Shown: in pieces, positions 1-64,000 of the stretch
Numbering within the stretch: the stretch's first letter is position 1
How the letters are laid out: each line of letters starts with the position of its first letter
Source of the DNA: Streptomyces californicus
Lineage (GTDB): Bacteria; Actinomycetota; Actinomycetes; Streptomycetales; Streptomycetaceae
DNA length: 64,000 nt
Assembly: GCF_000717645.1 (NCBI RefSeq)
Contig: NZ_JNZZ01000018.1
Span: forward strand, 83,671-147,670
Reading direction: 5' to 3'
Made by a program: the position numbers and the translations under genes
Notes under the pieces: model-generated
What the model was told of the DNA's origin: nothing
The model's input: the letters and a program-made list of their open reading frames with translations, nothing else
Databases searched by the model: none

Positions 1-64
1 GCAACAGGCCGAGCCGCAGATCGTCCTGCCCGACGATCGCGGTGAAGGGATACGGCGTACTCAC
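1..64 (-). CDS. Cobaltochelatase / magnesium chelatase family subunit (partial, N-terminus only)
   Basis: Only the first 21 codons are inside the window, read from a GTG at 64 leftwards. The start [20 protein letters not shown] is the typical N-terminus of the ChlI/BchI-like AAA+ subunit that drives metal insertion into the corrin or tetrapyrrole ring. Its GTG overlaps the TGA of cobQ (GTGA, 61-64), so it should be translationally coupled as the third gene of the cobalamin operon. The Walker motifs lie beyond the window edge, so the assignment rests on the N-terminal signature and the operon context. Confidence 0.75.
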
Positions 65-1683
65 GAGGCCTCCTCGTTGACATGCTCTTCAGCTTCGACG
101 TGACCGGTCACTACAAGCCCCTCCGGCGATCGAGGCGCGGGGTCCGGGGCAGCGCCCCGGCTCTCCGGAGAGCCCGCGGCAGGCGCCCCCGGCGGCACGA
201 ACGGCAACCCGCGCGGCGCACCGCCCTCGATCAGCCGCCACAACGCGTCCGTGTCCGCGTGCTCCTCGATCAGGTCCCCGAGCCGGTCCAGCTGCTCCTC
301 CCGCAACACCCCGAAGCTCGTGTCCGGCGCGGGCACGAACCGCCGCCCGGCCGCCCGCGCCACCTCTTCCAGGAACCGCCGCCGGAACGCGTCGCTCTCC
401 AGCGACCCGTGCCAGTGCGTCCCCCAGACCGCCCCGACCCGGCAGCCGTCCAGGAACGGTTCCCCGCCCCGCACGTCGGCCACCCCGTGGTGGATCTCGT
501 ACCCCTCGACCGGTTCGCCCAGCGCCGAACCCACCGGCCGCGCCAGCGTCTTGGCCCGGTCGAAGCGGATGCGGACCGGCAGCAGGCCGAGCCCGTCCAC
601 GACGCCCGCCTGCGACTCCACCTCGTCCTCGATCCGCTCCCCGAGCACCTGGAACCCGCCGCAGATCCCCAGCACCGGCCGGCCCTCCGCCGCCCGCCGC
701 GCCAGCGCGTCCGCGAGGCCGCGCTCACGCAGCCAGGCCAGCGCCTTCACCGTGCCGCGCGTCCCCGGCACGACCACCAGGTCCGCGTCGGCCAGCTCCT
801 CCGCCCGGTCCACGAACCGCACGACGACGCCCGGTTCGGCGGCCAGCGCGTCCACATCCGTGAAGTTCGACATCAGCGGCACCGCGCAGACCGCGACCCG
901 CAGCACGTCCTCGCCGTGCGGGGGAGCGACGACCGACTCCCGCACCGCACCCCGCAGGGACACCCGCAGGCCGTCCTCCTCGTCGATGCCGAGCCCGTGC
1001 GCGTACGGCAGCACCCCGTAGGTCCTCCGCCCGGTCAGCCCGTACAGCATGTCCAGTCCCGGCTCCAGCAGCGAGACGTCGCCCCGGAACTTGTTCACCA
1101 GATAGCCCGCGACCAGCGCCTGGTCCTCGGGGCTCAGCAGCGCCGTGGTCCCGAAGAACGAGGCGAAGACCCCGCCCCGGTCGATGTCGCCGACCACCAG
1201 CACCGGGAAGCCCGCGGCGCGGGCGATCCCCATGTTCACGATGTCGGTGCGCCGCAGATTGATCTCCGCCGGAGAACCGGCCCCCTCGCAGATCACCGCG
1301 TCGTACGCCGACCGGAGCTGCTCCAGGCAGTCGGTGACCGTGCCGAGCAGCGCCTCCTGGCGGCCCCCGTGGTACCCCCGGGCGCTCATCTCGCCGACCG
1401 GCCTCCCCAGCAGGACCACCTGGCTGGAGCGGTCCCCGCCCGGCTTGAGCAGCACCGGGTTCATCAGGGCCGTCGGCTCCACCCGGGCCGCCTGCGCCTG
1501 CATCGCCTGGGCCCGGCCGATCTCCGCGCCCTCCCGGGTCACGAAGGAGTTCAGCGACATGTTCTGCGCCTTGAACGGCGCGACCTTCACCCCCCGGCGC
1601 ACCAGCCAGCGGCAGATCCCCGCCGTGACGACGCTCTTGCCCGCGTCCGATGTGGTCCCCGCGACCAGCAGCCCACCGCTCAT
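61..1683 (-). CDS. cobQ: Cobyric acid synthase (glutamine-hydrolysing)
   Basis: CobQ amidates adenosylcobyrinic acid a,c-diamide at side chains b, d, e and g, using glutamine and ATP, in cytosolic cobalamin synthesis. The 540-residue product starts [20 protein letters not shown], a dethiobiotin-synthetase-like P-loop (GTTSDAGKS). A type 1 glutamine amidotransferase half follows, with the nucleophile motif [10 protein letters not shown] and a HWHGSLE histidine near the C-terminus. The ATG at 1683 overlaps the stop of cobD (ATGA). An open frame continues upstream, but it is out-of-family sequence antisense to nothing real, so the ATG is the start. The last 50 or so residues are a Pro/Ala/Glu-rich tail, probably non-catalytic. 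Expression should depend on the upstream B12 riboswitch. Confidence 0.95.
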
Positions 1684-2645
1684 GCCCGTCCCCGCTTCCG
1701 TCCCGCGAGGAGGTGCCCCGCGGCCAGTCGGCCCGCCACGCAGACCCCGAGGGCCAGCGCGCCCACCCGGTGCGAGAGGCGCACCGCGCGTTCGATGTCC
1801 GCGCCGCGCACGTCCCGCCCGGCCGCCCCGTTCAGCACCGGGCGGTGCTCGACGCGCCCCGCGTACGCCAGCGTCCCGCCCAGCCGTACGCCGAGCGCCC
1901 CGGCGAACGCGGCCTCCACCGGTCCCGCGTTCGGACTGGGGTGGCGGTGCGCGTCGGCCTTCCAGGCGCGTACGGCCTCCCGGGGCCGCTCGCCGGCCGC
2001 CGCGGCCAGTGCCGCCGTCAGCCGGGCGCCCGGCCACCCCGCCACGTCGTCCAGGCGGGCCGAGGCCCAGCCGTAGCGGCGGTGCCGGGGCGACTTGTGG
2101 CCGACCATCGCGTCGAGGGTGTTCACGGCCCGGAACCCGACGAGCCCCGGCACTCCGCCGATCGCGCCCCAGACCAGCGCGCCGACGACGGCGTCCGAGG
2201 TGTTCTCCGCGACGGACTCGACGACCGCGCGGGCGATGCCCGGACCGTCCAGGGCGTGCGGGTCGCGCCCGCACAGGTGCGGCAGCCGCTCCCGGGCCGC
2301 CTCCAGGTCCCCGGCGCCCAGCGCACCGCCGACGGCCCGGGCCTCCCGGCCCAGCGACGTACCGCCGACGACGGACCAGGCGGTGGCGGCGGTCAGCGCG
2401 ACGGCGAGCGCGGGACGGTGGCGGACGGCGCGCGCGGCCAGCGCGGCGGCTCCCACGGCGCCTCCGGCGCAGACGAGGGTGTGCAGCGCGCCCCGACCCC
2501 GGTCGTCACGCCACAGCACGGACTCCACCCGTGCGGCGGCGCGGCCGAAACCGGCGACGGGGTGGCCCCGCCGGGGGTCGCCGAGCAGCGCGTCGGCGAT
2601 CAGCCCGGCCGTGGCGCCGTACGCGAAGACGCGATCGGCCCGCAC
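1680..2645 (-). CDS. cobD: Adenosylcobinamide-phosphate synthase (CobD/CbiB)
   Basis: This membrane protein attaches the aminopropanol arm to adenosylcobyric acid. The 321-residue product begins [20 protein letters not shown] with the family signature [16 protein letters not shown] just after it. Hydrophobic, Ala-rich segments follow, with the conserved [20 protein letters not shown] stretch near residue 240. It starts at a GTG (2645), is the first gene after the B12 riboswitch, and overlaps cobQ by four bases. Order and overlaps indicate one transcript: riboswitch, cobD, cobQ, chelatase. Length fits the family. Confidence 0.93.
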
Positions 2646-2747
2646 GGGTCAGCCCGCCGCGGAGAGAGGCGTTCCGGCACGGAGGGGCACAGGGAGCGGC
2701 ACACGGCGGCCGGGCATGGCGTAGGTCCTCACTCAGGGTCCGCGCCC

Positions 2748-2938
2748 TGGTTCGACGTGACGGCGGCGAGAGTCTCCTGGCTCCCGGATCCGCAGTTCCC
2801 CCGGCCTTCCAGCCCGCGTGCCGCGAGCCGTGACGTCCGGTGTGGGGGAGTGCTCCCCGGTGACAGTGGCGGGACCGCGCCGGATTCACACCGGCTTCCT
2901 CTGCTGTCGCCGTAAATGGCTCCGGCAGTCCACCACGC
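2748..2938 (-). promoter_or_regulatory. Cobalamin (B12) riboswitch
   Basis: On the minus strand the leader contains GCCGGTGTGAATCCGGC (around 2878-2895), followed by the CCGCCACTGT core and, at 2764-2782, the B12 box AGCCAGGAGACTCTCGCCG. These are the hallmark conserved blocks of the cobalamin riboswitch aptamer. It precedes cobD-cobQ, so adenosylcobalamin should repress the operon. A small hairpin (CAGGG/CCCTG, 2734-2749) sits just after the aptamer and could be part of the expression platform. Exact ends are approximate. Confidence 0.93.
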
Positions 2939-2996
2939 CCCGCGAACGGCCGTCAACTTGCTGTTGACCTGCGGGGCTCCACTGTGGGCAGACGCA

Positions 2997-3034
2997 CATC
3001 GGGCCGGACACAGGGTGCTGTGTCCGGCCCGATG
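2997..3034 (-). terminator. Strong hairpin terminator after the pit operon
   Basis: A perfect 15-bp inverted repeat (2997-3011 with 3020-3034) encloses an 8-base loop. It has no T-run, as is common in Streptomyces. It separates the end of the phosphate-transport operon from the cobalamin riboswitch on the same strand. Confidence 0.85.
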
Positions 3035-3110
3035 GGGTCCCGCCCGGCGCGTCGGAGCGGAGCCTCGCGGGGCTCCCGGCGGCGTACCGGAGAGGCGTAC
3101 GGGATACGGG

Positions 3111-3341
3111 TCAGGCGACGATCAGGTAGATCCCGTACGCGACGGCCGCCGTGCAAGCCGCGAAGCAGGCGTAGGCGCTGGTGCGGGCCAGGACCGCCGA
3201 CCCGCCGCCGGCCGCGCCGCCGGACGTGGCCGACAGCTTGGACAGGGCGACGATGCCCAGGGTGAAGAGGCCCACCAGAGCGACGGTGACGACGAGACTG
3301 ACACCGAAGACGGAGGCGAGAGCTGCCCAGTCGATTTTCAT
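3111..3341 (-). CDS. Small membrane protein linked to the phosphate transporter
   Basis: A 76-residue protein with two hydrophobic helices (about residues 5-32 and 52-75) separated by a Gly/Ala/Ser-rich loop. It starts with an ATG 12 bases after the pitH2 stop, with an AAGGA ribosome site, so it is co-transcribed with the transporter and ends just before a strong terminator. I recognise no family motif. Position suggests an accessory or stability factor for the Pit transporter, which is inference only. Confidence 0.8.
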   Translation of the reverse strand: MKIDWAALASVFGVSLVVTVALVGLFTLGIVALSKLSATSGGAAGGGSAVLARTSAYACFAACTAAVAYGIYLIVA

Positions 3342-3353
3342 GCGGATCTGTCC

Positions 3354-4619
<1,266 letters not shown>

Positions 4620-4655
4620 TTACCCAGGCAATCGTTCGACGTCAGTGGCTCGTGG

Positions 4656-4688
4656 AACGTAGGCAACCTGGATGAACGGAAGATGAAC
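4656..4688 (-). promoter_or_regulatory. PHO box (PhoP-binding direct repeats)
   Basis: On the minus strand two 11-base units stand head to tail, GTTCATCTTCC (4688-4678) and GTTCATCCAGG (4677-4667). A weaker third unit follows (4666-4656). This is the arrangement of Streptomyces PhoP operators (consensus GTTCACC-type units every 11 bases). It lies 37 to 69 bases before the pitH2 ATG. Confidence 0.85.
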
Positions 4689-4884
4689 TGGGCAGGGCGT
4701 TGCGGTGACCCCAAGCGGAGTGAGCCGCTTCCGGTTGTGCGCGGGAGGGGTTCCGGGAGGCCCGTGGGGTGCGGCGTGGACTGCTCTTTGCCGCGTGTTG
4801 GCGAACATTTTGGACGGCCGTTCGGCACCCGATGGAGATCCCCGTCACGTCCCGCGTGACGTTCCGGTTGCGCGGGTTGCCTTC

Positions 4885-4890
4885 TAGGCT
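4885..4890 (+). promoter_or_regulatory. -10 box TAGGCT of a leaderless promoter
   Basis: TAGGCT stands exactly six bases before the ATG at 4897, so the transcript should begin at the start codon. No Shine-Dalgarno sequence is present before that ATG. Confidence 0.7.
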
Positions 4891-4896
4891 CGCTCC

Positions 4897-5562
4897 ATGA
4901 CTCACCAGCACCCGGAATCCGTGGACGTGGACCAGGCATGGCGCGACCTCGTCGGGACGGCGCGACGCAGCGCGGCGGATGGCCTGGTCGTCGGCACCTC
5001 GGGCAACGTGTCCGCCCGCGTCGGCGAACTGGTCCTGGTGACCCCCAGCGGGGTGCCGTACGACCGGCTCGGACCCGAGGACGCGGTCGGCGTCGACCTG
5101 GCGGGGCGCCAGGTCCTCGGGGTGCTGAAACCGACCAGCGAACTCCCCCTCCACCTCGCGGTCTACCGCTCCACCGGCGCCGCCGCCGTGGTGCACACCC
5201 ACGCCGTGCACGCCACCGCCGTCTCCACCCTCGTCACCGAGGTGCCGCTCGTCCACTACGCGGCCGCCCTCCTCGGCGGCCCCGTCCGCACCGCCGCCTA
5301 CGCCCGGTACGGCACTCCGGAGTTGGCCGAGGCCATGCTCGAAGCCCTCCGGGACCGCACCGGCTGCCTGCTGGCCAACCACGGCACCGTCACCTACGGC
5401 GACACCCTCGACCAGGCGTACGAGCGGACCGCGCAGCTGGAGTGGCTCTGCCGGCTCTGGCTCACGGCCAGCTCGGTCCCCGGCCGCACCCCGGCGCTGC
5501 TCGACGAGGGGCAGCTGGCCGAGGTGACACAGGCGCTCAAGGGGTACGGCCAGTCCGGCTGA
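4897..5562 (+). CDS. Class II aldolase/adducin family protein (fuculose-phosphate aldolase-like)
   Basis: This is a 221-residue zinc-dependent aldolase of the L-fuculose/L-ribulose-phosphate family. The family phosphate and substrate loop is seen as GTSGNVSARV (residues 33-42), with VTPSGVPYDRL after it. The metal ligands appear as VVHTHAVHAT (His-x-His) and the later His of LLANHGTVTYG. The catalytic acid should be Glu in KPTSELPLHL. The specific sugar phosphate cannot be told from sequence. It is monocistronic and transcribed from a leaderless promoter divergent from pitH2. Confidence 0.85.
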   Translation: MTHQHPESVDVDQAWRDLVGTARRSAADGLVVGTSGNVSARVGELVLVTPSGVPYDRLGPEDAVGVDLAGRQVLGVLKPTSELPLHLAVYRSTGAAAVVHTHAVHATAVSTLVTEVPLVHYAAALLGGPVRTAAYARYGTPELAEAMLEALRDRTGCLLANHGTVTYGDTLDQAYERTAQLEWLCRLWLTASSVPGRTPALLDEGQLAEVTQALKGYGQSG

Positions 5563-5601
5563 CCCGCGCCGGGGGCGGCTCCGGTGCGCGTCGGGCACTC
5601 G

Positions 5602-5664
5602 GGGGCGCGCGGCGGTTCCGGGGCGTACGGGACTGCGGGGCGCGCGGCGGTTCCGGGGCGTACG
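5602..5664. repeat. Direct repeat of 28 bases in an intergenic gap
   Basis: An identical 28-base block occurs at 5602-5629 and 5637-5664 (offset 35), in the non-coding space between the aldolase and the hydrolase. Both copies end in GGGGCGTACG. It looks like a recent slippage duplication. Confidence 0.9.
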
Positions 5665-5740
5665 CCTGGCCGGGACCCGCGCACGACCCGTACGGCCGTG
5701 TCCACTGGCCGTGCGCCGTCCGCCCGACGACACTGGAGCG

Positions 5741-6868
5741 GTGCGCCCGGTAACCGCGACGGCAACGGCCGTCACCACAGTCCTCGGCGTCGGCGCGGCA
5801 GCGGTCGCGGCCGGCCGGTACGCGGGCGACGTCGCCCTCAGGTCGACGCCCGGCCGCCCCCTCCCCGCCGACCGGCGGCTCACCGTGCACGCCACGGCGG
5901 CCGGCCGGACCACTCTGACCCGGTCCTTCTCGGCGCTCCGCCCCGGCACCTGGGGCCTCGCGGGCCCCGGCGTCCACGCGGTCGTCGGACCGGTGATCGA
6001 GGGCGCCTCCCCGGCCGCCGACACCGTCGTGCGCAGGCTGGAGAGCGTCGGCCAGGGACTCCTCGAACCGGGCGCGAAGGTCCGGCTCACCCCCGAGCTG
6101 TACGGCGGCGACCCGCGCGCCGACCTCGCCCTGGACCACCAGGACGTCGAGATCCCCGGCGAACTGGGGCCCCTGCCCGCCTGGTACGTCCCCGGCGGGC
6201 GCGACACCTGGGTGATCGCCGTGCACGGCCTCGGCACCACCCGGGCGCACCCCATGAACGTGATGCCGTTCCTGCACCGGCAGAGCCTCCCCGTCCTCGA
6301 CCTCGCCTACCGGGGCGACGCGGGAGCCCCGCGCCCCGCCGACGGCGTCGGCCACTTCGGCGCCTCCGAATGGCGCGACGTCGACGCAGCCATCCGCTTC
6401 GCCCTGCGCCACGGCGCCCGGAACGTGATCGTCCACGGCTGGTCCACCGGAGCCACCATGGCCCTGTACGCCGCCGTCGAGTCCCCGCTCCGCGACCGGA
6501 TCAGCGGCATCGTCCTCGACTCCCCGGTACTGGACTGGCAGGCCACCCTGCGCGCCCTGGGCGCCGCCCGGGGCGTACCGGCCGCCCTGCTGCCGCTCGC
6601 CGTCCGCGCCGCCCAGGGCCGGACCGGCCTGAAAGCCGCACCGGTGCTGGAGACCTCCGCACCGGTCACCCTGGACACCCCGACTCTGATCCTGCACGGG
6701 CCCGACGACACGATCGCCCCCTGGGAGCCCTCCCGCGAACTCGCCGCCCGCAGGCCGGAACTGGTCGCCCTCCACGCCGTGCCGCAGGCTCCGCACGCAT
6801 CGATGTGGAACGCGGACCCGGCCCGCTACGAGGAGACCCTGCGGCGCTTCCTCACACCCCTGATGTGA
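5741..6868 (+). CDS. Alpha/beta hydrolase
   Basis: A 375-residue serine hydrolase of unknown substrate. The nucleophile elbow is HGWSTGATMAL, the acid is in LILHGPDDTIAPW, and the catalytic His is in PQAPHASMW near the end. The oxyanion region is VIAVHGLGTTRAHPMN. An N-terminal hydrophobic stretch (TAVTTVLGVGAAAVAAGRY) suggests a membrane anchor or uncleaved signal. The GTG at 5741 is preferred over the in-frame GTG at 5711, because GACACT lies exactly six bases before it (leaderless pattern) and homologues begin near MRPVTA. Confidence 0.85.
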   Translation: MRPVTATATAVTTVLGVGAAAVAAGRYAGDVALRSTPGRPLPADRRLTVHATAAGRTTLTRSFSALRPGTWGLAGPGVHAVVGPVIEGASPAADTVVRRLESVGQGLLEPGAKVRLTPELYGGDPRADLALDHQDVEIPGELGPLPAWYVPGGRDTWVIAVHGLGTTRAHPMNVMPFLHRQSLPVLDLAYRGDAGAPRPADGVGHFGASEWRDVDAAIRFALRHGARNVIVHGWSTGATMALYAAVESPLRDRISGIVLDSPVLDWQATLRALGAARGVPAALLPLAVRAAQGRTGLKAAPVLETSAPVTLDTPTLILHGPDDTIAPWEPSRELAARRPELVALHAVPQAPHASMWNADPARYEETLRRFLTPLM

Positions 6869-6977
6869 GCCGATGGGGTGAACTCTCCCCCTTGTCGTCG
6901 CGTCGCGGGAACCTTTCCCGTACCGGCGAAACGCCTTCCGTTTGGGCTTTCGGGCCGTCAGGGGCAAGACTGCTCCC

Positions 6978-8402
6978 GTGACGTCCCGTACTCCGCGCGA
7001 CTCCAGGCTGCGACTTGTCCGCCCGCGACCCCTCGCCACCGCCCGCAAAGCGGTGACCACCCGGCGTACCAGGCCGGCGCCCCGGCCCCCCGAGGGCACC
7101 CCGCCCCGGGCGGAACTGGCCCGCCAGGCCAGGACGGTCCTCGCCGACGCCGTACGCATCGCCCACTGGGCGGCCGGCGCCCCCGGCCCGGGCACCACCG
7201 CCCCGCTCGCGGCCCACGCCCTCGAACGGGCGGCCACCGCCCTGGAGCTCTCCCCGGCCCAGGTCCGGGCGGGCTGGGACCGGGCCCGGCTGGCCGGACT
7301 GATCGAACTGCACGGCGACACCGCGCGCCCCGGCTGGCGGCTGCGCGCCTGGGACCGCGACGACTCCGCCGTCCTGCGCGGCTGGGTGGCGCTCTTCGAC
7401 GCCTGGTCGCTCGTCCACGCCGCCCCCGCCGGCATCGAGGCGGGCGCGGTCGCCGAAGCCGTCGAGGCCGTGCCCCAGGTGCTCTCGCTCCTCCAGCTCT
7501 CCGCGGGCCCCGTCACCGTCCCCGCGCTGCTGGACCTCCTCGGCCAGCGCGTCGCGGAACTCCACGAGGAGCGCTGCGAAGTCCCCCTGGGGCCCGGCAG
7601 ACCCGCCACCGCCACGACCGCGGCGGGGACGACCGCCGACCGGCCCGACCCCGCCGCAACGACCGGCGGCACCGACGCCGACCTCAACGCCCTGCTGCTC
7701 GACTGGGCCCTGGAGGGCCTCGCCGCCGTCGGGGCGCTCACCCTCGGCCACGGCCACGCCACCCTCACCCCCCTCGGCAACTGGGCGGTCTGGGTCAAGC
7801 TGGAACAGATCTGCGTCGCCGCCCAGAGCCCGGCCGGCAACATCGAGCAGTCCGCCGCCGACATGCTCCTCGGCTGCGCCCGCCTCACCCCCGGCCCGGC
7901 CCGCGACGAATACCGCGCCTGGCTCGCCGCCCGCACGGTCGGCAGCGCCGTCGCCGAACTGCTCACCGTCGCCCGGGGCCAGGACGCCCTGCTGCGCGGA
8001 CTGGCCTTCGAGGCGCTGCGCGTCGTCGGCGCCCCCGCCGAACCCGAGGTCCGCGCCGTCCTCGCCGAACCCTCGCTGCGCCCCTACGCGCTCCTCTGGC
8101 TCGCCGAGTACGAGGGCAACGACCCCGACGACGCCCAGGACGTCCTCAGCCGCGAGGAGGCCACCTGGCTCTGGGTCGACACCGCCGCCGCCGTCGCCGA
8201 CCACGGCGAGACCGGGCTGCTCGTGCGCCATCTCGACACCGCCGTGCAGGGCACCGTCCCCGCGCTCCTCGACGAGGTCAGGGCCGTCGGCCACCCCCGC
8301 ACCGTCCAGGTGCTGGTGGCCCTCGCCGCGGCCCACCCGGACCCGGCCCTCGCCAAGGCGGTCCGCCGGGCCGCCTTCCAGGTCCACACCGGGGGAGCCT
8401 GA
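6978..8402 (+). CDS. Unknown protein, Ala/Leu-rich, helical
   Basis: A 474-residue cytosolic protein that I do not recognise. It is almost wholly alpha-helical by composition. The first 45 residues are Arg/Pro-rich and basic. The C-terminal half looks like helical repeats (for example LLRGLAFEALRVVGAPAEPEVRAVL), reminiscent of HEAT-like units. A Thr/Ala/Asp-rich linker lies near residues 210-235. No catalytic motif is visible. The GTG at 6978 is chosen over the upstream in-frame TTG; AAGACT sits six bases before it. It stands alone between the hydrolase and a convergent VOC gene. Confidence 0.75.
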   Translation: MTSRTPRDSRLRLVRPRPLATARKAVTTRRTRPAPRPPEGTPPRAELARQARTVLADAVRIAHWAAGAPGPGTTAPLAAHALERAATALELSPAQVRAGWDRARLAGLIELHGDTARPGWRLRAWDRDDSAVLRGWVALFDAWSLVHAAPAGIEAGAVAEAVEAVPQVLSLLQLSAGPVTVPALLDLLGQRVAELHEERCEVPLGPGRPATATTAAGTTADRPDPAATTGGTDADLNALLLDWALEGLAAVGALTLGHGHATLTPLGNWAVWVKLEQICVAAQSPAGNIEQSAADMLLGCARLTPGPARDEYRAWLAARTVGSAVAELLTVARGQDALLRGLAFEALRVVGAPAEPEVRAVLAEPSLRPYALLWLAEYEGNDPDDAQDVLSREEATWLWVDTAAAVADHGETGLLVRHLDTAVQGTVPALLDEVRAVGHPRTVQVLVALAAAHPDPALAKAVRRAAFQVHTGGA

Positions 8403-8426
8403 GCCGTACGCTCCCGGGGCCTCCGC

Positions 8427-8840
8427 TCAACCGGCGGACCCCGGGGCGTACGTCCCGAAGCTCCACACGTTGCCCTCGGCGTCCCGCGCCATGTAGTCCC
8501 GGGAGCCGTAGTCCTGGTCGGTGGGGTCCATGAGGATCTCCACGCCGAACGCCCTGGCGCGGGCGCAGTGCTCGTCCACCTCGTCCACCACCACGTACAC
8601 CCCCGCCGGGCCGGCGCCGGCCATCGCCCGCGCGAACACGCCCTCGCGCCCCTTGGACCCGAGCATCACCCTGCCGTTGCCCTGGGACAGCTCGGCGTGC
8701 AGAACGCTGCCGTCCTCGCCCGTGTAGACCGCCTCCTCGGTGAAGCCGAGACCTTCCGTCAGCGTCCTGATGGCCGCCCGCGCGTCCTCGTACAGAAGCG
8801 TCGGGCAGACCGTCGCAACCGGGTTCTCCGCGCCCGCCAT
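8427..8840 (-). CDS. VOC (glyoxalase/bleomycin-resistance) family protein
   Basis: A 137-residue single-domain protein with the paired beta-alpha-beta-beta-beta pattern of the vicinal oxygen chelate fold. PTLLYEDARAAIRTLTEGLG is the first module, and GVYVVVDEVDEHCARARAFG with DYMARDAEGNVWSFGTY the second. The ending GNVWSFGTY resembles PhnB/YdfO-like members with no known substrate. The ATG at 8840 is chosen because GGGAGAGG lies at proper distance; the GTG nine bases earlier overlaps that site. Metal ligands are not obviously complete, so enzyme activity is uncertain. Confidence 0.85.
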   Translation of the reverse strand: MAGAENPVATVCPTLLYEDARAAIRTLTEGLGFTEEAVYTGEDGSVLHAELSQGNGRVMLGSKGREGVFARAMAGAGPAGVYVVVDEVDEHCARARAFGVEILMDPTDQDYGSRDYMARDAEGNVWSFGTYAPGSAG

Positions 8841-8957
8841 CGCACTCACCTCTCCCGTCGACCGCCGTCATGATGTGACCTGCGTCTCAGTCTTCCACCG
8901 GCCACTGACAACGGCAGCGGCAAGAGCCGGCAGAAGCAGGGCGGCGGGCGCGCCCGG

Positions 8958-9848
8958 TCAGCCGAAGGTGTCGCACCGCGCCATGTCGCCCGTACGGAAC
9001 CCGGTGGAGAACCACCGCTGCCGCTGCGCCGCCGAGCCGTGCGTCCAGGACTCCGGCGTGACCCGGCCCTGGTACCGCTCCTGGATCCGGTCGTCGCCGA
9101 CCGCCGCCGCCGCGTCCAGGCCGTCCCTGATGTCCGCCCGGGTCAGCTCCGTGATCAGCGGCCGGCCCGTCGACTCGTCCGGCGTCGTCGTCGCGTGGTG
9201 CGCCCAGACCCCGGCGTAGCAGTCGGCCTGCAGCTCCACCTTCACCGCGTTGCTGTCCTCGCCCTGCCGCCCGTCCTGTGACCGGGCGAGCGTGCCCATC
9301 AGGTTCTGGACGTGGTGGCCGTACTCGTGCGCCACCACGTACGCCTGCGCGAACGGGCCGCCGCTGGAGCCGAACTTCGTCCGCAGGTCGTCGAAGAACC
9401 CGAGGTCCAGATAGACCCGGCGGTCTCCGGGGCAGTAGAACGGCCCGACCGCCGAGGTCGCCGACCCGCAGGCCGTGCCCACCCGCCCGCTGAACAGGAC
9501 CGTCCGCGCCCCCTCGTACTTCGCGCTCCGCCGCCGGAACTCCTGCCGCCAGAAGTCCTGCACGCTGTTGACGACGGCCACCGTCCGGCAGTCCTCCCGG
9601 CTGTTCGCGTCCTGCCCCTTCAGACAGCTCTCCTGCACCTGCCCCGCCGAGGAGGCCGTCGCCGCCGGGTCCGGCCCGTCCGAGGTGAGGCCGAGCTGGT
9701 CGGGGCCGACACCGAAGAGCAGGCCCAGGACCAGGGCGATCACCCCGGCGATCCCGCCGCCCACGGTGGCCCGCCCGCCCGGGATCCGGCTGCCGCGCAC
9801 GTCCTGGACCTCGGAGGTGTCCAGATCGGCGTCGTCGTCGAACTGCAC
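8958..9848 (-). CDS. Membrane-anchored neutral zinc metallopeptidase (YpfJ/KPN_02809 family)
   Basis: A 296-residue protein with a short cytosolic N-terminus, one transmembrane helix (about residues 32-50) and a secreted peptidase domain. The zinc motif HEYGHHVQNLMG (HExxH) and the downstream Glu in VELQADCYAGVWAHH define the neutral zinc metallopeptidase family. Cysteines in SCLKGQD, DCRTV, ACGSAT, FYCPGD, DCYAG and RCDTF suggest disulfides outside the membrane. It starts at a GTG with GAGGGTGG ahead. The physiological substrate is unknown. Confidence 0.9.
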   Translation of the reverse strand: MQFDDDADLDTSEVQDVRGSRIPGGRATVGGGIAGVIALVLGLLFGVGPDQLGLTSDGPDPAATASSAGQVQESCLKGQDANSREDCRTVAVVNSVQDFWRQEFRRRSAKYEGARTVLFSGRVGTACGSATSAVGPFYCPGDRRVYLDLGFFDDLRTKFGSSGGPFAQAYVVAHEYGHHVQNLMGTLARSQDGRQGEDSNAVKVELQADCYAGVWAHHATTTPDESTGRPLITELTRADIRDGLDAAAAVGDDRIQERYQGRVTPESWTHGSAAQRQRWFSTGFRTGDMARCDTFG

Positions 9849-9953
9849 GTCGCACCACCCTCGGGCTCGGGCGGGCGACGGCGTGCCGCCCTGCGCCGAG
9901 TATCGGACGGTTCGTCCCTCCGGGCACGCGGAAAAGCAGTTGCGCGCCGCCAG

Positions 9954-9959
9954 TAGAAT
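9954..9959 (+). promoter_or_regulatory. -10 box TAGAAT before the ABC-F leader ORF
   Basis: TAGAAT ends seven bases before the ATG of the short ORF at 9967, placing the transcript start at or within a base or two of that ATG. Confidence 0.6.
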
Positions 9960-9966
9960 GGGCCGT

Positions 9967-9990
9967 ATGGCCTTTCTCCTTGTGCATTAG
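9967..9990 (+). CDS. Candidate leader peptide MAFLLVH upstream of the ABC-F gene
   Basis: A seven-codon ORF (ATG to TAG) encodes the hydrophobic peptide MAFLLVH. It begins eight bases after the end of a -10 box, so it may be translated from a leaderless mRNA. The ABC-F start codon is 60 bases after its stop, with GC-rich complementary segments (CGGCG at 9991, CGCCG at 10022) between. Short hydrophobic leaders that sense ribosome stalling are known before antibiotic-responsive ABC-F genes (msrD, vmlR). Translation here is not proven. Confidence 0.45.
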   Translation: MAFLLVH

Positions 9991-10050
9991 CGGCGTCGAG
10001 AGACCTCCGCCCTCGTCCCTCCGCCGTCCATACTGCCCTGGAGTTTTTCC

Positions 10051-11649
10051 GTGATCACCGCTTCCGGCATCGAGCTGCGCGCCGGCGCCCGCATCCTCAT
10101 CGAGTCCGCCTCCTTCCGTATCGCCAAGGGCGACCGCATCGGCCTCGTCGGCCGCAACGGAGCGGGCAAGACCACCCTCACCAAGTGCCTCGCGGGCGAG
10201 GGCGCCCCCGCCGCCGGAACCATTACCAAGTCCGGCGAGGTGGGCTACCTCCCGCAGGACCCGCGCACCGGCGACCTCGACGTCCTCGCCCGGGACCGCA
10301 TCCTCTCCGCCCGCGGTCTCGACGAGATCCTGCGCAAGATGCACGAGAACGAGGACCGGATGGCGAACGGCAAGGGCGCCACCCGCGAGAAGGCGATGAA
10401 GAAGTACGAGCGCCTGGAGACCGAGTTCCTCACCAAGGGCGGATACGCCGCCGAGGCCGAGGCCGCCACCATCGCCGCCGCGCTCAACCTCCCCGACCGG
10501 GTCCTCGGACAGCCCCTGCACACCCTCTCCGGTGGTCAGCGCCGCCGCGTCGAGCTGGCCCGCATCCTCTTCTCGGACGCCGACACCCTCCTCCTCGACG
10601 AGCCGACCAACCACCTCGACGCCGACTCCATCGTCTGGCTGCGCGACTACCTCAAGTCCTACCGGGGCGGCTTCGTCGTGATCTCCCACGACGTCGACCT
10701 GGTCGAGACGGTCGTCAACAAGGTCTTCTACCTCGACGCCAACCGCTCCCAGATCGACATCTACAACATGGGCTGGAAGCTCTACCAGCAGCAGCGCGAG
10801 GCCGACGAGAAGCGCCGCAAGCGCGAGCGCCAGAACGCCGAGAAGAAGGCCGCCGCCCTCAACTCGCAGGCCGACAAGATGCGCGCCAAGGCCACCAAGA
10901 CCGTCGCCGCGCAGAACATGGCCAAGCGGGCCGACCGGCTGCTGGCCGGACTGGAGGCCGTCCGGGTCTCCGACAAGGTCGCCAAGCTCCGCTTCCCCGA
11001 GCCCGCGCCCTGCGGCAAGACCCCGCTGATGGCGGAGGGGCTCTCCAAGTCCTACGGCTCGCTGGAGATCTTCACCGACGTCGACCTCGCCATCGACAAG
11101 GGCTCCCGCGTCGTCATCCTCGGCCTCAACGGCGCCGGCAAGACCACGCTGCTGCGTCTGCTCGGCGGCGCGGAGAAGCCCGACACCGGCGAGATCATCC
11201 AGGGCCACGGCCTCAAGCTCGGCTACTACGCCCAGGAGCACGAGACCCTCGACCCGGAGCGCACGGTCCTGGAGAACATGCGCTCCGCAGCCCCCGACCT
11301 CGACCTCGTCGAGGTCCGCAAGACGCTCGGCTCCTTCCTCTTCTCCGGCGACGACGTCGACAAGCCCGCGGGCGTGCTCTCCGGCGGCGAGAAGACCCGG
11401 CTCGCCCTCGCGACCCTGGTCGTCTCCTCCGCCAACGTGCTCCTCCTCGACGAGCCGACGAACAACCTCGACCCCGCCAGCCGCGAGGAGATCCTCGGCG
11501 CGCTGCGCACCTACAAGGGCGCGGTCGTCCTCGTCACCCACGACGAGGGCGCGGTCGAGGCGCTCCAGCCGGAGCGGATCATCCTGCTCCCGGACGGCGT
11601 CGAGGACCTCTGGGGAGCGGACTACCGCGACCTCGTCGCCCTGGCCTGA
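10051..11649 (+). CDS. ABC-F family ATPase (ribosome-associated)
   Basis: A 532-residue soluble protein with two ABC cassettes and no membrane domain. Cassette 1 has GRNGAGKTT (about residues 34-42), LSGGQRRRVELA and LLLDEPTNHLD. Cassette 2 has GLNGAGKTT (about 358), LSGGEKTRLALA and LLLDEPTNNLD. The linker (about 235-310) is strongly basic and helical (EADEKRRKRERQNAEKKAAA), as in ABC-F proteins that enter the ribosomal E site. It is therefore probably a translation factor or a target-protecting resistance protein rather than a transporter. As I recall it, the same trio (ABC-F, tiny HTH protein, enoyl-CoA hydratase) occurs in mycobacteria around Rv1473. Start GTG with CTGGAG upstream. Confidence 0.92.
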   Translation: MITASGIELRAGARILIESASFRIAKGDRIGLVGRNGAGKTTLTKCLAGEGAPAAGTITKSGEVGYLPQDPRTGDLDVLARDRILSARGLDEILRKMHENEDRMANGKGATREKAMKKYERLETEFLTKGGYAAEAEAATIAAALNLPDRVLGQPLHTLSGGQRRRVELARILFSDADTLLLDEPTNHLDADSIVWLRDYLKSYRGGFVVISHDVDLVETVVNKVFYLDANRSQIDIYNMGWKLYQQQREADEKRRKRERQNAEKKAAALNSQADKMRAKATKTVAAQNMAKRADRLLAGLEAVRVSDKVAKLRFPEPAPCGKTPLMAEGLSKSYGSLEIFTDVDLAIDKGSRVVILGLNGAGKTTLLRLLGGAEKPDTGEIIQGHGLKLGYYAQEHETLDPERTVLENMRSAAPDLDLVEVRKTLGSFLFSGDDVDKPAGVLSGGEKTRLALATLVVSSANVLLLDEPTNNLDPASREEILGALRTYKGAVVLVTHDEGAVEALQPERIILLPDGVEDLWGADYRDLVALA

Positions 11650-12036
11650 TCCACGGAAACCGACCGCCCCCCGCCCCGGGGCGCGGGCCGGTCTGACCGC
11701 CCGGACGGAGCGTCCGATCTCCGGAGATGGATCATTCGGCCTACGAGTGGTCCGTCATCTGCGTGAGAACCTCTCGTACTCCGGTGGTGCGCCCGGCGCT
11801 CACCCGCCGCGCGCCCCCTCCGGGACGGCTTTTCCCCGTACGGCCCTGACCTGCCGGTTCTCCGGCGAGGCAGGGCCGTACCTTCGTGCGGGCCCTCTGG
11901 AATCGGGGATTCCGATCGTGTCGACGCCCTTCCCGTCCGGGAAACCGCGCGCACCGACCTTGCCGAATGGGTGGCCAGGAAGCGCGGGAGGGGTGATCAT
12001 GAGAGTCCAGAGCGCACTTCCCATGAGGAGGCACGG
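11650..12036. other. Intergenic region with palindromes upstream of gbn
   Basis: No gene is seen in these 387 bases. They hold a GC-rich inverted repeat just after the ABC-F stop (near 11670-11690), the perfect 12-base palindrome ATCTCCGGAGAT (11717-11728), and a hairpin with 11-bp arms (11838-11848 with 11871-11881) and an inner CCGG stem. GATC tetramers occur at 11716, 11730, 11914 and 11995, the last only 40 bases before the gbn start. Confidence 0.7.
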
Positions 12037-12258
12037 GTGGCCGAGACTCTGAAGAAGGGCAGCCGGGTGACCGGCGCCGCGCGTGACAAGCTCGCGGCAG
12101 ACCTGAAGAAGAAGTACGACTCCGGTGCGAGCATCAGGGCGCTGGCCGAGGAAACCGGCCGGTCCTACGGGTTCGTCCACCGGATGCTCAGCGAGTCCGG
12201 AGTCACGCTGCGAGGACGCGGCGGCGCGACACGGGGCAAGAAGGCCGCTTCGGCCTGA
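12037..12258 (+). CDS. gbn: Small GATC-binding nucleoid-associated-type HTH protein
   Basis: A 73-residue basic protein, starting VAETLKKGSRVTGAARDKLA and ending in a Lys/Arg/Gly tail. The middle (SGASIRALAEETGRSYGFVH) is a clear helix-turn-helix. By length, sequence and neighbours (ABC-F before, enoyl-CoA hydratase after) this is the Actinobacteria-specific protein described in S. coelicolor as Gbn (SCO1839), a nucleoid protein that prefers GATC and affects sporulation and antibiotics. GTG start with a full AGGAGG six bases ahead; the longer in-frame upstream extension lacks such a site. GATC sites in its own promoter region suggest autoregulation. Confidence 0.88.
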   Translation: MAETLKKGSRVTGAARDKLAADLKKKYDSGASIRALAEETGRSYGFVHRMLSESGVTLRGRGGATRGKKAASA

Positions 12259-12393
12259 GGCCACGGGTCTCCGACGTCTTCGGGCCCAACGGAATTCGGG
12301 GTGGCCACCCGGTCGGCCGCACGGTCGACCGGGTGGTTACTGTTCAGTCACTTAGATCCTTCGTGCTGACCGCACCCCATCCGGAGGCGCCCC

Positions 12394-13185
12394 ATGACCT
12401 CGCTCGACACTGTGCTCGACAAGGACGGCGTACGGCTCACCGTCGACGACGCCGTCGCCACGGTGACGCTCACCAACCCGGCCAAGCGCAACGCCCAGTC
12501 TCCCGCTCTGTGGCGGGCGTTGACGGAAGCCGGACGGGCGCTGCCCGGCACGGTGCGGGTCGTGGTGCTGCGCGGCGAGGGCAAGTCCTTCTCCGCCGGC
12601 CTCGACCGGCAGGCGTTCACGCCCGAGGGCTTCGACGGCGAGCCGTCGTTCCTCGACATGGCGCGCGGCCCCGAGGCCGACCTGGACGCCACCATCGCCG
12701 AGTACCAGGAGGCGTTCACCTGGTGGCGCCGCAACGACCTGGTGTCGATCGCGACGGTCCAGGGCCATGCCATCGGCGCCGGCTTCCAGCTCGCCCTCGC
12801 CTGTGACCTGCGCATCGTCGCCGAGGACGTGCAGTTCGCCATGCGCGAGACCAGCCTCGGCCTCGTTCCCGACCTCACGGGCACCCACCCCCTGGTGCAT
12901 CTCGTGGGGTACGCCCGCGCGCTGGAGATCTGCGCCACCGGCCGCTTCGTGCACGCGGAGGAGGCCGAGCGCACCGGTCTCGCCAACCTCGTCGTGGCCG
13001 GCGACCAGCTCGACGCGGCGGCCCGCGACCTGGCCGCCGCGCTGGTGGCGGCCCCCCGCGACGCCGTCGTCGAGACGAAGGCCCTGCTGGCCGGGGCGCT
13101 CTCGCGCGACTACGAGCAGCAGCGCGTCGCGGAGCGGGCCGCCCAGGGCCGCCGCCTGCGCGATCTGGCGGGCATCACCGACTAG
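12394..13185 (+). CDS. Enoyl-CoA hydratase/isomerase family protein
   Basis: A 263-residue crotonase-fold enzyme acting on acyl-CoA in the cytosol. It has NPAKRNAQSPALW at the CoA pocket, the first oxyanion loop at KSFSAGLDRQAF, and the second at GHAIGAGFQLALACDLRI. At the usual catalytic Glu positions I see RETSLGLVPDLTGTHPL. The first glutamate equivalent fits, while the second site carries Asp in PDLTG, so hydratase, isomerase or another crotonase reaction is possible. Strong GGAGG before the ATG. It follows gbn with a 135-base gap. Confidence 0.9.
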   Translation: MTSLDTVLDKDGVRLTVDDAVATVTLTNPAKRNAQSPALWRALTEAGRALPGTVRVVVLRGEGKSFSAGLDRQAFTPEGFDGEPSFLDMARGPEADLDATIAEYQEAFTWWRRNDLVSIATVQGHAIGAGFQLALACDLRIVAEDVQFAMRETSLGLVPDLTGTHPLVHLVGYARALEICATGRFVHAEEAERTGLANLVVAGDQLDAAARDLAAALVAAPRDAVVETKALLAGALSRDYEQQRVAERAAQGRRLRDLAGITD

Positions 13186-13263
13186 CGCGGTCGTCCGGCC
13201 GTTCGGCGCCGGACGATCCTCCGCCCCGGCCGCCGGACGCACGGTCCGGCGGCCGGTAGCGCG

Positions 13264-13415
13264 GGCGTACCGCTGAGCCTGGCGTACGTGCCGTCGACCC
13301 CGCGCGTGCCGCTGAACCCGGCGTACGTACCGCTGAACCCGGAGTACGTGCCGCCGACCTGGTGCGTGCCGCTGAACCCGGCATCCGTACCGCCCGCCCC
13401 GCGCGCACCGCTGGC
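13264..13415. repeat. Degenerate tandem repeats of 18 and 21 bases
   Basis: The core CCGCTGAACCCGG, preceded by GTAC-type triplets, recurs with CCG starts at 13270, 13291, 13309, 13330, 13351, 13369, 13390 and 13408. The spacings are 21, 18, 21, 21, 18, 21 and 18. All spacings are multiples of three. The array lies between the convergent enoyl-CoA hydratase and Asp23-like genes. Confidence 0.85.
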
Positions 13416-13424
13416 CGACGCGTC

Positions 13425-14198
13425 TCAGCCGCGGCGGCCGTCCCGGTCGCCGCTGGTGCCGGCGTCCCCCGGTGGCCCCACCACGTCCGTGACCAGCACC
13501 GACACCGGCAGTCGCCGGTCCAGGGCGGCGGTCACCGCCGAGTGCACCGACCGGGCGACCTCCCGCGCGCCGCGGTTCCCGTCCGTCGCCACCTCGACCC
13601 GTACGTGGTCCGCGGCCGTGTGCACGGGCGCGCCCAGGACCCGGGTGAGCGAGACGACGCCCGGCACCCCGGCGGCCGCCAACGCCACCGGACCGTCCGC
13701 CTCCGCGACCGGGACCGCCGGCCCGGCCCGCCCCGTCACCTGATCGGGCGCACCGTCCGTCAGCAATGCCGTCACCGTCAGGTCCACCTCGGTGATCTCC
13801 AGCCCCAGCCGGGCCGCGGCGGCGGTGAGGAGCGCCGTGCGCAGGGCCGCCGCCACGTCGGGCAGCGGCCGGTCCAGCGCGGCCGAGAACTCCGCCTCGA
13901 TCCGCAGCGGCACCGGCGGCAGCGCGCCCGGCGGAGCCGGTGCGGCCGCCGGGGCGCCGGGCGGGGACGCGGGCGGCGCGCCGCCCGCCATCGCCTCCTC
14001 CGCCGGACCGATCCGCAGCTTCCCCAGCACCGTTCCGGGGTGGGCCGCCGCCCCGCGCAGCACCGATGCGGCAGCCGTCTCCGCGATCCAGGACCCCTCC
14101 GCCGGAGCGCCCAGGGGCAGCAGTCTGCCCAGGCCGAGCCGTTCCCGTACCGCAGCGGTCCATCCGTCGGCCCTCTCCGGGCCCCGCGCCGTAGTCAT
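13425..14198 (-). CDS. Asp23-like/unknown protein divergent from the Asp23 cluster
   Basis: A 257-residue protein starting MTTARGPERADGWTAAVRER. A Pro/Ala/Gly linker (about residues 78-98) splits it into two halves. The C-terminal part (PVPLRIEAEFSAALDRPLPD and the later AADHVRVEVATDG with REVARSVHSAVTAAL) resembles the beta-alpha pattern of Asp23/Gls24 modules, so it may be a diverged member of the adjacent family. The ATG at 14198 has CAGGCT six bases upstream. It is transcribed away from the asp23 gene at 14307, sharing its promoter region, which suggests joint regulation. Confidence 0.75.
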   Translation of the reverse strand: MTTARGPERADGWTAAVRERLGLGRLLPLGAPAEGSWIAETAAASVLRGAAAHPGTVLGKLRIGPAEEAMAGGAPPASPPGAPAAAPAPPGALPPVPLRIEAEFSAALDRPLPDVAAALRTALLTAAAARLGLEITEVDLTVTALLTDGAPDQVTGRAGPAVPVAEADGPVALAAAGVPGVVSLTRVLGAPVHTAADHVRVEVATDGNRGAREVARSVHSAVTAALDRRLPVSVLVTDVVGPPGDAGTSGDRDGRRG

Positions 14199-14306
14199 CG
14201 CCCCAGCCTGCCGTATCCACGGCGCGAGATCGCGAAAGCGCACTTAACGTGGGCAACGAAGTCCCCTGTCCCGATGATCCCGAATGTCCCGAAGGGAAGA
14301 GCGGCG

Positions 14307-14777
14307 ATGACTGAAAGCTCCCAGCGCACCAACCCCGACAGCGGCTCGGGCGGCAAGGCCCTCGGCAAGCGCGGCGGCGGCGACCCGGGCACCCGGGGCC
14401 GCACGACCATCGCCGACGGCGTCGTCGAGAAGATCGCCGGCATGGCGGCCCGCGACGTCTCCGGTGTCCACGCGATGGGCAGCGGCCTCTCGCGGACGTT
14501 CGGCGCGGTCCGCGACAAGGTCCCCGGCGGCGGGAAGTCCGTCACCCGCGGGGTGAAGGCGGAGGTCGGCGAGTCCCAGGCCGCCCTCGACCTGGAGATC
14601 GTCGTCGAGTACGGCGTGGCCATCTCCGAGGTGGCCCGCGACGTCCGTGAGAACGTCGTGGCCGCCGTGGAGCGCATGACCGGCCTCGAAGTCGTCGAGG
14701 TCAACATCGCGGTCAGCGACGTCAAGCTGCCCGACGAGGACGACGACGATGACCAGTCCGAACAGCGCGTCCAGTAG
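14307..14777 (+). CDS. Asp23/Gls24 family envelope stress response protein
   Basis: A 156-residue protein with the Asp23 domain. It shows GRTTIADGVVEKIAGMAARD near residue 32, VKAEVGESQAALDLEIVVEYG and VARDVRENVVAAVERMTGLE, ending with the typical VVEVNIAVSDVKLPDEDDDD. In Firmicutes Asp23 coats the membrane through AmaP and is abundant under alkaline or envelope stress. Here it heads a five-gene operon (14307-16634) that includes an AmaP homologue. ATG with GAAGGGA upstream. A Gly/Lys-rich N-terminal tail precedes the domain. Confidence 0.92.
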   Translation: MTESSQRTNPDSGSGGKALGKRGGGDPGTRGRTTIADGVVEKIAGMAARDVSGVHAMGSGLSRTFGAVRDKVPGGGKSVTRGVKAEVGESQAALDLEIVVEYGVAISEVARDVRENVVAAVERMTGLEVVEVNIAVSDVKLPDEDDDDDQSEQRVQ

Positions 14778-14837
14778 TCCTTCCGCATCTCCGTCGCACG
14801 GCGGCCGAGGCGCACGGCAATCGAGGAGAGAGACACG

Positions 14838-15029
14838 ATGAGCATGGCTGTCGCCGGTCTGCTGGCCGGCATGGCGCTCGGATTCGCCGGATATTTCGGC
14901 GGATTCGGAGCCTTCGTACTGGTAGCCGCCCTGGGTGCGGTCGGCTTCGTCGCCGGTCGCTTCCTGGACGGTGACCTGGAGCCCGGCGACTTCTTCCGGA
15001 GTCGCGAGCGCGCCGACCGGCGACGGTGA
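14838..15029 (+). CDS. Small membrane protein of the Asp23 cluster
   Basis: A 63-residue protein. Two Gly/Ala-rich transmembrane helices (about 4-22 and 24-42) are followed by a charged cytosolic tail (DGDLEPGDFFRSRERADRRR). It resembles the DUF2273-type small proteins that accompany asp23/amaP in Gram-positive bacteria. It has GAGGAGAG upstream, and its TGA overlaps the GTG of the next gene. Confidence 0.88.
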   Translation: MSMAVAGLLAGMALGFAGYFGGFGAFVLVAALGAVGFVAGRFLDGDLEPGDFFRSRERADRRR

Positions 15030-15376
15030 CGGCGGTGACCGGCCGGGTCGCCGCCGCCGAGCGGGGCGAGACCCGGATCGCCGACCGCGTCGTCGCCAAG
15101 ATCGCCGCCCAGGCGGCGAAGGAGGCCGTCGACGACCCCCCGGCGGACGGGTCCTCGCCACGCGCGACGGTCACCGTTCACCGGGACGCCGCCCGGGTCC
15201 GGATCAGTCTGGAACTCGGCTACCCCAGCGACGTCGGCAGCCAGTGCGGCGCCGTCCGCCGCCGCGTCGCCCACCGGGTGCGGACGCTCGCCGGCATGGA
15301 GGTGCCCGAAGTGGCCGTGCAGGTCGAACGGCTGCACCCGACCGGAACGGGCGCCGCACAGGGGAGGATCCGATGA
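15026..15376 (+). CDS. Second Asp23/Gls24-type protein
   Basis: A 116-residue Asp23-domain protein. It has RGETRIADRVVAKIAAQAAK at the N-terminus, VRISLELGYPSDVGSQCGAV in the middle and EVAVQVERLHPTG at the end, which repeats the pattern of the 14307 product in shorter form. Its GTG overlaps the upstream stop (GTGA) and its own TGA overlaps the next ATG. It is probably a partner or assembly variant of the first Asp23 protein. Confidence 0.88.
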   Translation: MTAVTGRVAAAERGETRIADRVVAKIAAQAAKEAVDDPPADGSSPRATVTVHRDAARVRISLELGYPSDVGSQCGAVRRRVAHRVRTLAGMEVPEVAVQVERLHPTGTGAAQGRIR

Positions 15377-16050
15377 CCGAGCCCGCCGAGCCGACCGGCT
15401 CCACCCGGCGGACGCCCACCGCCGAGCAGCGCGAGGACGACCCGACCGCGACCGCGCCCGGCGGCGACCGCGATCCGGTCCCGACCCTCGAACAGGGCGA
15501 CGGAGGCCGGGCCGGCCGCTTCTGGTCCGCACGCCGCGTCCCGGCCGCCCTGCTGGCCCTCGTACTCCTGGGCGCGGCCGGGCTGCTGCTCTACGACATC
15601 GCAGCCGTCCGGGCCGACCACCCCGCCATGCGGTGGCGGCGCTCCCTCGCGGACGGCCTCGCCGAACGGCACCTCGACGACGTCGCGGTGCTGGTCGGGG
15701 CGGGGATCGCCGCGGCGATCGGCCTCTGGCTGCTCCTGCTGGCCCTCACCCCCGGACTGCGCGCCCTGCTGCCGATGCGCCGCGACCGCGCGGGCGTCCG
15801 CGCCGGGCTCGACCGCACCGCCGCCGCCCTGGTCCTGCGGGACCGGGCCGTGGAGGTGCCCGGGGTGCAGTCCGTCCGAGTCGGGGTGGGGCGCCGGAAG
15901 GCGAAGGTGCGCGCCCTCTCGCACTTCCGGGAACTCGACGACGTACGCGAGGACCTGAACTCCGTCCTGGAGAAGGCCGTACGGGAACTGGGCCTGGCCA
16001 GGGCCCCCGCCCTCTCCGTCCATGTGCACCGACCGCCGAAGAAGGGATGA
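15373..16050 (+). CDS. DUF6286-type two-helix membrane protein of the Asp23 cluster
   Basis: A 225-residue protein. It has a 55-residue acidic, Thr/Pro-rich cytosolic N-terminus. Two transmembrane helices follow (ALLALVLLGAAGLLLYDIAA, and VLVGAGIAAAIGLWLLLLAL near 110-130). The C-terminal domain of about 90 residues is basic (VQSVRVGVGRRKAKVRALS and later LSVHVHRPPKKG). Topology and the four-base overlaps on both sides place it in the AmaP/Asp23 envelope complex. I recall the family name DUF6286 for such Streptomyces proteins. Confidence 0.85.
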   Translation: MTEPAEPTGSTRRTPTAEQREDDPTATAPGGDRDPVPTLEQGDGGRAGRFWSARRVPAALLALVLLGAAGLLLYDIAAVRADHPAMRWRRSLADGLAERHLDDVAVLVGAGIAAAIGLWLLLLALTPGLRALLPMRRDRAGVRAGLDRTAAALVLRDRAVEVPGVQSVRVGVGRRKAKVRALSHFRELDDVREDLNSVLEKAVRELGLARAPALSVHVHRPPKKG

Positions 16051-16634
16051 GCCGCATGCGCTCCACCGTCAACCGGGTCCTGCTGGCCCTGGCCGGGCTG
16101 GTGCTGGTCGTGGTCGGCGGGGCCGTGCTCGCCGCGGGCCTCGGCGCGTCCGTGCCCGGCTGGTGGCCCTGGGACGGCAAGGGCGACGTGCTCCTCAGCA
16201 CGGCCGCCCGCCAACGCTGGCGCGACGAGGGCTGGTGGTGGCCGACCGTGATCGCGATCCTCGCCGTCCTCGTGGTCCTCGCCCTGTGGTGGTTCCTGGC
16301 CCAGTTCCGCCGCGGCCGGCTCGCGGAGGTGCTGGTGGACAGCGGCGACGGCGAGGGGGCCCGGCTGCGGGGGCGCGCCCTGGAGGACGCCGTCTCCGAC
16401 GAGTCCGGCGAACTGGACGGCGTGGCCCGCGCCCGGACGATGCTGACCGGCCGACGCACCGCGCCCCGGGCCCGCGTCCGGCTGCTGACGGAACCGCACG
16501 CCGCGCCCCGGGACACCCTGAACGCGGTCGCGGACGGAGCGCTGCGGCACGCCAGGGAATCGGCCGGCCTGTCCGAACTCCCCGCCGAGGTACGGCTCAA
16601 GGCCGTCAAGCACCGCGCGGCACGGGTGTCCTGA
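16047..16634 (+). CDS. amaP: Alkaline shock response membrane anchor protein AmaP
   Basis: A 195-residue protein with an N-terminal helix (VNRVLLALAGLVLVVVGGAV), a Trp-rich loop (GWWPWDGKGD and EGWWWP) and a second helix (VIAILAVLVVLALWWFLAQF). Its cytosolic domain (about 90-195) resembles Asp23 modules. AmaP anchors Asp23 to the membrane. It is the last gene of the operon. The final codons and stop lie in a 24-base block that is repeated just downstream (16613-16636 and 16649-16672), so the gene end has been duplicated. Confidence 0.88.
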   Translation: MSRMRSTVNRVLLALAGLVLVVVGGAVLAAGLGASVPGWWPWDGKGDVLLSTAARQRWRDEGWWWPTVIAILAVLVVLALWWFLAQFRRGRLAEVLVDSGDGEGARLRGRALEDAVSDESGELDGVARARTMLTGRRTAPRARVRLLTEPHAAPRDTLNAVADGALRHARESAGLSELPAEVRLKAVKHRAARVS

Positions 16635-16672
16635 CGCACCTGCCTCGTCCGCGCGGCACGGGTGTCCTGACG
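16613..16672. repeat. Duplicated 24-base segment spanning the amaP stop codon
   Basis: Positions 16613-16636 and 16649-16672 are identical (offset 36). The first copy contains the last codons and TGA of amaP. A partial third match (CCGTCCGCGCGGC) follows near 16681. Confidence 0.9.
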
Positions 16673-16778
16673 GCCCCGCCCCGTCCGCGCGGCGGACGGG
16701 GCGCCGGATGCGCCGCGCCGGTCCGTACGGGAACCGGCGCGGCACACCCTCGGGCAGCCCGGGAACGCGTCCGGCCGC

Positions 16779-17534
16779 TCAGAAGCCGTGCCGGGCCCCG
16801 CCGTCGACCGGGACCATGATGCCCGTGAGGTACGAGGCGGCGGGGGAGAGCAGGAAGGCCGCGGTCTTCCCGAACTCCTCGGGCGTCCCGTAGCGCCGCA
16901 GCGGAATCCGCGCCTCGTTCGCGGTACGGGCGGCCTCCGCGTCGCCGGACAGGGCGTCCAGCTCACGGACCCGGTCGGTGTCGATGCGGGCGGGCAGCAC
17001 GCCCACCACCCGGATGCCGCGCGGCCCCAGCTCGTCGGCGAGCGACTTGGCGAAGCCCGCGAGACCGGGACGCAGCCCGTTGGAGATGGTCAGCCCCGCG
17101 ATCGGCTCGTGGACCGACCCGGAGAGCACGAAGCCGATCACCCCGCCCTCGCCGAGCGCGGCCGCAGCCGTCCGGGCCAGTCGCACCGCCCCGAGGAACA
17201 CCGTCTCGAACGCCGTCTGCCACTGGTCGTCCGTGTTGTCCGCGAGGAAGCCGGGGGCGGGCCCGCCGACGCTGACGAGCACGCCGTCGAACCGCCCGAA
17301 ACGTTCCCGCGCGGTGTCCACCAGACGCTGCGCGGCGCTCGGGTCGGCGTTGTCGGCGGCGACCCCGACCACGTCCGGGCCCAGTTCCGCCGCGGCCTCC
17401 ACCACGGACTTCTCGTCGCGGCCGGTGATGATCAGTTTCGCGCCGTCGGCGGCCAGCGCACGGGCCGTCGCGTTGCCGAGGCCCCGGGACGCTCCGGTGA
17501 CGACGTAGACGCGGTCCTTCAGTCCAAGATCCAT
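16779..17534 (-). CDS. Short-chain dehydrogenase/reductase with atypical active site
   Basis: A 251-residue Rossmann-fold protein. The nucleotide loop is TGASRGLGNATAR, and a VSVGGPAPG segment stands where NNAG is usual. The catalytic region reads LSGSVHEPIAGLTISNGLRP. The classical Tyr-x3-Lys is not there, with Ser and Arg (or Ile and Leu) at those places. The C-terminus VPVDGGARHGF is normal. It may use a different chemistry or be a non-canonical member. Its ATG is four bases after the stop of the GH15 gene, so the two are co-transcribed. Confidence 0.88.
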   Translation of the reverse strand: MDLGLKDRVYVVTGASRGLGNATARALAADGAKLIITGRDEKSVVEAAAELGPDVVGVAADNADPSAAQRLVDTARERFGRFDGVLVSVGGPAPGFLADNTDDQWQTAFETVFLGAVRLARTAAAALGEGGVIGFVLSGSVHEPIAGLTISNGLRPGLAGFAKSLADELGPRGIRVVGVLPARIDTDRVRELDALSGDAEAARTANEARIPLRRYGTPEEFGKTAAFLLSPAASYLTGIMVPVDGGARHGF

Positions 17535-17538
17535 GGCC

Positions 17539-19347
17539 CTATCCTGCCGGGTCGTTCCCGGCCGGGTCGACCCCTGCCAGGTCGACCGCGGAGTTCACCA
17601 GACCGATGTGGCTGAACGCCTGGGGGAAGTTGCCGAGCTGCCGGCCCGCCGGGACGTCGTACTCCTCGGCCAGCAGCCCCAGGTCGTTGCGCAGCTCCAG
17701 CAGGTGCTCGAACAGCTCCCGCGCCTCGTCCGTCCTGCCGGTCCGGTGCAGGGCGTCGACCAGCCAGAACGAGCAGACGATGAACGCGCCCTCGTCGCCC
17801 GGCAGTCCGTCCACCGAGGCGCCCTCCGTGGAGTAGCGGCGGACCAGGCCGTCGCTGCCCAGCTCGGCGCGGACCGCGTCGACCGTGCCGACCACCCGCG
17901 GGTCGTCCGGCGGCAGGAACCCGGTCCGCACGATGAGCAGCGTCGCCGCGTCCAGCTCCCGCGACCCGTACGACTGGGTGAAGGTGTTCCGCTCGGGGTC
18001 GTACCCCTTCTCGCAGACCTCGGCGTGCACGGCGTCCCGCATCGCCCGCCAGCGGTCCGCGTCGCCGGGCAGTTCCGGGTTCTCCTCCAGGGTGCGCACG
18101 GCCCGGTCGGCGGCGACCCAGGCCATCACCTTGGAGTGGACGAAGTGCCGCCGGGCGCCGCGGATCTCCCAGAGCCCCTCGTCCGGTTCGCGCCAGCTCG
18201 ACTCCAGGAAGCCGAGCAGGCTGAGCTGGAGGTTCCAGGCGTGCGACTTGTCGTCGAGCCCGGCCACGCGGGCGAGCCGGAGCGCGTCGATGACCTCGCC
18301 GTACACGTCGAGCTGGCGCTGGCGGACGGCCGCGTTGCCGGTGCGGACCGGGCGGGACTGCTCGAACCCGGCGAGCCAGGGCAGCTCCGTCTCGGGCAGC
18401 CGGCGCTCGCCCGCCAGCCCGTACATGATCTGGAGGTCCGCCGGGTCCCCGGCGACGGCCCGCAGCAGCCAGTCCCGCCACGCCTCCGCCTCCTCCAGAT
18501 AGCCGGCGGAGACCATCGCGCCGAGGGTCAGGGTGGCGTCCCGCAGCCAGCAGAAGCGGTAGTCCCAGTTCCGTACGCCGCCGATCTCCTCCGGCAGCGA
18601 GGTCGTCGGGGCCGCCACGATCCCGCCGGTCGGGGCGTACGTCAGGGCCTTCAGCGTGATCAGCGAACGCAGCACGGCCTCGCGGTAGGGCCCGTCGTAG
18701 GTGCAGCGGTCCGTCCACTTCGCCCAGTCGTGCAGCGTGTGCTGGAGCGCCTTGTGCGGGTCGATCAGCTTCGGGCGCGGCGAGTGCGAGGGGTGCCAGG
18801 TCAGCACGAACGCCACGCTCTCGCCCTCGGAGACGGTGAACGAGGAGCAGGTGCTGAACTGCTGGCCCCACGTCTTGACCGGCGGTTCGCTGCGCAGCCA
18901 CACGGAATCGGGACCGGCGACCGCCACCCGGTGGCCGTGCGACTTGCGCACCCACGGCACCACCGAGCCGAAGTCGAAGCGCAGCCGCAGCACCGAGCTC
19001 ATGTCGACGGTGCCGCTGACGCCCTCGACGATCCGCATCAGATCGGGGGCCTTGTCGCGCTGCGGCATGAAGTCGACGACCTTCACCGTGCCGGTCCGGG
19101 TCTCCCAGTACGTCTCCAGGACCAGCGAGTCCTTCACGTACGCGCGCCGGGTGCAGACGTCCGACGGCCCCGTCCCCTGGGGCGCGATGCGCCAGTGGCC
19201 GTTCTCCTCGGTGCCGAGCAGGGCGGCGAAACAGGCTCCGGAGTCGAAGCGCGGCAGGCAGAGCCAGTCGACGGAACCGTTCCTGCCGACGAGCGCGGCG
19301 GTCTGGAGATCGCCGATCAGGGCGTAGTCCTCGATACGTGGGGTCAC
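17539..19347 (-). CDS. Glycoside hydrolase family 15 protein (glucoamylase/trehalase-like)
   Basis: A 602-residue cytosolic enzyme. It opens VTPRIEDYALIGDLQTAALV, GRNGSVDWLCLPRFDS follows, and the (alpha/alpha)6 barrel carries the GH15 signature EIGGVRNWDYRFCWLRDA. Later come LWEIRGARRHFVHSKVMAWV and LWEIRG-type acid motifs. Actinobacterial members of this architecture include GH15 trehalases, so trehalose hydrolysis is plausible, but substrate cannot be decided by eye. The GTG at 19347 is preferred to an upstream TTG because homologues begin at TPRIEDY. The C-terminal tail repeats short Asp-Pro-Ala-Gly units. Confidence 0.9.
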   Translation of the reverse strand: MTPRIEDYALIGDLQTAALVGRNGSVDWLCLPRFDSGACFAALLGTEENGHWRIAPQGTGPSDVCTRRAYVKDSLVLETYWETRTGTVKVVDFMPQRDKAPDLMRIVEGVSGTVDMSSVLRLRFDFGSVVPWVRKSHGHRVAVAGPDSVWLRSEPPVKTWGQQFSTCSSFTVSEGESVAFVLTWHPSHSPRPKLIDPHKALQHTLHDWAKWTDRCTYDGPYREAVLRSLITLKALTYAPTGGIVAAPTTSLPEEIGGVRNWDYRFCWLRDATLTLGAMVSAGYLEEAEAWRDWLLRAVAGDPADLQIMYGLAGERRLPETELPWLAGFEQSRPVRTGNAAVRQRQLDVYGEVIDALRLARVAGLDDKSHAWNLQLSLLGFLESSWREPDEGLWEIRGARRHFVHSKVMAWVAADRAVRTLEENPELPGDADRWRAMRDAVHAEVCEKGYDPERNTFTQSYGSRELDAATLLIVRTGFLPPDDPRVVGTVDAVRAELGSDGLVRRYSTEGASVDGLPGDEGAFIVCSFWLVDALHRTGRTDEARELFEHLLELRNDLGLLAEEYDVPAGRQLGNFPQAFSHIGLVNSAVDLAGVDPAGNDPAG

Positions 19348-19405
19348 GCCAGGCGCTTTCCCGAACCGGGCCGATGTCAACCAGCCCGATGGTGTGCCGC
19401 TGACC

Positions 19406-20218
19406 TCACGCGCTCGCCGGCGCGGGCTCCTCGGCGGTCTCGGCGGTCCCGGCCGCCGTGGCCTCGGCGGCGGCCTGCTCGCGGTCGCGCTTCTCGCGGC
19501 GTACGAGGATGATCCAGCCGGCCGGGACGGCGGCGACGAACAGCCACCACTGCACGGCGTAGGCCATGTGCGGGCCGATCGAGCTGTCGTCGGGGCGGGC
19601 GATCTGCTCGGGCAGGTCGCCCGAGGGAGCGGGCTCGGTCTGCTCGACGTATCCGCCGAGGACCGTCCGGGACAGCAGCTGGGACTGCTGCTCGCTGTTG
19701 ATCAGCATCACCTGCCGGTCCGGCAGCCCCGCCAGGTCCTTGATGCCGCTGCTGCCCGTCGTCTCGTCCGCCTTGAGCCGGCCGGTGACGGTCACCTCGC
19801 CCCGGGGCGCGGGCGGCACGTCGGGGTAGGCGGTCTGGTTGGGCGCGGCCGGGACCCAGCCCCGGTTGACCAGGACCGTGCCGCCGTCCTTGAGGTCCAG
19901 CGGGGTCAGGACGTGCACGCCGATGCGGTCGTCGTCCGAGGTCCGGCGGCGCACGACGACCTCGTGCTCGGTGTCGAACGTGCCCGTCGCGGTGACCGTC
20001 CGCCAGTAGTCCGAGCGGGGGACGGTGTGCCCGGGAGAGGTCAGCTCGGCGACCGGGACCGGCGGCGCGTCGAGGTTCCGCGAGATCAGCTCGTTCTGCT
20101 CGACCCGGTGCTCGTGCCGGTGGAACTGCCAGAAACCCAGCTCGATCATCGTCGGGATCAGCACGAGTCCGAGCAGGGTGAGAATCACCCACTGCCGGGT
20201 CAACAGGAAGCGGTACAC
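19406..20218 (-). CDS. SURF1 family cytochrome oxidase biogenesis protein
   Basis: A 270-residue membrane protein of the SURF1 family, which helps assemble heme-copper cytochrome c oxidase. It has an N-terminal helix (RQWVILTLLGLVLIPTMIEL, then GFWQFHRHEHR), a large extracytoplasmic domain with VNRGWVPAAPNQTA, and a C-terminal helix (MAYAVQWWLFVAAVPAGWII) with a Glu/Ala-rich tail. The GTG start at 20218 is supported by TACGGT exactly six bases upstream, implying a leaderless transcript. Confidence 0.9.
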   Translation of the reverse strand: MYRFLLTRQWVILTLLGLVLIPTMIELGFWQFHRHEHRVEQNELISRNLDAPPVPVAELTSPGHTVPRSDYWRTVTATGTFDTEHEVVVRRRTSDDDRIGVHVLTPLDLKDGGTVLVNRGWVPAAPNQTAYPDVPPAPRGEVTVTGRLKADETTGSSGIKDLAGLPDRQVMLINSEQQSQLLSRTVLGGYVEQTEPAPSGDLPEQIARPDDSSIGPHMAYAVQWWLFVAAVPAGWIILVRREKRDREQAAAEATAAGTAETAEEPAPASA

Positions 20219-20224
20219 CCCATG

Positions 20225-20230
20225 ACCGTA
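20225..20230 (-). promoter_or_regulatory. -10 box TACGGT of the leaderless SURF1 promoter
   Basis: On the minus strand TACGGT stands exactly six bases before the GTG at 20218, and no Shine-Dalgarno sequence fits. Confidence 0.65.
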
Positions 20231-20296
20231 CAGCCGGGGCCATGGGGTGCGGCACTCAGGGGGCCTGCCGGAGCCATCCGGCAATGCGGCGGTGCG

Positions 20297-20530
20297 TCAG
20301 ACTTTGTCCACGATGCCCGCCTTTCCCTCGGCGCGGGCGCAGTGGGCGCCGCAGTACCACTGCCCGTCGGCCTCGACGCCCTGCCCGATCACCTGGACCC
20401 GGCAGTGTTCGCAGATCGGCGCCATGCGGTGGATGGCGCAGGCGAAGCAGTCGAAGACGTGCACCCCGCCCTGCGCGTGGACCTCGAAGGACATGCCGTA
20501 GTCGTTTCCGCAAACCTCACAACGTGCCAT
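20297..20530 (-). CDS. Small zinc-ribbon protein
   Basis: A 77-residue cytosolic protein with four Cys pairs or knuckles: CEVCGNDYG, CFACAIHR, CEHCRVQV and CGAHCARAE. These can bind two zinc ions. The middle section (IGQGVEADGQWYCGAHC) resembles a treble-clef or LIM-like half. Such proteins are conserved beside SURF1 in Streptomyces, but their role is unknown. ATG start at 20530. Confidence 0.85.
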   Translation of the reverse strand: MARCEVCGNDYGMSFEVHAQGGVHVFDCFACAIHRMAPICEHCRVQVIGQGVEADGQWYCGAHCARAEGKAGIVDKV

Positions 20531-20593
20531 GCGCCACAGGGTGGGACGCCCGGCGGCGGCGGGCGAGCGGCTGAGGGGCGAGTCGTGCCCGGT

Positions 20594-21601
20594 TCACTCC
20601 GATGACGGCGGGGGCGTCTGGCGGGGGAGCACGGCGCCCTCGGCGGGGGCCACGTCGCGCAACAGGTGGGTGAAGGCGCTCTCCTCCAGGATCGGCGTCC
20701 CGAACGCCTTCGCCTTCTGCGTCTTGGAGGTGGCCGCGTCCGGGTCGTTGGTCACCAGCAGACTGGTCAGCCGGGACACGCTGGTCGCCACGTGCAGGCC
20801 GGCCTCCACGGCCCGGTCCTCCAGCAGCTCCCGGTCCACGGAGGTGTCCCCGGAGAACGCCACGCGCATCCCCTGCCGCAGCGGCTTCTCCTTCTCGTAC
20901 CGCCCCGGGTTGGGATACGGGCAGGCCGGCCGCTTGCGCGAGGGCCGCCAGGTGTTCGGCCGCCGCGAGGGCTGATACCCCACGCGCGGGGTGACGGGGG
21001 AGTCGGACCACTCGGTCAGCGGCCGGCACTCCAGCAGCGGCAGCCGCACGCCGCCCCGGGCCGCCGCGTGCAGACTCGGCCGGAACGCCTCGGCCAGCAC
21101 CCGGGCGTCGTCGAGTGCGTGGTGGGCCTGCTGCTGGACGACGCCGAAGTGCGCGGCGAGGGAGGCCAGCTTGTGGTTGGGCAGCGGCAGCCGCAACTCC
21201 TTGGCCAGCGCGATGGTGCACAGCCGCTGCTGGACCGGGGCGACGACCGAGGCCCGCGCGTACTCCCGGGCGATCATCGACCAGTCGAACGCCGCGTTGT
21301 GCGCGACGAGCACCCGGTCGGCGAGCCGCTCCGACAACTCGGCGGCCACCTCCGGGAAGAGCGGGGCGCCCTCCAGCACCTCGCTCGTCAGCCCGTGTAT
21401 CCAGACGGGCCCGGGATCGCGCTCCGGGTTGACCAGCGTGTACCAGTGGTCCTCGACGTCACCCAGGGCGTCCAGCCGGTAGACGGCGGCGGACACGATC
21501 CGGTCGTCCCGGGCGAGCCCGGTGGTCTCCACGTCGACGACCGCGTACCCCTGGGGGTAGGCGGTCGGCCACGGCGCGGCTGTCTGGCGGTCGTCGAGCA
21601 T
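20594..21601 (-). CDS. DEDDh 3'-5' exonuclease fused to a BRCT domain
   Basis: A 335-residue protein. The exonuclease domain (about 15-190) has Exo I VVDVETTGLARDD, Exo II VLVAHNAAFDWSM and Exo III HHALDDARVLAEAF, as in DNA polymerase III epsilon-type nucleases. A Pro/Arg-rich linker (about 215-245) leads to a C-terminal BRCT domain (RQGMRVAFSGDTSVDRELLE, then VATSVSRLTSLLVTND) like that of DNA ligase NAD. A role in DNA repair or processing, tethered by BRCT, is likely. The ATG at 21601 is preferred; a TATTCT box eight bases before it would give an almost leaderless mRNA. Confidence 0.88.
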   Translation of the reverse strand: MLDDRQTAAPWPTAYPQGYAVVDVETTGLARDDRIVSAAVYRLDALGDVEDHWYTLVNPERDPGPVWIHGLTSEVLEGAPLFPEVAAELSERLADRVLVAHNAAFDWSMIAREYARASVVAPVQQRLCTIALAKELRLPLPNHKLASLAAHFGVVQQQAHHALDDARVLAEAFRPSLHAAARGGVRLPLLECRPLTEWSDSPVTPRVGYQPSRRPNTWRPSRKRPACPYPNPGRYEKEKPLRQGMRVAFSGDTSVDRELLEDRAVEAGLHVATSVSRLTSLLVTNDPDAATSKTQKAKAFGTPILEESAFTHLLRDVAPAEGAVLPRQTPPPSSE

Positions 21602-21917
21602 GGTCACAGAGAATACGGGCCGCGACTGACAGGGCCCTATTCGGTGGTCGGCGCCCGGGCCGCGCGGCCCGGCTCCACGGGCCGGGGGAGGCGGACGGAC
21701 CGGGGCCGTGGCCACGCCCGCGTCCGGCCCGGGGAGGGGGCGGGAGGAAGAACGCCCGTACGGGAAAGGCGCGTTGCTCTCCTTCCGCGAGCCCGTCCGG
21801 CAGCTCCCGCCGTCCGACCGGTTGGCAGAAGGTGCCAAAGACTGCTGACAGCAGGTCTCGCATACTTGTCGGTAACAACCCCTAGCCCTCACCGACCCAC
21901 GGCCCTACGGTGCTCGC
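21602..21917. other. Divergent promoter region between exonuclease and desaturase genes
   Basis: No gene is seen in this 316-base spacer. It contains a perfect 18-base palindrome at 21655-21672 (CCGGGCCGCGCGGCCCGG), the minus-strand TATTCT box (21615-21610), and the plus-strand TACGGT box (21906-21911) for the desaturase. Confidence 0.65.
21906..21911 (+). promoter_or_regulatory. -10 box TACGGT of the leaderless desaturase promoter
   Basis: TACGGT ends exactly six bases before the ATG at 21918, without a ribosome-binding site. Confidence 0.65.
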
Positions 21918-22963
<1,046 letters not shown>

Positions 22964-22967
<4 letters not shown>

Positions 22968-23677
22968 CCGCCACCTCCGCGCGCCCCGGCCCCACCCGGG
23001 CCGGCGGGCGCGCCGAACGCTTCGCCCGTCCCGCGCTCCTCGCCTTCCTGCTCGCCGCGGCCGCCGACCTGGCCGGGCTGCTCGCCGGGGCCGGGACCGT
23101 CCACCTGGTCGCCAAGCCGCTGCTGATGCCGCTGCTCGCCCTGTACGCGGCTCTGCGCGGCGGTCCGCGCCTGCTCGTGGCGGCGCTGCTGTTCGGGTGG
23201 GGCGGCGATGTGTTCCTGCTCGTCGACGACGACCTGGCCTTCCTCGTCGGCATGGGCTCCTTCGCCGTCGGCCACGTCTGCTACCTGACGCTGTTCGCGC
23301 GGGGCGAGGGCCGCGGCCGGGCCCCGGCGGCCCTCGCCACGAGGGCCGGGTACGCCGTCGTCCTCGCCGTCTTCCTGGTGCTGATCTGGCCGGACCTCCC
23401 GGCGGACCTGCGTGCCCCGCTCACCGGCTACAGCCTGCTGCTCACCGCGGTGGCCTGGCGGGCCGGCGTGTTCGGGGCGTACGCGGCGGCGGGCGGGGCG
23501 CTCTTCCTGCTCTCCGACGCCCTCATCGCCACCGGCATCGCCGAGTGGCCGCAGGCGCCCGCCCCCGACTTCTGGGTGATGCTCACCTACATCGCCGCCC
23601 AGGCCCTGCTGGCCCACGGGGTGCTCACCGGCGCCGGACGGACGCCTCCGCCGCGTCCCGGCCCCGAGACCGTCTGA
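22964..23677 (+). CDS. YhhN/TMEM86 family membrane protein (lysoplasmalogenase-like)
   Basis: A 237-residue polytopic membrane protein with about eight hydrophobic helices. The YhhN family signature appears as KPLLMPLLALY, then LLFGWGGDVFLLVDDDLAFL (the conserved Gly-Asp) and GMGSFAVGHVCYLTLF, with LSDALIA near the end. Characterised relatives cleave the vinyl ether of lysoplasmalogen; activity here is inferred. The GTG at 22964 overlaps the desaturase stop (GTGA), so both lipid-linked membrane enzymes are made from one transcript. Confidence 0.88.
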
Positions 23678-23706
23678 CCTCGCCCCGCGACCGTACGGGG
23701 AACGCC

Positions 23707-23744
23707 CGAGGGGCCCGGGGAGAGTGATCTCCCCGGGCCCCTCG
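23707..23744. terminator. Bidirectional hairpin terminator
   Basis: Arms 23707-23722 and 23729-23744 pair perfectly over 16 bp around a 6-base loop. They lie between the convergent YhhN-like and subtilase genes. Confidence 0.9.
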
Positions 23745-23763
23745 GCCGTACCGTGACGTGCCG

Positions 23764-25302
23764 TTACCAGCGCACCGCGTCCAGCGCGTCGACCACTCCG
23801 GCCCCGTAGAAGCCGTTGTAGCTCTTGCCGCCCTCGCAGACCGCGTCGATGACGCCGTCCCCGTTGATGTCGTACGGCTCACCGCACGCCTTGGCGTCCG
23901 CCTCCACCGTCAGCAGCGCCTTCACCGCGGCCGGCGGGGCGTAGGGGTGCTTCGACTTGATCAGCGCGACGACGCCCGCGACGTGCGGGGACGCCATCGA
24001 CGTACCGGCCTTGTAGCCGTACCTGCCGCCGGGCAGCGTGGAGAGGATCAGGCCGTTGACGGCGGGCGGCTCGGGCGTCTGGTAGATCGTCGAGTCACCG
24101 CCCGGGGCCGCCACGTCGATGACGCCCCTGCCGTAGTTCGAGTACGAGGACTTGAGGCCCTTCGCGCCCGTGGCGGAGACCGTCACGACGCCCGGCAGCA
24201 TGGTCGGGATGTCCGGGCACGCGCTCGGGTCGACCGTCCGCGTGACCGTCTCGGAGTCGTTCGGGCTGGTGGTGTCCTCGATCGCGTCGGACGCCAGGTC
24301 CTGGCGGGAGTTCCCCGCCGCCGCGACGTTGACCGTGCCCTTGCGCTCCGCGTACTTCACGGCGCGGGTGAGGGCGTCGACCAGCGCGCCCTGGTCCGGG
24401 TCGTTCTTGCAGTTGAACAGCCACGGGTCGGTGTAGTAGCTGTTGTTGGTCACCTCGACGCCGTGCTCGGCGGCCCAGAGGAACCCGCAGACGACGGCCT
24501 CGGTGTAGAAGAACCCGTCCGGGTTGGACACCTTGATGCCCGACACCTTGACGCCCGGGGCGACGCCGGTGACGCCGACGCCGTTCTTCGCGGCGGCGAT
24601 GGTGCCCGCCACATGGGTGCCGTGGTCGCTCTCGCCCGCCGCCGGGCGCCAGGAGCCGGCGGTGGTGTCCGGAGCGCCCGACACGCAGTTGGCCGAGGCG
24701 CGGCTGTCGAAGTTGGGGGCCAGGTCCGGGTGGGTGTCGTCGACGCCCGTGTCGATGACGGCGACCGTCACCTTCTTCGACCCCAGCGACTTCTTGTGCG
24801 CCTGGTCCGCCTTGATCGCGGGCAGCGACCACTGGAGCGGCTCCAGCGGGTCCTCGTCGGCCTTCGCGTCCGCGGCGGCGGCCGCCGCCTGCTCGGCGGT
24901 GAGCGGCTCCGCTATCGAGCCGACGTCCTTGGTGGCCTGCGGCACGATCGGGTTCGTCCGGGTCGCGCCCGCCGACTCCACGCCGCGGACGCGGCGGATC
25001 GTTTCGCCGAACGCCGGGTTCTGCGAGTGGACGACGATGACGCCGATCTGCTCGTAGGCGATGACGACTGTGCCACCGGCCTTGGCGATCGCCTTCTCGA
25101 CGTCCTTGACGGTGCTGTGGCCGCCCCGCGTGTTGACCACGTAGGACAGCTTCGGACCGTCGGTCCGCACGCTCGCGGAAGCCGGCTCGCCGGTGGGCGC
25201 CGCCGTGGCCGTCGCCGTCGGCAGGAAGCCGAGCGAGGCCGTCAGCGCGAGTCCGACGGGAACCGCGAGTGCGCGGGTCCGTCTCGATGACAGATGAGCC
25301 AT
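23764..25302 (-). CDS. Secreted subtilisin-like serine protease (S8 family)
   Basis: A 512-residue secreted protease. It has an Arg-rich signal peptide with a hydrophobic core (ALAVPVGLALTASLGFL) and Ala-rich cleavage region near residue 35. A propeptide (about 36-150) precedes the catalytic domain. The catalytic triad is clear: Asp in VAVIDTGVDDTHPD, His in SDHGTHVAGTIA and Ser in GTSMASPHVAGV. Cys residues in the mature part could form disulfides. Start ATG at 25302. It is convergent with the YhhN gene and divergent from the acetate symporter operon. Confidence 0.95.
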   Translation of the reverse strand: MAHLSSRRTRALAVPVGLALTASLGFLPTATATAAPTGEPASASVRTDGPKLSYVVNTRGGHSTVKDVEKAIAKAGGTVVIAYEQIGVIVVHSQNPAFGETIRRVRGVESAGATRTNPIVPQATKDVGSIAEPLTAEQAAAAAADAKADEDPLEPLQWSLPAIKADQAHKKSLGSKKVTVAVIDTGVDDTHPDLAPNFDSRASANCVSGAPDTTAGSWRPAAGESDHGTHVAGTIAAAKNGVGVTGVAPGVKVSGIKVSNPDGFFYTEAVVCGFLWAAEHGVEVTNNSYYTDPWLFNCKNDPDQGALVDALTRAVKYAERKGTVNVAAAGNSRQDLASDAIEDTTSPNDSETVTRTVDPSACPDIPTMLPGVVTVSATGAKGLKSSYSNYGRGVIDVAAPGGDSTIYQTPEPPAVNGLILSTLPGGRYGYKAGTSMASPHVAGVVALIKSKHPYAPPAAVKALLTVEADAKACGEPYDINGDGVIDAVCEGGKSYNGFYGAGVVDALDAVRW

Positions 25303-25655
25303 GGGTTCTCCACATCATCCGTGCCGAACGACCGGACACCTGGCGTGTTCGGTCGCGTACATGACGAGTGAAGCTATCGCCGATCATCCCGGCGCATCAA
25401 CGTTTCCGGGCAAGTGAGTTCGAAGAGTGACTGATGCGGCCGAACGCGAACGGGTGACGCCGAGGCGACCGGACGGGCCGCGACGCCCCCGAGAAGGCGA
25501 AACACCCCGCGGCGAGAAGGCGAAAGACGCGGTGAACCGCTTCGTCACGCCCTCCGTGCCGTTGTCCAGGAGGCACATCACCGTCCCCCGGTAACGAGGC
25601 TTCCTTGACACCCACCGCACCCCAGCCCACCGCACCCGCGTCGCGAGGAGAATCC
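25303..25655. other. Divergent promoter region, subtilase and acetate symporter operon
   Basis: There is no convincing gene in these 353 bases. A 13-base direct repeat (CGAGAAGGCGAAA) occurs at 25490-25502 and 25513-25525. An imperfect inverted repeat around 25327-25354 (ACCGGACAC, GTGTTCGGT) lies near the subtilase start and could be an operator. Confidence 0.55.
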
Positions 25656-26021
25656 GTGGCTACCGATGCACCGCCGCCCGAGGGCACATCGCCCGGCGGA
25701 CCCGCCCAGCCCACCACCGAGGCGTTCGTCGCGATGCAGGCGAGCCCGGAATTCGCCGACCTCCGCCGCTCCCACCGGTCCTTCGCCTTCCCGCTGACCA
25801 TCGCGTTCGTGACCTGGTACCTGCTGTACGTCCTGCTCTGCAACTACGCGGGCGGGTTCATGGCCACCAAGGTCGTCGGCAACATCAACATGGCGCTCGT
25901 CCTCGGCCTCGCCCAGTTCGCCACCACCTTCCTCATCGCCTGGCTCTACTCGCGGCACGCCGCCACCAAGCTCGACCCGAAGGCCGAAGCGATCAAGTCC
26001 CGTATGGAGGCCGACGTATGA
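25656..26021 (+). CDS. DUF485 membrane protein, partner of acetate symporter
   Basis: A 121-residue protein starting VATDAPPPEG at a GTG behind GAGGAG. DUF485 members such as YjcH have two transmembrane helices, seen here as FPLTIAFVTWYLLYVLLCNY and NMALVLGLAQFATTFLIAWL, with RRSHRSFAFP just before and a charged tail after. They nearly always precede an ActP-type symporter, as here, with a four-base ATGA overlap. It probably modulates or stabilises the transporter. A longer frame starting with TTG upstream lacks a ribosome site. Confidence 0.9.
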   Translation: MATDAPPPEGTSPGGPAQPTTEAFVAMQASPEFADLRRSHRSFAFPLTIAFVTWYLLYVLLCNYAGGFMATKVVGNINMALVLGLAQFATTFLIAWLYSRHAATKLDPKAEAIKSRMEADV

Positions 26022-27661
26022 GCGCCGCCCACACCCTCCACCCCGCCGTCCAGCTCGCCGCCACCGAGGGGGCGAGCGAGCACCGGCCGCTGATCATCAC
26101 CCTGTTCGCCGCCTTCGTCGTGGCGACCCTCTTCATCACCGTCTGGGCCGGCCGCCAGACCAAGAGCGCCTCCGACTTCTACGCGGGAGGCCGCCAGTTC
26201 ACCGGATTCCAGAACGGACTCGCGGTCTCCGGCGACTACATGTCCGCCGCGTCCTTCCTCGGCATCGCCGGAGCCATCGCCCTCTTCGGCTACGACGGCT
26301 TCCTCTACTCCATCGGCTTCCTGGTCGCCTGGCTCGTCGCCCTGCTCCTGGTCGCCGAACCGCTGCGCAACTCCGGCCGCTACACCATGGGCGACGTCCT
26401 CGCCTACCGGATGCGCCAGCGCCCCGTCCGCACCGCCGCCGGCACCTCCACGATCGTCGTCTCGATCTTCTACCTGCTGGCTCAGATGGCCGGCGCGGGC
26501 GTCCTCGTCTCGCTGCTGCTCGGCATCACCAGCGACGCCGGGAAGATCCTGATCGTCGCCCTGGTCGGCGTGCTCATGATCCTCTACGTCACCATCGGCG
26601 GCATGAAGGGCACCACCTGGGTGCAGATGGTCAAGGCCGTCCTGCTCATCGCGGGCACCCTGCTCATCACCTTCCTGATCCTGCTGAAGTTCAACTTCAA
26701 CATCTCCGACCTGCTCGGCACCGCCGCCAGCAACAGCGGCAAGGGCGCGGCCTTCCTGGAGCCCGGTCTGAAGTACGGCGCCACCGGCGTCTCCAAGCTG
26801 GACTTCATCTCGCTCGGCATCGCCCTGGTCCTCGGCACCGCCGGACTGCCGCACATCCTGATCCGCTTCTACACGGTGCCCACCGCCAAGGCCGCCCGTA
26901 AGTCCGTGAACTGGGCGATCGGCATCATCGGCGCCTTCTACCTGATGACGATCGTGCTCGGCTTCGGCGCCGCCGCGATCCTCAAGCCCGGCGACATCAT
27001 CGCCTCCAACAAGGCGGGCAACACCGCGGCGCCGCTCGCCGCACTGGAGATCGGCGGCGGCTCCGGATCCACCGGCGGCGCCATCCTCCTCGCGGTGATC
27101 TCCGCCGTCGCCTTCGCCACCATCCTGGCCGTCGTCGCCGGACTCACCCTCGCCTCCTCCTCGTCCTTCGCCCACGACATCTACGCCAACGTCATCCGCA
27201 AGGGACAGGCCACCGAGAAGGAGGAGGTCCGCGCCGCGCGCTGGGCCACCGTCGCCATCGGCATCGTCTCCATCGCGCTGGGCGCCCTCGCCCGCGACCT
27301 CAATGTCGCCGGACTCGTCGCCCTGGCCTTCGCGGTCGCCGCCTCCGCCAACCTGCCGACGATCCTCTACAGCCTCTTCTGGAAGCGGTTCACCACCACC
27401 GGGGCCCTCTGGTCCATCTACGGAGGTCTCGCCTCCTCCGTCCTGCTGGTGCTGTTCTCGCCGGTCGTCTCCTCCAAGCCGACCTCGATGTTCCCCGACG
27501 TCGACTTCGCCTGGTTCCCGCTGGAGAACCCCGGCCTGATCTCGATCCCGCTCGGCTTCCTGCTCGGCTGGATCGGATCGCTGCTCTCCAAGGAGAAGCC
27601 CGACGCCGACAAGTACGCCGAGCTGGAGGTCAAGTCCCTCACCGGCATCGGGGCCCACTGA
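26018..27661 (+). CDS. actP: Cation/acetate symporter (solute:sodium symporter family)
   Basis: A 547-residue permease with about 13 transmembrane helices. The SSS-family segments include SASDFYAGGRQFTGFQNGLA, SGDYMSAASFLGIAG, GTAGLPHILIRFYTVP and LASSSSFAHDIYANV. Together with the DUF485 gene immediately upstream this points to ActP-type uptake of acetate or other short monocarboxylates with a cation. The ATG overlaps the stop of the DUF485 gene. An intrinsic terminator with a T5 run follows. Confidence 0.93.
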   Translation: MSAAHTLHPAVQLAATEGASEHRPLIITLFAAFVVATLFITVWAGRQTKSASDFYAGGRQFTGFQNGLAVSGDYMSAASFLGIAGAIALFGYDGFLYSIGFLVAWLVALLLVAEPLRNSGRYTMGDVLAYRMRQRPVRTAAGTSTIVVSIFYLLAQMAGAGVLVSLLLGITSDAGKILIVALVGVLMILYVTIGGMKGTTWVQMVKAVLLIAGTLLITFLILLKFNFNISDLLGTAASNSGKGAAFLEPGLKYGATGVSKLDFISLGIALVLGTAGLPHILIRFYTVPTAKAARKSVNWAIGIIGAFYLMTIVLGFGAAAILKPGDIIASNKAGNTAAPLAALEIGGGSGSTGGAILLAVISAVAFATILAVVAGLTLASSSSFAHDIYANVIRKGQATEKEEVRAARWATVAIGIVSIALGALARDLNVAGLVALAFAVAASANLPTILYSLFWKRFTTTGALWSIYGGLASSVLLVLFSPVVSSKPTSMFPDVDFAWFPLENPGLISIPLGFLLGWIGSLLSKEKPDADKYAELEVKSLTGIGAH

Positions 27662-27676
27662 CGGACCCGACGGCGA

Positions 27677-27698
27677 CCCCGGCACCGGGGCGCTTTTT
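27677..27698 (+). terminator. Intrinsic terminator after actP
   Basis: CCCCGG (27677-27682) pairs with CCGGGG (27685-27690) and is followed by CGCTTTTT. A T-run is rare in this genome. The loop is tight, so the stem may open by a pair. Confidence 0.75.
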
Positions 27699-27739
27699 GG
27701 GGCGACGCCGGCGACGTCTCGGCGCATCGCCCACCACCC

Positions 27740-27783
27740 GCGGCCGGGCCGCGTCGTAGGACCCTACGACGCGGCCCGGCCGC
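27740..27783. repeat. Perfect 21-bp inverted repeat before moaA
   Basis: Arms 27740-27760 and 27763-27783 are exact reverse complements with only two bases between. The hairpin lies between the T-run terminator of actP and the moaA leader. It may be a second terminator for actP or a cruciform-forming operator. Confidence 0.9.
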
Positions 27784-27887
27784 ACCTCGTGGCAAACGGG
27801 CCACGCCGATGTCACACGTCTCACGTAGGCTCGGGGGTGAGGGAAGAAACCGGAAAAGCGACAGCACCACCGGGGGAGGGACCCACC

Positions 27888-28877
27888 GTGCTCATCGACA
27901 CCTACGACCGGGTCGCCACCGACCTGCGCGTGTCACTCACCGACAAGTGCAATCTGCGCTGCACCTACTGCATGCCGGAAGAGGGCCTGCAGTGGCTCGG
28001 CAAGAGCGAGCTGCTCTCCGACGACGAGATCGTGCGCCTCATCCGCATCGCCGTCACCTCGCTCGGCATCACCGAGGTCCGCTTCACCGGCGGCGAGCCT
28101 CTGCTCCGCCCCGGCCTCGTCTCCATCGTCGAGCAGTGCGCCGCGCTCACCCCGCGCCCCCGCATGTCGCTCACGACCAACGGCATCGGCCTCAAGCGGA
28201 CCGCCACCGCCCTCAAGGCGGCCGGACTCGACCGGGTCAACGTCTCGCTGGACACCCTGCGCCCCGACGTCTTCAAGACCCTTACCCGCCGGGACCGCCA
28301 CCAGGACGTACTGGACGGTCTCCGGGCCGCCCACGAGGCCGGACTCACCCCGGTGAAGGTCAACTCCGTCCTGATGCCGGGCCTCAACGACGACGAGGCC
28401 CCCGACCTGCTCGCCTGGGCCGTCGCCCACGGGTACGAGCTCCGCTTCATCGAGCAGATGCCCCTCGACGCCCAGCACGGCTGGAAGCGCGACGGCATGA
28501 TCACCGCCGGGGACATCCTCGCCTCGCTGCGCACCCGCTTCACCCTCACCCCCGAGGGTGACGAGACCCGCGGCTCCGCCCCCGCCGAGCGCTGGACCGT
28601 CGACGGCGGCCCGCACCGCGTCGGGGTGATCGCCTCCGTCACCCGGCCGTTCTGCCGCGCCTGCGACCGCACCCGGCTCACCGCCGACGGCCAGGTCCGC
28701 ACCTGCCTCTTCGCCCGCGAGGAGACCGACCTGCGCGCAGCGCTGCGCGGGGAGGCGCCCGACGAGGAGATCGCCCGGCTCTGGAAGACGGCCATGTGGG
28801 GCAAGAAGGCGGGCTCCGGACTGGACGACCCGAGCTTCCTGCAGCCCGACCGCCCCATGTCCGCGATCGGCGGCTGA
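27888..28877 (+). CDS. moaA: GTP 3',8-cyclase MoaA (molybdenum cofactor synthesis)
   Basis: This radical SAM enzyme converts GTP to 3',8-cyclo-GTP, the first step of molybdopterin synthesis. The 329-residue protein has the radical SAM cluster CNLRCTYC (Cys21, 25, 28), the FTGGEPLLRP motif, and the second 4Fe-4S site FCRACDRTRLTADGQVRTC. It ends in the characteristic Gly-Gly tail (AIGG). The GTG start has GGGGGAGGG ahead. A longer in-frame reading from 27789 has no such site. No other moa gene is adjacent, as is usual for Streptomyces moaA. Confidence 0.95.
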   Translation: MLIDTYDRVATDLRVSLTDKCNLRCTYCMPEEGLQWLGKSELLSDDEIVRLIRIAVTSLGITEVRFTGGEPLLRPGLVSIVEQCAALTPRPRMSLTTNGIGLKRTATALKAAGLDRVNVSLDTLRPDVFKTLTRRDRHQDVLDGLRAAHEAGLTPVKVNSVLMPGLNDDEAPDLLAWAVAHGYELRFIEQMPLDAQHGWKRDGMITAGDILASLRTRFTLTPEGDETRGSAPAERWTVDGGPHRVGVIASVTRPFCRACDRTRLTADGQVRTCLFAREETDLRAALRGEAPDEEIARLWKTAMWGKKAGSGLDDPSFLQPDRPMSAIGG

Positions 28878-28909
28878 GGCGGCCGCCGTCCGCGACCGGC
28901 CACCGCGCC

Positions 28910-29173
28910 TCAGGCCCGCGGACCCGCCCCGGGGCCGTCCTCGGACTCCCAGTCCTTCAGCGTCACGACGTCCTTGAGGAAACCCCGTACGTCGAGGAAC
29001 GAGGACAGGTGCTCTCGGTGCTCGTCGCAGGCTAGCCAGGTCTTGCGCCGCTCCGGCGTGTGCAGCTTGGGGTTGTTCCAGGCGAGCACCCACACGGCTT
29101 CGGCCCGGCACCCCTTGGCGGAGCAGACCGGGGCGCCGGCGGGAGTCTCGGCGGACGTCTCGGGAAAGATCAC
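28910..29173 (-). CDS. Small protein with Cys/His zinc-binding pattern
   Basis: An 87-residue protein. Two Cys pairs and a His pair (VCSAKGCRAEAVWVLAW, then LACDEHREHL) make a likely C-C-C-H zinc site, followed by an amphipathic stretch (FLDVRGFLKDVVTLKDWE) and an acidic tail. Homologues are often mislabelled acetone carboxylase; nothing here supports that enzyme. Start GTG at 29173, with TAGGCT seven bases upstream on the minus strand, suggesting a near-leaderless mRNA. It is convergent with moaA. Confidence 0.8.
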   Translation of the reverse strand: MIFPETSAETPAGAPVCSAKGCRAEAVWVLAWNNPKLHTPERRKTWLACDEHREHLSSFLDVRGFLKDVVTLKDWESEDGPGAGPRA

Positions 29174-29249
29174 GCGTCCCAGCCTAAGCCAGACGCCTCA
29201 CCGCTGACCGACCCCTGCCCGGCCAGGAAACACGCCCCCTGCCCGGCCA

Positions 29250-29295
29250 TGAAAAAACGACGCCGGGCAGCCACGGGGGGAGCTGCCCGGCGTCG
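29250..29295 (-). terminator. Intrinsic terminator after the DUF3099 gene
   Basis: Read on the minus strand, a 13-bp hairpin (29295-29283 with 29270-29258) is followed by GTTTTTTC (29257-29250). The T-run orientation fits termination of the gene ending at 29416. Confidence 0.88.
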
Positions 29296-29415
29296 GTCTG
29301 TCGCTCCGACGGGGGATGCGGAGCGTGAGGGAAGTATGTCACGGGGACCCGGGTGCGGTGCACCGGAACGTCATGATTGATCTGACCTTTTCCCGGCCCC
29401 GCGAGACGGGTGAGG

Positions 29416-29793
29416 TCAGGAGTGCCCCTGCGGCGGGGGAACCCGCCCCGACGCCCCGGCGGCGTCCCCGGCCTCCGCCGTGCCGGACACCGGCCCCGCC
29501 CCCAGAGCGGGCTGCATCGGCATCGCGACGAACGTCGTCGGCAGCGAAGTCGCGTTCTCCCGGCCCGCGTTGGCGATGACCACCGCGATGTACGGCAGCA
29601 GAACGCCCAGCACCAGCGCCACGATCGCCACATGCCGCTCGACGTTCCACAGCACCGCGGCCAGCACCACCGACACCGTGCGCACCGACATCGAGATGAC
29701 GTAGCGCCGCTGGCGGCCCCGGACGTCCTCCGTCAGCCCCTGACGGGCGCCCGTGATCCGAATGACCTCCGGACCCGCGTTCTTCCGCAGCAT
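29416..29793 (-). CDS. DUF3099 membrane protein
   Basis: A 125-residue protein starting MLRKNAGPEVIRITGARQGL. Two transmembrane helices follow (VISMSVRTVSVVLAAVLWNV and VAIVALVLGVLLPYIAVVIA), then a Pro/Ala/Gly-rich tail. The soluble start, twin helices and length match DUF3099, an uncharacterised actinobacterial family. The longer open frame upstream is Arg/Pro-rich shadow sequence, so the internal ATG at 29793 is taken. An intrinsic terminator follows. Confidence 0.85.
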   Translation of the reverse strand: MLRKNAGPEVIRITGARQGLTEDVRGRQRRYVISMSVRTVSVVLAAVLWNVERHVAIVALVLGVLLPYIAVVIANAGRENATSLPTTFVAMPMQPALGAGPVSGTAEAGDAAGASGRVPPPQGHS

Positions 29794-29993
29794 GCTCCAC
29801 CACCCGATCTCGACACCGGACTTCCCGGGCCCGCGCTCGCTCCACGGTACGCCCGCCGCCCGCCGGACAGGAGACCGGGGCGCGCCTCCGGGTGAGCGCC
29901 GGCGTCCCCCGGACGGCCCAACCGGGCATGCGCCGCCCGAACGGCGGCCCAAGACTGGACGGACGCGCACTCCGCGCCGTACGAGGAGGCGAA

Positions 29994-30269
29994 ATGGGCT
30001 GGTTGTGGGCAATCATCGTGGGGCTGGTGCTCGGTGTCATCGCCAGAGCGATCCTGCCCGGCAAACAGGACATCCCGCTCTGGCTGACCGTCGTGTTCGG
30101 CATCCTCGGCAGCATCCTGGGCAATGCCGTCGCCGGCTGGATCGGCGTCGAGGACACCAAGGGCATCGACTGGATCCGCCATGTGCTGCAACTGGCGGGC
30201 GCCGTGGCGGTCGTCGCCGTCGGCGACATGGCCTGGCAGGCGATCCGGGGCAACCGGCGGAGAACCTGA
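29994..30269 (+). CDS. GlsB/YeaQ/YmgE family membrane protein
   Basis: A 91-residue protein with three hydrophobic segments (MGWLWAIIVGLVLGVIARAI, LWLTVVFGILGSILGNAVAG and VLQLAGAVAVVAVGDMAWQA) and the family motif ILPGKQDIPLW. It is annotated in many genomes as transglycosylase-associated or GlsB stress protein, with no proven enzyme function. Excellent GAGGAGG six bases before the ATG. It is convergent with tyrS across a 17-bp hairpin terminator. Confidence 0.9.
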   Translation: MGWLWAIIVGLVLGVIARAILPGKQDIPLWLTVVFGILGSILGNAVAGWIGVEDTKGIDWIRHVLQLAGAVAVVAVGDMAWQAIRGNRRRT

Positions 30270-30288
30270 CCAGCCGCCCCCGGCACAG

Positions 30289-30330
30289 CGCCGCGGCCGG
30301 ACACGTGTGGAAGCGTGTCCGGCCGCGGCG
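30289..30330. terminator. Bidirectional hairpin terminator
   Basis: A perfect 17-bp stem (30289-30305 with 30314-30330) and an 8-base loop stand between the convergent GlsB-like gene and tyrS. Confidence 0.9.
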
Positions 30331-30417
30331 TTCGCGTACGTGCGGTGCGTCGGCTGCCCGCCGCGGTACGGCGGACAGCGCCTCGGCGCCGGGTGCCCTG
30401 AGGGCAGGCGCCAGGGG

Positions 30418-31689
30418 TCAGCCGGCCGGGCGGACCTCCACGGCCGCCAGGTTCTTCTTGCCCCGGCGCAGCACCAGCCACCGCCCGTGCAGCAGCTCGC
30501 CGGCCTCCGGGGCGGCCTCGCCGTCGACGACCTTCACGTTGTTCACGTAGGCGCCGCCCTCCTTGACCGTGCGCCGGGCCCCCGACTTGCTGGGCGCCAG
30601 ACCGACCTCCACCAGGAGATCGACCAGCGGGCCCAGCTCGGCCACCGCGGCGTGCGGCACCTCGGACAGGGCGGCGCTCAGCGTCGCCTCGTCCAGCTCG
30701 GCCAGATCGCCCTGGCCGAACAGCGCCTTCGACGCCGCGATCACGGCCGCGCACTGCGCGCCGCCGTGCACCAGCGTCGTCAGCTCCTCGGCCAGCGCGC
30801 GCTGCGCGGACCGCGCCTGCGGCCGCTCCTCCGTCAGCTTCTCCAGCTCCTCCAGCTCCTCACGGCTCCTGAAGCTGAGGATGCGCAGGTAGCGCGAGAC
30901 GTCCCGGTCGTCCACGTTCAGCCAGAACTGGTAGAACGCGTACGGCGTCGTCATCTCCGGGTCGAGCCAGACGGCGCCGCTCTCCGACTTGCCGAACTTC
31001 GTCCCGTCCGCCTTCGTCATCAGCGGCGTCGCCAGCGCGTGCACGACGGCGCCCGGCTCCAGGCGGTGGATGAGGTCGATGCCCGCGGTGAGGTTGCCCC
31101 ACTGGTCGCTGCCGCCCTGCTGGAGGGTGCAGCCGTGTCGGCGGTACAGCTCCAGGAAGTCCATGCCCTGGAGGAGCTGGTAGCTGAACTCGGTGTAGCT
31201 GATGCCCTCCTGCGACTCCAGCCGCCGGGCGACCGAGTCCTTGGTGAGCATCTTGTTGACCCGGAAGTGCTTGCCGATGTCCCGCAGGAACTCGATCGCG
31301 GACATGCCCGCGGTCCAGTCCAGGTTGTTGACCATCGTCGCCGCGTTCGGGCCCTCGAAGGTGAGGAAGGGCTCGATCTGCCTGCGCAGCCGCCCCACCC
31401 AGGCGGCGATGGTCTCCGGGTCGTTCAGCGTCCGCTCGGCGGTGGGCCGCGGGTCGCCGATCTGCCCCGTGGCCCCGCCGACCAGCGCGAGCGGCTTCAG
31501 CCCGGCCTGCTGGAGCCGCCGCATGGTGAGCACCTGCACCAGGTGCCCCACGTGCAGGCTGGCCGCGGTCGGGTCGAAGCCGCAATAGAAGGTGACGGGA
31601 CCGTCCGCGAGAGCCTTGCGCAATGCGTCCTCGTCAGTGGACTGGGCGAACAGCCCGCGCCACTTCAGCTCGTCGACGATGTCCGTCAC
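30418..31689 (-). CDS. tyrS: Tyrosyl-tRNA synthetase
   Basis: TyrRS charges tRNA-Tyr in translation. The 423-residue class I synthetase has the HIGH box as HVGHL in [20 protein letters not shown]. The tyrosine pocket motifs are [11 protein letters not shown] and [16 protein letters not shown], and the KMSKS equivalent is [13 protein letters not shown]. It ends in an S4-like RNA-binding domain ([12 protein letters not shown]). GTG start with AAGGAGC ahead. The tldE gene ends 51 bases upstream on the same strand, with a possible TAGACT -10 between them. Confidence 0.97.
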
Positions 31690-31739
31690 GGTTCCGGTGC
31701 TCCTTATGCCTGGTAGGTGTACGGATCAGTCTAGGCGGG

Positions 31740-33134
31740 TCACACGCCCGGGCTGACCGAGCTCATGTTGAAGTCCGGGACGCGCAGTGCCGGCATCGCC
31801 GCCCGGGTGAACCAGTCGCCCCACTCGCGCGGCAGCGTCCGCTCCGTACGCCCGGCCTCCGAGGCCCGCGACAGCAGGTCCACCGGCGACTCGTTGAACC
31901 GGAAGTTGTTCACCTCGCCGACGACCTCGCCGTCCTCGACCAGATACACGCCGTCCCGGGTCAGCCCGGTCAGCAGCAGCGTCGCCGGGTCCACCTCGCG
32001 GATGTACCAGAGGCAGGTCAGCAGCAGCGCCCGCCCGGTGGTCGCGGCGACCATCTCCTCCAGCGTCCGCTCGCCGCCGCCCTCCAGCAGCAGGTTGTCG
32101 ACGGCCGGGGCGACCGGGAGCCCGGTCAGCCCCGCCGAGTGCCGGGTCGTCGTCAGCCGTTCCAGCCTCCCCTCCCGGACCCAGTCCGTCGACGCCAGCG
32201 GCAGCCCGTTGTCGAAGACGGAGCCGCTGTCGCCGGAGGAGTGCGCGATCACGAACGGGGCCGACTCCAGGCCCGGCGCGTACGGATCGCTGCGCAGGGT
32301 GAGCGGCAGCGGCGAGAGCGTCTCGCCCAGCCGCGTGCCGCCGCCCGGCGTCGAGAACACCGTCCGGCCCTCCACCGCGTCCCGCGCGGTCGACGACCAG
32401 AACTGGTAGATCAGCAGATCCGCCACCGCGGTCGGCGGCAGCAGCGTCTCGTACCGCCCGGCGGGCAGCTCGACCCGCCGCTCCGCCCAGCGCAGCCGCC
32501 GCGCCAGCTCCGCGTCCATCGCCGCCGGGTCGACGTCCGTGAAGTCCCGGGTGGCGCGGCCCGCCCACGCGGAGCGCGTACGGTCCGGCGACTTCGCGTT
32601 CAGCTCCAGCGTCCCGTTCGGCTGGTCGTGGCGCAGCCGCAGCCCCGTGGACGTCCCCAGATAGGTGGAGGTCATCTCGTGATGGGCGAAGCCGTACAGC
32701 TCGCGCCCCCCGGACCGGGCGCGGGCGAAGGCGTCGCCGAGCGCCGGGGCGAAGCCCGCGAAGACCTCGGAGCCGGTCTCGGCGGGCGCGTCCGTGAAGT
32801 CGGGGGAGGAGGGCACCCCGCTCACCAGCGGCTGCGCGTCCTCCGCCGGGCCCGCGCCCCGGGCCGCCGCCTCGGCGGCCCGTACCAGCGGCTCCAGCTC
32901 CTCGGAGGTCACGGCGGACCGGGAGACGACGCCCGACGCCGTCCCCCGCGCCCCGTCCGCGGTCGCGACGACCGTGAGGGTACGGCCCCGGGTCACGCCG
33001 TTCGTGGTGAGCGCGTTGCCCGCCCAGCGCAGGTTGGCCGAGGACTGCTCGTCGGCGATGACCACCAGACCGTCCGTGGTGGACAGCTCCAGCGCCCGCT
33101 CGACGATCTCGTACGGCTTGCTGACGCGGCTCAT
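31740..33134 (-). CDS. tldE: TldE/PmbA family metallopeptidase-complex subunit
   Basis: A 464-residue protein of the TldE/PmbA family, the subunit that pairs with TldD to form a heterodimeric zinc protease. It starts MSRVSKPYEIVERALELSTT, and no HExxxH motif is present, as expected for the TldE partner. YIREVDPATLLLTGLTRDGV and VNNFRFNESPVDLL near the C-terminus are the usual PmbA motifs. The ATG overlaps the tldD stop (ATGA, 33131-33134). In other bacteria the complex trims modified peptides and processes antitoxins; no peptide precursor gene is seen beside it here. Confidence 0.92.
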   Translation of the reverse strand: MSRVSKPYEIVERALELSTTDGLVVIADEQSSANLRWAGNALTTNGVTRGRTLTVVATADGARGTASGVVSRSAVTSEELEPLVRAAEAAARGAGPAEDAQPLVSGVPSSPDFTDAPAETGSEVFAGFAPALGDAFARARSGGRELYGFAHHEMTSTYLGTSTGLRLRHDQPNGTLELNAKSPDRTRSAWAGRATRDFTDVDPAAMDAELARRLRWAERRVELPAGRYETLLPPTAVADLLIYQFWSSTARDAVEGRTVFSTPGGGTRLGETLSPLPLTLRSDPYAPGLESAPFVIAHSSGDSGSVFDNGLPLASTDWVREGRLERLTTTRHSAGLTGLPVAPAVDNLLLEGGGERTLEEMVAATTGRALLLTCLWYIREVDPATLLLTGLTRDGVYLVEDGEVVGEVNNFRFNESPVDLLSRASEAGRTERTLPREWGDWFTRAAMPALRVPDFNMSSVSPGV

Positions 33135-34654
33135 CGCCCGGCCTCCTGCGTCGTGTTGAGGATGTTGACGCCCCGGAAGAGGGCGGAGGGGCAGCCGTGC
33201 GAGACCGCCGCGACCTGGCTCGGCTGGGCCTTGCCGCAGTTGAACGCGCCACCGAGGACGTACGTCTGCGGCCCGCCCACCTTCTCCATCGAGCCCCAGA
33301 AGTCCGTGGTCGTCGCCTGGTACGCCACGTCGCGCAGCTGCCCGGCGAGCCTGCCGTTCTCGATGCGGAAGAACCGCTGCCCGGTGAACTGGAAGTTGTG
33401 GCGCTGCATGTCGATGGACCAGGACCGGTCGCCGACCACGTAGATCCCGCGCTCGACCCCGCCGATCAGGTCCTCCGTGGACAGTCCGCCCGGCTCCGGC
33501 CGCAGCGACACGTTCGCCATGCGCTGTACGGGGACGTGGCCCGGCGAGTCCGCGAACGCGCAGCCGTTGGAGCGTCCGAGCCCCGTCAGCTTCGCGATCC
33601 GGCGGTCCAGCTGGTAGCCGACGAGGGTGCCGTCCTTCACCAGGTCCCACGACTGCGCCTCGACGCCCTCGTCGTCGTACCCGATGGTCGCGAGCCCGTG
33701 CTCGGCGGTGCGGTCACCCGTCACGTTCATCACGGGGGAGCCGTAGACCAGCTTGCCGAGCTGGTCGAAGGTGGCGAACGAGGTCCCGGCGTACGCCGCC
33801 TCGTACCCCAGCGCCCGGTCCAGCTCGGTGGCGTGGCCGATGGACTCGTGGATGGTCAGCCACAGGTTCGACGGATCGACGACCAGGTCGTACGCCCCCG
33901 CCTCCACGCCCGGCGCGCGCATCTTCTCCGCGAGCAGCCCCGGGATCTGCTCCAGTTCGGCCTCCCAGTCCCAGCCGGTCCCGGTGAGGTACTCCCAGCC
34001 CCGGCCCACCGGCGGCGCGAGCGTCCGCATCGAGTCGAACTCGCCGGTCGCGCCGTCCACCGCGACGGCGGTCAACTGCGGGTGGACCCGCACCCGTTGC
34101 TGCGTGGTGACGGTCCCGGCCGTGTCCGCGTAGAACTTGTTCTCGTGCACGGCCATCAGGGACGCGTCCACATGCGCGACGCCCGCCGCGCCCAGCAGTC
34201 GTCCGCTCCACTCGGCGAGCAGCGCCGCCTTCTCCTCGTCCGGTACGGAGAAGGGGTCGACGTCGTACGCCGAGACCCAGGTCCGCTCGCCGTGCGACGG
34301 CTCGTCCGCCAGCTCCACCACCTCGTCCGAGCCGGCGGCCGCGATCACCTTCGCCGACAGCTTGGCCATCGCGACGGCCTGCGAGGCCACCTTCGCGGCC
34401 GCGTCCATCGTCAGGTCCACGCCCGAGGCGAACCCCCACGCCCCGCCGTGCACCACGCGCACCGCGTACCCGAGGTCCGTGCTGTCGGACGCCCCGGCCG
34501 GGCGGGCGTCCCGCAGCCGCCACGTGGCACCGCGCACCCGCTCCAGCCGGAAGTCGGCGTGCGTCGCGCCGAGCGCCCGCGCCCGCGCGAGCGCCGCGTC
34601 CGCCAGCGCGCGCGACGGCAGGGCCAGAAATGACTGATCTACCTCGTGGGGCAC
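33131..34654 (-). CDS. tldD: TldD family zinc metallopeptidase
   Basis: A 507-residue catalytic subunit. The zinc motif HESIGHATELD (HExxxH) lies in the middle after PSNLWLTI. The C-terminal segment QTYVLGGAFNCGKAQPSQVA contributes the conserved Cys-Gly metal site of the family. Start GTG at 34654, with GGGAA ahead and homologues beginning near PHEVDQSFL. It forms an operon with tldE by a four-base overlap. It is divergent from the large ATPase gene, whose start is 153 bases away. Confidence 0.93.
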   Translation of the reverse strand: MPHEVDQSFLALPSRALADAALARARALGATHADFRLERVRGATWRLRDARPAGASDSTDLGYAVRVVHGGAWGFASGVDLTMDAAAKVASQAVAMAKLSAKVIAAAGSDEVVELADEPSHGERTWVSAYDVDPFSVPDEEKAALLAEWSGRLLGAAGVAHVDASLMAVHENKFYADTAGTVTTQQRVRVHPQLTAVAVDGATGEFDSMRTLAPPVGRGWEYLTGTGWDWEAELEQIPGLLAEKMRAPGVEAGAYDLVVDPSNLWLTIHESIGHATELDRALGYEAAYAGTSFATFDQLGKLVYGSPVMNVTGDRTAEHGLATIGYDDEGVEAQSWDLVKDGTLVGYQLDRRIAKLTGLGRSNGCAFADSPGHVPVQRMANVSLRPEPGGLSTEDLIGGVERGIYVVGDRSWSIDMQRHNFQFTGQRFFRIENGRLAGQLRDVAYQATTTDFWGSMEKVGGPQTYVLGGAFNCGKAQPSQVAAVSHGCPSALFRGVNILNTTQEAGR

Positions 34655-34807
34655 AGGGAGTTCCCTTCTCGAACCATCACGGCAGTGAACCACGCCTCCG
34701 GGCGGCGGCACCGGGCCCGGTCGCGCGCGCGACCGGAACCTGACCTTCCGTCACGCGTTCCGCCGACTCCGTGGACCCCGGCCGCGACACGGTGAGAGGA
34801 TCCCCGT

Positions 34808-37800
34808 ATGCACGGGTGGGCGGTGGGACTGAAAGCCTGGCTCTCGTCCTTGAACGAGGCGGATCTGCGTACGCTCCTGGCGCGGCACCACTGCCTTCGC
34901 CACGGAAAGTGCGTGCACGGCGCCGCACGACCCGGGCGTCAGGCGCCGACCCGCCGCGATCTGCGCGCCGTGCGGGTGTGGCTGGCCAAGGCCCGGCACC
35001 CCGGACTGCAGGGGATGGCGGCCTGCGGCCTGGCCTGGTCGGTCCAGACCCTGGTGCGGGAGCACGGCTATCCGCCCGGGACCGTGGACGAGCCCACCGA
35101 CGAGCAGCTCGAGGAGATGCTCGCCGTGCTGGAGCCGCCCCTCGCACACTGGGCGCTGTACGCGCTGCTCTGCCCCGAGGCGCACGGCCTGCCCGCGGCC
35201 GGACAGGCCCACCGGCACGAACGGCGTCTGAGGGCGGCGGCGGACCGCTTGCCGCCCGATGTTCCCTCCCGGCCTCCGGGGGTCCCTGGGCCCAGCGGCG
35301 GAGTGACCGGACGAGTTCTTCCCGAAGCGCCCCGGAGTTCCGGGCCGGAGATTGAGGTAGTCGCCCCGATGGAGAGGACCGGGCCCGTCGAGGCCGCGCA
35401 GGACATGCTGGCGGAGCTGCAGAGTTCGGGCCGGCGGCTGGCGGACGCCCTGCGCGCGTCGGCCGCCGCGGTCGAGGCCGGAAGCGTGCCGCCGGACGGT
35501 GTCGCCGACGCGCTGATCCGGTGGACGGACGACCGGGGGAGGGCCGCCGAGAGCCTGGGCGCGGAAGGCTGCCCGTGGCCGGAGGACGACGGATACGAGG
35601 TGGCCGAGTCGGCGCTCGCCCGTCTGCGCGGCGCCCGGAAGGAGCAGGCCGACGCGCTCCTGCGCAAGGCGGCGACGTACGCCCAGCTGCTGGAGATGGC
35701 GGACGAGGGGGAGGAGGCCGACGATCTCCGACGCCATCTGCAGCGCATCCGGAAGCAGTTGGAGCAGTACGGCGATGTGACCGGCGCCGCGGCGCGGGAG
35801 GCTCCGCCCACGGCCCCGGAGGCGGACGCCGAAGCGGGGGCCGACGCCGACGCGGGAACCCCGGCGGCGGAGACCGAGCCGCCTGCCCGGACCCGCCCCG
35901 AGGTGACCGACCCGGACGTGACCGACCCGGACGCGGCCGAGCCGGAAGCGGTCGCTCCGGACGTGACCGACCCGGACGAGGCGCGCGGAGAAGCCGAAGC
36001 GCCTCCGGCCTCCCGCCCGGAGGACGAGAGGGACGAGAAGGAGGCGCGGGGGGACGTGAACGAGGAGGGGGCGCCCGAACCGCCTCCGGCCTCCGTTCCG
36101 GAGCGGCCCGAGCCCGCACCGCGCGACGTGGTCGGGCCGGGGGCGGGGCACACGGCCGCACCGCACTCCGCGCGGGAGCACCCGGCGGTGCTCCCGCAGC
36201 GACTCGCCCCGTCGGACGAGGAGGCGTGGCCCGAGGGCGTCGATCGTCCCGACTGGGACCCGCGGGCGCCCTGGGACACCGGGACGGTCTCCCCCGTCGT
36301 GCGTCTGCTGGCGGAGAGCCGGGTGGCGGAGGCGTACTGGATGACCGTCGCCTCCGACGAGCGCCCCGTGCGCGCCAGGGCCCTCGCCTTCGCCGCCGCC
36401 GCGTTCGGCTGCGTGTCCGACGCCGAGGCCACCCCCGTGCAGATCGCCCACGAGTTCGAGCCCGGGCTGGCGGCGGAGGACCGCGAGGCGCACCTCGTCG
36501 CGCTGGCCGCCGCGCTCCGTACCGGTGTGACCGCCCGTTGGCCGCACGTCCTGATCAGCGGGTTCGTCTCCCCGGCCGGTCTCACCGGACCCTGGCAGCA
36601 CCTCCTCGACGTGCTGGTCTCCGCCGTACGCGACGGGAGGGTCTTCGAGCCGGGCATGGTGCAGGCCGACGAGGGGCGGCTGGAGGCCGACGCCCGCGAC
36701 GAGATCGGCCGCACCGCCCGCCGGCTCCTTGACGACCTGCCGCGCCGCAAGATGAAGTACCAGCGCGCTTCCCAGGTCCTTCAGCACCTGGTGGGCCCGT
36801 CCGGACGGCTCCGCCAGGCGCTGAACCGAGTCATCGAGTGGTCGGAGGGCGATCAGGGGCCCAGGACCGGCGGATTCCGCGTCCTCGGGGAGGAGCTCTG
36901 GCGCCCCGAGGACATCGACCGCCTCATCCAGGACACCGACGCCCTGTTCCGTACCTCCAAGCAGGCGAAGGAACCGATAACCGCCGGGGCGCTCCGACAG
37001 CTCCACAGCGCGTGCCGCTCCGTCGGCGAGGTCATGATGCGGGCCGAGGCAGCCGCCGCGGCGAACCGCCCCCAGCCCGGGGCCAACGAGCGGGGCATCC
37101 CCGAACTGGTCTCGGTGGTGCGGGACCTGGCGGACCACCCCGAGCCGACCGGAGTGGGCGGCGCGGCCCTCGGACTGCTGCGCAGATGGCTGGCCGGCGA
37201 ACCCGTCCCGTCGGCGGAGAGCGCCGAGCGCATCCGGGACGACGGGGGCCCCGTTCCGGCCGCCGACTGCCTGCTGGGCCTGCCGGACCTGCCCCGCGGG
37301 CCCGACGGCGAACCCGAGCTCGACGACCCGCGTACGGCCCGTCGGATGGCGGCGCTCCTCGCGCCCGTGGACGCGGAATCGGCCCTCGGCCGCTACCTGG
37401 AGAGCGGCGACCTCCACCTGGCCGGCGCGCTCGTCGCCGTCGCCGAGCGCGAACCGGCCGCCTTCGGCACCGGTCCGGAGTGGACCGAGGCGGCCCAGCA
37501 CCGCCTGACCCAGGGGCACGAGGACTGGCGCCGCAAGGTCGGCTCCCACCACCGCGCCGCCGCCGGACTGCTCGCCCAGATGCGGACGCTCAACCAGTTG
37601 GCGCCCGACCGGGAGCGCGAGTTCGCCGGCCGCCTCCAGGAGTTCGCCGACGGCGAGGAGACGGGGCGTTACCGCTACGCCCTGGAGGCGCTGGAGGCAC
37701 TGGAGGGGGAGCTGTCCTCCCTGGTGGACGAGGCCACCCGCGTCCTCCGCCAGGACCTGGCCCAGCTTCGCCGCGACCCCGACCACCCGATGGACCCGGT

Positions 37801-40660
37801 CGACCACGACCGCATCGCCCGCCTCATCGACGAGGGCGACACGGTCACCGCACAGGAGTTCCTCGCGCTCGCGTCGAGCCACCAGCCCCTGCCCGAGCGC
37901 ATCGCGGACGAGGGAGACGAACTGGCGGGCTTCCTCGACGGCGTGGTCTCCCCCGACGCACCCCGCGCCGGGGGAGAGGGCGTCGAGGCCCACTGGTGGG
38001 CCCGGCGGTACAGCGACCCCAGCGCCTCCCTCACCCAGGCGGCCCGCGCCGGACTCGACTCCTGGCGGGCCCTGTGCACCAGACAGGGGCGCAGCAGCGA
38101 GTGGCAGCAGCATCTGCCCCGGGTCCTGAGACTGCTCGGGCTCGAACTCTCCGGGAGCCAGCTCCACACCGACCGGGCCGCCCTCGGCCAGGGGATGCGT
38201 CGCTTCAAGGTGCGGGCGAACGTCGCCGAAAGGGTCGGCTACGTCGCGGCACTCGGCTCGCGCGCCACGTCGTACACGATCCTGCTGGTCTGGGAGGAGC
38301 AGCCCGCCGACGGGCCGCTCGCCCACGTGGAGGACGCCGACGTGGGAGCCAACATCGTCCTCTACCTCCACCCCCTCGGCGCCGACGGGCGGCGCGGCCT
38401 CGCGGAGTCGGCCCGTTCCTTCGCCCAGCAGGCCCTCGTCGTCGACTCCGCCGTCATGGGCTGGATGGCCGCGCGCGCCCCCGGCGCCTTCCGGTCCCTC
38501 CAGCGCGTGACCCTGCCCTGGGCGGCGTACAACCCCTACACCCCGTTCGTCGCCGGCCTGGTGCCGCCGGAGGTCTTCTACGGACGCGACGACGAGATGC
38601 GCGAAGTCATGGGGCGCGAGGGCGGGATGTTCCTCTACGGCGGCCGCCAGCTCGGCAAGTCCGCGCTGCTGCGCCGGGTCGCGGAGATCTTCCCCAGCCG
38701 GGCCGACACCCATGTCGCCGTCTACCTGGACCTGCTCAAGGCTGAGATCGGCCACGCGGAGGCTCCGGAGCGGATCTGGAGCAGGCTGGTGGAGGACCTC
38801 AAACGCAAGGGGGTCTTCAACAACAAGATGTCCGAGCAGGCGAGCCCCGAAGTGGTGGTGAAGAACCTCCGCACCTGGCTCGACGAGGACGACACCCGGC
38901 GCGTCCTTGTCCTCGCGGACGAGGCGGACGCCTTCCTCAACACCGACTCCCGGCGCGCCTTCCGGCTCGGCAGCGAGTCGACCTTTCCCAACGTCATGCT
39001 GTTCCAGCGGCTCATGGAACAGACGGAACGCCGGTTCAAGATCGTGTTCGCCGGTCTGCACCAGGTGCAGCGGTTCGGCCACCTCTCCAACGTCTCCACC
39101 GTGCACGGCGGCCCCGACGTGCTGGTCGGCCCCCTGGGGCAGCAGGCCGCCATCCGGCTGGTCACCGAACCGATGGCCGCCCTGGGCTACACGTTCGAGC
39201 GGGCCGAACTGGTCTGGCGGATCCTCGCCATCACCAACTACCAGGCCAACCTCGTGCAGATCTTCTGCCGCGAGCTGGTGCGCGCCCTGCACTCCCGCCC
39301 CTACGCGTTCTCCGACGGCACCGTCCCCATCACCGAGGACGACGTGCAGAAGGTCGCCGCCTCGGAGACCGTACGACGGCAGATCGCCGAGCGGCTCCGC
39401 TTCACGATCAACCTGGAGGACCGCTACCGGGTCCTCGCCCTGGTGATCGCCCTGCGAAGCCTCAAGGACGGCTACCGGGGCGACTACACGGCCAGTGCCC
39501 TGCTGCAGGAGGCCCGCGAGGCGTGGCCGCAGGGCTTCGAGATGCTGAGCGCCAAGCAGGCCCAGATCTTCCTGACCGAGATGGTCGGCCTCGGCCTGCT
39601 CATCCAGCTCGGTGACCGGTCCCGCTTCGCGGTGCGCAGCCCCAACGTCGTCAACATGCTCGGCACGCGCGAGGAGCTCGAACTCGAACTCAAGGAGACC
39701 GAGTTCGGGCTGCCCTACGACTACAACCCCCGGGCCGCGCGACGGGTCCTGGGACGGGACCGGCACAGCGTGCAGCGCTACAGCCCGCTCACCGAGGAGC
39801 AACTGCACGACACCGCCCAGCCGGGCGTGAGCGTCATCGGCACCACCGACCTCTTCCGGCCGGAGCTGGTGCGGCAGGCGGTCGCCGCCTTCGCCGAGAA
39901 CCGGGGCGTGGAAGTGCTCAAGCACGAGCGGGGCGGAGACCTGCAGGCCCTGGTCAAACAGCGCCGGCGCAAGGCGCATCTCCTCATCGCCGACCTCCGC
40001 GGAAGCAGCGCGGGCGAGCTGCGCACCGCGGTCCAGGTGCTGCTCAACCACGCCGGTCCGGCCTCGGACGACCTCGTCAGGCAGGCCGCGCGGCGCACCA
40101 GCAGCACCGCGAACCGCTCCGCCGTCGTCGTGGCCGACGCGACGACCGTCGCCGAGTTGGAGGCGGCCGCGGGGGAGGAGCTCTCCGTCAGGCGCCTGCG
40201 GCCCGAACGCTGGACGGCCGACGCGCTGCGCGCCTGGTCCGAGTGCCCCTTCGTATCCCGTGAGGACCGGAGCCGACTGGTCGCGGCCACCGGCGGCTGG
40301 CCGCACTGGATGGAGGCGGCGGTGACGGACGTGTCGGTGCACGGCGCCACGCTCGTCCAGGCGGTCGAACGGATCCGCGCCGTGATCAACCGGCCGGCCA
40401 ACACGGAACTGCACCTGCGCCGGGCCGGTCTGGACGCCGGGGACCTGAGCCTGCTCACCGCGTGGACCGGCTACGTCGAGGAGGGCCAGGGCGCTCCCCT
40501 CGACGACGTCCAGGCCGCGATCGAGCGCGACGAACAGGACACCGACGCGTGGCTGACCCGCCTGGAGCGGCTCGGCCTCCTCGACAGCACGGACCACGGC
40601 TTCGCCGTGGAACCGGTGACCTACCGCGCGGTGCGCGCGAGCGCCGCCGGGGAGCGGTGA
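34808..40660 (+). CDS. Giant P-loop (AAA/STAND-like) ATPase of an undescribed two-gene module
   Basis: A 1950-residue cytosolic protein that I cannot place in a named family. Residues 1-300 are helical, with a CLRHGKC Cys pair at 29-35. About 320-465 form an acidic Pro/Asp/Glu linker with VTDPD repeats. About 470-1230 are Ala/Leu-rich helices, probably a sensor or scaffold array. The NTPase core follows FYGRDDEMREVM: Walker A GGRQLGKS (1278-1285), Walker B VLVLADEADAFL (Asp1371, Glu1372), and a sensor-like FKIVFAGLHQVQRFG. About 1560-1950 hold winged-helix-like segments and a DUF-like end. ATG with GAGAGG upstream. One base separates its TGA from the next ATG, so the two proteins are coupled. 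The architecture recalls STAND-type NTPases of conflict or defence systems; function is inferred only. Confidence 0.88.
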   Translation: MHGWAVGLKAWLSSLNEADLRTLLARHHCLRHGKCVHGAARPGRQAPTRRDLRAVRVWLAKARHPGLQGMAACGLAWSVQTLVREHGYPPGTVDEPTDEQLEEMLAVLEPPLAHWALYALLCPEAHGLPAAGQAHRHERRLRAAADRLPPDVPSRPPGVPGPSGGVTGRVLPEAPRSSGPEIEVVAPMERTGPVEAAQDMLAELQSSGRRLADALRASAAAVEAGSVPPDGVADALIRWTDDRGRAAESLGAEGCPWPEDDGYEVAESALARLRGARKEQADALLRKAATYAQLLEMADEGEEADDLRRHLQRIRKQLEQYGDVTGAAAREAPPTAPEADAEAGADADAGTPAAETEPPARTRPEVTDPDVTDPDAAEPEAVAPDVTDPDEARGEAEAPPASRPEDERDEKEARGDVNEEGAPEPPPASVPERPEPAPRDVVGPGAGHTAAPHSAREHPAVLPQRLAPSDEEAWPEGVDRPDWDPRAPWDTGTVSPVVRLLAESRVAEAYWMTVASDERPVRARALAFAAAAFGCVSDAEATPVQIAHEFEPGLAAEDREAHLVALAAALRTGVTARWPHVLISGFVSPAGLTGPWQHLLDVLVSAVRDGRVFEPGMVQADEGRLEADARDEIGRTARRLLDDLPRRKMKYQRASQVLQHLVGPSGRLRQALNRVIEWSEGDQGPRTGGFRVLGEELWRPEDIDRLIQDTDALFRTSKQAKEPITAGALRQLHSACRSVGEVMMRAEAAAAANRPQPGANERGIPELVSVVRDLADHPEPTGVGGAALGLLRRWLAGEPVPSAESAERIRDDGGPVPAADCLLGLPDLPRGPDGEPELDDPRTARRMAALLAPVDAESALGRYLESGDLHLAGALVAVAEREPAAFGTGPEWTEAAQHRLTQGHEDWRRKVGSHHRAAAGLLAQMRTLNQLAPDREREFAGRLQEFADGEETGRYRYALEALEALEGELSSLVDEATRVLRQDLAQLRRDPDHPMDPVDHDRIARLIDEGDTVTAQEFLALASSHQPLPERIADEGDELAGFLDGVVSPDAPRAGGEGVEAHWWARRYSDPSASLTQAARAGLDSWRALCTRQGRSSEWQQHLPRVLRLLGLELSGSQLHTDRAALGQGMRRFKVRANVAERVGYVAALGSRATSYTILLVWEEQPADGPLAHVEDADVGANIVLYLHPLGADGRRGLAESARSFAQQALVVDSAVMGWMAARAPGAFRSLQRVTLPWAAYNPYTPFVAGLVPPEVFYGRDDEMREVMGREGGMFLYGGRQLGKSALLRRVAEIFPSRADTHVAVYLDLLKAEIGHAEAPERIWSRLVEDLKRKGVFNNKMSEQASPEVVVKNLRTWLDEDDTRRVLVLADEADAFLNTDSRRAFRLGSESTFPNVMLFQRLMEQTERRFKIVFAGLHQVQRFGHLSNVSTVHGGPDVLVGPLGQQAAIRLVTEPMAALGYTFERAELVWRILAITNYQANLVQIFCRELVRALHSRPYAFSDGTVPITEDDVQKVAASETVRRQIAERLRFTINLEDRYRVLALVIALRSLKDGYRGDYTASALLQEAREAWPQGFEMLSAKQAQIFLTEMVGLGLLIQLGDRSRFAVRSPNVVNMLGTREELELELKETEFGLPYDYNPRAARRVLGRDRHSVQRYSPLTEEQLHDTAQPGVSVIGTTDLFRPELVRQAVAAFAENRGVEVLKHERGGDLQALVKQRRRKAHLLIADLRGSSAGELRTAVQVLLNHAGPASDDLVRQAARRTSSTANRSAVVVADATTVAELEAAAGEELSVRRLRPERWTADALRAWSECPFVSREDRSRLVAATGGWPHWMEAAVTDVSVHGATLVQAVERIRAVINRPANTELHLRRAGLDAGDLSLLTAWTGYVEEGQGAPLDDVQAAIERDEQDTDAWLTRLERLGLLDSTDHGFAVEPVTYRAVRASAAGER

Positions 40661-40661
40661 G

Positions 40662-42173
40662 ATGGCGGACGAGCCGGCGGGGCCGCCCGCCCTGGCCGAC
40701 CTCCCCGGCGCGCGCGGACAGGTGCGCGGGGTGACGGAGACCCTGCGCACCGGCCTGCACAGCGTCTGGCTGCTGCCCGACCGGCTGGTGGCCACGGGGC
40801 AGGCCGACGAGCTGTATCTGCGGGCCCTGTCCGGCACTCGACGGCACATCGACGTGCCCCCGACCGGGGACGCCGAGCTCCCGCCGCCCGCCGAGGGGGC
40901 CGCGAGCCACCCGTCGTGGGACGCCGGGTACGGGCCCGACACCGACCAGCTCCCCTATCTCGACCAGTACGACGACGGCTTCGACCTCGGCTGGGAAGGG
41001 GACGGGTACGCCCCCGCGATCCCCGCTCCCCGGTCCGGTGGGAGCGGCACGCCCCTCCCGCAGCGCGACCTGGCGGCACGGATCGCCAAGGAACTCTCCG
41101 CCCCGGCCGACGACGTCGCCGGCTGGCTCACGTTCCCGGACGACGGGACGCCCCCGCCCGTGATCGGCATACGCGCCTGGGCCGAACCGGACGGCGGGCC
41201 GGTGCGCGGGGCCGGCATCGAGGGGCTGCACCGCTCGCTGTCGGCGGCGGTCAGGGCGGCCGGCCTGCCTCCGGGGGAGCGGCCCAGACTGTTCGTCGTG
41301 GCCCGGCTGCGCGATCTGCCCGAGGGGCTGCCGGACGAACTGCACCAGGACTCGGGGGCGACGGCCGTCCACTGGTGGTGGGACGCGCTGGGGCGGCTGG
41401 ACGTCTCGACCGCCGTCGCGTCCTGCCTGGCCGCCGCGCGCACGGCGGGCCAGGACGGCGACTCGTCGGGGGAGCGCGTGCGGCGCCAGCTCACGGCGGA
41501 GACCGTGGTCGAGATCTGCGGGCCGGACCTGGAGCTGGCGCGCGGACTCGCCCTCGGCTGGGACGGACAGCAGCGCACCCTCGACGCCGCCCTCCGGCGA
41601 TGTCTCGCCGCCGGCCCGCCCGTGACCGGCGGCACCGCCGAGGCGCCCGCCCGGATGGGGGCCCGGCGCCGCCCCGGAACCGATGTCCGCGAAGCGTGGT
41701 CGGGAGGAGCCATCGCCGCCTGGGAGGGACGGCTGCGCCCGCATCCGGGCACCTGGTACCCCGTCGGCCCGGCCGCGGAACTGACCGGGGACGCCCGGGC
41801 CCGGCTGGCCGCGTTGATCGCGCAGGCCCAGCAGCGGGTGGTGCTCCCGTGGATCGAGGAGGCGCGGCAACGGCTGGCCGTACGCTCCCTGAGCCACCTC
41901 AAGCGCCCGGTCGAGAGCGTCGTCGAGGACTACATCGAGCGCCCCGCCCTCCATCTGCGCGACCGACCCGAACGGGCCTTCCTCGAAATCCAGGTGGGGG
42001 AACTGCTCCACGCCCACCGCCAGGGCGCGGTCGCGCTGCCCGGCCACGAGGCACAGCTCCTGAGACTCCTGGTCAAGGTGCGCAACATCCTGTCCCACCG
42101 GTCCGTGCTGCACGACGCCACCCTCAAGGAGTTCCGCGACGAGCTGTCCCGGTCGGACCTGCGCACTTCCTGA
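40662..42173 (+). CDS. Partner protein with C-terminal HEPN-like RNxxxH motif
   Basis: A 503-residue protein translated in step with the giant ATPase (TGA, one base, ATG). Residues 1-75 contain a hydrophobic strand pattern (SVWLLPDRLVATGQADELYL). A Pro/Gly/Asp/Tyr-rich linker covers about 75-130. The middle (about 130-300) alternates strands and helices, with no catalytic motif I know. The C-terminal 110 residues are helical and end LVKVRNILSHRSVLHDATLK. Arg474-Asn475-x3-His479 matches the HEPN ribonuclease motif (R-polar-x3-H), as does its place on a late helix. It may be the effector that the ATPase controls. This is inference from one motif and operon structure. Confidence 0.82.
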   Translation: MADEPAGPPALADLPGARGQVRGVTETLRTGLHSVWLLPDRLVATGQADELYLRALSGTRRHIDVPPTGDAELPPPAEGAASHPSWDAGYGPDTDQLPYLDQYDDGFDLGWEGDGYAPAIPAPRSGGSGTPLPQRDLAARIAKELSAPADDVAGWLTFPDDGTPPPVIGIRAWAEPDGGPVRGAGIEGLHRSLSAAVRAAGLPPGERPRLFVVARLRDLPEGLPDELHQDSGATAVHWWWDALGRLDVSTAVASCLAAARTAGQDGDSSGERVRRQLTAETVVEICGPDLELARGLALGWDGQQRTLDAALRRCLAAGPPVTGGTAEAPARMGARRRPGTDVREAWSGGAIAAWEGRLRPHPGTWYPVGPAAELTGDARARLAALIAQAQQRVVLPWIEEARQRLAVRSLSHLKRPVESVVEDYIERPALHLRDRPERAFLEIQVGELLHAHRQGAVALPGHEAQLLRLLVKVRNILSHRSVLHDATLKEFRDELSRSDLRTS

Positions 42174-42309
42174 CACCGCGGATCAACCGCGCCCCGGCGC
42201 GCGGCGCATGCGTGCACCACACACCCGGTGACGGGGACTGTAGGAACCCGACAGCGCCCCGGACAAGCCACTGTCAGGGCCCGATTCCTCGATCGGCGCA
42301 CGGTACCGA

Positions 42310-42315
42310 TAGGTT
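42310..42315 (+). promoter_or_regulatory. Candidate -10 box for fabG-fabI
   Basis: TAGGTT lies in the 200-base gap between the ATPase module and fabG, about 58 bases before the fabG ATG. No clear -35 is seen. Confidence 0.4.
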
Positions 42316-42373
42316 TTCGACGTACCCGACCGCCCGGGAACACGCACCAGACCGCCAAGGAAAGGGTGATCCG

Positions 42374-43093
42374 ATGAGCCGCTCGGTTCTCGTCACCGGA
42401 GGAAACCGGGGCATCGGCCTCGCCATCGCCCGCGCCTTCGCCGACAACGGCGACCAGGTCGCGATCACCTACCGCTCCGGAGAGCCCCCTCAGATCCTCA
42501 CCGACGCCGGTGTCCTCGCGGTCCGCTGCGACATCACGGACGCCGAGCAGGTGGAGCAGGCATACAAGGAGATCGAGGAGAAGCACGGTCCCGTCGAGGT
42601 GCTGGTCGCCAACGCCGGCATCACCAAGGACCAGTTGCTGATGCGGATGTCGGAGGACGATTTCACCTCCGTCGTCGACACCAACCTCACCGGCACCTTC
42701 CGGGTCGTCAAGCGCGCCAACCGCGGCATGCTGCGCGCCAAGAAGGGCCGCGTCGTCCTGATCTCCTCCGTCGTCGGACTCCTCGGCTCGGCCGGGCAGG
42801 CCAACTACGCCGCCTCCAAGGCCGGTCTCGTCGGCTTCGCCCGGTCGCTGGCCCGCGAACTCGGCTCGCGGAACATCACCTTCAACGTCGTCGCCCCCGG
42901 TTTTGTCGACACCGACATGACCCAGGTGCTCACCGAGGAGCAGCGCAAGGGCATCGTCGCCCAGGTGCCGCTCGGCCGTTACGCGCGGCCCGAGGAGATC
43001 GCCGCCGCGGTGCGCTTCCTCGCCTCCGACGACGCGTCGTACATCACTGGAGCCGTCATTCCCGTTGACGGCGGATTGGGCATGGGTCACTGA
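42374..43093 (+). CDS. fabG: 3-oxoacyl-[ACP] reductase FabG
   Basis: This enzyme reduces beta-ketoacyl-ACP with NADPH in the elongation cycle of fatty acid synthesis. The 239-residue SDR has TGGNRGIGLAIARAF at the nucleotide site, VANAGITKDQLLMRM, the catalytic Ser in VVLISSVVGLLG and Tyr-x3-Lys as YAASKAGLVGFAR, and the end VDGGLGMGH. AAGGA precedes the ATG. The enoyl reductase gene begins five bases after its stop, the conserved actinobacterial fabG-inhA pair. Confidence 0.96.
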   Translation: MSRSVLVTGGNRGIGLAIARAFADNGDQVAITYRSGEPPQILTDAGVLAVRCDITDAEQVEQAYKEIEEKHGPVEVLVANAGITKDQLLMRMSEDDFTSVVDTNLTGTFRVVKRANRGMLRAKKGRVVLISSVVGLLGSAGQANYAASKAGLVGFARSLARELGSRNITFNVVAPGFVDTDMTQVLTEEQRKGIVAQVPLGRYARPEEIAAAVRFLASDDASYITGAVIPVDGGLGMGH

Positions 43094-43098
43094 TCACC

Positions 43099-43866
43099 AT
43101 GAGCGGAATTCTCGACGGCAAGCGCATCCTGATCACCGGGGTGCTGATGGAGTCGTCCATCGCGTTCCACGCCGCGAAGGTGGCCCAGGAGCAGGGCGCC
43201 GAGGTCATCCTGACGGCCTTCCCCCGCCCCACCCTGACCGAGCGCATCGCCCGGAAGCTGCCGAAGCCGGCCAAGGTCATCGAGCTGGACGTGACCGACC
43301 AGGAGCACCTGGACCGGCTGGCCGGCCTGGTGCGCGAGGAGCTCGGTTCGCTGGACGGCGTCGTCCACTCCATCGGCTTCGCGCCGCAGGACGCGCTCGG
43401 CGGCAACTTCCTCAACACGCCGTTCGAGTCCGTCGCCACCGCGATGCACGTCTCGGCGTTCTCCCTGAAGTCGCTCGCCATGGCCTGCAAGCCGCTGATG
43501 AGCGAGGGCGGCTCGATCGTCGGCCTCACCTTCGACGCCCAGTACGCCTGGCCGCAGTACGACTGGATGGGCCCGGCCAAGGCCGCGCTGGAGGCCACCT
43601 CCCGCTACCTCGCCCGCGACCTGGGCAAGGACGGGCTGCGCTGCAACCTGATCTCCGCCGGACCGCTCCGCTCCATGGCCGCCAAGTCCATCCCGGGCTT
43701 CGAGGAGCTGGCCGACGTCTGGAACACCCGCGCCCCGCTGGCCTGGGACATGAACGACCCGGAGCCGGCCGGCCGCAGCATCGTGGCCCTGCTCTCCGAC
43801 TTCTTCCCGCGCACCACGGGCGAGATCATCCACGTCGACAGCGGCGTGCACATGATGGGCGCCTGA
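43099..43866 (+). CDS. fabI: Enoyl-[ACP] reductase (NADH), InhA/FabI type
   Basis: This enzyme performs the last reductive step of each fatty acid elongation round. The 255-residue protein begins MSGILDGKRILITGVLMESS with the FabI-type open glycine loop. It has VVHSIGFAPQDALGG and the active site Tyr-x6-Lys as YDWMGPAKAALEA, then LRCNLISAGPLRSMAAK. Sequence is closest to mycobacterial InhA in style. It follows fabG by five bases and ends before a 17-bp hairpin terminator. Confidence 0.96.
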   Translation: MSGILDGKRILITGVLMESSIAFHAAKVAQEQGAEVILTAFPRPTLTERIARKLPKPAKVIELDVTDQEHLDRLAGLVREELGSLDGVVHSIGFAPQDALGGNFLNTPFESVATAMHVSAFSLKSLAMACKPLMSEGGSIVGLTFDAQYAWPQYDWMGPAKAALEATSRYLARDLGKDGLRCNLISAGPLRSMAAKSIPGFEELADVWNTRAPLAWDMNDPEPAGRSIVALLSDFFPRTTGEIIHVDSGVHMMGA

Positions 43867-43886
43867 CCGCGCACGGCCCGCGCCGT

Positions 43887-43944
43887 ACGGCCCCCGGCCG
43901 CGTCACCCCTCCCACGGCGGAGGCGGTACGCGGCCGGGGGCCGT
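43887..43944 (+). terminator. Hairpin terminator after fabI
   Basis: Arms 43887-43903 and 43928-43944 match over 17 bp, with a 24-base loop. Confidence 0.85.
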
Positions 43945-44050
43945 TCACGCTCCGTGGCCCCTCGCTGCCGCTCCGGTCGAAAAGTCGGGCGATCCCCCGC
44001 AGAATGAGAAGGAACCGGACTTCTGGTCAGGCTGCGGGAGGGAGATCGCT

Positions 44051-44443
44051 GTGCGCCCCACGCGCCGACGGACCCGTCTCCTCCTGCTCGCCCCGCTGGC
44101 CGCCGCGGCCCTCGCCGTACCGCTGGGCGTCCACGCCGCCACGGGGGCCGATTCCGCCACCGGCGACTCGGCCGGCTCCGGTACGGGAGCGGAGCCGCCG
44201 GAGCCCGAACCGGCGGGCTCGGAGTGCCGTACGTCCGTCGAGGGCTCCCGGGTCGTCGCGTACTGCCACAACCCCTACCCCTCCGTCGACCTCGTCCGGC
44301 TGCACACCGAGTGCGACCGGTGGTGGGACGTCGACGCGGACGGCGAGGCCATCGCGGTGGAGCCCGGCCGGACCGTACGGCTGGAGGACCGCTGCTGGAA
44401 AGAGGTCGCCACGGCCTGGGTGAGCCACCGCCCCGCTCCGTGA
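44051..44443 (+). CDS. Small secreted protein with four cysteines
   Basis: A 130-residue protein with a signal peptide (Arg-rich start, then LLLLAPLAAAALAVPLGV, cleavage probably after HAA near 30). A Ser/Gly/Glu/Pro linker follows, then a compact domain with four Cys (ECRTS, YCHNP, TECDR, RCWKE) likely to form two disulfides. I recognise no family. It could be a Streptomyces extracellular protein of immunoglobulin-like size. Start GTG at 44051 after GGGAGG. It stands alone after fabI. Confidence 0.8.
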   Translation: MRPTRRRTRLLLLAPLAAAALAVPLGVHAATGADSATGDSAGSGTGAEPPEPEPAGSECRTSVEGSRVVAYCHNPYPSVDLVRLHTECDRWWDVDADGEAIAVEPGRTVRLEDRCWKEVATAWVSHRPAP

Positions 44444-44471
44444 CGGCCCCCACCCCGTGGTCAACGGCTTC

Positions 44472-44518
44472 GGTGCGGGTGCGGGTGCGGGTGCGGGTGC
44501 GGTGCGGGCGGGTGCGGT
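44472..44518. repeat. GGTGCG hexamer array with G-quadruplex potential
   Basis: Five perfect tandem GGTGCG units (44472-44501) pass into degenerate copies up to 44518. Within it, four GGG runs separated by TGC (44477-44497) match the ideal G-quadruplex pattern. Confidence 0.95.
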
Positions 44519-44582
44519 CAGTTGCGCCGCCCCGAAGCCGTGCGGTCAGCCGGCCGCGGCGAAGCCGTTGGCCGCGGGGCGG

Positions 44583-45341
44583 TCAGCCGGTCGTCGCGGT
44601 GCGGGAGGCGCCGTCCGGCGCGGGGCGGGGTTCGCCGGAGGCATCCGTACCCGGTCCGGCGTCCGGTCCGGTGCGCGGCTCCAGCCACTTCAACGCGTGG
44701 CTCGCCGCCTCCGCCGCCGCCGTCTCCGCGTCCCCGGCCCGGATCGCCTCCACCAGCCGCCCGTGGTCCATGTGGTTCTCCGGGCGCAGTTCCGGTCCCA
44801 CGTCACCGCGCAGATAGTCGCGCAGCAGGTCCCCGAGGTCGGCGTACAGCTCGGTCAGCACGTCGTTGTGCGAGGCCGCCACCACTGCCAGGTGCAGCGT
44901 CGCGTCCGCTGCGACGAACGCCTCCGTGTCGCCCGAGGCCCACGCCTCCTCCCGGCGCGCCATCACCGTGTCCAGCTGCCGCAGATCCCGTTCCGTGCGC
45001 CGGACCGCCGCCAGCCGGGCCGCCGACGACTCCAGCGTCGAACGCAGCTCGGCGATGTGCCGCGGGTCGGCGGCGGCGAACCTGCGGTGCATCACCCCGG
45101 CCAGCTCGCTGGTGGCGACCACGTACGTGCCCGAGCCCTGCCGGATGTCCAGGAGCCCGTTGTGCGCGAGCGCCCGTACGGCCTCCCGGACGGTGTTGCG
45201 GGCCACGCCCAGCTGCTCGACCAGTTCGGGTTCGGTCGGGATCCGCGAGCCGACCGGCCACTCGCCCGAGGTGATCTGGTTCCTCAGCTGGGCGATCACC
45301 TGGTCGGAGAGTGCCGAACGCCGCGGGGACGTCAACGCCAT
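44583..45341 (-). CDS. GntR family (FadR subfamily) transcriptional regulator
   Basis: A 252-residue regulator. The N-terminal winged helix has LRNQITSGEWPVGSRIPTEP, then LVEQLGVARNTVREAVRALA and IRQGSGTYVV. The C-terminal FCD ligand domain (about 85-225) includes FHLAVV-like HLAVVAASHNDVL and the metal-type His residues in ENHMDHGRLVEAI. It is divergent from an MFS transporter, with an operator-like palindrome over that gene's promoter, so it probably represses the transporter until a small acid ligand binds. ATG with AAGGAGC ahead. Confidence 0.92.
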   Translation of the reverse strand: MALTSPRRSALSDQVIAQLRNQITSGEWPVGSRIPTEPELVEQLGVARNTVREAVRALAHNGLLDIRQGSGTYVVATSELAGVMHRRFAAADPRHIAELRSTLESSAARLAAVRRTERDLRQLDTVMARREEAWASGDTEAFVAADATLHLAVVAASHNDVLTELYADLGDLLRDYLRGDVGPELRPENHMDHGRLVEAIRAGDAETAAAEAASHALKWLEPRTGPDAGPGTDASGEPRPAPDGASRTATTG

Positions 45342-45513
45342 GGTGCTCCTTGCTCGGTCCCTCCCGGCAGCGCCGGGCGGGAAGGGGTCGGGCCGGATTC
45401 TCTCAGGTGGCCCGGGCGGTCACTGGGTGGGACGGGCGGGTCGTCGGGAGTGAGGGGCGGTCGGCCGCCGGCGGCGGGGGAGCGTTCGGAGGGTGGAACG
45501 GAGTGGACAATCA

Positions 45514-45534
45514 ATCATCCCATGATTCTATGAT
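45514..45534 (+). promoter_or_regulatory. Operator ATCAT-CCC-ATGAT overlapping a TATGAT -10 box
   Basis: A perfect 5-3-5 palindrome (45514-45526) lies just before the -10 TATGAT (45529-45534), which ends six bases from the ATG at 45541. TGGACA at 45504-45509 could be the -35. Another ATGAT half-site is part of the -10. The divergent GntR protein is the natural ligand. Confidence 0.7.
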
Positions 45535-45540
45535 GGGGCT

Positions 45541-46842
45541 ATGCCGGACGACGATACGCAGACCGCGACCCTGAAGAGCGCCCCCACCCCGCGCACCGCC
45601 CCCGACCTCCGCGCGCCGCGGCTCCCCGACGCGAACGAGCCCCCGGCGCCCTGGCTGCTGCGCCTCATCGCCGTGGGGCTCGTCCTGGCCGCCCTGAACC
45701 TCCGCCCCGCCATTACCAGCCTCGGCGCCCTCCTGGAGGAGGTCCGCGACGGGCTGCACATGAGCGGGAGCGTGGCCGGGGTGCTCACCTCCGTACCGCC
45801 GCTCTGCTTCGCCGTCTTCGGCGTGATGGCACCGCGTCTGGCCCGCCGCTTCGGCGCGGGCGCCGTCGTCTGCGCGGGCATGGCCGCCATCGCGATCGGC
45901 GTGGGCATCCGCCCGTACGTCGGCTCCACCGCCGGCTTCCTGGCCGCCAGCGCGCTGGCGCTGATGGGCATCGCGGTCAGCAACATCCTGATGCCGGTCA
46001 TCGTCAAGCGCTGGTTCCCCGACCGCGTCGGCAGCATGACCGGCCTCTACTCCATGGCCCTGGCCCTCGGCACCGCCCTGGCCGCCGCCCTCACCGTCCC
46101 CGTCACCGGCGCCCTGGGCGGGAACTGGCAGACCGGGCTGGCCGTCTGGGCCGGTCTCGCCGCCGCCGCGGTGCTGCCCTGGATCGTCCTCGTCCGCGAC
46201 CGCACCCCGGCGCCCGCGCCGGCCGTCCCGGTCCCCGCCGCCTCCGGCGCGGACGCCCCGGCGCTCCGGATCACCCGCAGCCGCACCGCGTGGGCCCTCG
46301 CCTGCTTCTTCGGGCTCCAGGCCACCGCCGCGTACATCACGATGGGCTGGATGCCGCAGATCTTCCGCGACGCCGGGGTCTCCGCGGGCACCGCCGGGCT
46401 GCTGCTCGCGGTCACCATGGCGATGGGCGTCCCGCTGGCCTTCGTCATCCCCCGGGTCGCCTCACGGCTGCGCCAGCAGGGCCCCATCGTCGTCGTCCTC
46501 GGCCTGTGCGGCCTGATCGGCTACGGCGGCCTCTACCTCGCCCCCGCGGCCGGAGCCTGGGCCTGGGCGCTGCTCCTCGGTGTGGCCAACTGCGCCTTCC
46601 CGCTCGCTCTCACGATGATCGGCATGCGGGCCCGGTCCGGCGCGGGCGTGGTCCGGCTCTCCGCCTTCGCCCAGTCCACCGGCTACCTGATCTCCATCCC
46701 CGGCCCGCTGCTCGTCGGCGTCCTCTACCAGCACAGCGGCGGCTGGGGCCTCCCGATCGCCCTGATGGCCGGACTGATGATCCCGCAGATGGCGGTCGGT
46801 TTCCTCGCGGGACGGGACCGGACGATCGAGGACGAGTGCTGA
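45541..46842 (+). CDS. MFS transporter, CynX/NimT family
   Basis: A 433-residue permease with 12 transmembrane helices and a charged N-terminal tail. The CynX/NimT subfamily marker LNLRPAITSLGALLEEV follows the first helix. A Pro/Ala-rich cytosolic loop (about 220-245) separates the two six-helix halves. Relatives export cyanate, 2-nitroimidazole or other small anions; the substrate here is unknown. The likely leaderless promoter carries an operator for the divergent GntR regulator. A 38-residue partner gene follows. Confidence 0.9.
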   Translation: MPDDDTQTATLKSAPTPRTAPDLRAPRLPDANEPPAPWLLRLIAVGLVLAALNLRPAITSLGALLEEVRDGLHMSGSVAGVLTSVPPLCFAVFGVMAPRLARRFGAGAVVCAGMAAIAIGVGIRPYVGSTAGFLAASALALMGIAVSNILMPVIVKRWFPDRVGSMTGLYSMALALGTALAAALTVPVTGALGGNWQTGLAVWAGLAAAAVLPWIVLVRDRTPAPAPAVPVPAASGADAPALRITRSRTAWALACFFGLQATAAYITMGWMPQIFRDAGVSAGTAGLLLAVTMAMGVPLAFVIPRVASRLRQQGPIVVVLGLCGLIGYGGLYLAPAAGAWAWALLLGVANCAFPLALTMIGMRARSGAGVVRLSAFAQSTGYLISIPGPLLVGVLYQHSGGWGLPIALMAGLMIPQMAVGFLAGRDRTIEDEC

Positions 46843-46859
46843 GATGCGACACTGACCTC

Positions 46860-46976
46860 ATGCCAGTGCTCGATCCGAATCCCCAGAACGGCCAGAAGAA
46901 GCTTCTCCTCGTCTTCGGGGCCATGCTTCTCGTCACCGTCGTCATCGGTGTGATCGCCACGATCGCCTCGCCCTGA
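46860..46976 (+). CDS. SGM_5486-type transporter-associated small membrane protein
   Basis: A 38-residue protein (MPVLDPNPQNGQKKLLLVFG at the start) with one transmembrane helix ending IGVIATIASP. It begins 18 bases after the MFS stop. Streptomyces genomes carry this tiny gene after the CynX-type transporter under the name SGM_5486 family, as I recall. GACACT lies six bases before the ATG, so it might also be made from its own leaderless RNA. Its role is presumably to assist the permease. Confidence 0.8.
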   Translation: MPVLDPNPQNGQKKLLLVFGAMLLVTVVIGVIATIASP

Positions 46977-47174
46977 CGTCCGGAACCTGTTCCGGCGCCG
47001 ACGGCCCGATTCCGCCGGCCCCGGAGCCCGGAGCCCGTATGCGGGGGGTGGGGTTAACTCCCCTACCCCTAGGGGGCCAGGGTCAGGGTCGGGTGGGTGG
47101 GTCACCGGATGGAAGCGGCCCCCCGCGGTCCGTAAGTTCATCGGTGACGACCCGATGACCCGACGGAGGCGGAC
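46977..47174. other. Promoter region with GC-rich palindromes
   Basis: The spacer before the 68-residue gene contains the perfect palindrome CCCCTAGGGG (47066-47075), directly after GGGGTTAACTCCCC. The look recalls metalloregulator sites such as CsoR operators, but the match is not specific. Confidence 0.45.
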
Positions 47175-47381
47175 ATGCCGGCACCGACGCACCCCAAGTC
47201 CCCCGGCCCGCCCGCGGGCGGTGTCCCGATCCGCCTGCCCTGGTGGGCTGTGGTCCTGCCCGCGGCCGCCTTCGCCGTCCTGCTGACCATGATCCTCAGC
47301 CCCGCGCAGGCGCATGCCGCCACCGGCGCCCCCGTGCTGGGACAGCTGGTCGAGTACACCCTCCGGCTGCTGTTCCGCTGA
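47175..47381 (+). CDS. Small membrane or secreted protein, unknown
   Basis: A 68-residue protein. A Pro/Gly-rich start of about 20 residues is followed by a hydrophobic helix (WWAVVLPAAAFAVLLTMILS), an AQAHAA segment that could be a signal peptidase site, and a short second hydrophobic stretch (LGQLVEYTLRLLFR). It may therefore release a small lipophilic peptide. GGAGG stands before the ATG. No family is recognised. It is read towards sixA. Confidence 0.75.
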   Translation: MPAPTHPKSPGPPAGGVPIRLPWWAVVLPAAAFAVLLTMILSPAQAHAATGAPVLGQLVEYTLRLLFR

Positions 47382-47473
47382 GCCCGGCCGGCCCCCGGCC
47401 ACTGCGCCGCCTCCCCGGACGAGCCCGTCAACACCCTGCGCCACAGGCCGGTTTTCATGCGAAGCTGAGATGT

Positions 47474-47992
47474 ATGAGCGTCGAGACACCTCGCAGGATC
47501 GTCCTTCTCCGGCATGCCAAGGCGGAATGGTCACAGGCTTCCGACCATGAGCGCCCGCTGGCCGAACGCGGACGCAAGGACGCGCCCGTCGCCGGCCGCC
47601 GGCTCGCCGATTCCGGCATCGACTTCGACCTGGCCCTCTGCTCCAGCGCCGTCCGGACGCGGGAGACCTGGAAGCTGGCAGTCCACGAGTTCGCCGAGCG
47701 TCCCCGGACCGTCTACGAGGAGAGGCTGTACGAGGCGTCCCTCGGTGAGCTGATCGCCCTGTTCAACGAGACCCCGGACGAGGTGCGCAACCTCCTGGTC
47801 ATCGGCCACAACCCCGGGATGCACGGGGCCGCCGACGCCCTCTCCGGTTCCGCCGAGGGCGACACCCTGGCCCGGATGACCCGGGACGGCTTCCCCACCG
47901 CCTCGTACGCCGTGGTGGAGTTCCCCGGCTCCTGGAAGAGCGTGGAACACGGGGCCGGCAAGCTCACCGAGTACTGGACGCCGAACGACTGA
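47474..47992 (+). CDS. SixA-type histidine phosphatase
   Basis: A 172-residue member of the histidine phosphatase superfamily. The phospho-acceptor motif is IVLLRHAKAEWSQ (RHG-like), with RTRETW and the second catalytic His in LVIGHNPGMHGAAD. SixA dephosphorylates phospho-histidine on HPt domains in enterobacteria; in Streptomyces the target is unknown. ATG at 47474. It is convergent with serB across a 13-bp hairpin. Confidence 0.9.
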   Translation: MSVETPRRIVLLRHAKAEWSQASDHERPLAERGRKDAPVAGRRLADSGIDFDLALCSSAVRTRETWKLAVHEFAERPRTVYEERLYEASLGELIALFNETPDEVRNLLVIGHNPGMHGAADALSGSAEGDTLARMTRDGFPTASYAVVEFPGSWKSVEHGAGKLTEYWTPND

Positions 47993-48066
47993 GCCGCCCC
48001 CACGACCGACCGCGCCCCACGCGCCCGTAGGACCGACCGCCCGCCCTACCGCGGGCACGCGCGCCG

Positions 48067-48097
48067 CGGCCCCGGCACATCCTCTGTGCCGGGGCCG
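48067..48097. terminator. Bidirectional hairpin terminator
   Basis: A 13-bp perfect stem (48067-48079 with 48085-48097) and 5-base loop lie between the convergent sixA-like and serB genes. Confidence 0.88.
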
Positions 48098-48148
48098 TCG
48101 CACGTGAGCCACCGGAGCCGCGGGCCGGGGAGCACTCCGCGTACGGCT

Positions 48149-48208
48149 CCGAATCCGCCGGGCCGAAACTCCGCCGGGCCGAAACTCCGCCGGGCCGAAT
48201 CCGCCGGG
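48149..48208. repeat. Four tandem CCGAA...CCGCCGGG units
   Basis: Units of 14, 16, 16 and 14 bases (48149, 48163, 48179, 48195) read CCGAATCCGCCGGG or CCGAAACTCCGCCGGG in a mirror order. They sit downstream of serB in non-coding DNA. Confidence 0.9.
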
Positions 48209-48245
48209 CCCCGGCCCCGGGATCGGGACCGGGCCCCGGGGGAGG

Positions 48246-49541
48246 TCAGCCGACGAGGCCGTCCGCCGCCTCCACCTCTTCCCGGGTGATACCGAGCAGA
48301 TAGAGCACCGTGTCCAGGAACGGCACGTTCACCGCGGTGTGCGCCGCCTCCCGGACCACCGGCTTGGCGTTGAACGCGACACCGAGCCCGGCGGTGTTGA
48401 GCATGTCGAGGTCGTTCGCCCCGTCCCCGATCGCCACCGTCTGCGCCAGCGGCACCCCGGCCTGCTCGGCGAAGCTCCGCAGCAGCCGCGCCTTGCCCGC
48501 CCGGTCCACCACCTCGCCGACGACCCGGCCGGTCAGCCTGCCGTCCACCACTTCCAGGGTGTTGGCCGAGGCGAAGTCGAGGCCGAGCCGCTCCTTCAGG
48601 TCGTCCGTGACCTGCGTGAAACCGCCGGAGACCACGCCGACCTGGTAGCCGAGCCGCTTCAGCGTACGGATGAGAGTGCGGGCGCCCGGGGTGAGCCGCA
48701 CCTCGGCGCGGACCTTGTCCACCACCGAGGCGTCCAGACCGGCCAGCAGCGCGACCCGGGCGTGCAGCGACTGCTCGAAGTCCAGCTCGCCGCGCATCGC
48801 CTGCTCGGTCACCTCGGCGACCTTGTCCTCGCAGCCCGCGTGCGCCGCGAACAGCTCGATGACCTCGTCCTGGATCAGCGTGGAGTCGACGTCCATCACC
48901 ACCAGGCGCTGGGCCCGGCGGCTCAGGCCCGCCGAGACCACCGCGACGTCCACGCCGATCTCCGCCGCCTCGGTCGCGAGCGCCGTCCGCAACTGCTCGG
49001 TCCCGGTCCCCGACACCGCGAACTCGACGGCGGTGACCGGGTACTTCGCCAGCCGGAAGATCCGGTCGATGTTCCCGCCGGTCGAGGTGATGCTGGCCGC
49101 TATGGCGGCGGTCGACTCCGCCGTCAGCGGATGCCCCAGCACCGTCACGTACGAACGGCCGTCGCCGCGGGGGCGGTTGTCGCCGATGCCGGAGATGATC
49201 TCGGCCTGGAGGTTCAGCGAGTCGGCCCAGCTGTGCACGGTCGCCCGCAGATCGCCCTCCGTGCTCCCGCCCACGGCGGGCGGGGTCACAAGGGCGCAGA
49301 GCACGATGCGTCCCCGGGTGACGACCTGCTCGATGTCCACGACGTCGACCGCGTACGCGGCGAGGGTGTCGAAGAGGCCGGCGGTGATACCGGGCCGGTC
49401 CTTGCCGAAGATCTTGACGAGAAGAGTGGGGGAGTCGCCGGTCCGGGAGGGCTCGCCACCCGCCCCGTCGACCCGACGGGGCTCGGGGGGCTCGACGGAC
49501 CCGGAAGACGGGAGGGGCTGGGATGGCTGGGGTGCGCTCAT
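48246..49541 (-). CDS. serB: Phosphoserine phosphatase with two ACT domains
   Basis: SerB performs the last step of serine synthesis. The 431-residue protein has a variable N-terminal tail, two ACT regulatory domains (about 38-110 and 130-200) and a HAD phosphatase domain. The HAD domain has the Asp nucleophile motif VVMDVDSTLI (Asp217), the second motif VGVVSGGFTQV and the Mg motif VAIGDGANDLDML. The architecture equals mycobacterial SerB2, which is feedback-inhibited by serine through ACT. GGGAGC before the ATG. Confidence 0.95.
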   Translation of the reverse strand: MSAPQPSQPLPSSGSVEPPEPRRVDGAGGEPSRTGDSPTLLVKIFGKDRPGITAGLFDTLAAYAVDVVDIEQVVTRGRIVLCALVTPPAVGGSTEGDLRATVHSWADSLNLQAEIISGIGDNRPRGDGRSYVTVLGHPLTAESTAAIAASITSTGGNIDRIFRLAKYPVTAVEFAVSGTGTEQLRTALATEAAEIGVDVAVVSAGLSRRAQRLVVMDVDSTLIQDEVIELFAAHAGCEDKVAEVTEQAMRGELDFEQSLHARVALLAGLDASVVDKVRAEVRLTPGARTLIRTLKRLGYQVGVVSGGFTQVTDDLKERLGLDFASANTLEVVDGRLTGRVVGEVVDRAGKARLLRSFAEQAGVPLAQTVAIGDGANDLDMLNTAGLGVAFNAKPVVREAAHTAVNVPFLDTVLYLLGITREEVEAADGLVG

Positions 49542-49997
49542 GGTGCTCCCACCGTATCGGTCCCGCCGCCGCCCCCGGCCGACCGTCCCGAGTGCCGGAC
49601 GCCTTCGCCCCGGCCTCCCGCGACTGTCCTCCCGCGACCGGGCTCCCGTGAGCGCCTTCCCGCGACCGGGCTCCCGTACCGCTCGGCGACGGTCCTCGGC
49701 CCGGACGCGCGGCCGGGACGCGGAACTGGCCGGTACGGGTCTTGCGCTCCGCCGCGCCGCCTGCCGCGCAATGGGGCGGTATGGCGCTGTTGAGCCGTCT
49801 ACGGGCCGTCATGCGATGTTCATCCGGACGTCGACCGATCCGGACGTTTTCGCCCCCCGATATCAGGGCATCCGGCCGGGTCTCCGCGCGGTCTTCACCC
49901 GTCCGACTTTCCGACAGGGGACTGGTCCTGGAATAGTTCCCCACGATGTTCAGCATCCCTAGACTCCCTGCGACGGGGGTAACACGGGGGACAACTA
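49542..49997. other. Intergenic region with a 20-base direct repeat and promoter of the FHA-ABC gene
   Basis: No credible gene is seen in 456 bases. TCCCGCGACCGGGCTCCCGT occurs at 49630-49649 and again at 49658-49677, with a third degenerate copy to the left. Near the right end TAGACT (49960-49965) is a plausible -10 for the FHA-ABC gene. Confidence 0.7.
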
Positions 49998-52592
49998 GTG
50001 GGGCGCGGAGTGCCGGAACTCGTACTGGAATTGAATGGCAGCACCTGGACGCTCGATCCGTCCAGGACGTACACCCTGGGGCGTGATCCGCAGGGCGACC
50101 TGACGATCGACGACGCCAGGGTCTCGTGGCGGCACGCCACGATCAGCTGGAACGGCCGCAGTTGGTCGATCGAGGACCACGGCAGCACCAACGGCACCTA
50201 TGTGCAGGGCCGGCGGGTCCAGCAGGTCGAGATCGGCGCCGGCACGGTGCTGCACCTCGGCAACGCCACGGACGGGCCCCGGGTGAGCCTCGGCGCGCCG
50301 GCCGCCGGAGCCGCCGGCGCCCAGGCCGCAGCCGCTCAACCGGCGCCCGCTCAGCAACCGCACCAGCAACCGCAGGGCGCCGGCGCGGGCTGGCCCGGCC
50401 ACCAGGCCCCGGCCCAGCACCAAGCCCAGGCCCAGGCCCAGGCGTGGCAGCAGCCGCAGGCGCCCCAGCAGCAGGTCCCGCACCAGCAGCCCCCGCACCA
50501 GGGCGTGCCGCACCAGCAGAGCCCCGGACACCTGGCCGGACCGGGACAGGGCGGTGCCGCGGGGGCGCCGCCGGTCTACGGCGACCGCAGCCCGACCACG
50601 TTCCACCAGCTGGATCTCGGCCGGGTCATGCGCATCGGTCGTGCGCTGGAGAACGAACTGGTCGTCTCCGACCTCCAGGTCTCCCGCCACCACGCCGAAT
50701 TCCGCGCGACGCCCGACGGCCGCTACGAGATCCGCGACCTCGGCTCGCACAACGGCACGTACGTCAACGGCCAGCCGCTCCAGAAGTCCGGCTCCGCCCT
50801 CATCGGCCCGAACGACATCGTCGGCGTCGGCCACTCGACGTTCCGGCTGGTCGGGGACCGGCTGGAGGAGTTCGTCGACACCGGTGAGGTCTCCTTCTCC
50901 GCCCGCCATCTCACGGTGACGGTCGACGGCGGGAAGCAGATCCTCAAGGACGTCTCCTTCGGCGTCCCCGAGAAGTCCCTGATCGCGGTCATCGGCCCGT
51001 CCGGCTCCGGAAAGTCCACCCTGCTCAAGGCGCTCACCGGCTACCGGCCCGCCGACCAGGGTGACGTCCTCTACGACAACCGGAACCTGTACAAGCAGTT
51101 CGCCGAGCTGCGCCAGCGCATCGGCCTCGTTCCGCAGGACGACATCCTGCACAAGGAACTGACCGTCTCCAAGGCGCTCAAGTACGCGGCCAGGCTCCGC
51201 TTCCCCTCGGACACCACCGAGGCCGAGCGCCAGGCCCGGATCACCGAGGTCCTCGCCGAGCTGAAGCTCGACATCCACAAGGACAAGCGGATCACCTCGC
51301 TCTCCGGCGGCCAGCGCAAGCGCGTCTCGGTCGCCCTGGAGCTGCTGACCAAGCCCTCGCTGATCTTCCTGGACGAGCCGACCTCCGGCCTCGACCCGGG
51401 CATGGACCGCGACGTCATGCAGCTGTTGCGCGGTCTCGCGGACGACGGCCGCACGGTGCTCGTGGTCACGCACTCGGTGGCCGAGCTGGCGATCTGCGAC
51501 AAGCTCCTGGTGATGGCGCCCGGCGGCTCGGTCGCCTACTTCGGCCCGCCGGAGGAGGCGCTGAACTTCTTCGGCTACACGAGCTGGGCCGACGTCTTCT
51601 CCGCCTTCGAGAACTACCGCGACTACGACTGGGCGGGCCGCTGGCGCGGATCGCAGCACTACCAGCTGTACGCCGCCGACATCGACGCGGTCGCCGCCCA
51701 GCCGGTCACCATGCCGCCCCCGCAGCAGATGCGGCCGCCGAAGCCGCAGACCTGGGGCACGCAGCTGTGGACCCTGGTGCGCCGCTACTCCTCCGTCATC
51801 GCCTCCGACAAGGCGTTCCTCGGCCTGATGGTGGCGCTGCCGGCGGTGATCGGCGTGCTGAGCGCGGTCATCCCCGCGGAGTTCGGCCTGACCGCGCCCA
51901 CCCCGCCGACCCGGTTCAACGGGAAGTCCGGAATGATCCTGCTGATCCTCGCGGTCGGCATCTGCCTCGCCGGTTCGGCCAGCTCCGTACGCGAACTGAT
52001 CAAGGAACGCGTCATCTACGAACGGGAACGGGCCACCGGCCTCTCCCGCTCGGCCTATCTGGTGTCCAAGGTGATCGTGCTCGGCGTGATCACCGCGTTC
52101 CAGAGCGTCATCCTCTGCGGCATCTGCTTCGCCGTCCGCGACCTGCCGGCCGAGGGCCTGTTCATGCCGCCGGCCGTCGAGATCTGCCTCTCCATCGTGG
52201 CCCTCGGCTTCACCTCGATGATGTTCGGCCTGATGATCTCCGCGATGGTGAAGACCTCCGAGATGACCATGCCCCTGCTGGTCATGTTCGCCATCGTCCA
52301 GCTGGTGTTCACCGGCGTCCTCTTCCAGGTGTACGGGACCCCCGGCCTGGAGCAGCTCACCTGGCTGATGCCGTCCCGCTGGGGCGTCGCCGCGGCCGGC
52401 ACCACGCTGGACCTGGCCAACCTGATGCCGCCGTGGGACCCGAAGAACCCGACCGACCTGGACCCGCTCTGGGAGGCCACGGCGACCCAGTGGGGGATCA
52501 ACATCTTCGTGCTGCTGGTGATCGCCCTCGTCTGCGCCTTCGCGGTCGCCAGGCTGCTGCGCCGCCACGAGCCCGAGGTCATGCGCAAGTAG
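49998..52592 (+). CDS. FHA-domain ABC-2 type transporter (Rv1747-like)
   Basis: An 864-residue fused exporter. FHA domain 1 (about 7-98; LGRDPQGDL, then DHGSTNGTYVQGR) and FHA domain 2 (about 205-290; RIGRALENELVVSDLQVSRH, GSHNGTYVNG) flank a Gln/Pro/Ala/His-rich linker. The ABC domain has Walker A GPSGSGKST (about 333), LSGGQRKRVSVALE and LIFLDEPTSGLD. The last 260 residues hold the six-helix ABC-2 membrane domain. FHA modules bind phosphothreonine, so a Ser/Thr kinase should control it, as PknF does for Rv1747. Start GTG at 49998 with GGGGG ahead. Confidence 0.94.
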   Translation: MGRGVPELVLELNGSTWTLDPSRTYTLGRDPQGDLTIDDARVSWRHATISWNGRSWSIEDHGSTNGTYVQGRRVQQVEIGAGTVLHLGNATDGPRVSLGAPAAGAAGAQAAAAQPAPAQQPHQQPQGAGAGWPGHQAPAQHQAQAQAQAWQQPQAPQQQVPHQQPPHQGVPHQQSPGHLAGPGQGGAAGAPPVYGDRSPTTFHQLDLGRVMRIGRALENELVVSDLQVSRHHAEFRATPDGRYEIRDLGSHNGTYVNGQPLQKSGSALIGPNDIVGVGHSTFRLVGDRLEEFVDTGEVSFSARHLTVTVDGGKQILKDVSFGVPEKSLIAVIGPSGSGKSTLLKALTGYRPADQGDVLYDNRNLYKQFAELRQRIGLVPQDDILHKELTVSKALKYAARLRFPSDTTEAERQARITEVLAELKLDIHKDKRITSLSGGQRKRVSVALELLTKPSLIFLDEPTSGLDPGMDRDVMQLLRGLADDGRTVLVVTHSVAELAICDKLLVMAPGGSVAYFGPPEEALNFFGYTSWADVFSAFENYRDYDWAGRWRGSQHYQLYAADIDAVAAQPVTMPPPQQMRPPKPQTWGTQLWTLVRRYSSVIASDKAFLGLMVALPAVIGVLSAVIPAEFGLTAPTPPTRFNGKSGMILLILAVGICLAGSASSVRELIKERVIYERERATGLSRSAYLVSKVIVLGVITAFQSVILCGICFAVRDLPAEGLFMPPAVEICLSIVALGFTSMMFGLMISAMVKTSEMTMPLLVMFAIVQLVFTGVLFQVYGTPGLEQLTWLMPSRWGVAAAGTTLDLANLMPPWDPKNPTDLDPLWEATATQWGINIFVLLVIALVCAFAVARLLRRHEPEVMRK

Positions 52593-52639
52593 GTCCCGCC
52601 CGCGCCGCGAACCCCGCGGCGCGCCACCGGTACGACGCC

Positions 52640-52669
52640 GAGGCCGGCACCCCGCGGGGTGCCGGCCTC
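52640..52669. terminator. Bidirectional terminator, 30-base perfect palindrome
   Basis: Arms 52640-52654 and 52655-52669 are exact reverse complements without a spacer. They lie between the convergent FHA-ABC and SLT genes. Confidence 0.85.
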
Positions 52670-52720
52670 AGGCATGGGTACGGCCGGGGCGGGCGGTTCG
52701 TCGCCCGGCGGAGCAGCGGC

Positions 52721-53473
52721 TCAGTAGGCGCTGTTCACGTTGTCCATGGAGCCGTAGCGGTCGGCCGCGTAGTTGCAGGCGGCGACGATGTTGGCGACCG
52801 GGTCGTACAGGTCCTTCTTGGTGCCCTTGACGTGGTACCGGTCGAAGGTGGGCTGGATCACCTGGAGCAGGCCCTTGGAGGGGATGCCGTTCCGGGCGTT
52901 GATGTCCCAGTTGTTGATGGCCCAGCGGTTGCCGCTGGACTCACGGATGATGTTGCGGTGGATCCCCTGGTAGGAGCCGGGGATGCCTTCCTTCTTCATG
53001 ATCGACATCGCCTCGCGGATCCAGCCGTCCAGGTTGTTGGCGTAGACGGGCTTGCGCGAGGTGGAGCGGTTGGCCTTCTCGGTCGCGCGCTTCTTCGCGT
53101 CCGCCTTGGCCTTGGCGGCCTTCTCGGCCTTGTCCTTCGCCTCGGACGCCGCCTTGGCCTTGGCGGCCTTGGCGCGGGTCTCGGCCGCGGCCTTCGCCTT
53201 GGCGGCGTCGGCGGCCTTCACCAGTTTCTCGGCGGTCGAGTGCTGCTCGATGACGCTGTCCTGCACGGTCTTGGCCTGTGCGGAGCCCGTGACGCCGGTG
53301 AGGGCGACGGGCGCGGCGGCGGCTGCCGCCTGCGGGGCGATCTCCGCCTTGCCGTTCGACGGGACGAGCGAGAAGGTCAGGGCGGCGACGCCCAGGGCCG
53401 ACACACCGGCCACGGATGCCTTCTGGACCTTGTTCAGACGACGGAGACGACGGGGAATGCGAGTCGCAGACAT
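52721..53473 (-). CDS. Secreted transglycosylase (SLT-like) with Ala/Lys coiled coil
   Basis: A 250-residue exported protein. An N-terminal basic region and hydrophobic segment (VAGVSALGVAALTFSLV) act as a signal or anchor. A highly charged Ala/Lys/Glu coiled coil (about 68-140) may span the wall. The C-terminal domain has IIRESSGNRWAINNWD (catalytic Glu in RESSG), then NARNGIPSKGLLQVIQPTFD and ANIVAACNYAADRYGSMDNV, the lysozyme-like SLT fold. It probably cuts peptidoglycan glycan strands during growth. Start ATG at 53473. Confidence 0.92.
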   Translation of the reverse strand: MSATRIPRRLRRLNKVQKASVAGVSALGVAALTFSLVPSNGKAEIAPQAAAAAAPVALTGVTGSAQAKTVQDSVIEQHSTAEKLVKAADAAKAKAAAETRAKAAKAKAASEAKDKAEKAAKAKADAKKRATEKANRSTSRKPVYANNLDGWIREAMSIMKKEGIPGSYQGIHRNIIRESSGNRWAINNWDINARNGIPSKGLLQVIQPTFDRYHVKGTKKDLYDPVANIVAACNYAADRYGSMDNVNSAY

Positions 53474-53972
53474 GTAGGGCTACCTCTTCGTACTCAGGTG
53501 TCCTCACGGAGGACGAGACCGGAGGCGGTGATGCGCACCTCCGTCGGGGACGAGAGCAATTCTTAGCGGCAGCAAAATCCTGTGGCAAAGGTGTGACGTA
53601 CGAAGCCGTGTAGTGGGCAAGGGTCCCGTTCGCCCGAAATGGCCCGTACGTGCGCCTGGTCAAAACGCCCTTATCGACCCACTAGGCACGTTCGTACGTG
53701 ACGTGGGCCCTATGCCTGGGCTCACACCGGACGCCCTGGCGTCTCACCTGTCGTTGCTGGAGCAATCCGGAGCGTTACGTTCCTCATCCCGTGGGAGGAG
53801 GCGCGCGCCCCCGAACTCCTCCTCGAGGCGCCGCTCCTGGAACGCGCCTCGTACCGCGGGGGTCCTACGTCCCGCGACCGAGCCGTCGTGCCGCCCGGAC
53901 CTAGGTACGCGCCCGTCGCTACCCGTCCCCGGCCCGATACGGCCGCCCGGGACCCGCCGGTACGGTGATCCC
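53474..53972. other. Divergent promoter region, transglycosylase and sensor kinase
   Basis: Five hundred bases with no gene that I can support. The frame of the kinase stays open to the left, but the leaderless promoter at 53961 argues against use of that extension. The left part is the leader of the transglycosylase gene and shows no known riboswitch core. Confidence 0.55.
53961..53966 (+). promoter_or_regulatory. -10 box TACGGT of the leaderless kinase promoter
   Basis: TACGGT ends exactly six bases before the ATG at 53973. There is no Shine-Dalgarno sequence. Confidence 0.65.
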
Positions 53973-55118
53973 ATGAGTCACCGCCCGCCGTCGGGCCTCG
54001 CCGCGGTGAGTGCCGCACTGCTCGCCATGAGTCGGCACCTCGACGTGGGCGACGTCCTCAAGACGATCGTCGCGTCCGCCCGTGAGCTGCTCGACGCCCA
54101 GTACGCGGCCCTCGGCGTCCCCGACGACCACGGAGGCTTCGCCCAGTTCGTGGTCGACGGCGTCAGCGACGACCAGTGGAAGGCCATCGGCCCGCTGCCC
54201 CGCCAGCACGGCATCCTCGCCGCGATGCTCCACCGGTCCGGCCCCGAACGTCTCGCGGACGTCCGTGAGGACCCCCGGTTCGAGGGCTGGCCCGACGCCC
54301 ACCCCGACATGTCCGACTTCCTCGGCATGCCCATCACGGACGGCGACGAGACCATCGGCGCCCTGTTCCTCGCCAACAAGCTGTGCCCCAAGCCCGAGGG
54401 CGGCTGCGGCTTCACCGCCGAGGACGAGGAGCTGCTCTCGATCCTCGCCCAGCACGCGGCGATCGCCCTCACCAACGCCCGCCTCCACGAGCGCGGCCGC
54501 GAACTGACCATCGCCGAGGAACGCTCCCGGCTGGCCCACGAGCTGCACGACGCCGTCAGCCAGAAGCTGTTCTCGCTCCGCCTCACCGCCCAGGCCGCCG
54601 CCGCCCTCGTCGACCGCGACCCCGCGCGCGCCAAGGGGGAGCTCCAACAGGTCGCCGACCTCGCCGCCGAGGCGGTCGACGAGCTGCGGGCCGCCGTCGT
54701 GGAACTGCGCCCCGCCGCACTCGACGAGGACGGACTCATCGCCACCCTGCGCACCCAGGTCCAGGTCCTGGACCGGGCGCACGCCGCCGACGTCGCCTTC
54801 GAGAGCCGAGGCGTGCGCGCCCTGCCCGCCGCCCAGGAGGAAGCGCTGCTCCGGGTCGCGCAGGAGGCCCTGCACAACGCCCTGCGCCACTCCGGCGCGG
54901 AGCACGTCACCGTCACGCTGACCCGGCGCGGCTCCGCCACCGTCCTGCGCGTCTGCGACGACGGACGCGGCTTCGACCCCACCGCCGTCCGGCGGGCGGG
55001 CCGCCACCTCGGCCTCGTCTCCATGCGCCACCGGGCGAGCAGCGTCGGCGGCCGACTCACCGTTGCCTCGGAGCCCGGCGAGGGCGCCACGATCGAGATG
55101 GAGGTCCCCGGTGGCTGA
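53973..55118 (+). CDS. GAF-domain sensor histidine kinase (NarX/DesK-type)
   Basis: A 381-residue cytosolic sensor kinase. An N-terminal GAF domain (about 15-175; VGDVLKTIVASARELLDAQY, then MPITDGDETIGALFLANK) senses a ligand or redox signal. The HisKA_3 dimerisation motif is EERSRLAHELHDAVSQKLFS with the phosphorylated His in AHELHD. The HATPase region has ALHNALRHSGA, VCDDGRGFD and HLGLVSMRHRASSVGG. No membrane segment is present. It is translated in overlap with the response regulator gene. Confidence 0.94.
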   Translation: MSHRPPSGLAAVSAALLAMSRHLDVGDVLKTIVASARELLDAQYAALGVPDDHGGFAQFVVDGVSDDQWKAIGPLPRQHGILAAMLHRSGPERLADVREDPRFEGWPDAHPDMSDFLGMPITDGDETIGALFLANKLCPKPEGGCGFTAEDEELLSILAQHAAIALTNARLHERGRELTIAEERSRLAHELHDAVSQKLFSLRLTAQAAAALVDRDPARAKGELQQVADLAAEAVDELRAAVVELRPAALDEDGLIATLRTQVQVLDRAHAADVAFESRGVRALPAAQEEALLRVAQEALHNALRHSGAEHVTVTLTRRGSATVLRVCDDGRGFDPTAVRRAGRHLGLVSMRHRASSVGGRLTVASEPGEGATIEMEVPGG

Positions 55119-55755
55119 GAAGATCATCAGGGTGCTGCTGGTCGACGACCACCAGGTGGTCCGCCGCGGCCTGCGCACGTTCCTGGAGATCCAGGAGGAC
55201 ATAGAGGTCGTCGGCGAGGCGTCCGACGGTGCGGAGGGCGTGGCCCGCACCGAGGAGCTGCGCCCCGACGTCGTCCTGATGGACATCAAGATGCCCGGCA
55301 CCGACGGCATCGAGGCCCTGCGCCGCCTCCGCGAGCTGGACAACCCGGCCAGGGTCCTCATCGTCACCAGCTTCACCGAGCAGCGCACGGTGGTCCCCGC
55401 CCTGCGCGCCGGAGCCTCCGGCTACGTGTACAAGGACGTGGACCCGGACGCCCTGGCCGGGGCGATCCGCTCGGTCCACGCCGGCCACGTCCTGCTCCAG
55501 CCGGAGGTCGCGGGCGCACTGCTGGCCCAGGAGGAGGCGGGCACGGGCACCGGGCGGGGGAGCACCCTCACCGAACGGGAACGCGAGGTCCTCGGCCTCA
55601 TCGCGGACGGCCGCTCGAACCGGGAGATCGCCCGCGCCCTGGTCCTCTCCGAGAAGACGGTCAAGACGCACGTGTCGAACATCCTGATGAAGCTGGACCT
55701 GTCCGACCGCACCCAGGCAGCGCTCTGGGCGGTACGCCACGGCGCGGCGGACTGA
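55111..55755 (+). CDS. NarL/LuxR family response regulator
   Basis: A 214-residue partner of the preceding kinase. The receiver domain has the acidic pocket VLLVDDHQVV, the phosphorylated Asp in VVLMDIKMPGTDG and the Lys in GYVYKDVD. The C-terminal LuxR-type helix-turn-helix is LTEREREVLGLIADGRSNRE, then SEKTVKTHVSNILMKL. The GTG lies eight bases inside the kinase gene, so synthesis is coupled. Target genes are not apparent nearby. Confidence 0.95.
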   Translation: MAEKIIRVLLVDDHQVVRRGLRTFLEIQEDIEVVGEASDGAEGVARTEELRPDVVLMDIKMPGTDGIEALRRLRELDNPARVLIVTSFTEQRTVVPALRAGASGYVYKDVDPDALAGAIRSVHAGHVLLQPEVAGALLAQEEAGTGTGRGSTLTEREREVLGLIADGRSNREIARALVLSEKTVKTHVSNILMKLDLSDRTQAALWAVRHGAAD

Positions 55756-55993
55756 CCGGGGCCCCGCCCCAGCGAGCCCGTCCGGCGCTTGAGGACGGAA
55801 CCTCCGCCCGGGAGCCCCGGGGCCCGGCCTTCTCCTCCGGACCACTCGGCCCGTCCGGCGCTCGCGGACAGCCCAGGCCCCGCCGCCCCGGGGCACAAGC
55901 GAGAGGCCCGCCGAGGGGCGCAAGCCGAGGGGCATAAGCCCAGGCCCCGCAGCCCCGCCCCGGGGCAGAGGCGCGGGGGCCCGCCGAGCGCGC

Positions 55994-56785
55994 CTACCGC
56001 CGAACCTCCCCGCCCTCCACATACGCGTTGTACGCCGCCACCACCGCCCGCCGGGCCACCCGCTCCACCGGCCGCAGCGCCTCCCCCCGCGCCGCGATCT
56101 CCGACGCGCTCACCGCGCCGCCGTGCCCGTTCTCGTACGCCACCGAGACCAGCAGCCCCACCCGCTGCGCCATCTCCAGCACCCGCACCGCACGCGGCGG
56201 GTACCCGGGCGCCAGCACCTCGCGCCCGTCACCGCGTTCCACCCGCGCCCGGTAGGCGTCCACCGCCGCCTCCGCCACCGGACCCGACCCGGCCACGTCC
56301 AGCCGCGCCAGCACCGCCGTCGCGTCCCGCAGCGCCTCGGCCAGCTCCCGCTCCGCCTCGCCCAGCGACGGCACGTCCGCCGGCGGAGCCTCCCGTACCG
56401 GCAGCACCCGCCACACCACCTCGACGTGCAGGTCCCCCTCCGGCCCGGCCTCGGACACCTCCGGCACCAGCCCGTACGGCGCCCCGTACGCGACCACCGC
56501 CTCCTCGGCCTCCAGCGCCCGCGCGTTGAAGTCCGGCGGACCGCTCAGCCCCAGCGGATGCCCCGGCACCGGCAGCGCCACCCGGAAACCGGTCACCCCC
56601 AGACCCCGCAGCCGGCCGAGCGCCAGCGTGAGCCCGACCGGCCCCGCCTCACCCGGCAGCCCCTCGACGCGGTGCACCGCGTCCTCCCCGACAATCGCGA
56701 GGGCCGCCCCGTCCGGCGAGACGAGTCCCGCCAGAAGCGCGTTTCCCCAAGCGGCCAACAACCCTGAACGTGGTTCGACAAGCAT
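55994..56785 (-). CDS. Unknown protein, Ala/Glu/Arg-rich
   Basis: A 263-residue protein, probably cytosolic, starting MLVEPRSGLLAAWGNALLAG. The first 100 residues have strands and a LPVPGHPLGLSGPPDFNARA loop that is likely conserved. The C-terminal half is helical and charged (LAEALRDATAVLARLDVAGS, then EVLAPGYPPRAVRVLEMAQR). I know no function; Streptomyces homologues are called hypothetical. The ATG at 56785 has TAGGCT exactly six bases upstream, so it should be leaderless. Confidence 0.85.
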   Translation of the reverse strand: MLVEPRSGLLAAWGNALLAGLVSPDGAALAIVGEDAVHRVEGLPGEAGPVGLTLALGRLRGLGVTGFRVALPVPGHPLGLSGPPDFNARALEAEEAVVAYGAPYGLVPEVSEAGPEGDLHVEVVWRVLPVREAPPADVPSLGEAERELAEALRDATAVLARLDVAGSGPVAEAAVDAYRARVERGDGREVLAPGYPPRAVRVLEMAQRVGLLVSVAYENGHGGAVSASEIAARGEALRPVERVARRAVVAAYNAYVEGGEVRR

Positions 56786-56791
56786 GCCGAC

Positions 56792-56797
56792 AGCCTA
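56792..56797 (-). promoter_or_regulatory. -10 box TAGGCT of a leaderless promoter
   Basis: On the minus strand TAGGCT ends six bases before the ATG at 56785, without a ribosome-binding site. Confidence 0.7.
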
Positions 56798-56930
56798 GGG
56801 AACGTCCGGGCCGGGACCGGGCGTGCGGACCTCACGCCCGATCCACTCGCGCGGTGGCGTAGGTTTTCCCTGGGAGCCGTGCCCACCGGCACGCGACGAT
56901 CGACGAGACTGCATGGGGAGACAACGCGCC

Positions 56931-57728
56931 ATGAGCGATGTACTGGAGCTGGTGGACGTATCCGTGGTCCGCGACGGACGCGCTCTGGTGGAAGACGTCT
57001 CCTGGTCGGTCAAGGAGGGGGAGCGCTGGGTCATCCTCGGCCCCAACGGCGCGGGCAAGACGACCCTCCTCAACCTCGCCTCCAGCTACCTCTTCCCCAG
57101 CAGGGGCACCGCTACCGTCCTCGGTGAGCGGCTCGGCGGCGTCGGCACCGACGTCTTCGAACTCCGCCCCCGGATCGGCATGGCCGGCGTGGCGATGGCC
57201 GACAAGCTGCCCAAGCGCCAGACCGTGCTCCAGACGGTCCTCACCGCCGCGTACGGCATGACCGCCACCTGGAACGAGGACTACGAGGCCGTCGACGAGG
57301 ACCGCGCCCGCGCCTTCCTCGACCGGCTCGGCATGACCGAGTACCTGAACCGCCGGTTCGGCACGCTCTCCGAGGGCGAGCGCAAGCGCACCCTGATCGC
57401 CCGCGCCATGATGACCGACCCCGAGCTGCTGCTCCTGGACGAGCCCGCCGCCGGGCTCGACCTCGGCGGGCGCGAGGACCTCGTCCGCCGCCTCGGCCGT
57501 CTCGCCCGCGATCCGCTGGCCCCCTCCATGATCATGGTCACCCACCACGTCGAGGAGATCCCGCCCGGGATCACCCACGCCCTGATGATCCGCCAGGGCA
57601 AGGTCCTCGCCGCCGGTCCCATCGAGACCGAGCTCAGCTCCCGCAACCTCTCCCGCTGCTTCGGCCTCCCGCTCATCGTCGAGCACACCGGCGACCGCTA
57701 CACCGCACACGGCCTCCCGCTCTCCTGA
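56931..57728 (+). CDS. Stand-alone ABC transporter ATPase
   Basis: A 265-residue ATPase. Walker A LGPNGAGKTTLLNLASSYLF is near residue 38. The signature is LSEGERKRTLIARAMM, with Glu in place of the usual second Gly. Walker B is LLLLDEPAAGLDLGGREDL, and the switch His is MVTHHVEEIPPGITH. The layout resembles the YlmA/ModF group of soluble ABC ATPases that lack a nearby permease. GGGGAG before the ATG. The substrate or regulatory role is unknown. Confidence 0.9.
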   Translation: MSDVLELVDVSVVRDGRALVEDVSWSVKEGERWVILGPNGAGKTTLLNLASSYLFPSRGTATVLGERLGGVGTDVFELRPRIGMAGVAMADKLPKRQTVLQTVLTAAYGMTATWNEDYEAVDEDRARAFLDRLGMTEYLNRRFGTLSEGERKRTLIARAMMTDPELLLLDEPAAGLDLGGREDLVRRLGRLARDPLAPSMIMVTHHVEEIPPGITHALMIRQGKVLAAGPIETELSSRNLSRCFGLPLIVEHTGDRYTAHGLPLS

Positions 57729-57796
57729 CCGGGTCGCCGGAACAGGCCGCCGCCCCCGATCCGCAGGCCGTTCACCGCAGTTGACCGCTGTGCGCC

Positions 57797-57817
57797 CTGT
57801 CGGTGACGCACCGACAG
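57797..57817 (+). promoter_or_regulatory. Operator-like inverted repeat in the nfeD promoter
   Basis: CTGTCGGTG-ACG-CACCGACAG is a perfect 9-3-9 inverted repeat ending three bases before the -10 TACGAT (57821-57826). That places it in the -35 to -10 spacer. It could alternatively end transcripts of the ABC gene upstream. Confidence 0.6.
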
Positions 57818-57820
57818 TCC

Positions 57821-57826
57821 TACGAT
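57821..57826 (+). promoter_or_regulatory. -10 box TACGAT of the leaderless nfeD promoter
   Basis: TACGAT ends six bases before the GTG at 57833. Confidence 0.65.
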
Positions 57827-57832
57827 GACCGG

Positions 57833-58261
57833 GTGGACATCGACGCATGGGTGTGGTGGCTGATCGGCGCGGTGGGACTGGGCATCCCCCTCGTCCTGAC
57901 CGCGATGCCCGAATTCGGCATGTTCGCCGTCGGAGCGGTGGCCGCATCGGCCGTCGCCGCCCTCGACGGCGGAGTCGTCGCCCAGGTCCTGGTCTTCGTC
58001 CTGGTCTCGGTCGCGCTGATCGCCGTCGTACGGCCGATCGCCGCCAGACACCGGGCCGGACAGAGCGGGCAGGCGAGCGGCATCGACGCCCTGAAGGGAC
58101 GTCAGGCGGTCGTGCTGGAACGGGTGTCGGCCGACGGAGGCCGCATCAAGCTCGCCGGGGAGGTCTGGTCGGCCCGCACGCTCGACAGCGACCAGGTCTT
58201 CGAACCCGGCAGCCAGGTCGATGTCGTGGACATCGACGGAGCGACAGCCGTCGTCATGTGA
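57833..58261 (+). CDS. nfeD: NfeD family membrane protein
   Basis: A 142-residue protein beginning VDIDAWVWWLIGAVGLGIPL. Two or three transmembrane helices (to about residue 72) are followed by a soluble OB-fold domain: SGIDALKGRQAVVLERVSAD, then GRIKLAGEVWSARTLD. It ends with VDVVDIDGATAVVM. NfeD partners with SPFH/stomatin proteins in membrane microdomains, and a stomatin gene follows 164 bases later. The GTG start is set by the leaderless -10 spacing and by conserved protein length. Confidence 0.9.
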   Translation: MDIDAWVWWLIGAVGLGIPLVLTAMPEFGMFAVGAVAASAVAALDGGVVAQVLVFVLVSVALIAVVRPIAARHRAGQSGQASGIDALKGRQAVVLERVSADGGRIKLAGEVWSARTLDSDQVFEPGSQVDVVDIDGATAVVM

Positions 58262-58425
58262 CCGAACCGCGCACGGGGCGGGCCCAGGTCTGCCAGACTC
58301 GAAGTCGATCATGTCGATCTTCGTGAGCACCGGAAGCGGCCCCGACCGGCCGCCCACCACGCTCAGTCGAGGACCGACCCCGATCACCGCGATCCGCCGG
58401 CCAACCGAAGGGCACGAGAGACACG

Positions 58426-59433
58426 ATGCAACCGATCATCATCGTTCTGATCATTCTGGTGGTGCTCGTCTTCATCGCCCTGATCAAGACGATCCAGGTC
58501 ATTCCGCAGGCGAGCGCCGCCATCGTGGAGCGGTTCGGCCGCTACACCCGCACCCTGAACGCGGGCCTGAACATCGTCGTCCCGTTCATCGACTCGATCC
58601 GCAACAGGATCGACCTCCGTGAACAGGTGGTGCCCTTCCCGCCCCAGCCGGTGATCACCCAGGACAACCTGGTCGTCAACATCGACACCGTCATCTACTA
58701 CCAGGTGACCGACGCACGCGCGGCGACCTACGAGGTCGCCAGCTACATCCAGGCGATCGAGCAGCTCACCGTCACCACCCTCCGCAACATCATCGGCGGA
58801 ATGGACCTGGAGAGGACCCTCACCTCCCGCGAGGAGATCAACGCGGCCCTGCGCGGCGTCCTCGACGAGGCGACCGGCAAGTGGGGCATCCGCGTCAACC
58901 GCGTCGAGCTGAAGGCGATCGAGCCGCCGACCTCCATCCAGGACTCGATGGAGAAGCAGATGCGCGCCGACCGCGACAAGCGCGCCGCGATCCTCACCGC
59001 CGAAGGCATCAGGCAGTCCCAGATCCTCACCGCGGAGGGCGAGAAGCAGTCCGCCATCCTGCGGGCCGAGGGCGAGGCCAAGGCCGCCGCCCTGCGGGCC
59101 GAGGGCGAGGCCCAGGCCGTCCGCACGGTCTTCGAGGCCATCCACGCCGGAGACCCGGACCAGAAGCTCCTCTCGTACCAGTACCTCCAGATGCTGCCGA
59201 AGATCGCCGAGGGCGACGCCAACAAGCTCTGGATCGTGCCCAGCGAGATCGGCGACGCCCTCAAGGGCCTCAGCGGAGCCTTCGGGAACCTCGGCGGCGG
59301 CGTCCCCGGCTTCAACACCGGAGGAAACGGCGGCAATGGCGGCAACGGGGGGAACGGAGGAAACGGCGCCGGCACGCACGGTTCCATCCCCGCCCCCGCG
59401 ATGGAGCGCCGCGAGGAACCCCCCGTCTCCTGA
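58426..59433 (+). CDS. SPFH/Band 7 (stomatin-like) membrane protein
   Basis: A 335-residue protein with an N-terminal membrane anchor (IIIVLIILVVLVFIALIK) and the Band 7 domain (VIPQASAAIVERFGRYTRTL, then DLREQVVPFPPQPVITQDNL). A helical region rich in Glu/Ala/Lys follows (about 180-235; ILTAEGEKQSAILRAEGEAK) and drives oligomers. The tail holds tandem Gly-Gly-Asn-Gly units (about 293-313). With NfeD it should organise membrane domains or regulate proteases. Confidence 0.94.
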   Translation: MQPIIIVLIILVVLVFIALIKTIQVIPQASAAIVERFGRYTRTLNAGLNIVVPFIDSIRNRIDLREQVVPFPPQPVITQDNLVVNIDTVIYYQVTDARAATYEVASYIQAIEQLTVTTLRNIIGGMDLERTLTSREEINAALRGVLDEATGKWGIRVNRVELKAIEPPTSIQDSMEKQMRADRDKRAAILTAEGIRQSQILTAEGEKQSAILRAEGEAKAAALRAEGEAQAVRTVFEAIHAGDPDQKLLSYQYLQMLPKIAEGDANKLWIVPSEIGDALKGLSGAFGNLGGGVPGFNTGGNGGNGGNGGNGGNGAGTHGSIPAPAMERREEPPVS

Positions 59434-59511
59434 CCCGGCGCCCCCTTCGTGCATGATCGGTGAGGCCCCTCGACCTTCATGGCGGGGAGGCGTCACTGAC
59501 CACCGAAGGAG

Positions 59512-60285
59512 ATGGCCTTGTCCATCTGGGAAATACTCGCCGTCTTCGCGGCCGGAGTCGGCGCGGGCACGATCAACACGATCGTCGGCTCAGGCACCCT
59601 GATCACCTTCCCCGTCCTGCTCGCCACCGGGCTGCCCCCGGTCACCGCGACCGTGTCCAACGCCCTGGGGCTCATCCCCGGCTCCATCAGCGGGGCCATC
59701 GGCTACCGCAAGGAGCTCGCCGGTCAGCGCCGCCGCGTCCTCAAGCTGGGCGTCGGCGCCGCGATCGGCGGCCTCTGCGGGGCGACCCTGCTGCTCGCCC
59801 TGCCCTCCACGGCCTTCGAGACGATCGTCCCCGTCCTGGTCGCCCTCGCGCTCGTCCTGGTGATCCTGCAACCGCGCATCAGCAAAGCCGTCCAGCGCCG
59901 CCGCGAGCACACCGGAACCACGCCCCGCACCGACGGCGGCCCGCTCCTGTTCGTCGGCCTGACCCTCGCCAGCGTCTACGGCGGCTACTTCACCGCCGCC
60001 CAGGGGATCATCTACCTCTCCCTGATGGGCATGCTCGTCGACGACACGATGCAGCGCCTCAACGCCGTCAAGAACGTACTGGCCGCCGTGGTCAACACCA
60101 TCGCCGCCCTGTTCTTCCTCTTCGTCGCCGACTTCAACTGGACGGCCGTCGTTCTCATCGCGGTCGGTTCGGCCATCGGCGGACAGATAGGCGCCAAGGT
60201 CGGCCGCCGCCTGAGCCCCACCGTGCTGCGCGGCCTCATCGTGCTCGTCGGCACGGCCGCCATCGTCCAGCTCCTGCTCCGCTGA
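59512..60285 (+). CDS. TauE/SafE family sulfite/anion exporter
   Basis: A 257-residue permease with seven or eight transmembrane helices. The family motif appears twice, GAGTINTIVGSGTLITFPVL near residue 18 and VYGGYFTAAQGIIYLSLMG near 165. A short cytosolic loop (about 125-145) is rich in Arg and Thr. Relatives move sulfite, sulfoacetate or organic anions; the substrate is unknown. GAAGGAG precedes the ATG. A 12-bp hairpin terminator follows. Confidence 0.92.
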   Translation: MALSIWEILAVFAAGVGAGTINTIVGSGTLITFPVLLATGLPPVTATVSNALGLIPGSISGAIGYRKELAGQRRRVLKLGVGAAIGGLCGATLLLALPSTAFETIVPVLVALALVLVILQPRISKAVQRRREHTGTTPRTDGGPLLFVGLTLASVYGGYFTAAQGIIYLSLMGMLVDDTMQRLNAVKNVLAAVVNTIAALFFLFVADFNWTAVVLIAVGSAIGGQIGAKVGRRLSPTVLRGLIVLVGTAAIVQLLLR

Positions 60286-60290
60286 CACAC

Positions 60291-60320
60291 GTGGACCCGT
60301 CCCCCGGAGGACGGGTCCAC
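60291..60320 (+). terminator. Hairpin terminator after the TauE gene
   Basis: A perfect 12-bp stem (60291-60302 with 60309-60320) and 6-base loop lie between convergent genes. Confidence 0.85.
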
Positions 60321-60393
60321 CTCTGCGTCATGAGGCGTACGAGGTCTACGCCGCGGTCCCCCGCAGCCGTGACCCGCGCACCACGCGGACGCC

Positions 60394-60903
60394 CTACGCG
60401 GCTTCCGCCCCCTCCAGCCACTCCGGCAGCGCCGCCCGGTCGCGCGCCCCCATCGCCAGCAGCATCGCCTCGGCGGGGGAGGGGACGAACGGCTGCTTCA
60501 GCAGCGGCATCCCCGCCTGCTCCGGCGTCCGCGCGGCTTTGCGGTGGTTGTCCTCCGCGCAGGAGGCCACCGTGTTCAGCCAGGTGTCCTGCCCGCCCTG
60601 GGCCCGCGGCACCACGTGGTCGACGGTGGACGCCCGCCGCCCGCAGTACGCGCACCGGTACTGGTCCCGGACCAGCACACCCCTCCTGGACCACGGCGCC
60701 TGTCTTCGGAACGGCACCCGTACGTACCGGCAGAGCCTGATCACCCGGGGCGCCGGAATGTCCACGGCGGCACCACGCATGCGCAGCTCGGGATGCGACT
60801 GCTCGACGACGGCCTTGTCCGTCAGGATCAGGACCACCGCACGGTTGAGCGTCACTGTCGACAGTGGCTCGAAGCTCGCGTTGAGAACCAGCGTGTCACG
60901 CAT
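60394..60903 (-). CDS. HNH endonuclease family protein
   Basis: A 169-residue protein. After MRDTLVLNASFEPLSTVTLN and a strand-rich start, the HNH core shows CAYCGRRASTVDHVVPRAQG (Cys pair, Asp-His) and LNTVASCAEDNHRKAARTPE (Asn, Cys, His), forming a beta-beta-alpha metal site. Actinobacterial homologues are conserved housekeeping-like proteins, more likely nucleases in DNA repair than phage factors. The ATG at 60903 has GGGAGGTG ahead. The longer open frame upstream lacks this. Confidence 0.9.
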   Translation of the reverse strand: MRDTLVLNASFEPLSTVTLNRAVVLILTDKAVVEQSHPELRMRGAAVDIPAPRVIRLCRYVRVPFRRQAPWSRRGVLVRDQYRCAYCGRRASTVDHVVPRAQGGQDTWLNTVASCAEDNHRKAARTPEQAGMPLLKQPFVPSPAEAMLLAMGARDRAALPEWLEGAEAA

Positions 60904-60982
60904 CCTGCCCACCTCCCGTGTGCCGCCCGCCCCCTGGCAGGCCCGGATCAACTCTGTCCGGGCGGGCGGCGATGGACAACGC

Positions 60983-61028
60983 AATAAAAAATGCCCTGCT
61001 CTGATCTCTCCAAGACCAGAGCAGGGCA
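60983..61028 (-). terminator. Intrinsic terminator after the PEBP gene
   Basis: Read on the minus strand, a 12-bp stem (61028-61017 with 61003-60992) is followed at once by a T-rich run (ATTTTTTATTGC). This is a textbook Rho-independent terminator. Confidence 0.92.
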
Positions 61029-61041
61029 AACAGCGGACGAA

Positions 61042-61578
61042 CTAATCGCCGGCGGGGGCCTCGTACTCACCGACCAGCTGCGCGCGGCCCAGCGTGTGGA
61101 ACCGGAGGTTGAATCCGACCACCGCGGGGGACGCGTCGCTGTCGATGCCGAGCTTCTCGGTGTCGACCGCGTACACCGTGAAGACGTACCGGTGGTTCTC
61201 GCCGGCCGGCGGCGCGGCCCCGCCGAACTCCTTCGACCCGTAGTCGTTGCGGGCCTGGACGGCGCCCTCGGGCAGCCCCTTGAACTCCCCGCTGCCCGCA
61301 CCGGCGGGCAGCTCGGTCACCGTCACCGGGACGTCGAAGAGCACCCAGTGCCAGAATCCGCTGCCCGTCGGGGCGTCCGGGTCGAAACACGTCACGGCGA
61401 AGCTCTTGGTCCCCTCGGGGAAGCCCTCCCACCGCAGCTGCGGCGAGGTGTTCCCGGCCGCCTGCACCTGGGCGTCACCCAGTACGGCCCCTGGAGCGAG
61501 GTCGTCGCTCACGACGGTGAACGCCGGCACCTCCGGGTGGAAGTCATGCGGCAGCGGGGCCCTCTTCGGCTCGGTCAC
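61042..61578 (-). CDS. YbhB/YbcL (PEBP) family protein
   Basis: A 178-residue phosphatidylethanolamine-binding-protein family member. Typical motifs are [39 protein letters not shown] and [14 protein letters not shown], which build the anion-binding pocket. The function of bacterial members is unclear; they may modulate kinases or bind small anions. The GTG at 61578 is preferred to the one at 61587 because AGGAGAG then has normal spacing. A strong intrinsic terminator follows. Confidence 0.92.
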
Positions 61579-61668
61579 GTCTCGCACCTCTCCTGATCGG
61601 TTCGTCTGCCTTCTTCCCCGACTGTAGGGGGACTACCGTCCTCGCTCCGGACGGCGTACCGCCGCCGG

Positions 61669-62451
61669 TCAGAGCCAGTTGCGCTGACCGCCGACCTGCG
61701 CGAGCCACTGGTTGAGGTAGGCGGCCCAATCGGTCTGCTGGTAGTCGTGCAGACCCACCTTGAACGCGCGGTAGGAGTCGCTGCCCTCGCTGAACAGCCC
61801 CGGCTTCTTGTCCATCTCCAGGACGACGTCCATCTCGCGGTCGTCCGCGACGAACGTCAGCTCCACCTGGTTCAGCCCGCGGTACTGGGCCGGCGGGACG
61901 AACTCGATCTCCTGGTAGAACGGCAGCCGCTGACGCGTCCCCCGGATGTGGCCGCGCTCCATGTCCGCGCTGCGGAAGCCGAAGCCGAGCTGACGGAAGG
62001 CGTCCAGGATCGCCTCCTGCGCGGGCAGCGGGTGCACGTTGATCGGGTCCAGGTCACCGGAGTCCAGCGCGCGGGCGATCTCCAGTTCGGTGGTCACCCC
62101 GATGTTCATCCCGCGCAGGTGCTGGCCGCCGAACATCGTGATCGGCGTCTCCCACGGGATCTCCAGGCCGAACGGCACCACGTGCACCGCGCCGGCCTGC
62201 ACCTCGAAGGCGCCGCCGAGGTTCTGCTTGGTGAACTCGATGTCCTGCTTGGTCTCCTGGTCCCCGCTCTCGACCTCGACCCGTGCCTGGAGCCCCACGT
62301 TCAGGCCCTCGATCTGCTGGGCGACCGAGCCGCCCTGGATACGCACCTCGCCCTGGACGATGCCGCCGGGGACGACGTTGACCTCGGTGAGCTCGGTCTC
62401 CACCGATGCGCCACCGGCGCCCATGCTCGCGAGCAGCCGCTTGAAGCCCAT
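61669..62451 (-). CDS. spo0M: Sporulation protein Spo0M homologue
   Basis: A 260-residue arrestin-like protein starting MGFKRLLASMGAGGASVETE. Spo0M features are VETELTEVNVVPGGIVQGEV, GLQARVEVESGDQETKQDIE, the PFGLEIPWETPITMFGGQHL loop and FVPPAQYRGLNQVELTFVAD. In Bacillus it influences entry into sporulation and interacts with cytoskeletal proteins. The ATG at 62451 has GAAGGAG five bases ahead; the GTG two codons earlier overlaps that site. It is divergent from the glycosylase locus. Confidence 0.94.
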   Translation of the reverse strand: MGFKRLLASMGAGGASVETELTEVNVVPGGIVQGEVRIQGGSVAQQIEGLNVGLQARVEVESGDQETKQDIEFTKQNLGGAFEVQAGAVHVVPFGLEIPWETPITMFGGQHLRGMNIGVTTELEIARALDSGDLDPINVHPLPAQEAILDAFRQLGFGFRSADMERGHIRGTRQRLPFYQEIEFVPPAQYRGLNQVELTFVADDREMDVVLEMDKKPGLFSEGSDSYRAFKVGLHDYQQTDWAAYLNQWLAQVGGQRNWL

Positions 62452-62538
62452 AGTCACTCCTTCTAGGTCCTGACCCCTACATACGCGCCATGACGGTAGC
62501 CGGTTCCCGTCCGGACGATCCCGGTACCCTCGGACCGC

Positions 62539-62613
62539 ATGACCAAGAGCCCCGACCGCACCCCTCCGACGCGGGACTTCTTCGACCGCGACATGGCAAG
62601 GCGGTCAGCATGA
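62539..62613 (+). pseudogene. 5' relic of a resident 3-methyladenine-DNA glycosylase gene
   Basis: A 24-codon frame begins MTKSPDRTPPTRDFFDRD, the standard N-terminus of the Streptomyces MPG/AAG glycosylase, then breaks into MARRSA and a TGA. Its TGA overlaps the ATG of the complete glycosylase gene (ATGA, 62610-62613), so the relic may now serve as a translated leader. The matching C-terminal end lies at 63256-63587. TACCCT eight bases before its ATG may be the old -10. Confidence 0.75.
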
Positions 62614-63221
62614 ACATCGACTTCCTTGCCCATCCTGCCGAAGAGGTCGCCCCCAAGCTGCTCGGGACCGTCCTCACCCGCAAGACCTCCGAGGGGACCG
62701 TGAGCATCGCCATCACGGAGACCGAGGCCTACTCCGGTATGGCTGATCCGGCGTCCCACGCCTACCGGGGCCGCACCGCCCGCAACGCCACCATGTTCGG
62801 ACCCGCAGGACACCTCTACGTCTACCGGTCCCACGGTCTCCACTGGTGCGCCAACGTCGTCACCGGTACGGACGGCATCGCCTCCGGTGTCCTCATCCGG
62901 GCAGGCAGGGTCATCGAGGGGGAAGAGCTGGCACGCAAGCGGCGAGGAGCGAAGGTCGAGAGTCCACGTCTCGCCCGCGGTCCGGGGAACGTCGGCCAGG
63001 CGCTCGGCATCACGGCAGAGTGCAACGGCGCAGACCTCCTGACGGGTACCTCGGTCATGCTGTCCGAGGGGGAGCCTGTACCTGCCGCGCTCATCCGGGT
63101 CGGTCCTCGGGTTGGCGTGAGCAAGGCCCACGACTGGCAGCACCGGTTCTACCGCGCCGATGATCCAACGGTCTCGGCGTACCGACTGAGCCCGAGAGCC
63201 AAGCCGTCCGCCGAAGCCTGA
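62610..63221 (+). CDS. DNA-3-methyladenine glycosylase (MPG/AAG family), divergent copy
   Basis: A 203-residue base-excision repair enzyme that removes alkylated purines. It has AEEVAPKLLGTVLTRKTSEG, the catalytic Glu in ITETEAYSGMADPASHAYRG, and RTARNATMFGPAGHLYVYRS. GLHWCANVV, ARGPGNVGQALGI and DDPTVSAYR also match the family from end to end. The gene is complete, but lies exactly between the two ends of another MPG gene and differs from them in wording (VSAYRL against VSPYRAH). Its codon use looks less GC-biased than neighbours. A transfer or gene replacement is likely. A weak AAGGCGG stands before the ATG. Confidence 0.9.
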   Translation: MNIDFLAHPAEEVAPKLLGTVLTRKTSEGTVSIAITETEAYSGMADPASHAYRGRTARNATMFGPAGHLYVYRSHGLHWCANVVTGTDGIASGVLIRAGRVIEGEELARKRRGAKVESPRLARGPGNVGQALGITAECNGADLLTGTSVMLSEGEPVPAALIRVGPRVGVSKAHDWQHRFYRADDPTVSAYRLSPRAKPSAEA

Positions 63222-63255
63222 GCCGCTGTGCGCCTCGCTCACGGCTCGCCGGTGA

Positions 63256-63587
63256 GCCGGCGAGATCAATGGCGGGGGCGACCCGGCCCGTGAACGACGC
63301 CTCTCGGCCCGCAACGACAAGGAACTGGCCAAAGGCCGGCCCGCCTTGCGACCGCCCTGGACGTCGAGCGCGAGCTGAACGGCAGCGACCTCTTCGGCGT
63401 CCCCGCCCCGGTCCTGTCCATCCTGCACGGCACTCCGCCGCCCCGTGACCAGGTACGCGGCGGCGCCCCCACTGGTGCGGGGGCCGCCGCGTACCCGCCG
63501 TGGCGCTCATGGATCGACGGCGACCCGACGGTGAGCCCCTACCGAGCCCATGCCCCGCGTCGTCGTCCGAGCCACAAGGCGGCTTGA
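63256..63587 (+). pseudogene. 3' relic of the resident 3-methyladenine-DNA glycosylase gene
   Basis: Two frames joined by a one-base loss (near 63335) restore an MPG C-terminus. First [20 protein letters not shown], then DKELAKG. In the next frame come [34 protein letters not shown] and [19 protein letters not shown], ending with TGA at 63585-63587. There is no start codon or middle part. An rRNA-type promoter begins within its stop codon. Confidence 0.82.
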
Positions 63588-63612
63588 CGCGCGCTGGACG
63601 GACGCCTAATGT
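63584..63612 (+). promoter_or_regulatory. Strong promoter TTGACG-N17-TAATGT
   Basis: The -35 TTGACG (63584-63589) and -10 TAATGT (63607-63612) have the ideal 17-base spacing, and the -35 overlaps the stop codon of the glycosylase relic. Transcription goes towards the rRNA leader. A second TTGACA lies at 63625-63630. Confidence 0.8.
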
Positions 63613-64000
63613 AGTCCGAGCCGCTTGACACGGGTACAGCTCTCGGCACAGTCCATCGGACCGAACCGAGCCACTCGAAGCGGCCACACCACTACCGACG
63701 ATCCTCACCCTGGCGGGTGCGAATTCGGCATGCCCGTAATTCGCTCCAACGGTTCGATTATGAGCTGCCAAGAGAATCGGCTAACGTAGCGGACACGCCG
63801 AAAGGCAAGGCCACTCCACAGGCCACCGGAAATCGAATTCGGACCGGAAACGGAACGAAAAAGAGTCTGGTAACGTTGGAGTCGCTGGAAAGGGAAAACG
63901 TGAAAGCGAAGACCTGGAAAGCGAAACAAGCAGGATCGCAGGGCCCGCTTCGACCGGGAATCGGACACGAAAGAGTCTGATAGAGTCGGAAACGCAAGAC
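63613..64000 (+). promoter_or_regulatory. Upstream/leader region of an rRNA operon
   Basis: From about 63780 the sequence becomes purine-rich and less GC-rich, unlike any other part of the window. It carries the repeated elements AAAGAGTCTGGTAACGTTGG (63860-63879) and AAAGAGTCTGATAGAGTCGG (63970-63989). These match my memory of the multiple-promoter leader of Streptomyces rrn operons, which continues as GGAAACGCAAGAC into the 16S leader. The 16S gene itself would start beyond the window edge. No protein gene is supported in this stretch. Confidence 0.82.

Follow-up and report, generated by a model that had tools for sequence, protein, structure and literature searches.

The window, a stretch of 64,000 nucleotides from Streptomyces californicus, carries a giant STAND-type ATPase gene followed by the gene of a smaller, HEPN-like protein. 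We read this pair, with a probability of about 0.6, as an accessory two-protein conflict system, in which a STAND switch and a partner combining an inactive STAND domain with a HEPN domain would stop phage by RNA cleavage. The computed genes, operon layout, ATPase motifs, partner fold devoid of Walker A, and HEPN motif are described below, followed by the recurrent pairing across many phyla, the patchy presence, and the antiviral links at some loci.

Gene Pair and Locus

33131..34711, minus strand: tldD-like gene (longest ORF) flanking the pair on the left; name from the first reading
34808..40660, plus strand: ATPase gene P0001, 1950 aa, STAND/ORC-Cdc6-type; by ORF, motifs, structure model, and Pfam AAA_22
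40662..42173, plus strand: partner gene P0002, 503 aa; by ORF, motif, and structure model
42374..43093, plus strand: fabG, right flank of the pair; by locus comparison

Both open reading frames of the two-gene module given in the preliminary description (1950 and 503 residues) are present on the same strand, and the one-base gap claimed between them is confirmed, as the stop codon TGA of P0001 occupies positions 40658–40660 and the ATG of P0002 starts at 40662, leaving a spacer of 1 bp. The flanks are also those named there: the tldD-like gene precedes the pair, and fabG (42374–43093) and then fabI follow. The window copy sits between housekeeping genes, outside any defence island, and the third-position GC of the pair resembles that of its flanks.

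Searches of a protein database yield 753 homologues for the ATPase and 56 for the partner; a 1951-residue database protein from Streptomyces californicus is 100% identical to P0001 over the searched part, while a protein search with 51 matches, the named ones all from Streptomyces, added nothing. NCBIfam, PADLOC, and PHROGs give no useful match for P0001 or P0002. The database homologues, at least 462 GTDB stretches with ATPase relatives, conserved motifs, and confident structure models indicate that the gene pair is more than a chance arrangement.

Giant ATPase

34808..36262, plus strand: residues 1–485, fastest-evolving N-terminal part, acidic/Pro-rich at ~331–485; by comparison with relative G139
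36263..38137, plus strand: residues 486–1110, mainly helical where modelled (751–1110); by structure model
38141..38515, plus strand: residues 1112–1236, predicted alpha/beta domain, conserved GS motif before the ATPase; by alignment and model
38573..39307, plus strand: residues ~1256–1500, predicted STAND ATPase domain; by Pfam, alignment, model, and structure matches
38639..38662, plus strand: Walker A GGRQLGKS (1278–1285); K in 82/82 loci
38903..38938, plus strand: Walker B VLVLADEADAFL (1366–1377); D in 82/82, E in 81/82 loci
39308..39802, plus strand: residues 1501–1665, highly conserved post-ATPase region; by model and identity comparison
39803..40657, plus strand: residues 1666–1950, predicted C-terminal alpha/beta and helical domain; by model secondary structure

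The structure model gives P0001 an ORC/STAND-type ATPase fold, and the structure matches of the pair include ORC, TnsC (DNA-binding), BrxC, EfAvs5, and plant NLRs. With intact Walker A and Walker B in this predicted AAA+ fold, P0001 is assigned to the STAND/ORC-Cdc6 clade. The Pfam match to AAA_22 is sub-threshold (E 9.7e-6, 26.4 bits, cut-off 27). The Walker A/B core noticed earlier is indeed found at residues 1278–1285 (GGRQLGKS) and 1366–1377 (VLVLADEADAFL). The Walker columns were read across all 82 loci in a separate later reading, where the Walker A Lys is invariant, a count that leans towards conservation because each of the locus-finding scans used Walker A as one of two patterns; the Walker B Asp is likewise invariant, and Glu is replaced by Gln in L076 only. 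Since the locus rows of the alignment itself (A4) were chosen by a Walker A pattern, conservation cannot be judged from the Walker A column there.

The layout proposed earlier, a helical region at residues 1–1230 followed by an acidic linker, holds in part. The ATPase core and a helical part (751–1110 modelled) stand, but the domain limits do not: the acidic stretch exists at ~331–485, within the N-terminal 1–485, and residues 1112–1236 are modelled as an alpha/beta domain. Identity to the close relative G139 is 68% (over 31 residues), 75%, and 45% in three N-terminal sub-regions and 96–98% in the core; most of P0001 residues 1–190 are missing from G139. Residues 1501–1665 show 98% identity to G139 and 60–64% to the ~50% clade; they are helical with two strands in the model, and structure matches, 2v1u and 1w5t among them, extend to residue 882 of the model. 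The region may be lid- or winged-helix-like. Residues 1666–1950 are possibly a second, inactive P-loop domain.

Partner Protein

40662..41771, plus strand: residues 1–370, predicted P-loop/ORC-like fold without Walker A (inactive STAND); by structure model
41787..42161, plus strand: residues 376–500, helical HEPN-like domain; by structure model and profile match
42081..42098, plus strand: RNILSH (474–479), predicted HEPN catalytic motif Rx4H; by motif conservation

The N-terminus of P0002 has a P-loop/ORC-like fold in the structure model and its matches, and the Walker A pattern GxxxxGK[ST] occurs in 0/56 partner homologues; with the fold present and Walker A gone, this part is predicted to be an inactive STAND domain. 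Its kinship with either the active or the C-terminal domain of P0001 found no support in hhalign.

The C-terminus is a probable HEPN-like domain and a predicted RNase, on the basis of the motif and the helical fold. The RNxxxH motif reported at the end of P0002 is RNILSH at residues 474–479, and its R and H are kept in all 54 readable partners (56 in total), a count favoured by the choice of 49 of the 53 training partners with an R-x4-H pattern; database homologues of P0002 (P-series), not chosen by motif, keep both residues too. HEPN_Swt1 (Swt1-HEPN) is matched at E<=0.05 by 7 of 65 partner members (best 0.0063). The C-terminal helices are modelled at high pLDDT; structural matches of the model did not span the HEPN part. 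P0002 itself has no Pfam match at E<=1, and a BFVD search with the partner model returned nothing at E<=0.001. A delta-aminolevulinate dehydratase match to P0002 (E 0.002), not repeated by the profile, was taken as chance, and ferritin and apolipoprotein matches of the profiles were taken as chance matches of helices. P0002 evolves faster than its neighbours, with 81% identity to G139 versus 95% for tldD and 96% for fabG. The general picture offered at the outset, a sensor-like NTPase with a nuclease-like effector in the layout of a conflict system, is supported as an interpretation.

Pairing and Distribution

ATPase relatives were found in at least 462 GTDB stretches, by a scan with Walker A as one of its two patterns. 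The best 80 of the 462 confirmed stretches form the locus set, with genes called by a longest-ORF script; two viral contigs (L107, L108) were kept apart from it. Ten of the 80 loci are too short downstream to judge the partner; a partner homologue is present at 56 of the remaining 70, and at 52 of the 56 the start of its open frame falls in the interval from 600 nt upstream to 150 nt downstream of the ATPase stop, other offsets being seen at L057, L060, L074, and L087. No partner homologue is found at 14 of the 70 loci, each with at least 1300 nt downstream. The gene-neighbourhood survey suggested earlier shows the pairing to recur, within the best 80 of 462 stretches. Going by record titles, the relatives come from cyanobacteria, Acidobacteria, Proteobacteria, Planctomycetes, Verrucomicrobia, Bacteroidetes, Bacillota, Chloroflexi, Gemmatimonadota, Myxococcales, Actinobacteria, and more; many of the GTDB relatives are MAGs, and taxon labels may err.

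Distance matrices of the ATPase and the partner correlate with r 0.77 over 37 loci (the window, 34 GTDB loci, and two viral contigs), and 0 of 2000 permutations are as high, host phylogeny not being removed. Partner proteins would be expected to show such a correlation, to which common descent of the hosts may also contribute.

Among 72,556 plasmid records, 24 contain the ATPase core, as do two viral contigs; there are no relatives of it in 50,697 phage records. Two other phyla show matches in 8/398 and 13/244 genomes (the centre genomes included); the majority of these relatives are weak and shorter, and represent another kind of ATPase. L200–L204 and L207 were rejected as members of the system, being different ATPases with no same-strand motif gene right downstream; the giant ATPase of L205 is truncated and has a HEPN partner.

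Within Streptomyces, the ATPase family is present in 35 of 295 genomes searched and missing from 260; identity of at least 68% is reached in six, including the window's genome. In all six, the pair is flanked by the tldD-like gene and fabG; in the tier of ~43–53% identity it lies elsewhere in all seven genomes looked at. A fabG match was present in 60 genomes, of which we compared the 30 best-matching loci: 25 are empty, with the tldD-like gene within ~700 bp of fabG, three hold the pair (one being the window itself), and two could not be told. The accessory nature proposed earlier for the pair is borne out by these 25 sites in related strains, where the tldD-like gene adjoins fabG without it, and the family is far from being found in every Streptomyces at the same place (35/295, with the close form in 6/295). 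The fixed site in 6/6 genomes would fit long-standing inheritance and loss better than recent mobility.

Neighbours and Fusions

At some loci the ATPase is linked to antiviral proteins. In Azospirillum oryzae (L019) it makes up the C-terminus of a fusion protein of 3256 residues, which also has the X, MID, and RNaseH domains of pPIWI_RE; the fusion gene stands inside a pPIWI_RE island, with the Y-REase gene and the Z gene alongside. Downstream of it comes a homologue of the partner (E 3.1e-58), longer by an additional C-terminal portion; in its motif, read by eye, R and H are kept and N is lost. The gene under the match is labelled RNaseH domain-containing in 7 of the 24 plasmid records (one was domain-checked), and viral contig L108 carries a pPIWI_RE–ATPase followed by the partner. 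In a Bacteroidetes MAG (L027), where the ATPase is partial, the HEPN gene is followed in the same orientation by that of a 704-residue Argonaute (PADLOC E 3.2e-163).

Sigma-70 regions 1.2, 2, 3, and 4 occur in 10 of 68 scanned ATPase N-termini, and a motif check places these fusions in cyanobacterial loci. At 10 cyanobacterial loci the ATPase has a PLD-SNF2 helicase gene as its direct neighbour, nine of these loci being sigma-fused by the motif check; the HEPN partner is found in 0/8 sigma-fused loci with enough downstream sequence (ten in total). DEAD and/or Helicase_C helicases stand next to or near some members, three with an MZB (MrfA) domain: those of L094 and L206 abut the start of the ATPase, and that of L062 lies 1 kb off. 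This domain set is taken for the YprA family, described as central to DISARM, Dpd, and Druantia (PMC12458937). In Agrobacterium, a WYL gene precedes the pair, and ThiF and patatin genes follow it.

These neighbourhood counts have no control set, and many loci showed none of such company. In the neighbour set (A8), 105 of 110 genes were scanned, five being dropped for size; of the PADLOC matches, those to Argonaute and PLD-SNF2 were followed up, and PD-T4-6, MkoA, and mad6, generic kinase/helicase models, were not counted as defence. Scattered over many bacterial groups and, in several cases, fused to or adjoining antiviral proteins, the pair looks like a widespread, little-studied defence system.

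Proposed Mechanism and Alternatives

In the proposed mechanism, the giant ATPase would be a STAND/ORC-type switch driven by ATP, and a cue from the invader would probably be sensed by its fast-evolving N-terminal half. Coupling of the partner would run via the inactive STAND domain, its HEPN endoribonuclease being restrained at rest. Upon sensing, ATP-dependent assembly of a mixed complex would bring HEPN domains together, switching on RNA cleavage and stopping phage growth, probably via dormancy or death of the infected cell; the mixed complex, the sensed cue, the choice of RNA as substrate, and a role against phage are the parts that we infer. This resembles the logic proposed for the nSTAND2 pair (as outlined in PMC8195603). 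The recurrent pairing, the matrix correlation, the kept Walker B and R/H residues, the folds, the patchiness, and the antiviral links argue for such a system; the lack of a PADLOC or PHROGs model, the housekeeping flanks, the fixed site, a HEPN assignment based on motif and helical fold, and the 14/70 loci without partner argue against it.

Tentatively, the giant ATPase could be a general nucleic-acid-sensing hub that takes a HEPN RNase (the commonest), PIWI/Argonaute, or a PLD-SNF2 nuclease–helicase, with the sigma-70 fusion of filamentous cyanobacteria guarding or reprogramming host RNA polymerase in phage takeover; if true, this would add a new class of immune switch, deep-branching and present in many phyla. 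The fold matches to DNA-binding ORC and TnsC and to BrxC, as well as the prevalence of nucleic-acid enzymes among identified partners and fusions, would also suit direct restriction rather than suicide, the ATPase loading on or scanning invader nucleic acid like ORC, TnsC, or BrxC and targeting foreign RNA or DNA with whichever nuclease is attached (HEPN, pPIWI_RE, Argonaute, PLD-SNF2). This seems rather unlikely, since the commonest partner is HEPN-like, usually an RNase of suicide-type systems (as summarized in PMC3710099).

Tight gene coupling, the HEPN-like domain, and ATPase relatives on plasmids (24/72,556 records) are what one would expect of a toxin–antitoxin-like module, a HEPN toxin silenced by the giant ATPase and serving mainly plasmid or region maintenance; yet the pair of the close clade keeps one chromosomal site, which makes this improbable. 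Moreover, to our knowledge, a 1950-residue antitoxin with an intact ATPase would be far outside known TA pairs. A housekeeping or developmental RNA-processing complex of Streptomyces, with no invader role, would explain the tldD–fabG site in 6/6 close-clade genomes and the flank-like third-position GC, but is very improbable given its absence from 260/295 Streptomyces, the 25/30 empty sites, the fast-evolving N-terminus and partner, and the antiviral company elsewhere.

Returning to the conflict system, a giant STAND ATPase with a HEPN-like partner, sporadic in many phyla, is a testable candidate for a new antiviral machine; for the window pair, neither PADLOC nor NCBIfam gives a match, and no Pfam family passes its cut-off. 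The pPIWI_RE fusion could provide a handle on what pPIWI_RE proteins work with, and the complete sigma-70 fusion, on whether bacterial immunity senses takeover of transcription.

Comparison With Known Systems

EfAvs5 and BrxC appear among the structural matches, and EfAvs5 and plant NLRs link the pair to Avs/STAND antiphage proteins and NLRs. The Avs/STAND antiphage proteins are a STAND ATPase switch with an effector; here, a second protein carries the effector together with an inactive STAND-like domain, and the variable part is N-terminal. BREX was compared as the BrxC ATPase with BrxB, an inactive STAND; the ATPase of BrxC is N-terminal (in a passage of PMC12839542), whereas the window pair, between tldD and fabG, has no PADLOC match, and neither PglZ nor PglX/BrxX is seen at its immediate flanks (tldD-like, fabG/fabI). 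DUF499/Hma (BR type 1) shares HEPN and an ORC-type ATPase, but its HEPN is described as fused to the ATPase N-terminus, with methyltransferase and helicase genes (PMC12839542, same passage), and P0001 has no DUF499 match in Pfam. The three-gene pPIWI_RE island is shared in that the L019 ATPase is fused to pPIWI_RE there, whereas the window pair has no pPIWI_RE domain; the words "ATPase" and "AAA" are absent from the main text of the 2013 paper (PMC3702460).

In searches of the open-licence literature, one of them limited to 2015 onwards, we found neither the wide pairing and the fixed site with empty alleles nor the pPIWI_RE/Argonaute links and the sigma-70 fusion. The closest described system, compared by description and not by sequence, appears to be nSTAND2, a predicted two-gene counter-invader system (Kaur et al., 2021; PMC8195603), for whose pair the description in that paper proposes a toroidal hetero-multimer and, for inactive STANDs, a nucleic-acid-binding role. 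As described there, the family is placed near CR-ATPases, Dap3, and RNA12; the giant N-terminus and the sigma-70, pPIWI_RE, and Argonaute links are not among the features that this description gives. Shared with nSTAND2 are the two-gene operon, both products with a STAND core, and one product with eroded NTP-binding motifs that is fused to an effector, in nSTAND2 most often GT4 or HEPN (PMC8195603, same description). No GT4-bearing partner came to notice at the loci studied here. An active STAND with an inactive STAND–HEPN in two genes is already a predicted kind of system, and the window pair has this layout in its HEPN form.

Domain fusions and gene neighbourhoods of the ATPase relatives

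The N-terminus of the giant ATPase is fused to sigma-70 regions 1.2–4 in cyanobacterial relatives (10 of the 68 N-termini scanned), and a PLD-SNF2 helicase gene adjoins most of these fused ATPases.

L028:5318-12511, sigma-70–ATPase fusion; the same fusion at loci L029, L033-L036, L038-L040, and L082

Plasmid p1 of Streptomyces fungicidicus (L021) carries the ATPase–partner pair, the partner having the motif ARNILSH; a 1273-aa protein labelled as sigma-70 family is encoded some 5 kb upstream of the pair, and on the downstream side are genes that carry the labels VWA, AAA, and DUF5682.

Variant and irregular loci

The Agrobacterium partner (L024:14304-15893) shows a weak AAA_33 match (0.00054) at residues 394–487, C-terminal to the HEPN motif; this part is possibly kinase-like. 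At L165 (genome G015), no single open frame joins the N-terminal part of the ATPase to its C-terminal part (about 7163-13531); this copy could be a disrupted gene or an assembly error. At L206:9754-10635, a gene judged by eye to be transposase-like follows the ATPase, at the place expected for the HEPN partner.

Links to pPIWI_RE and Argonaute

In Azospirillum oryzae (L019), the ATPase is fused to pPIWI_RE within a pPIWI_RE island, the next gene being a partner homologue. In a Bacteroidetes MAG (L027), the gene order is partial ATPase, HEPN partner, Argonaute, the latter of 704 aa (PADLOC pAgo match, E 3.2e-163).

L019:4693-14463, pPIWI_RE–ATPase fusion, 3256 aa; pPIWI_RE parts X, MID, and RNaseH
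L027:2321-5631, HEPN partner followed by Argonaute, both genes on one strand
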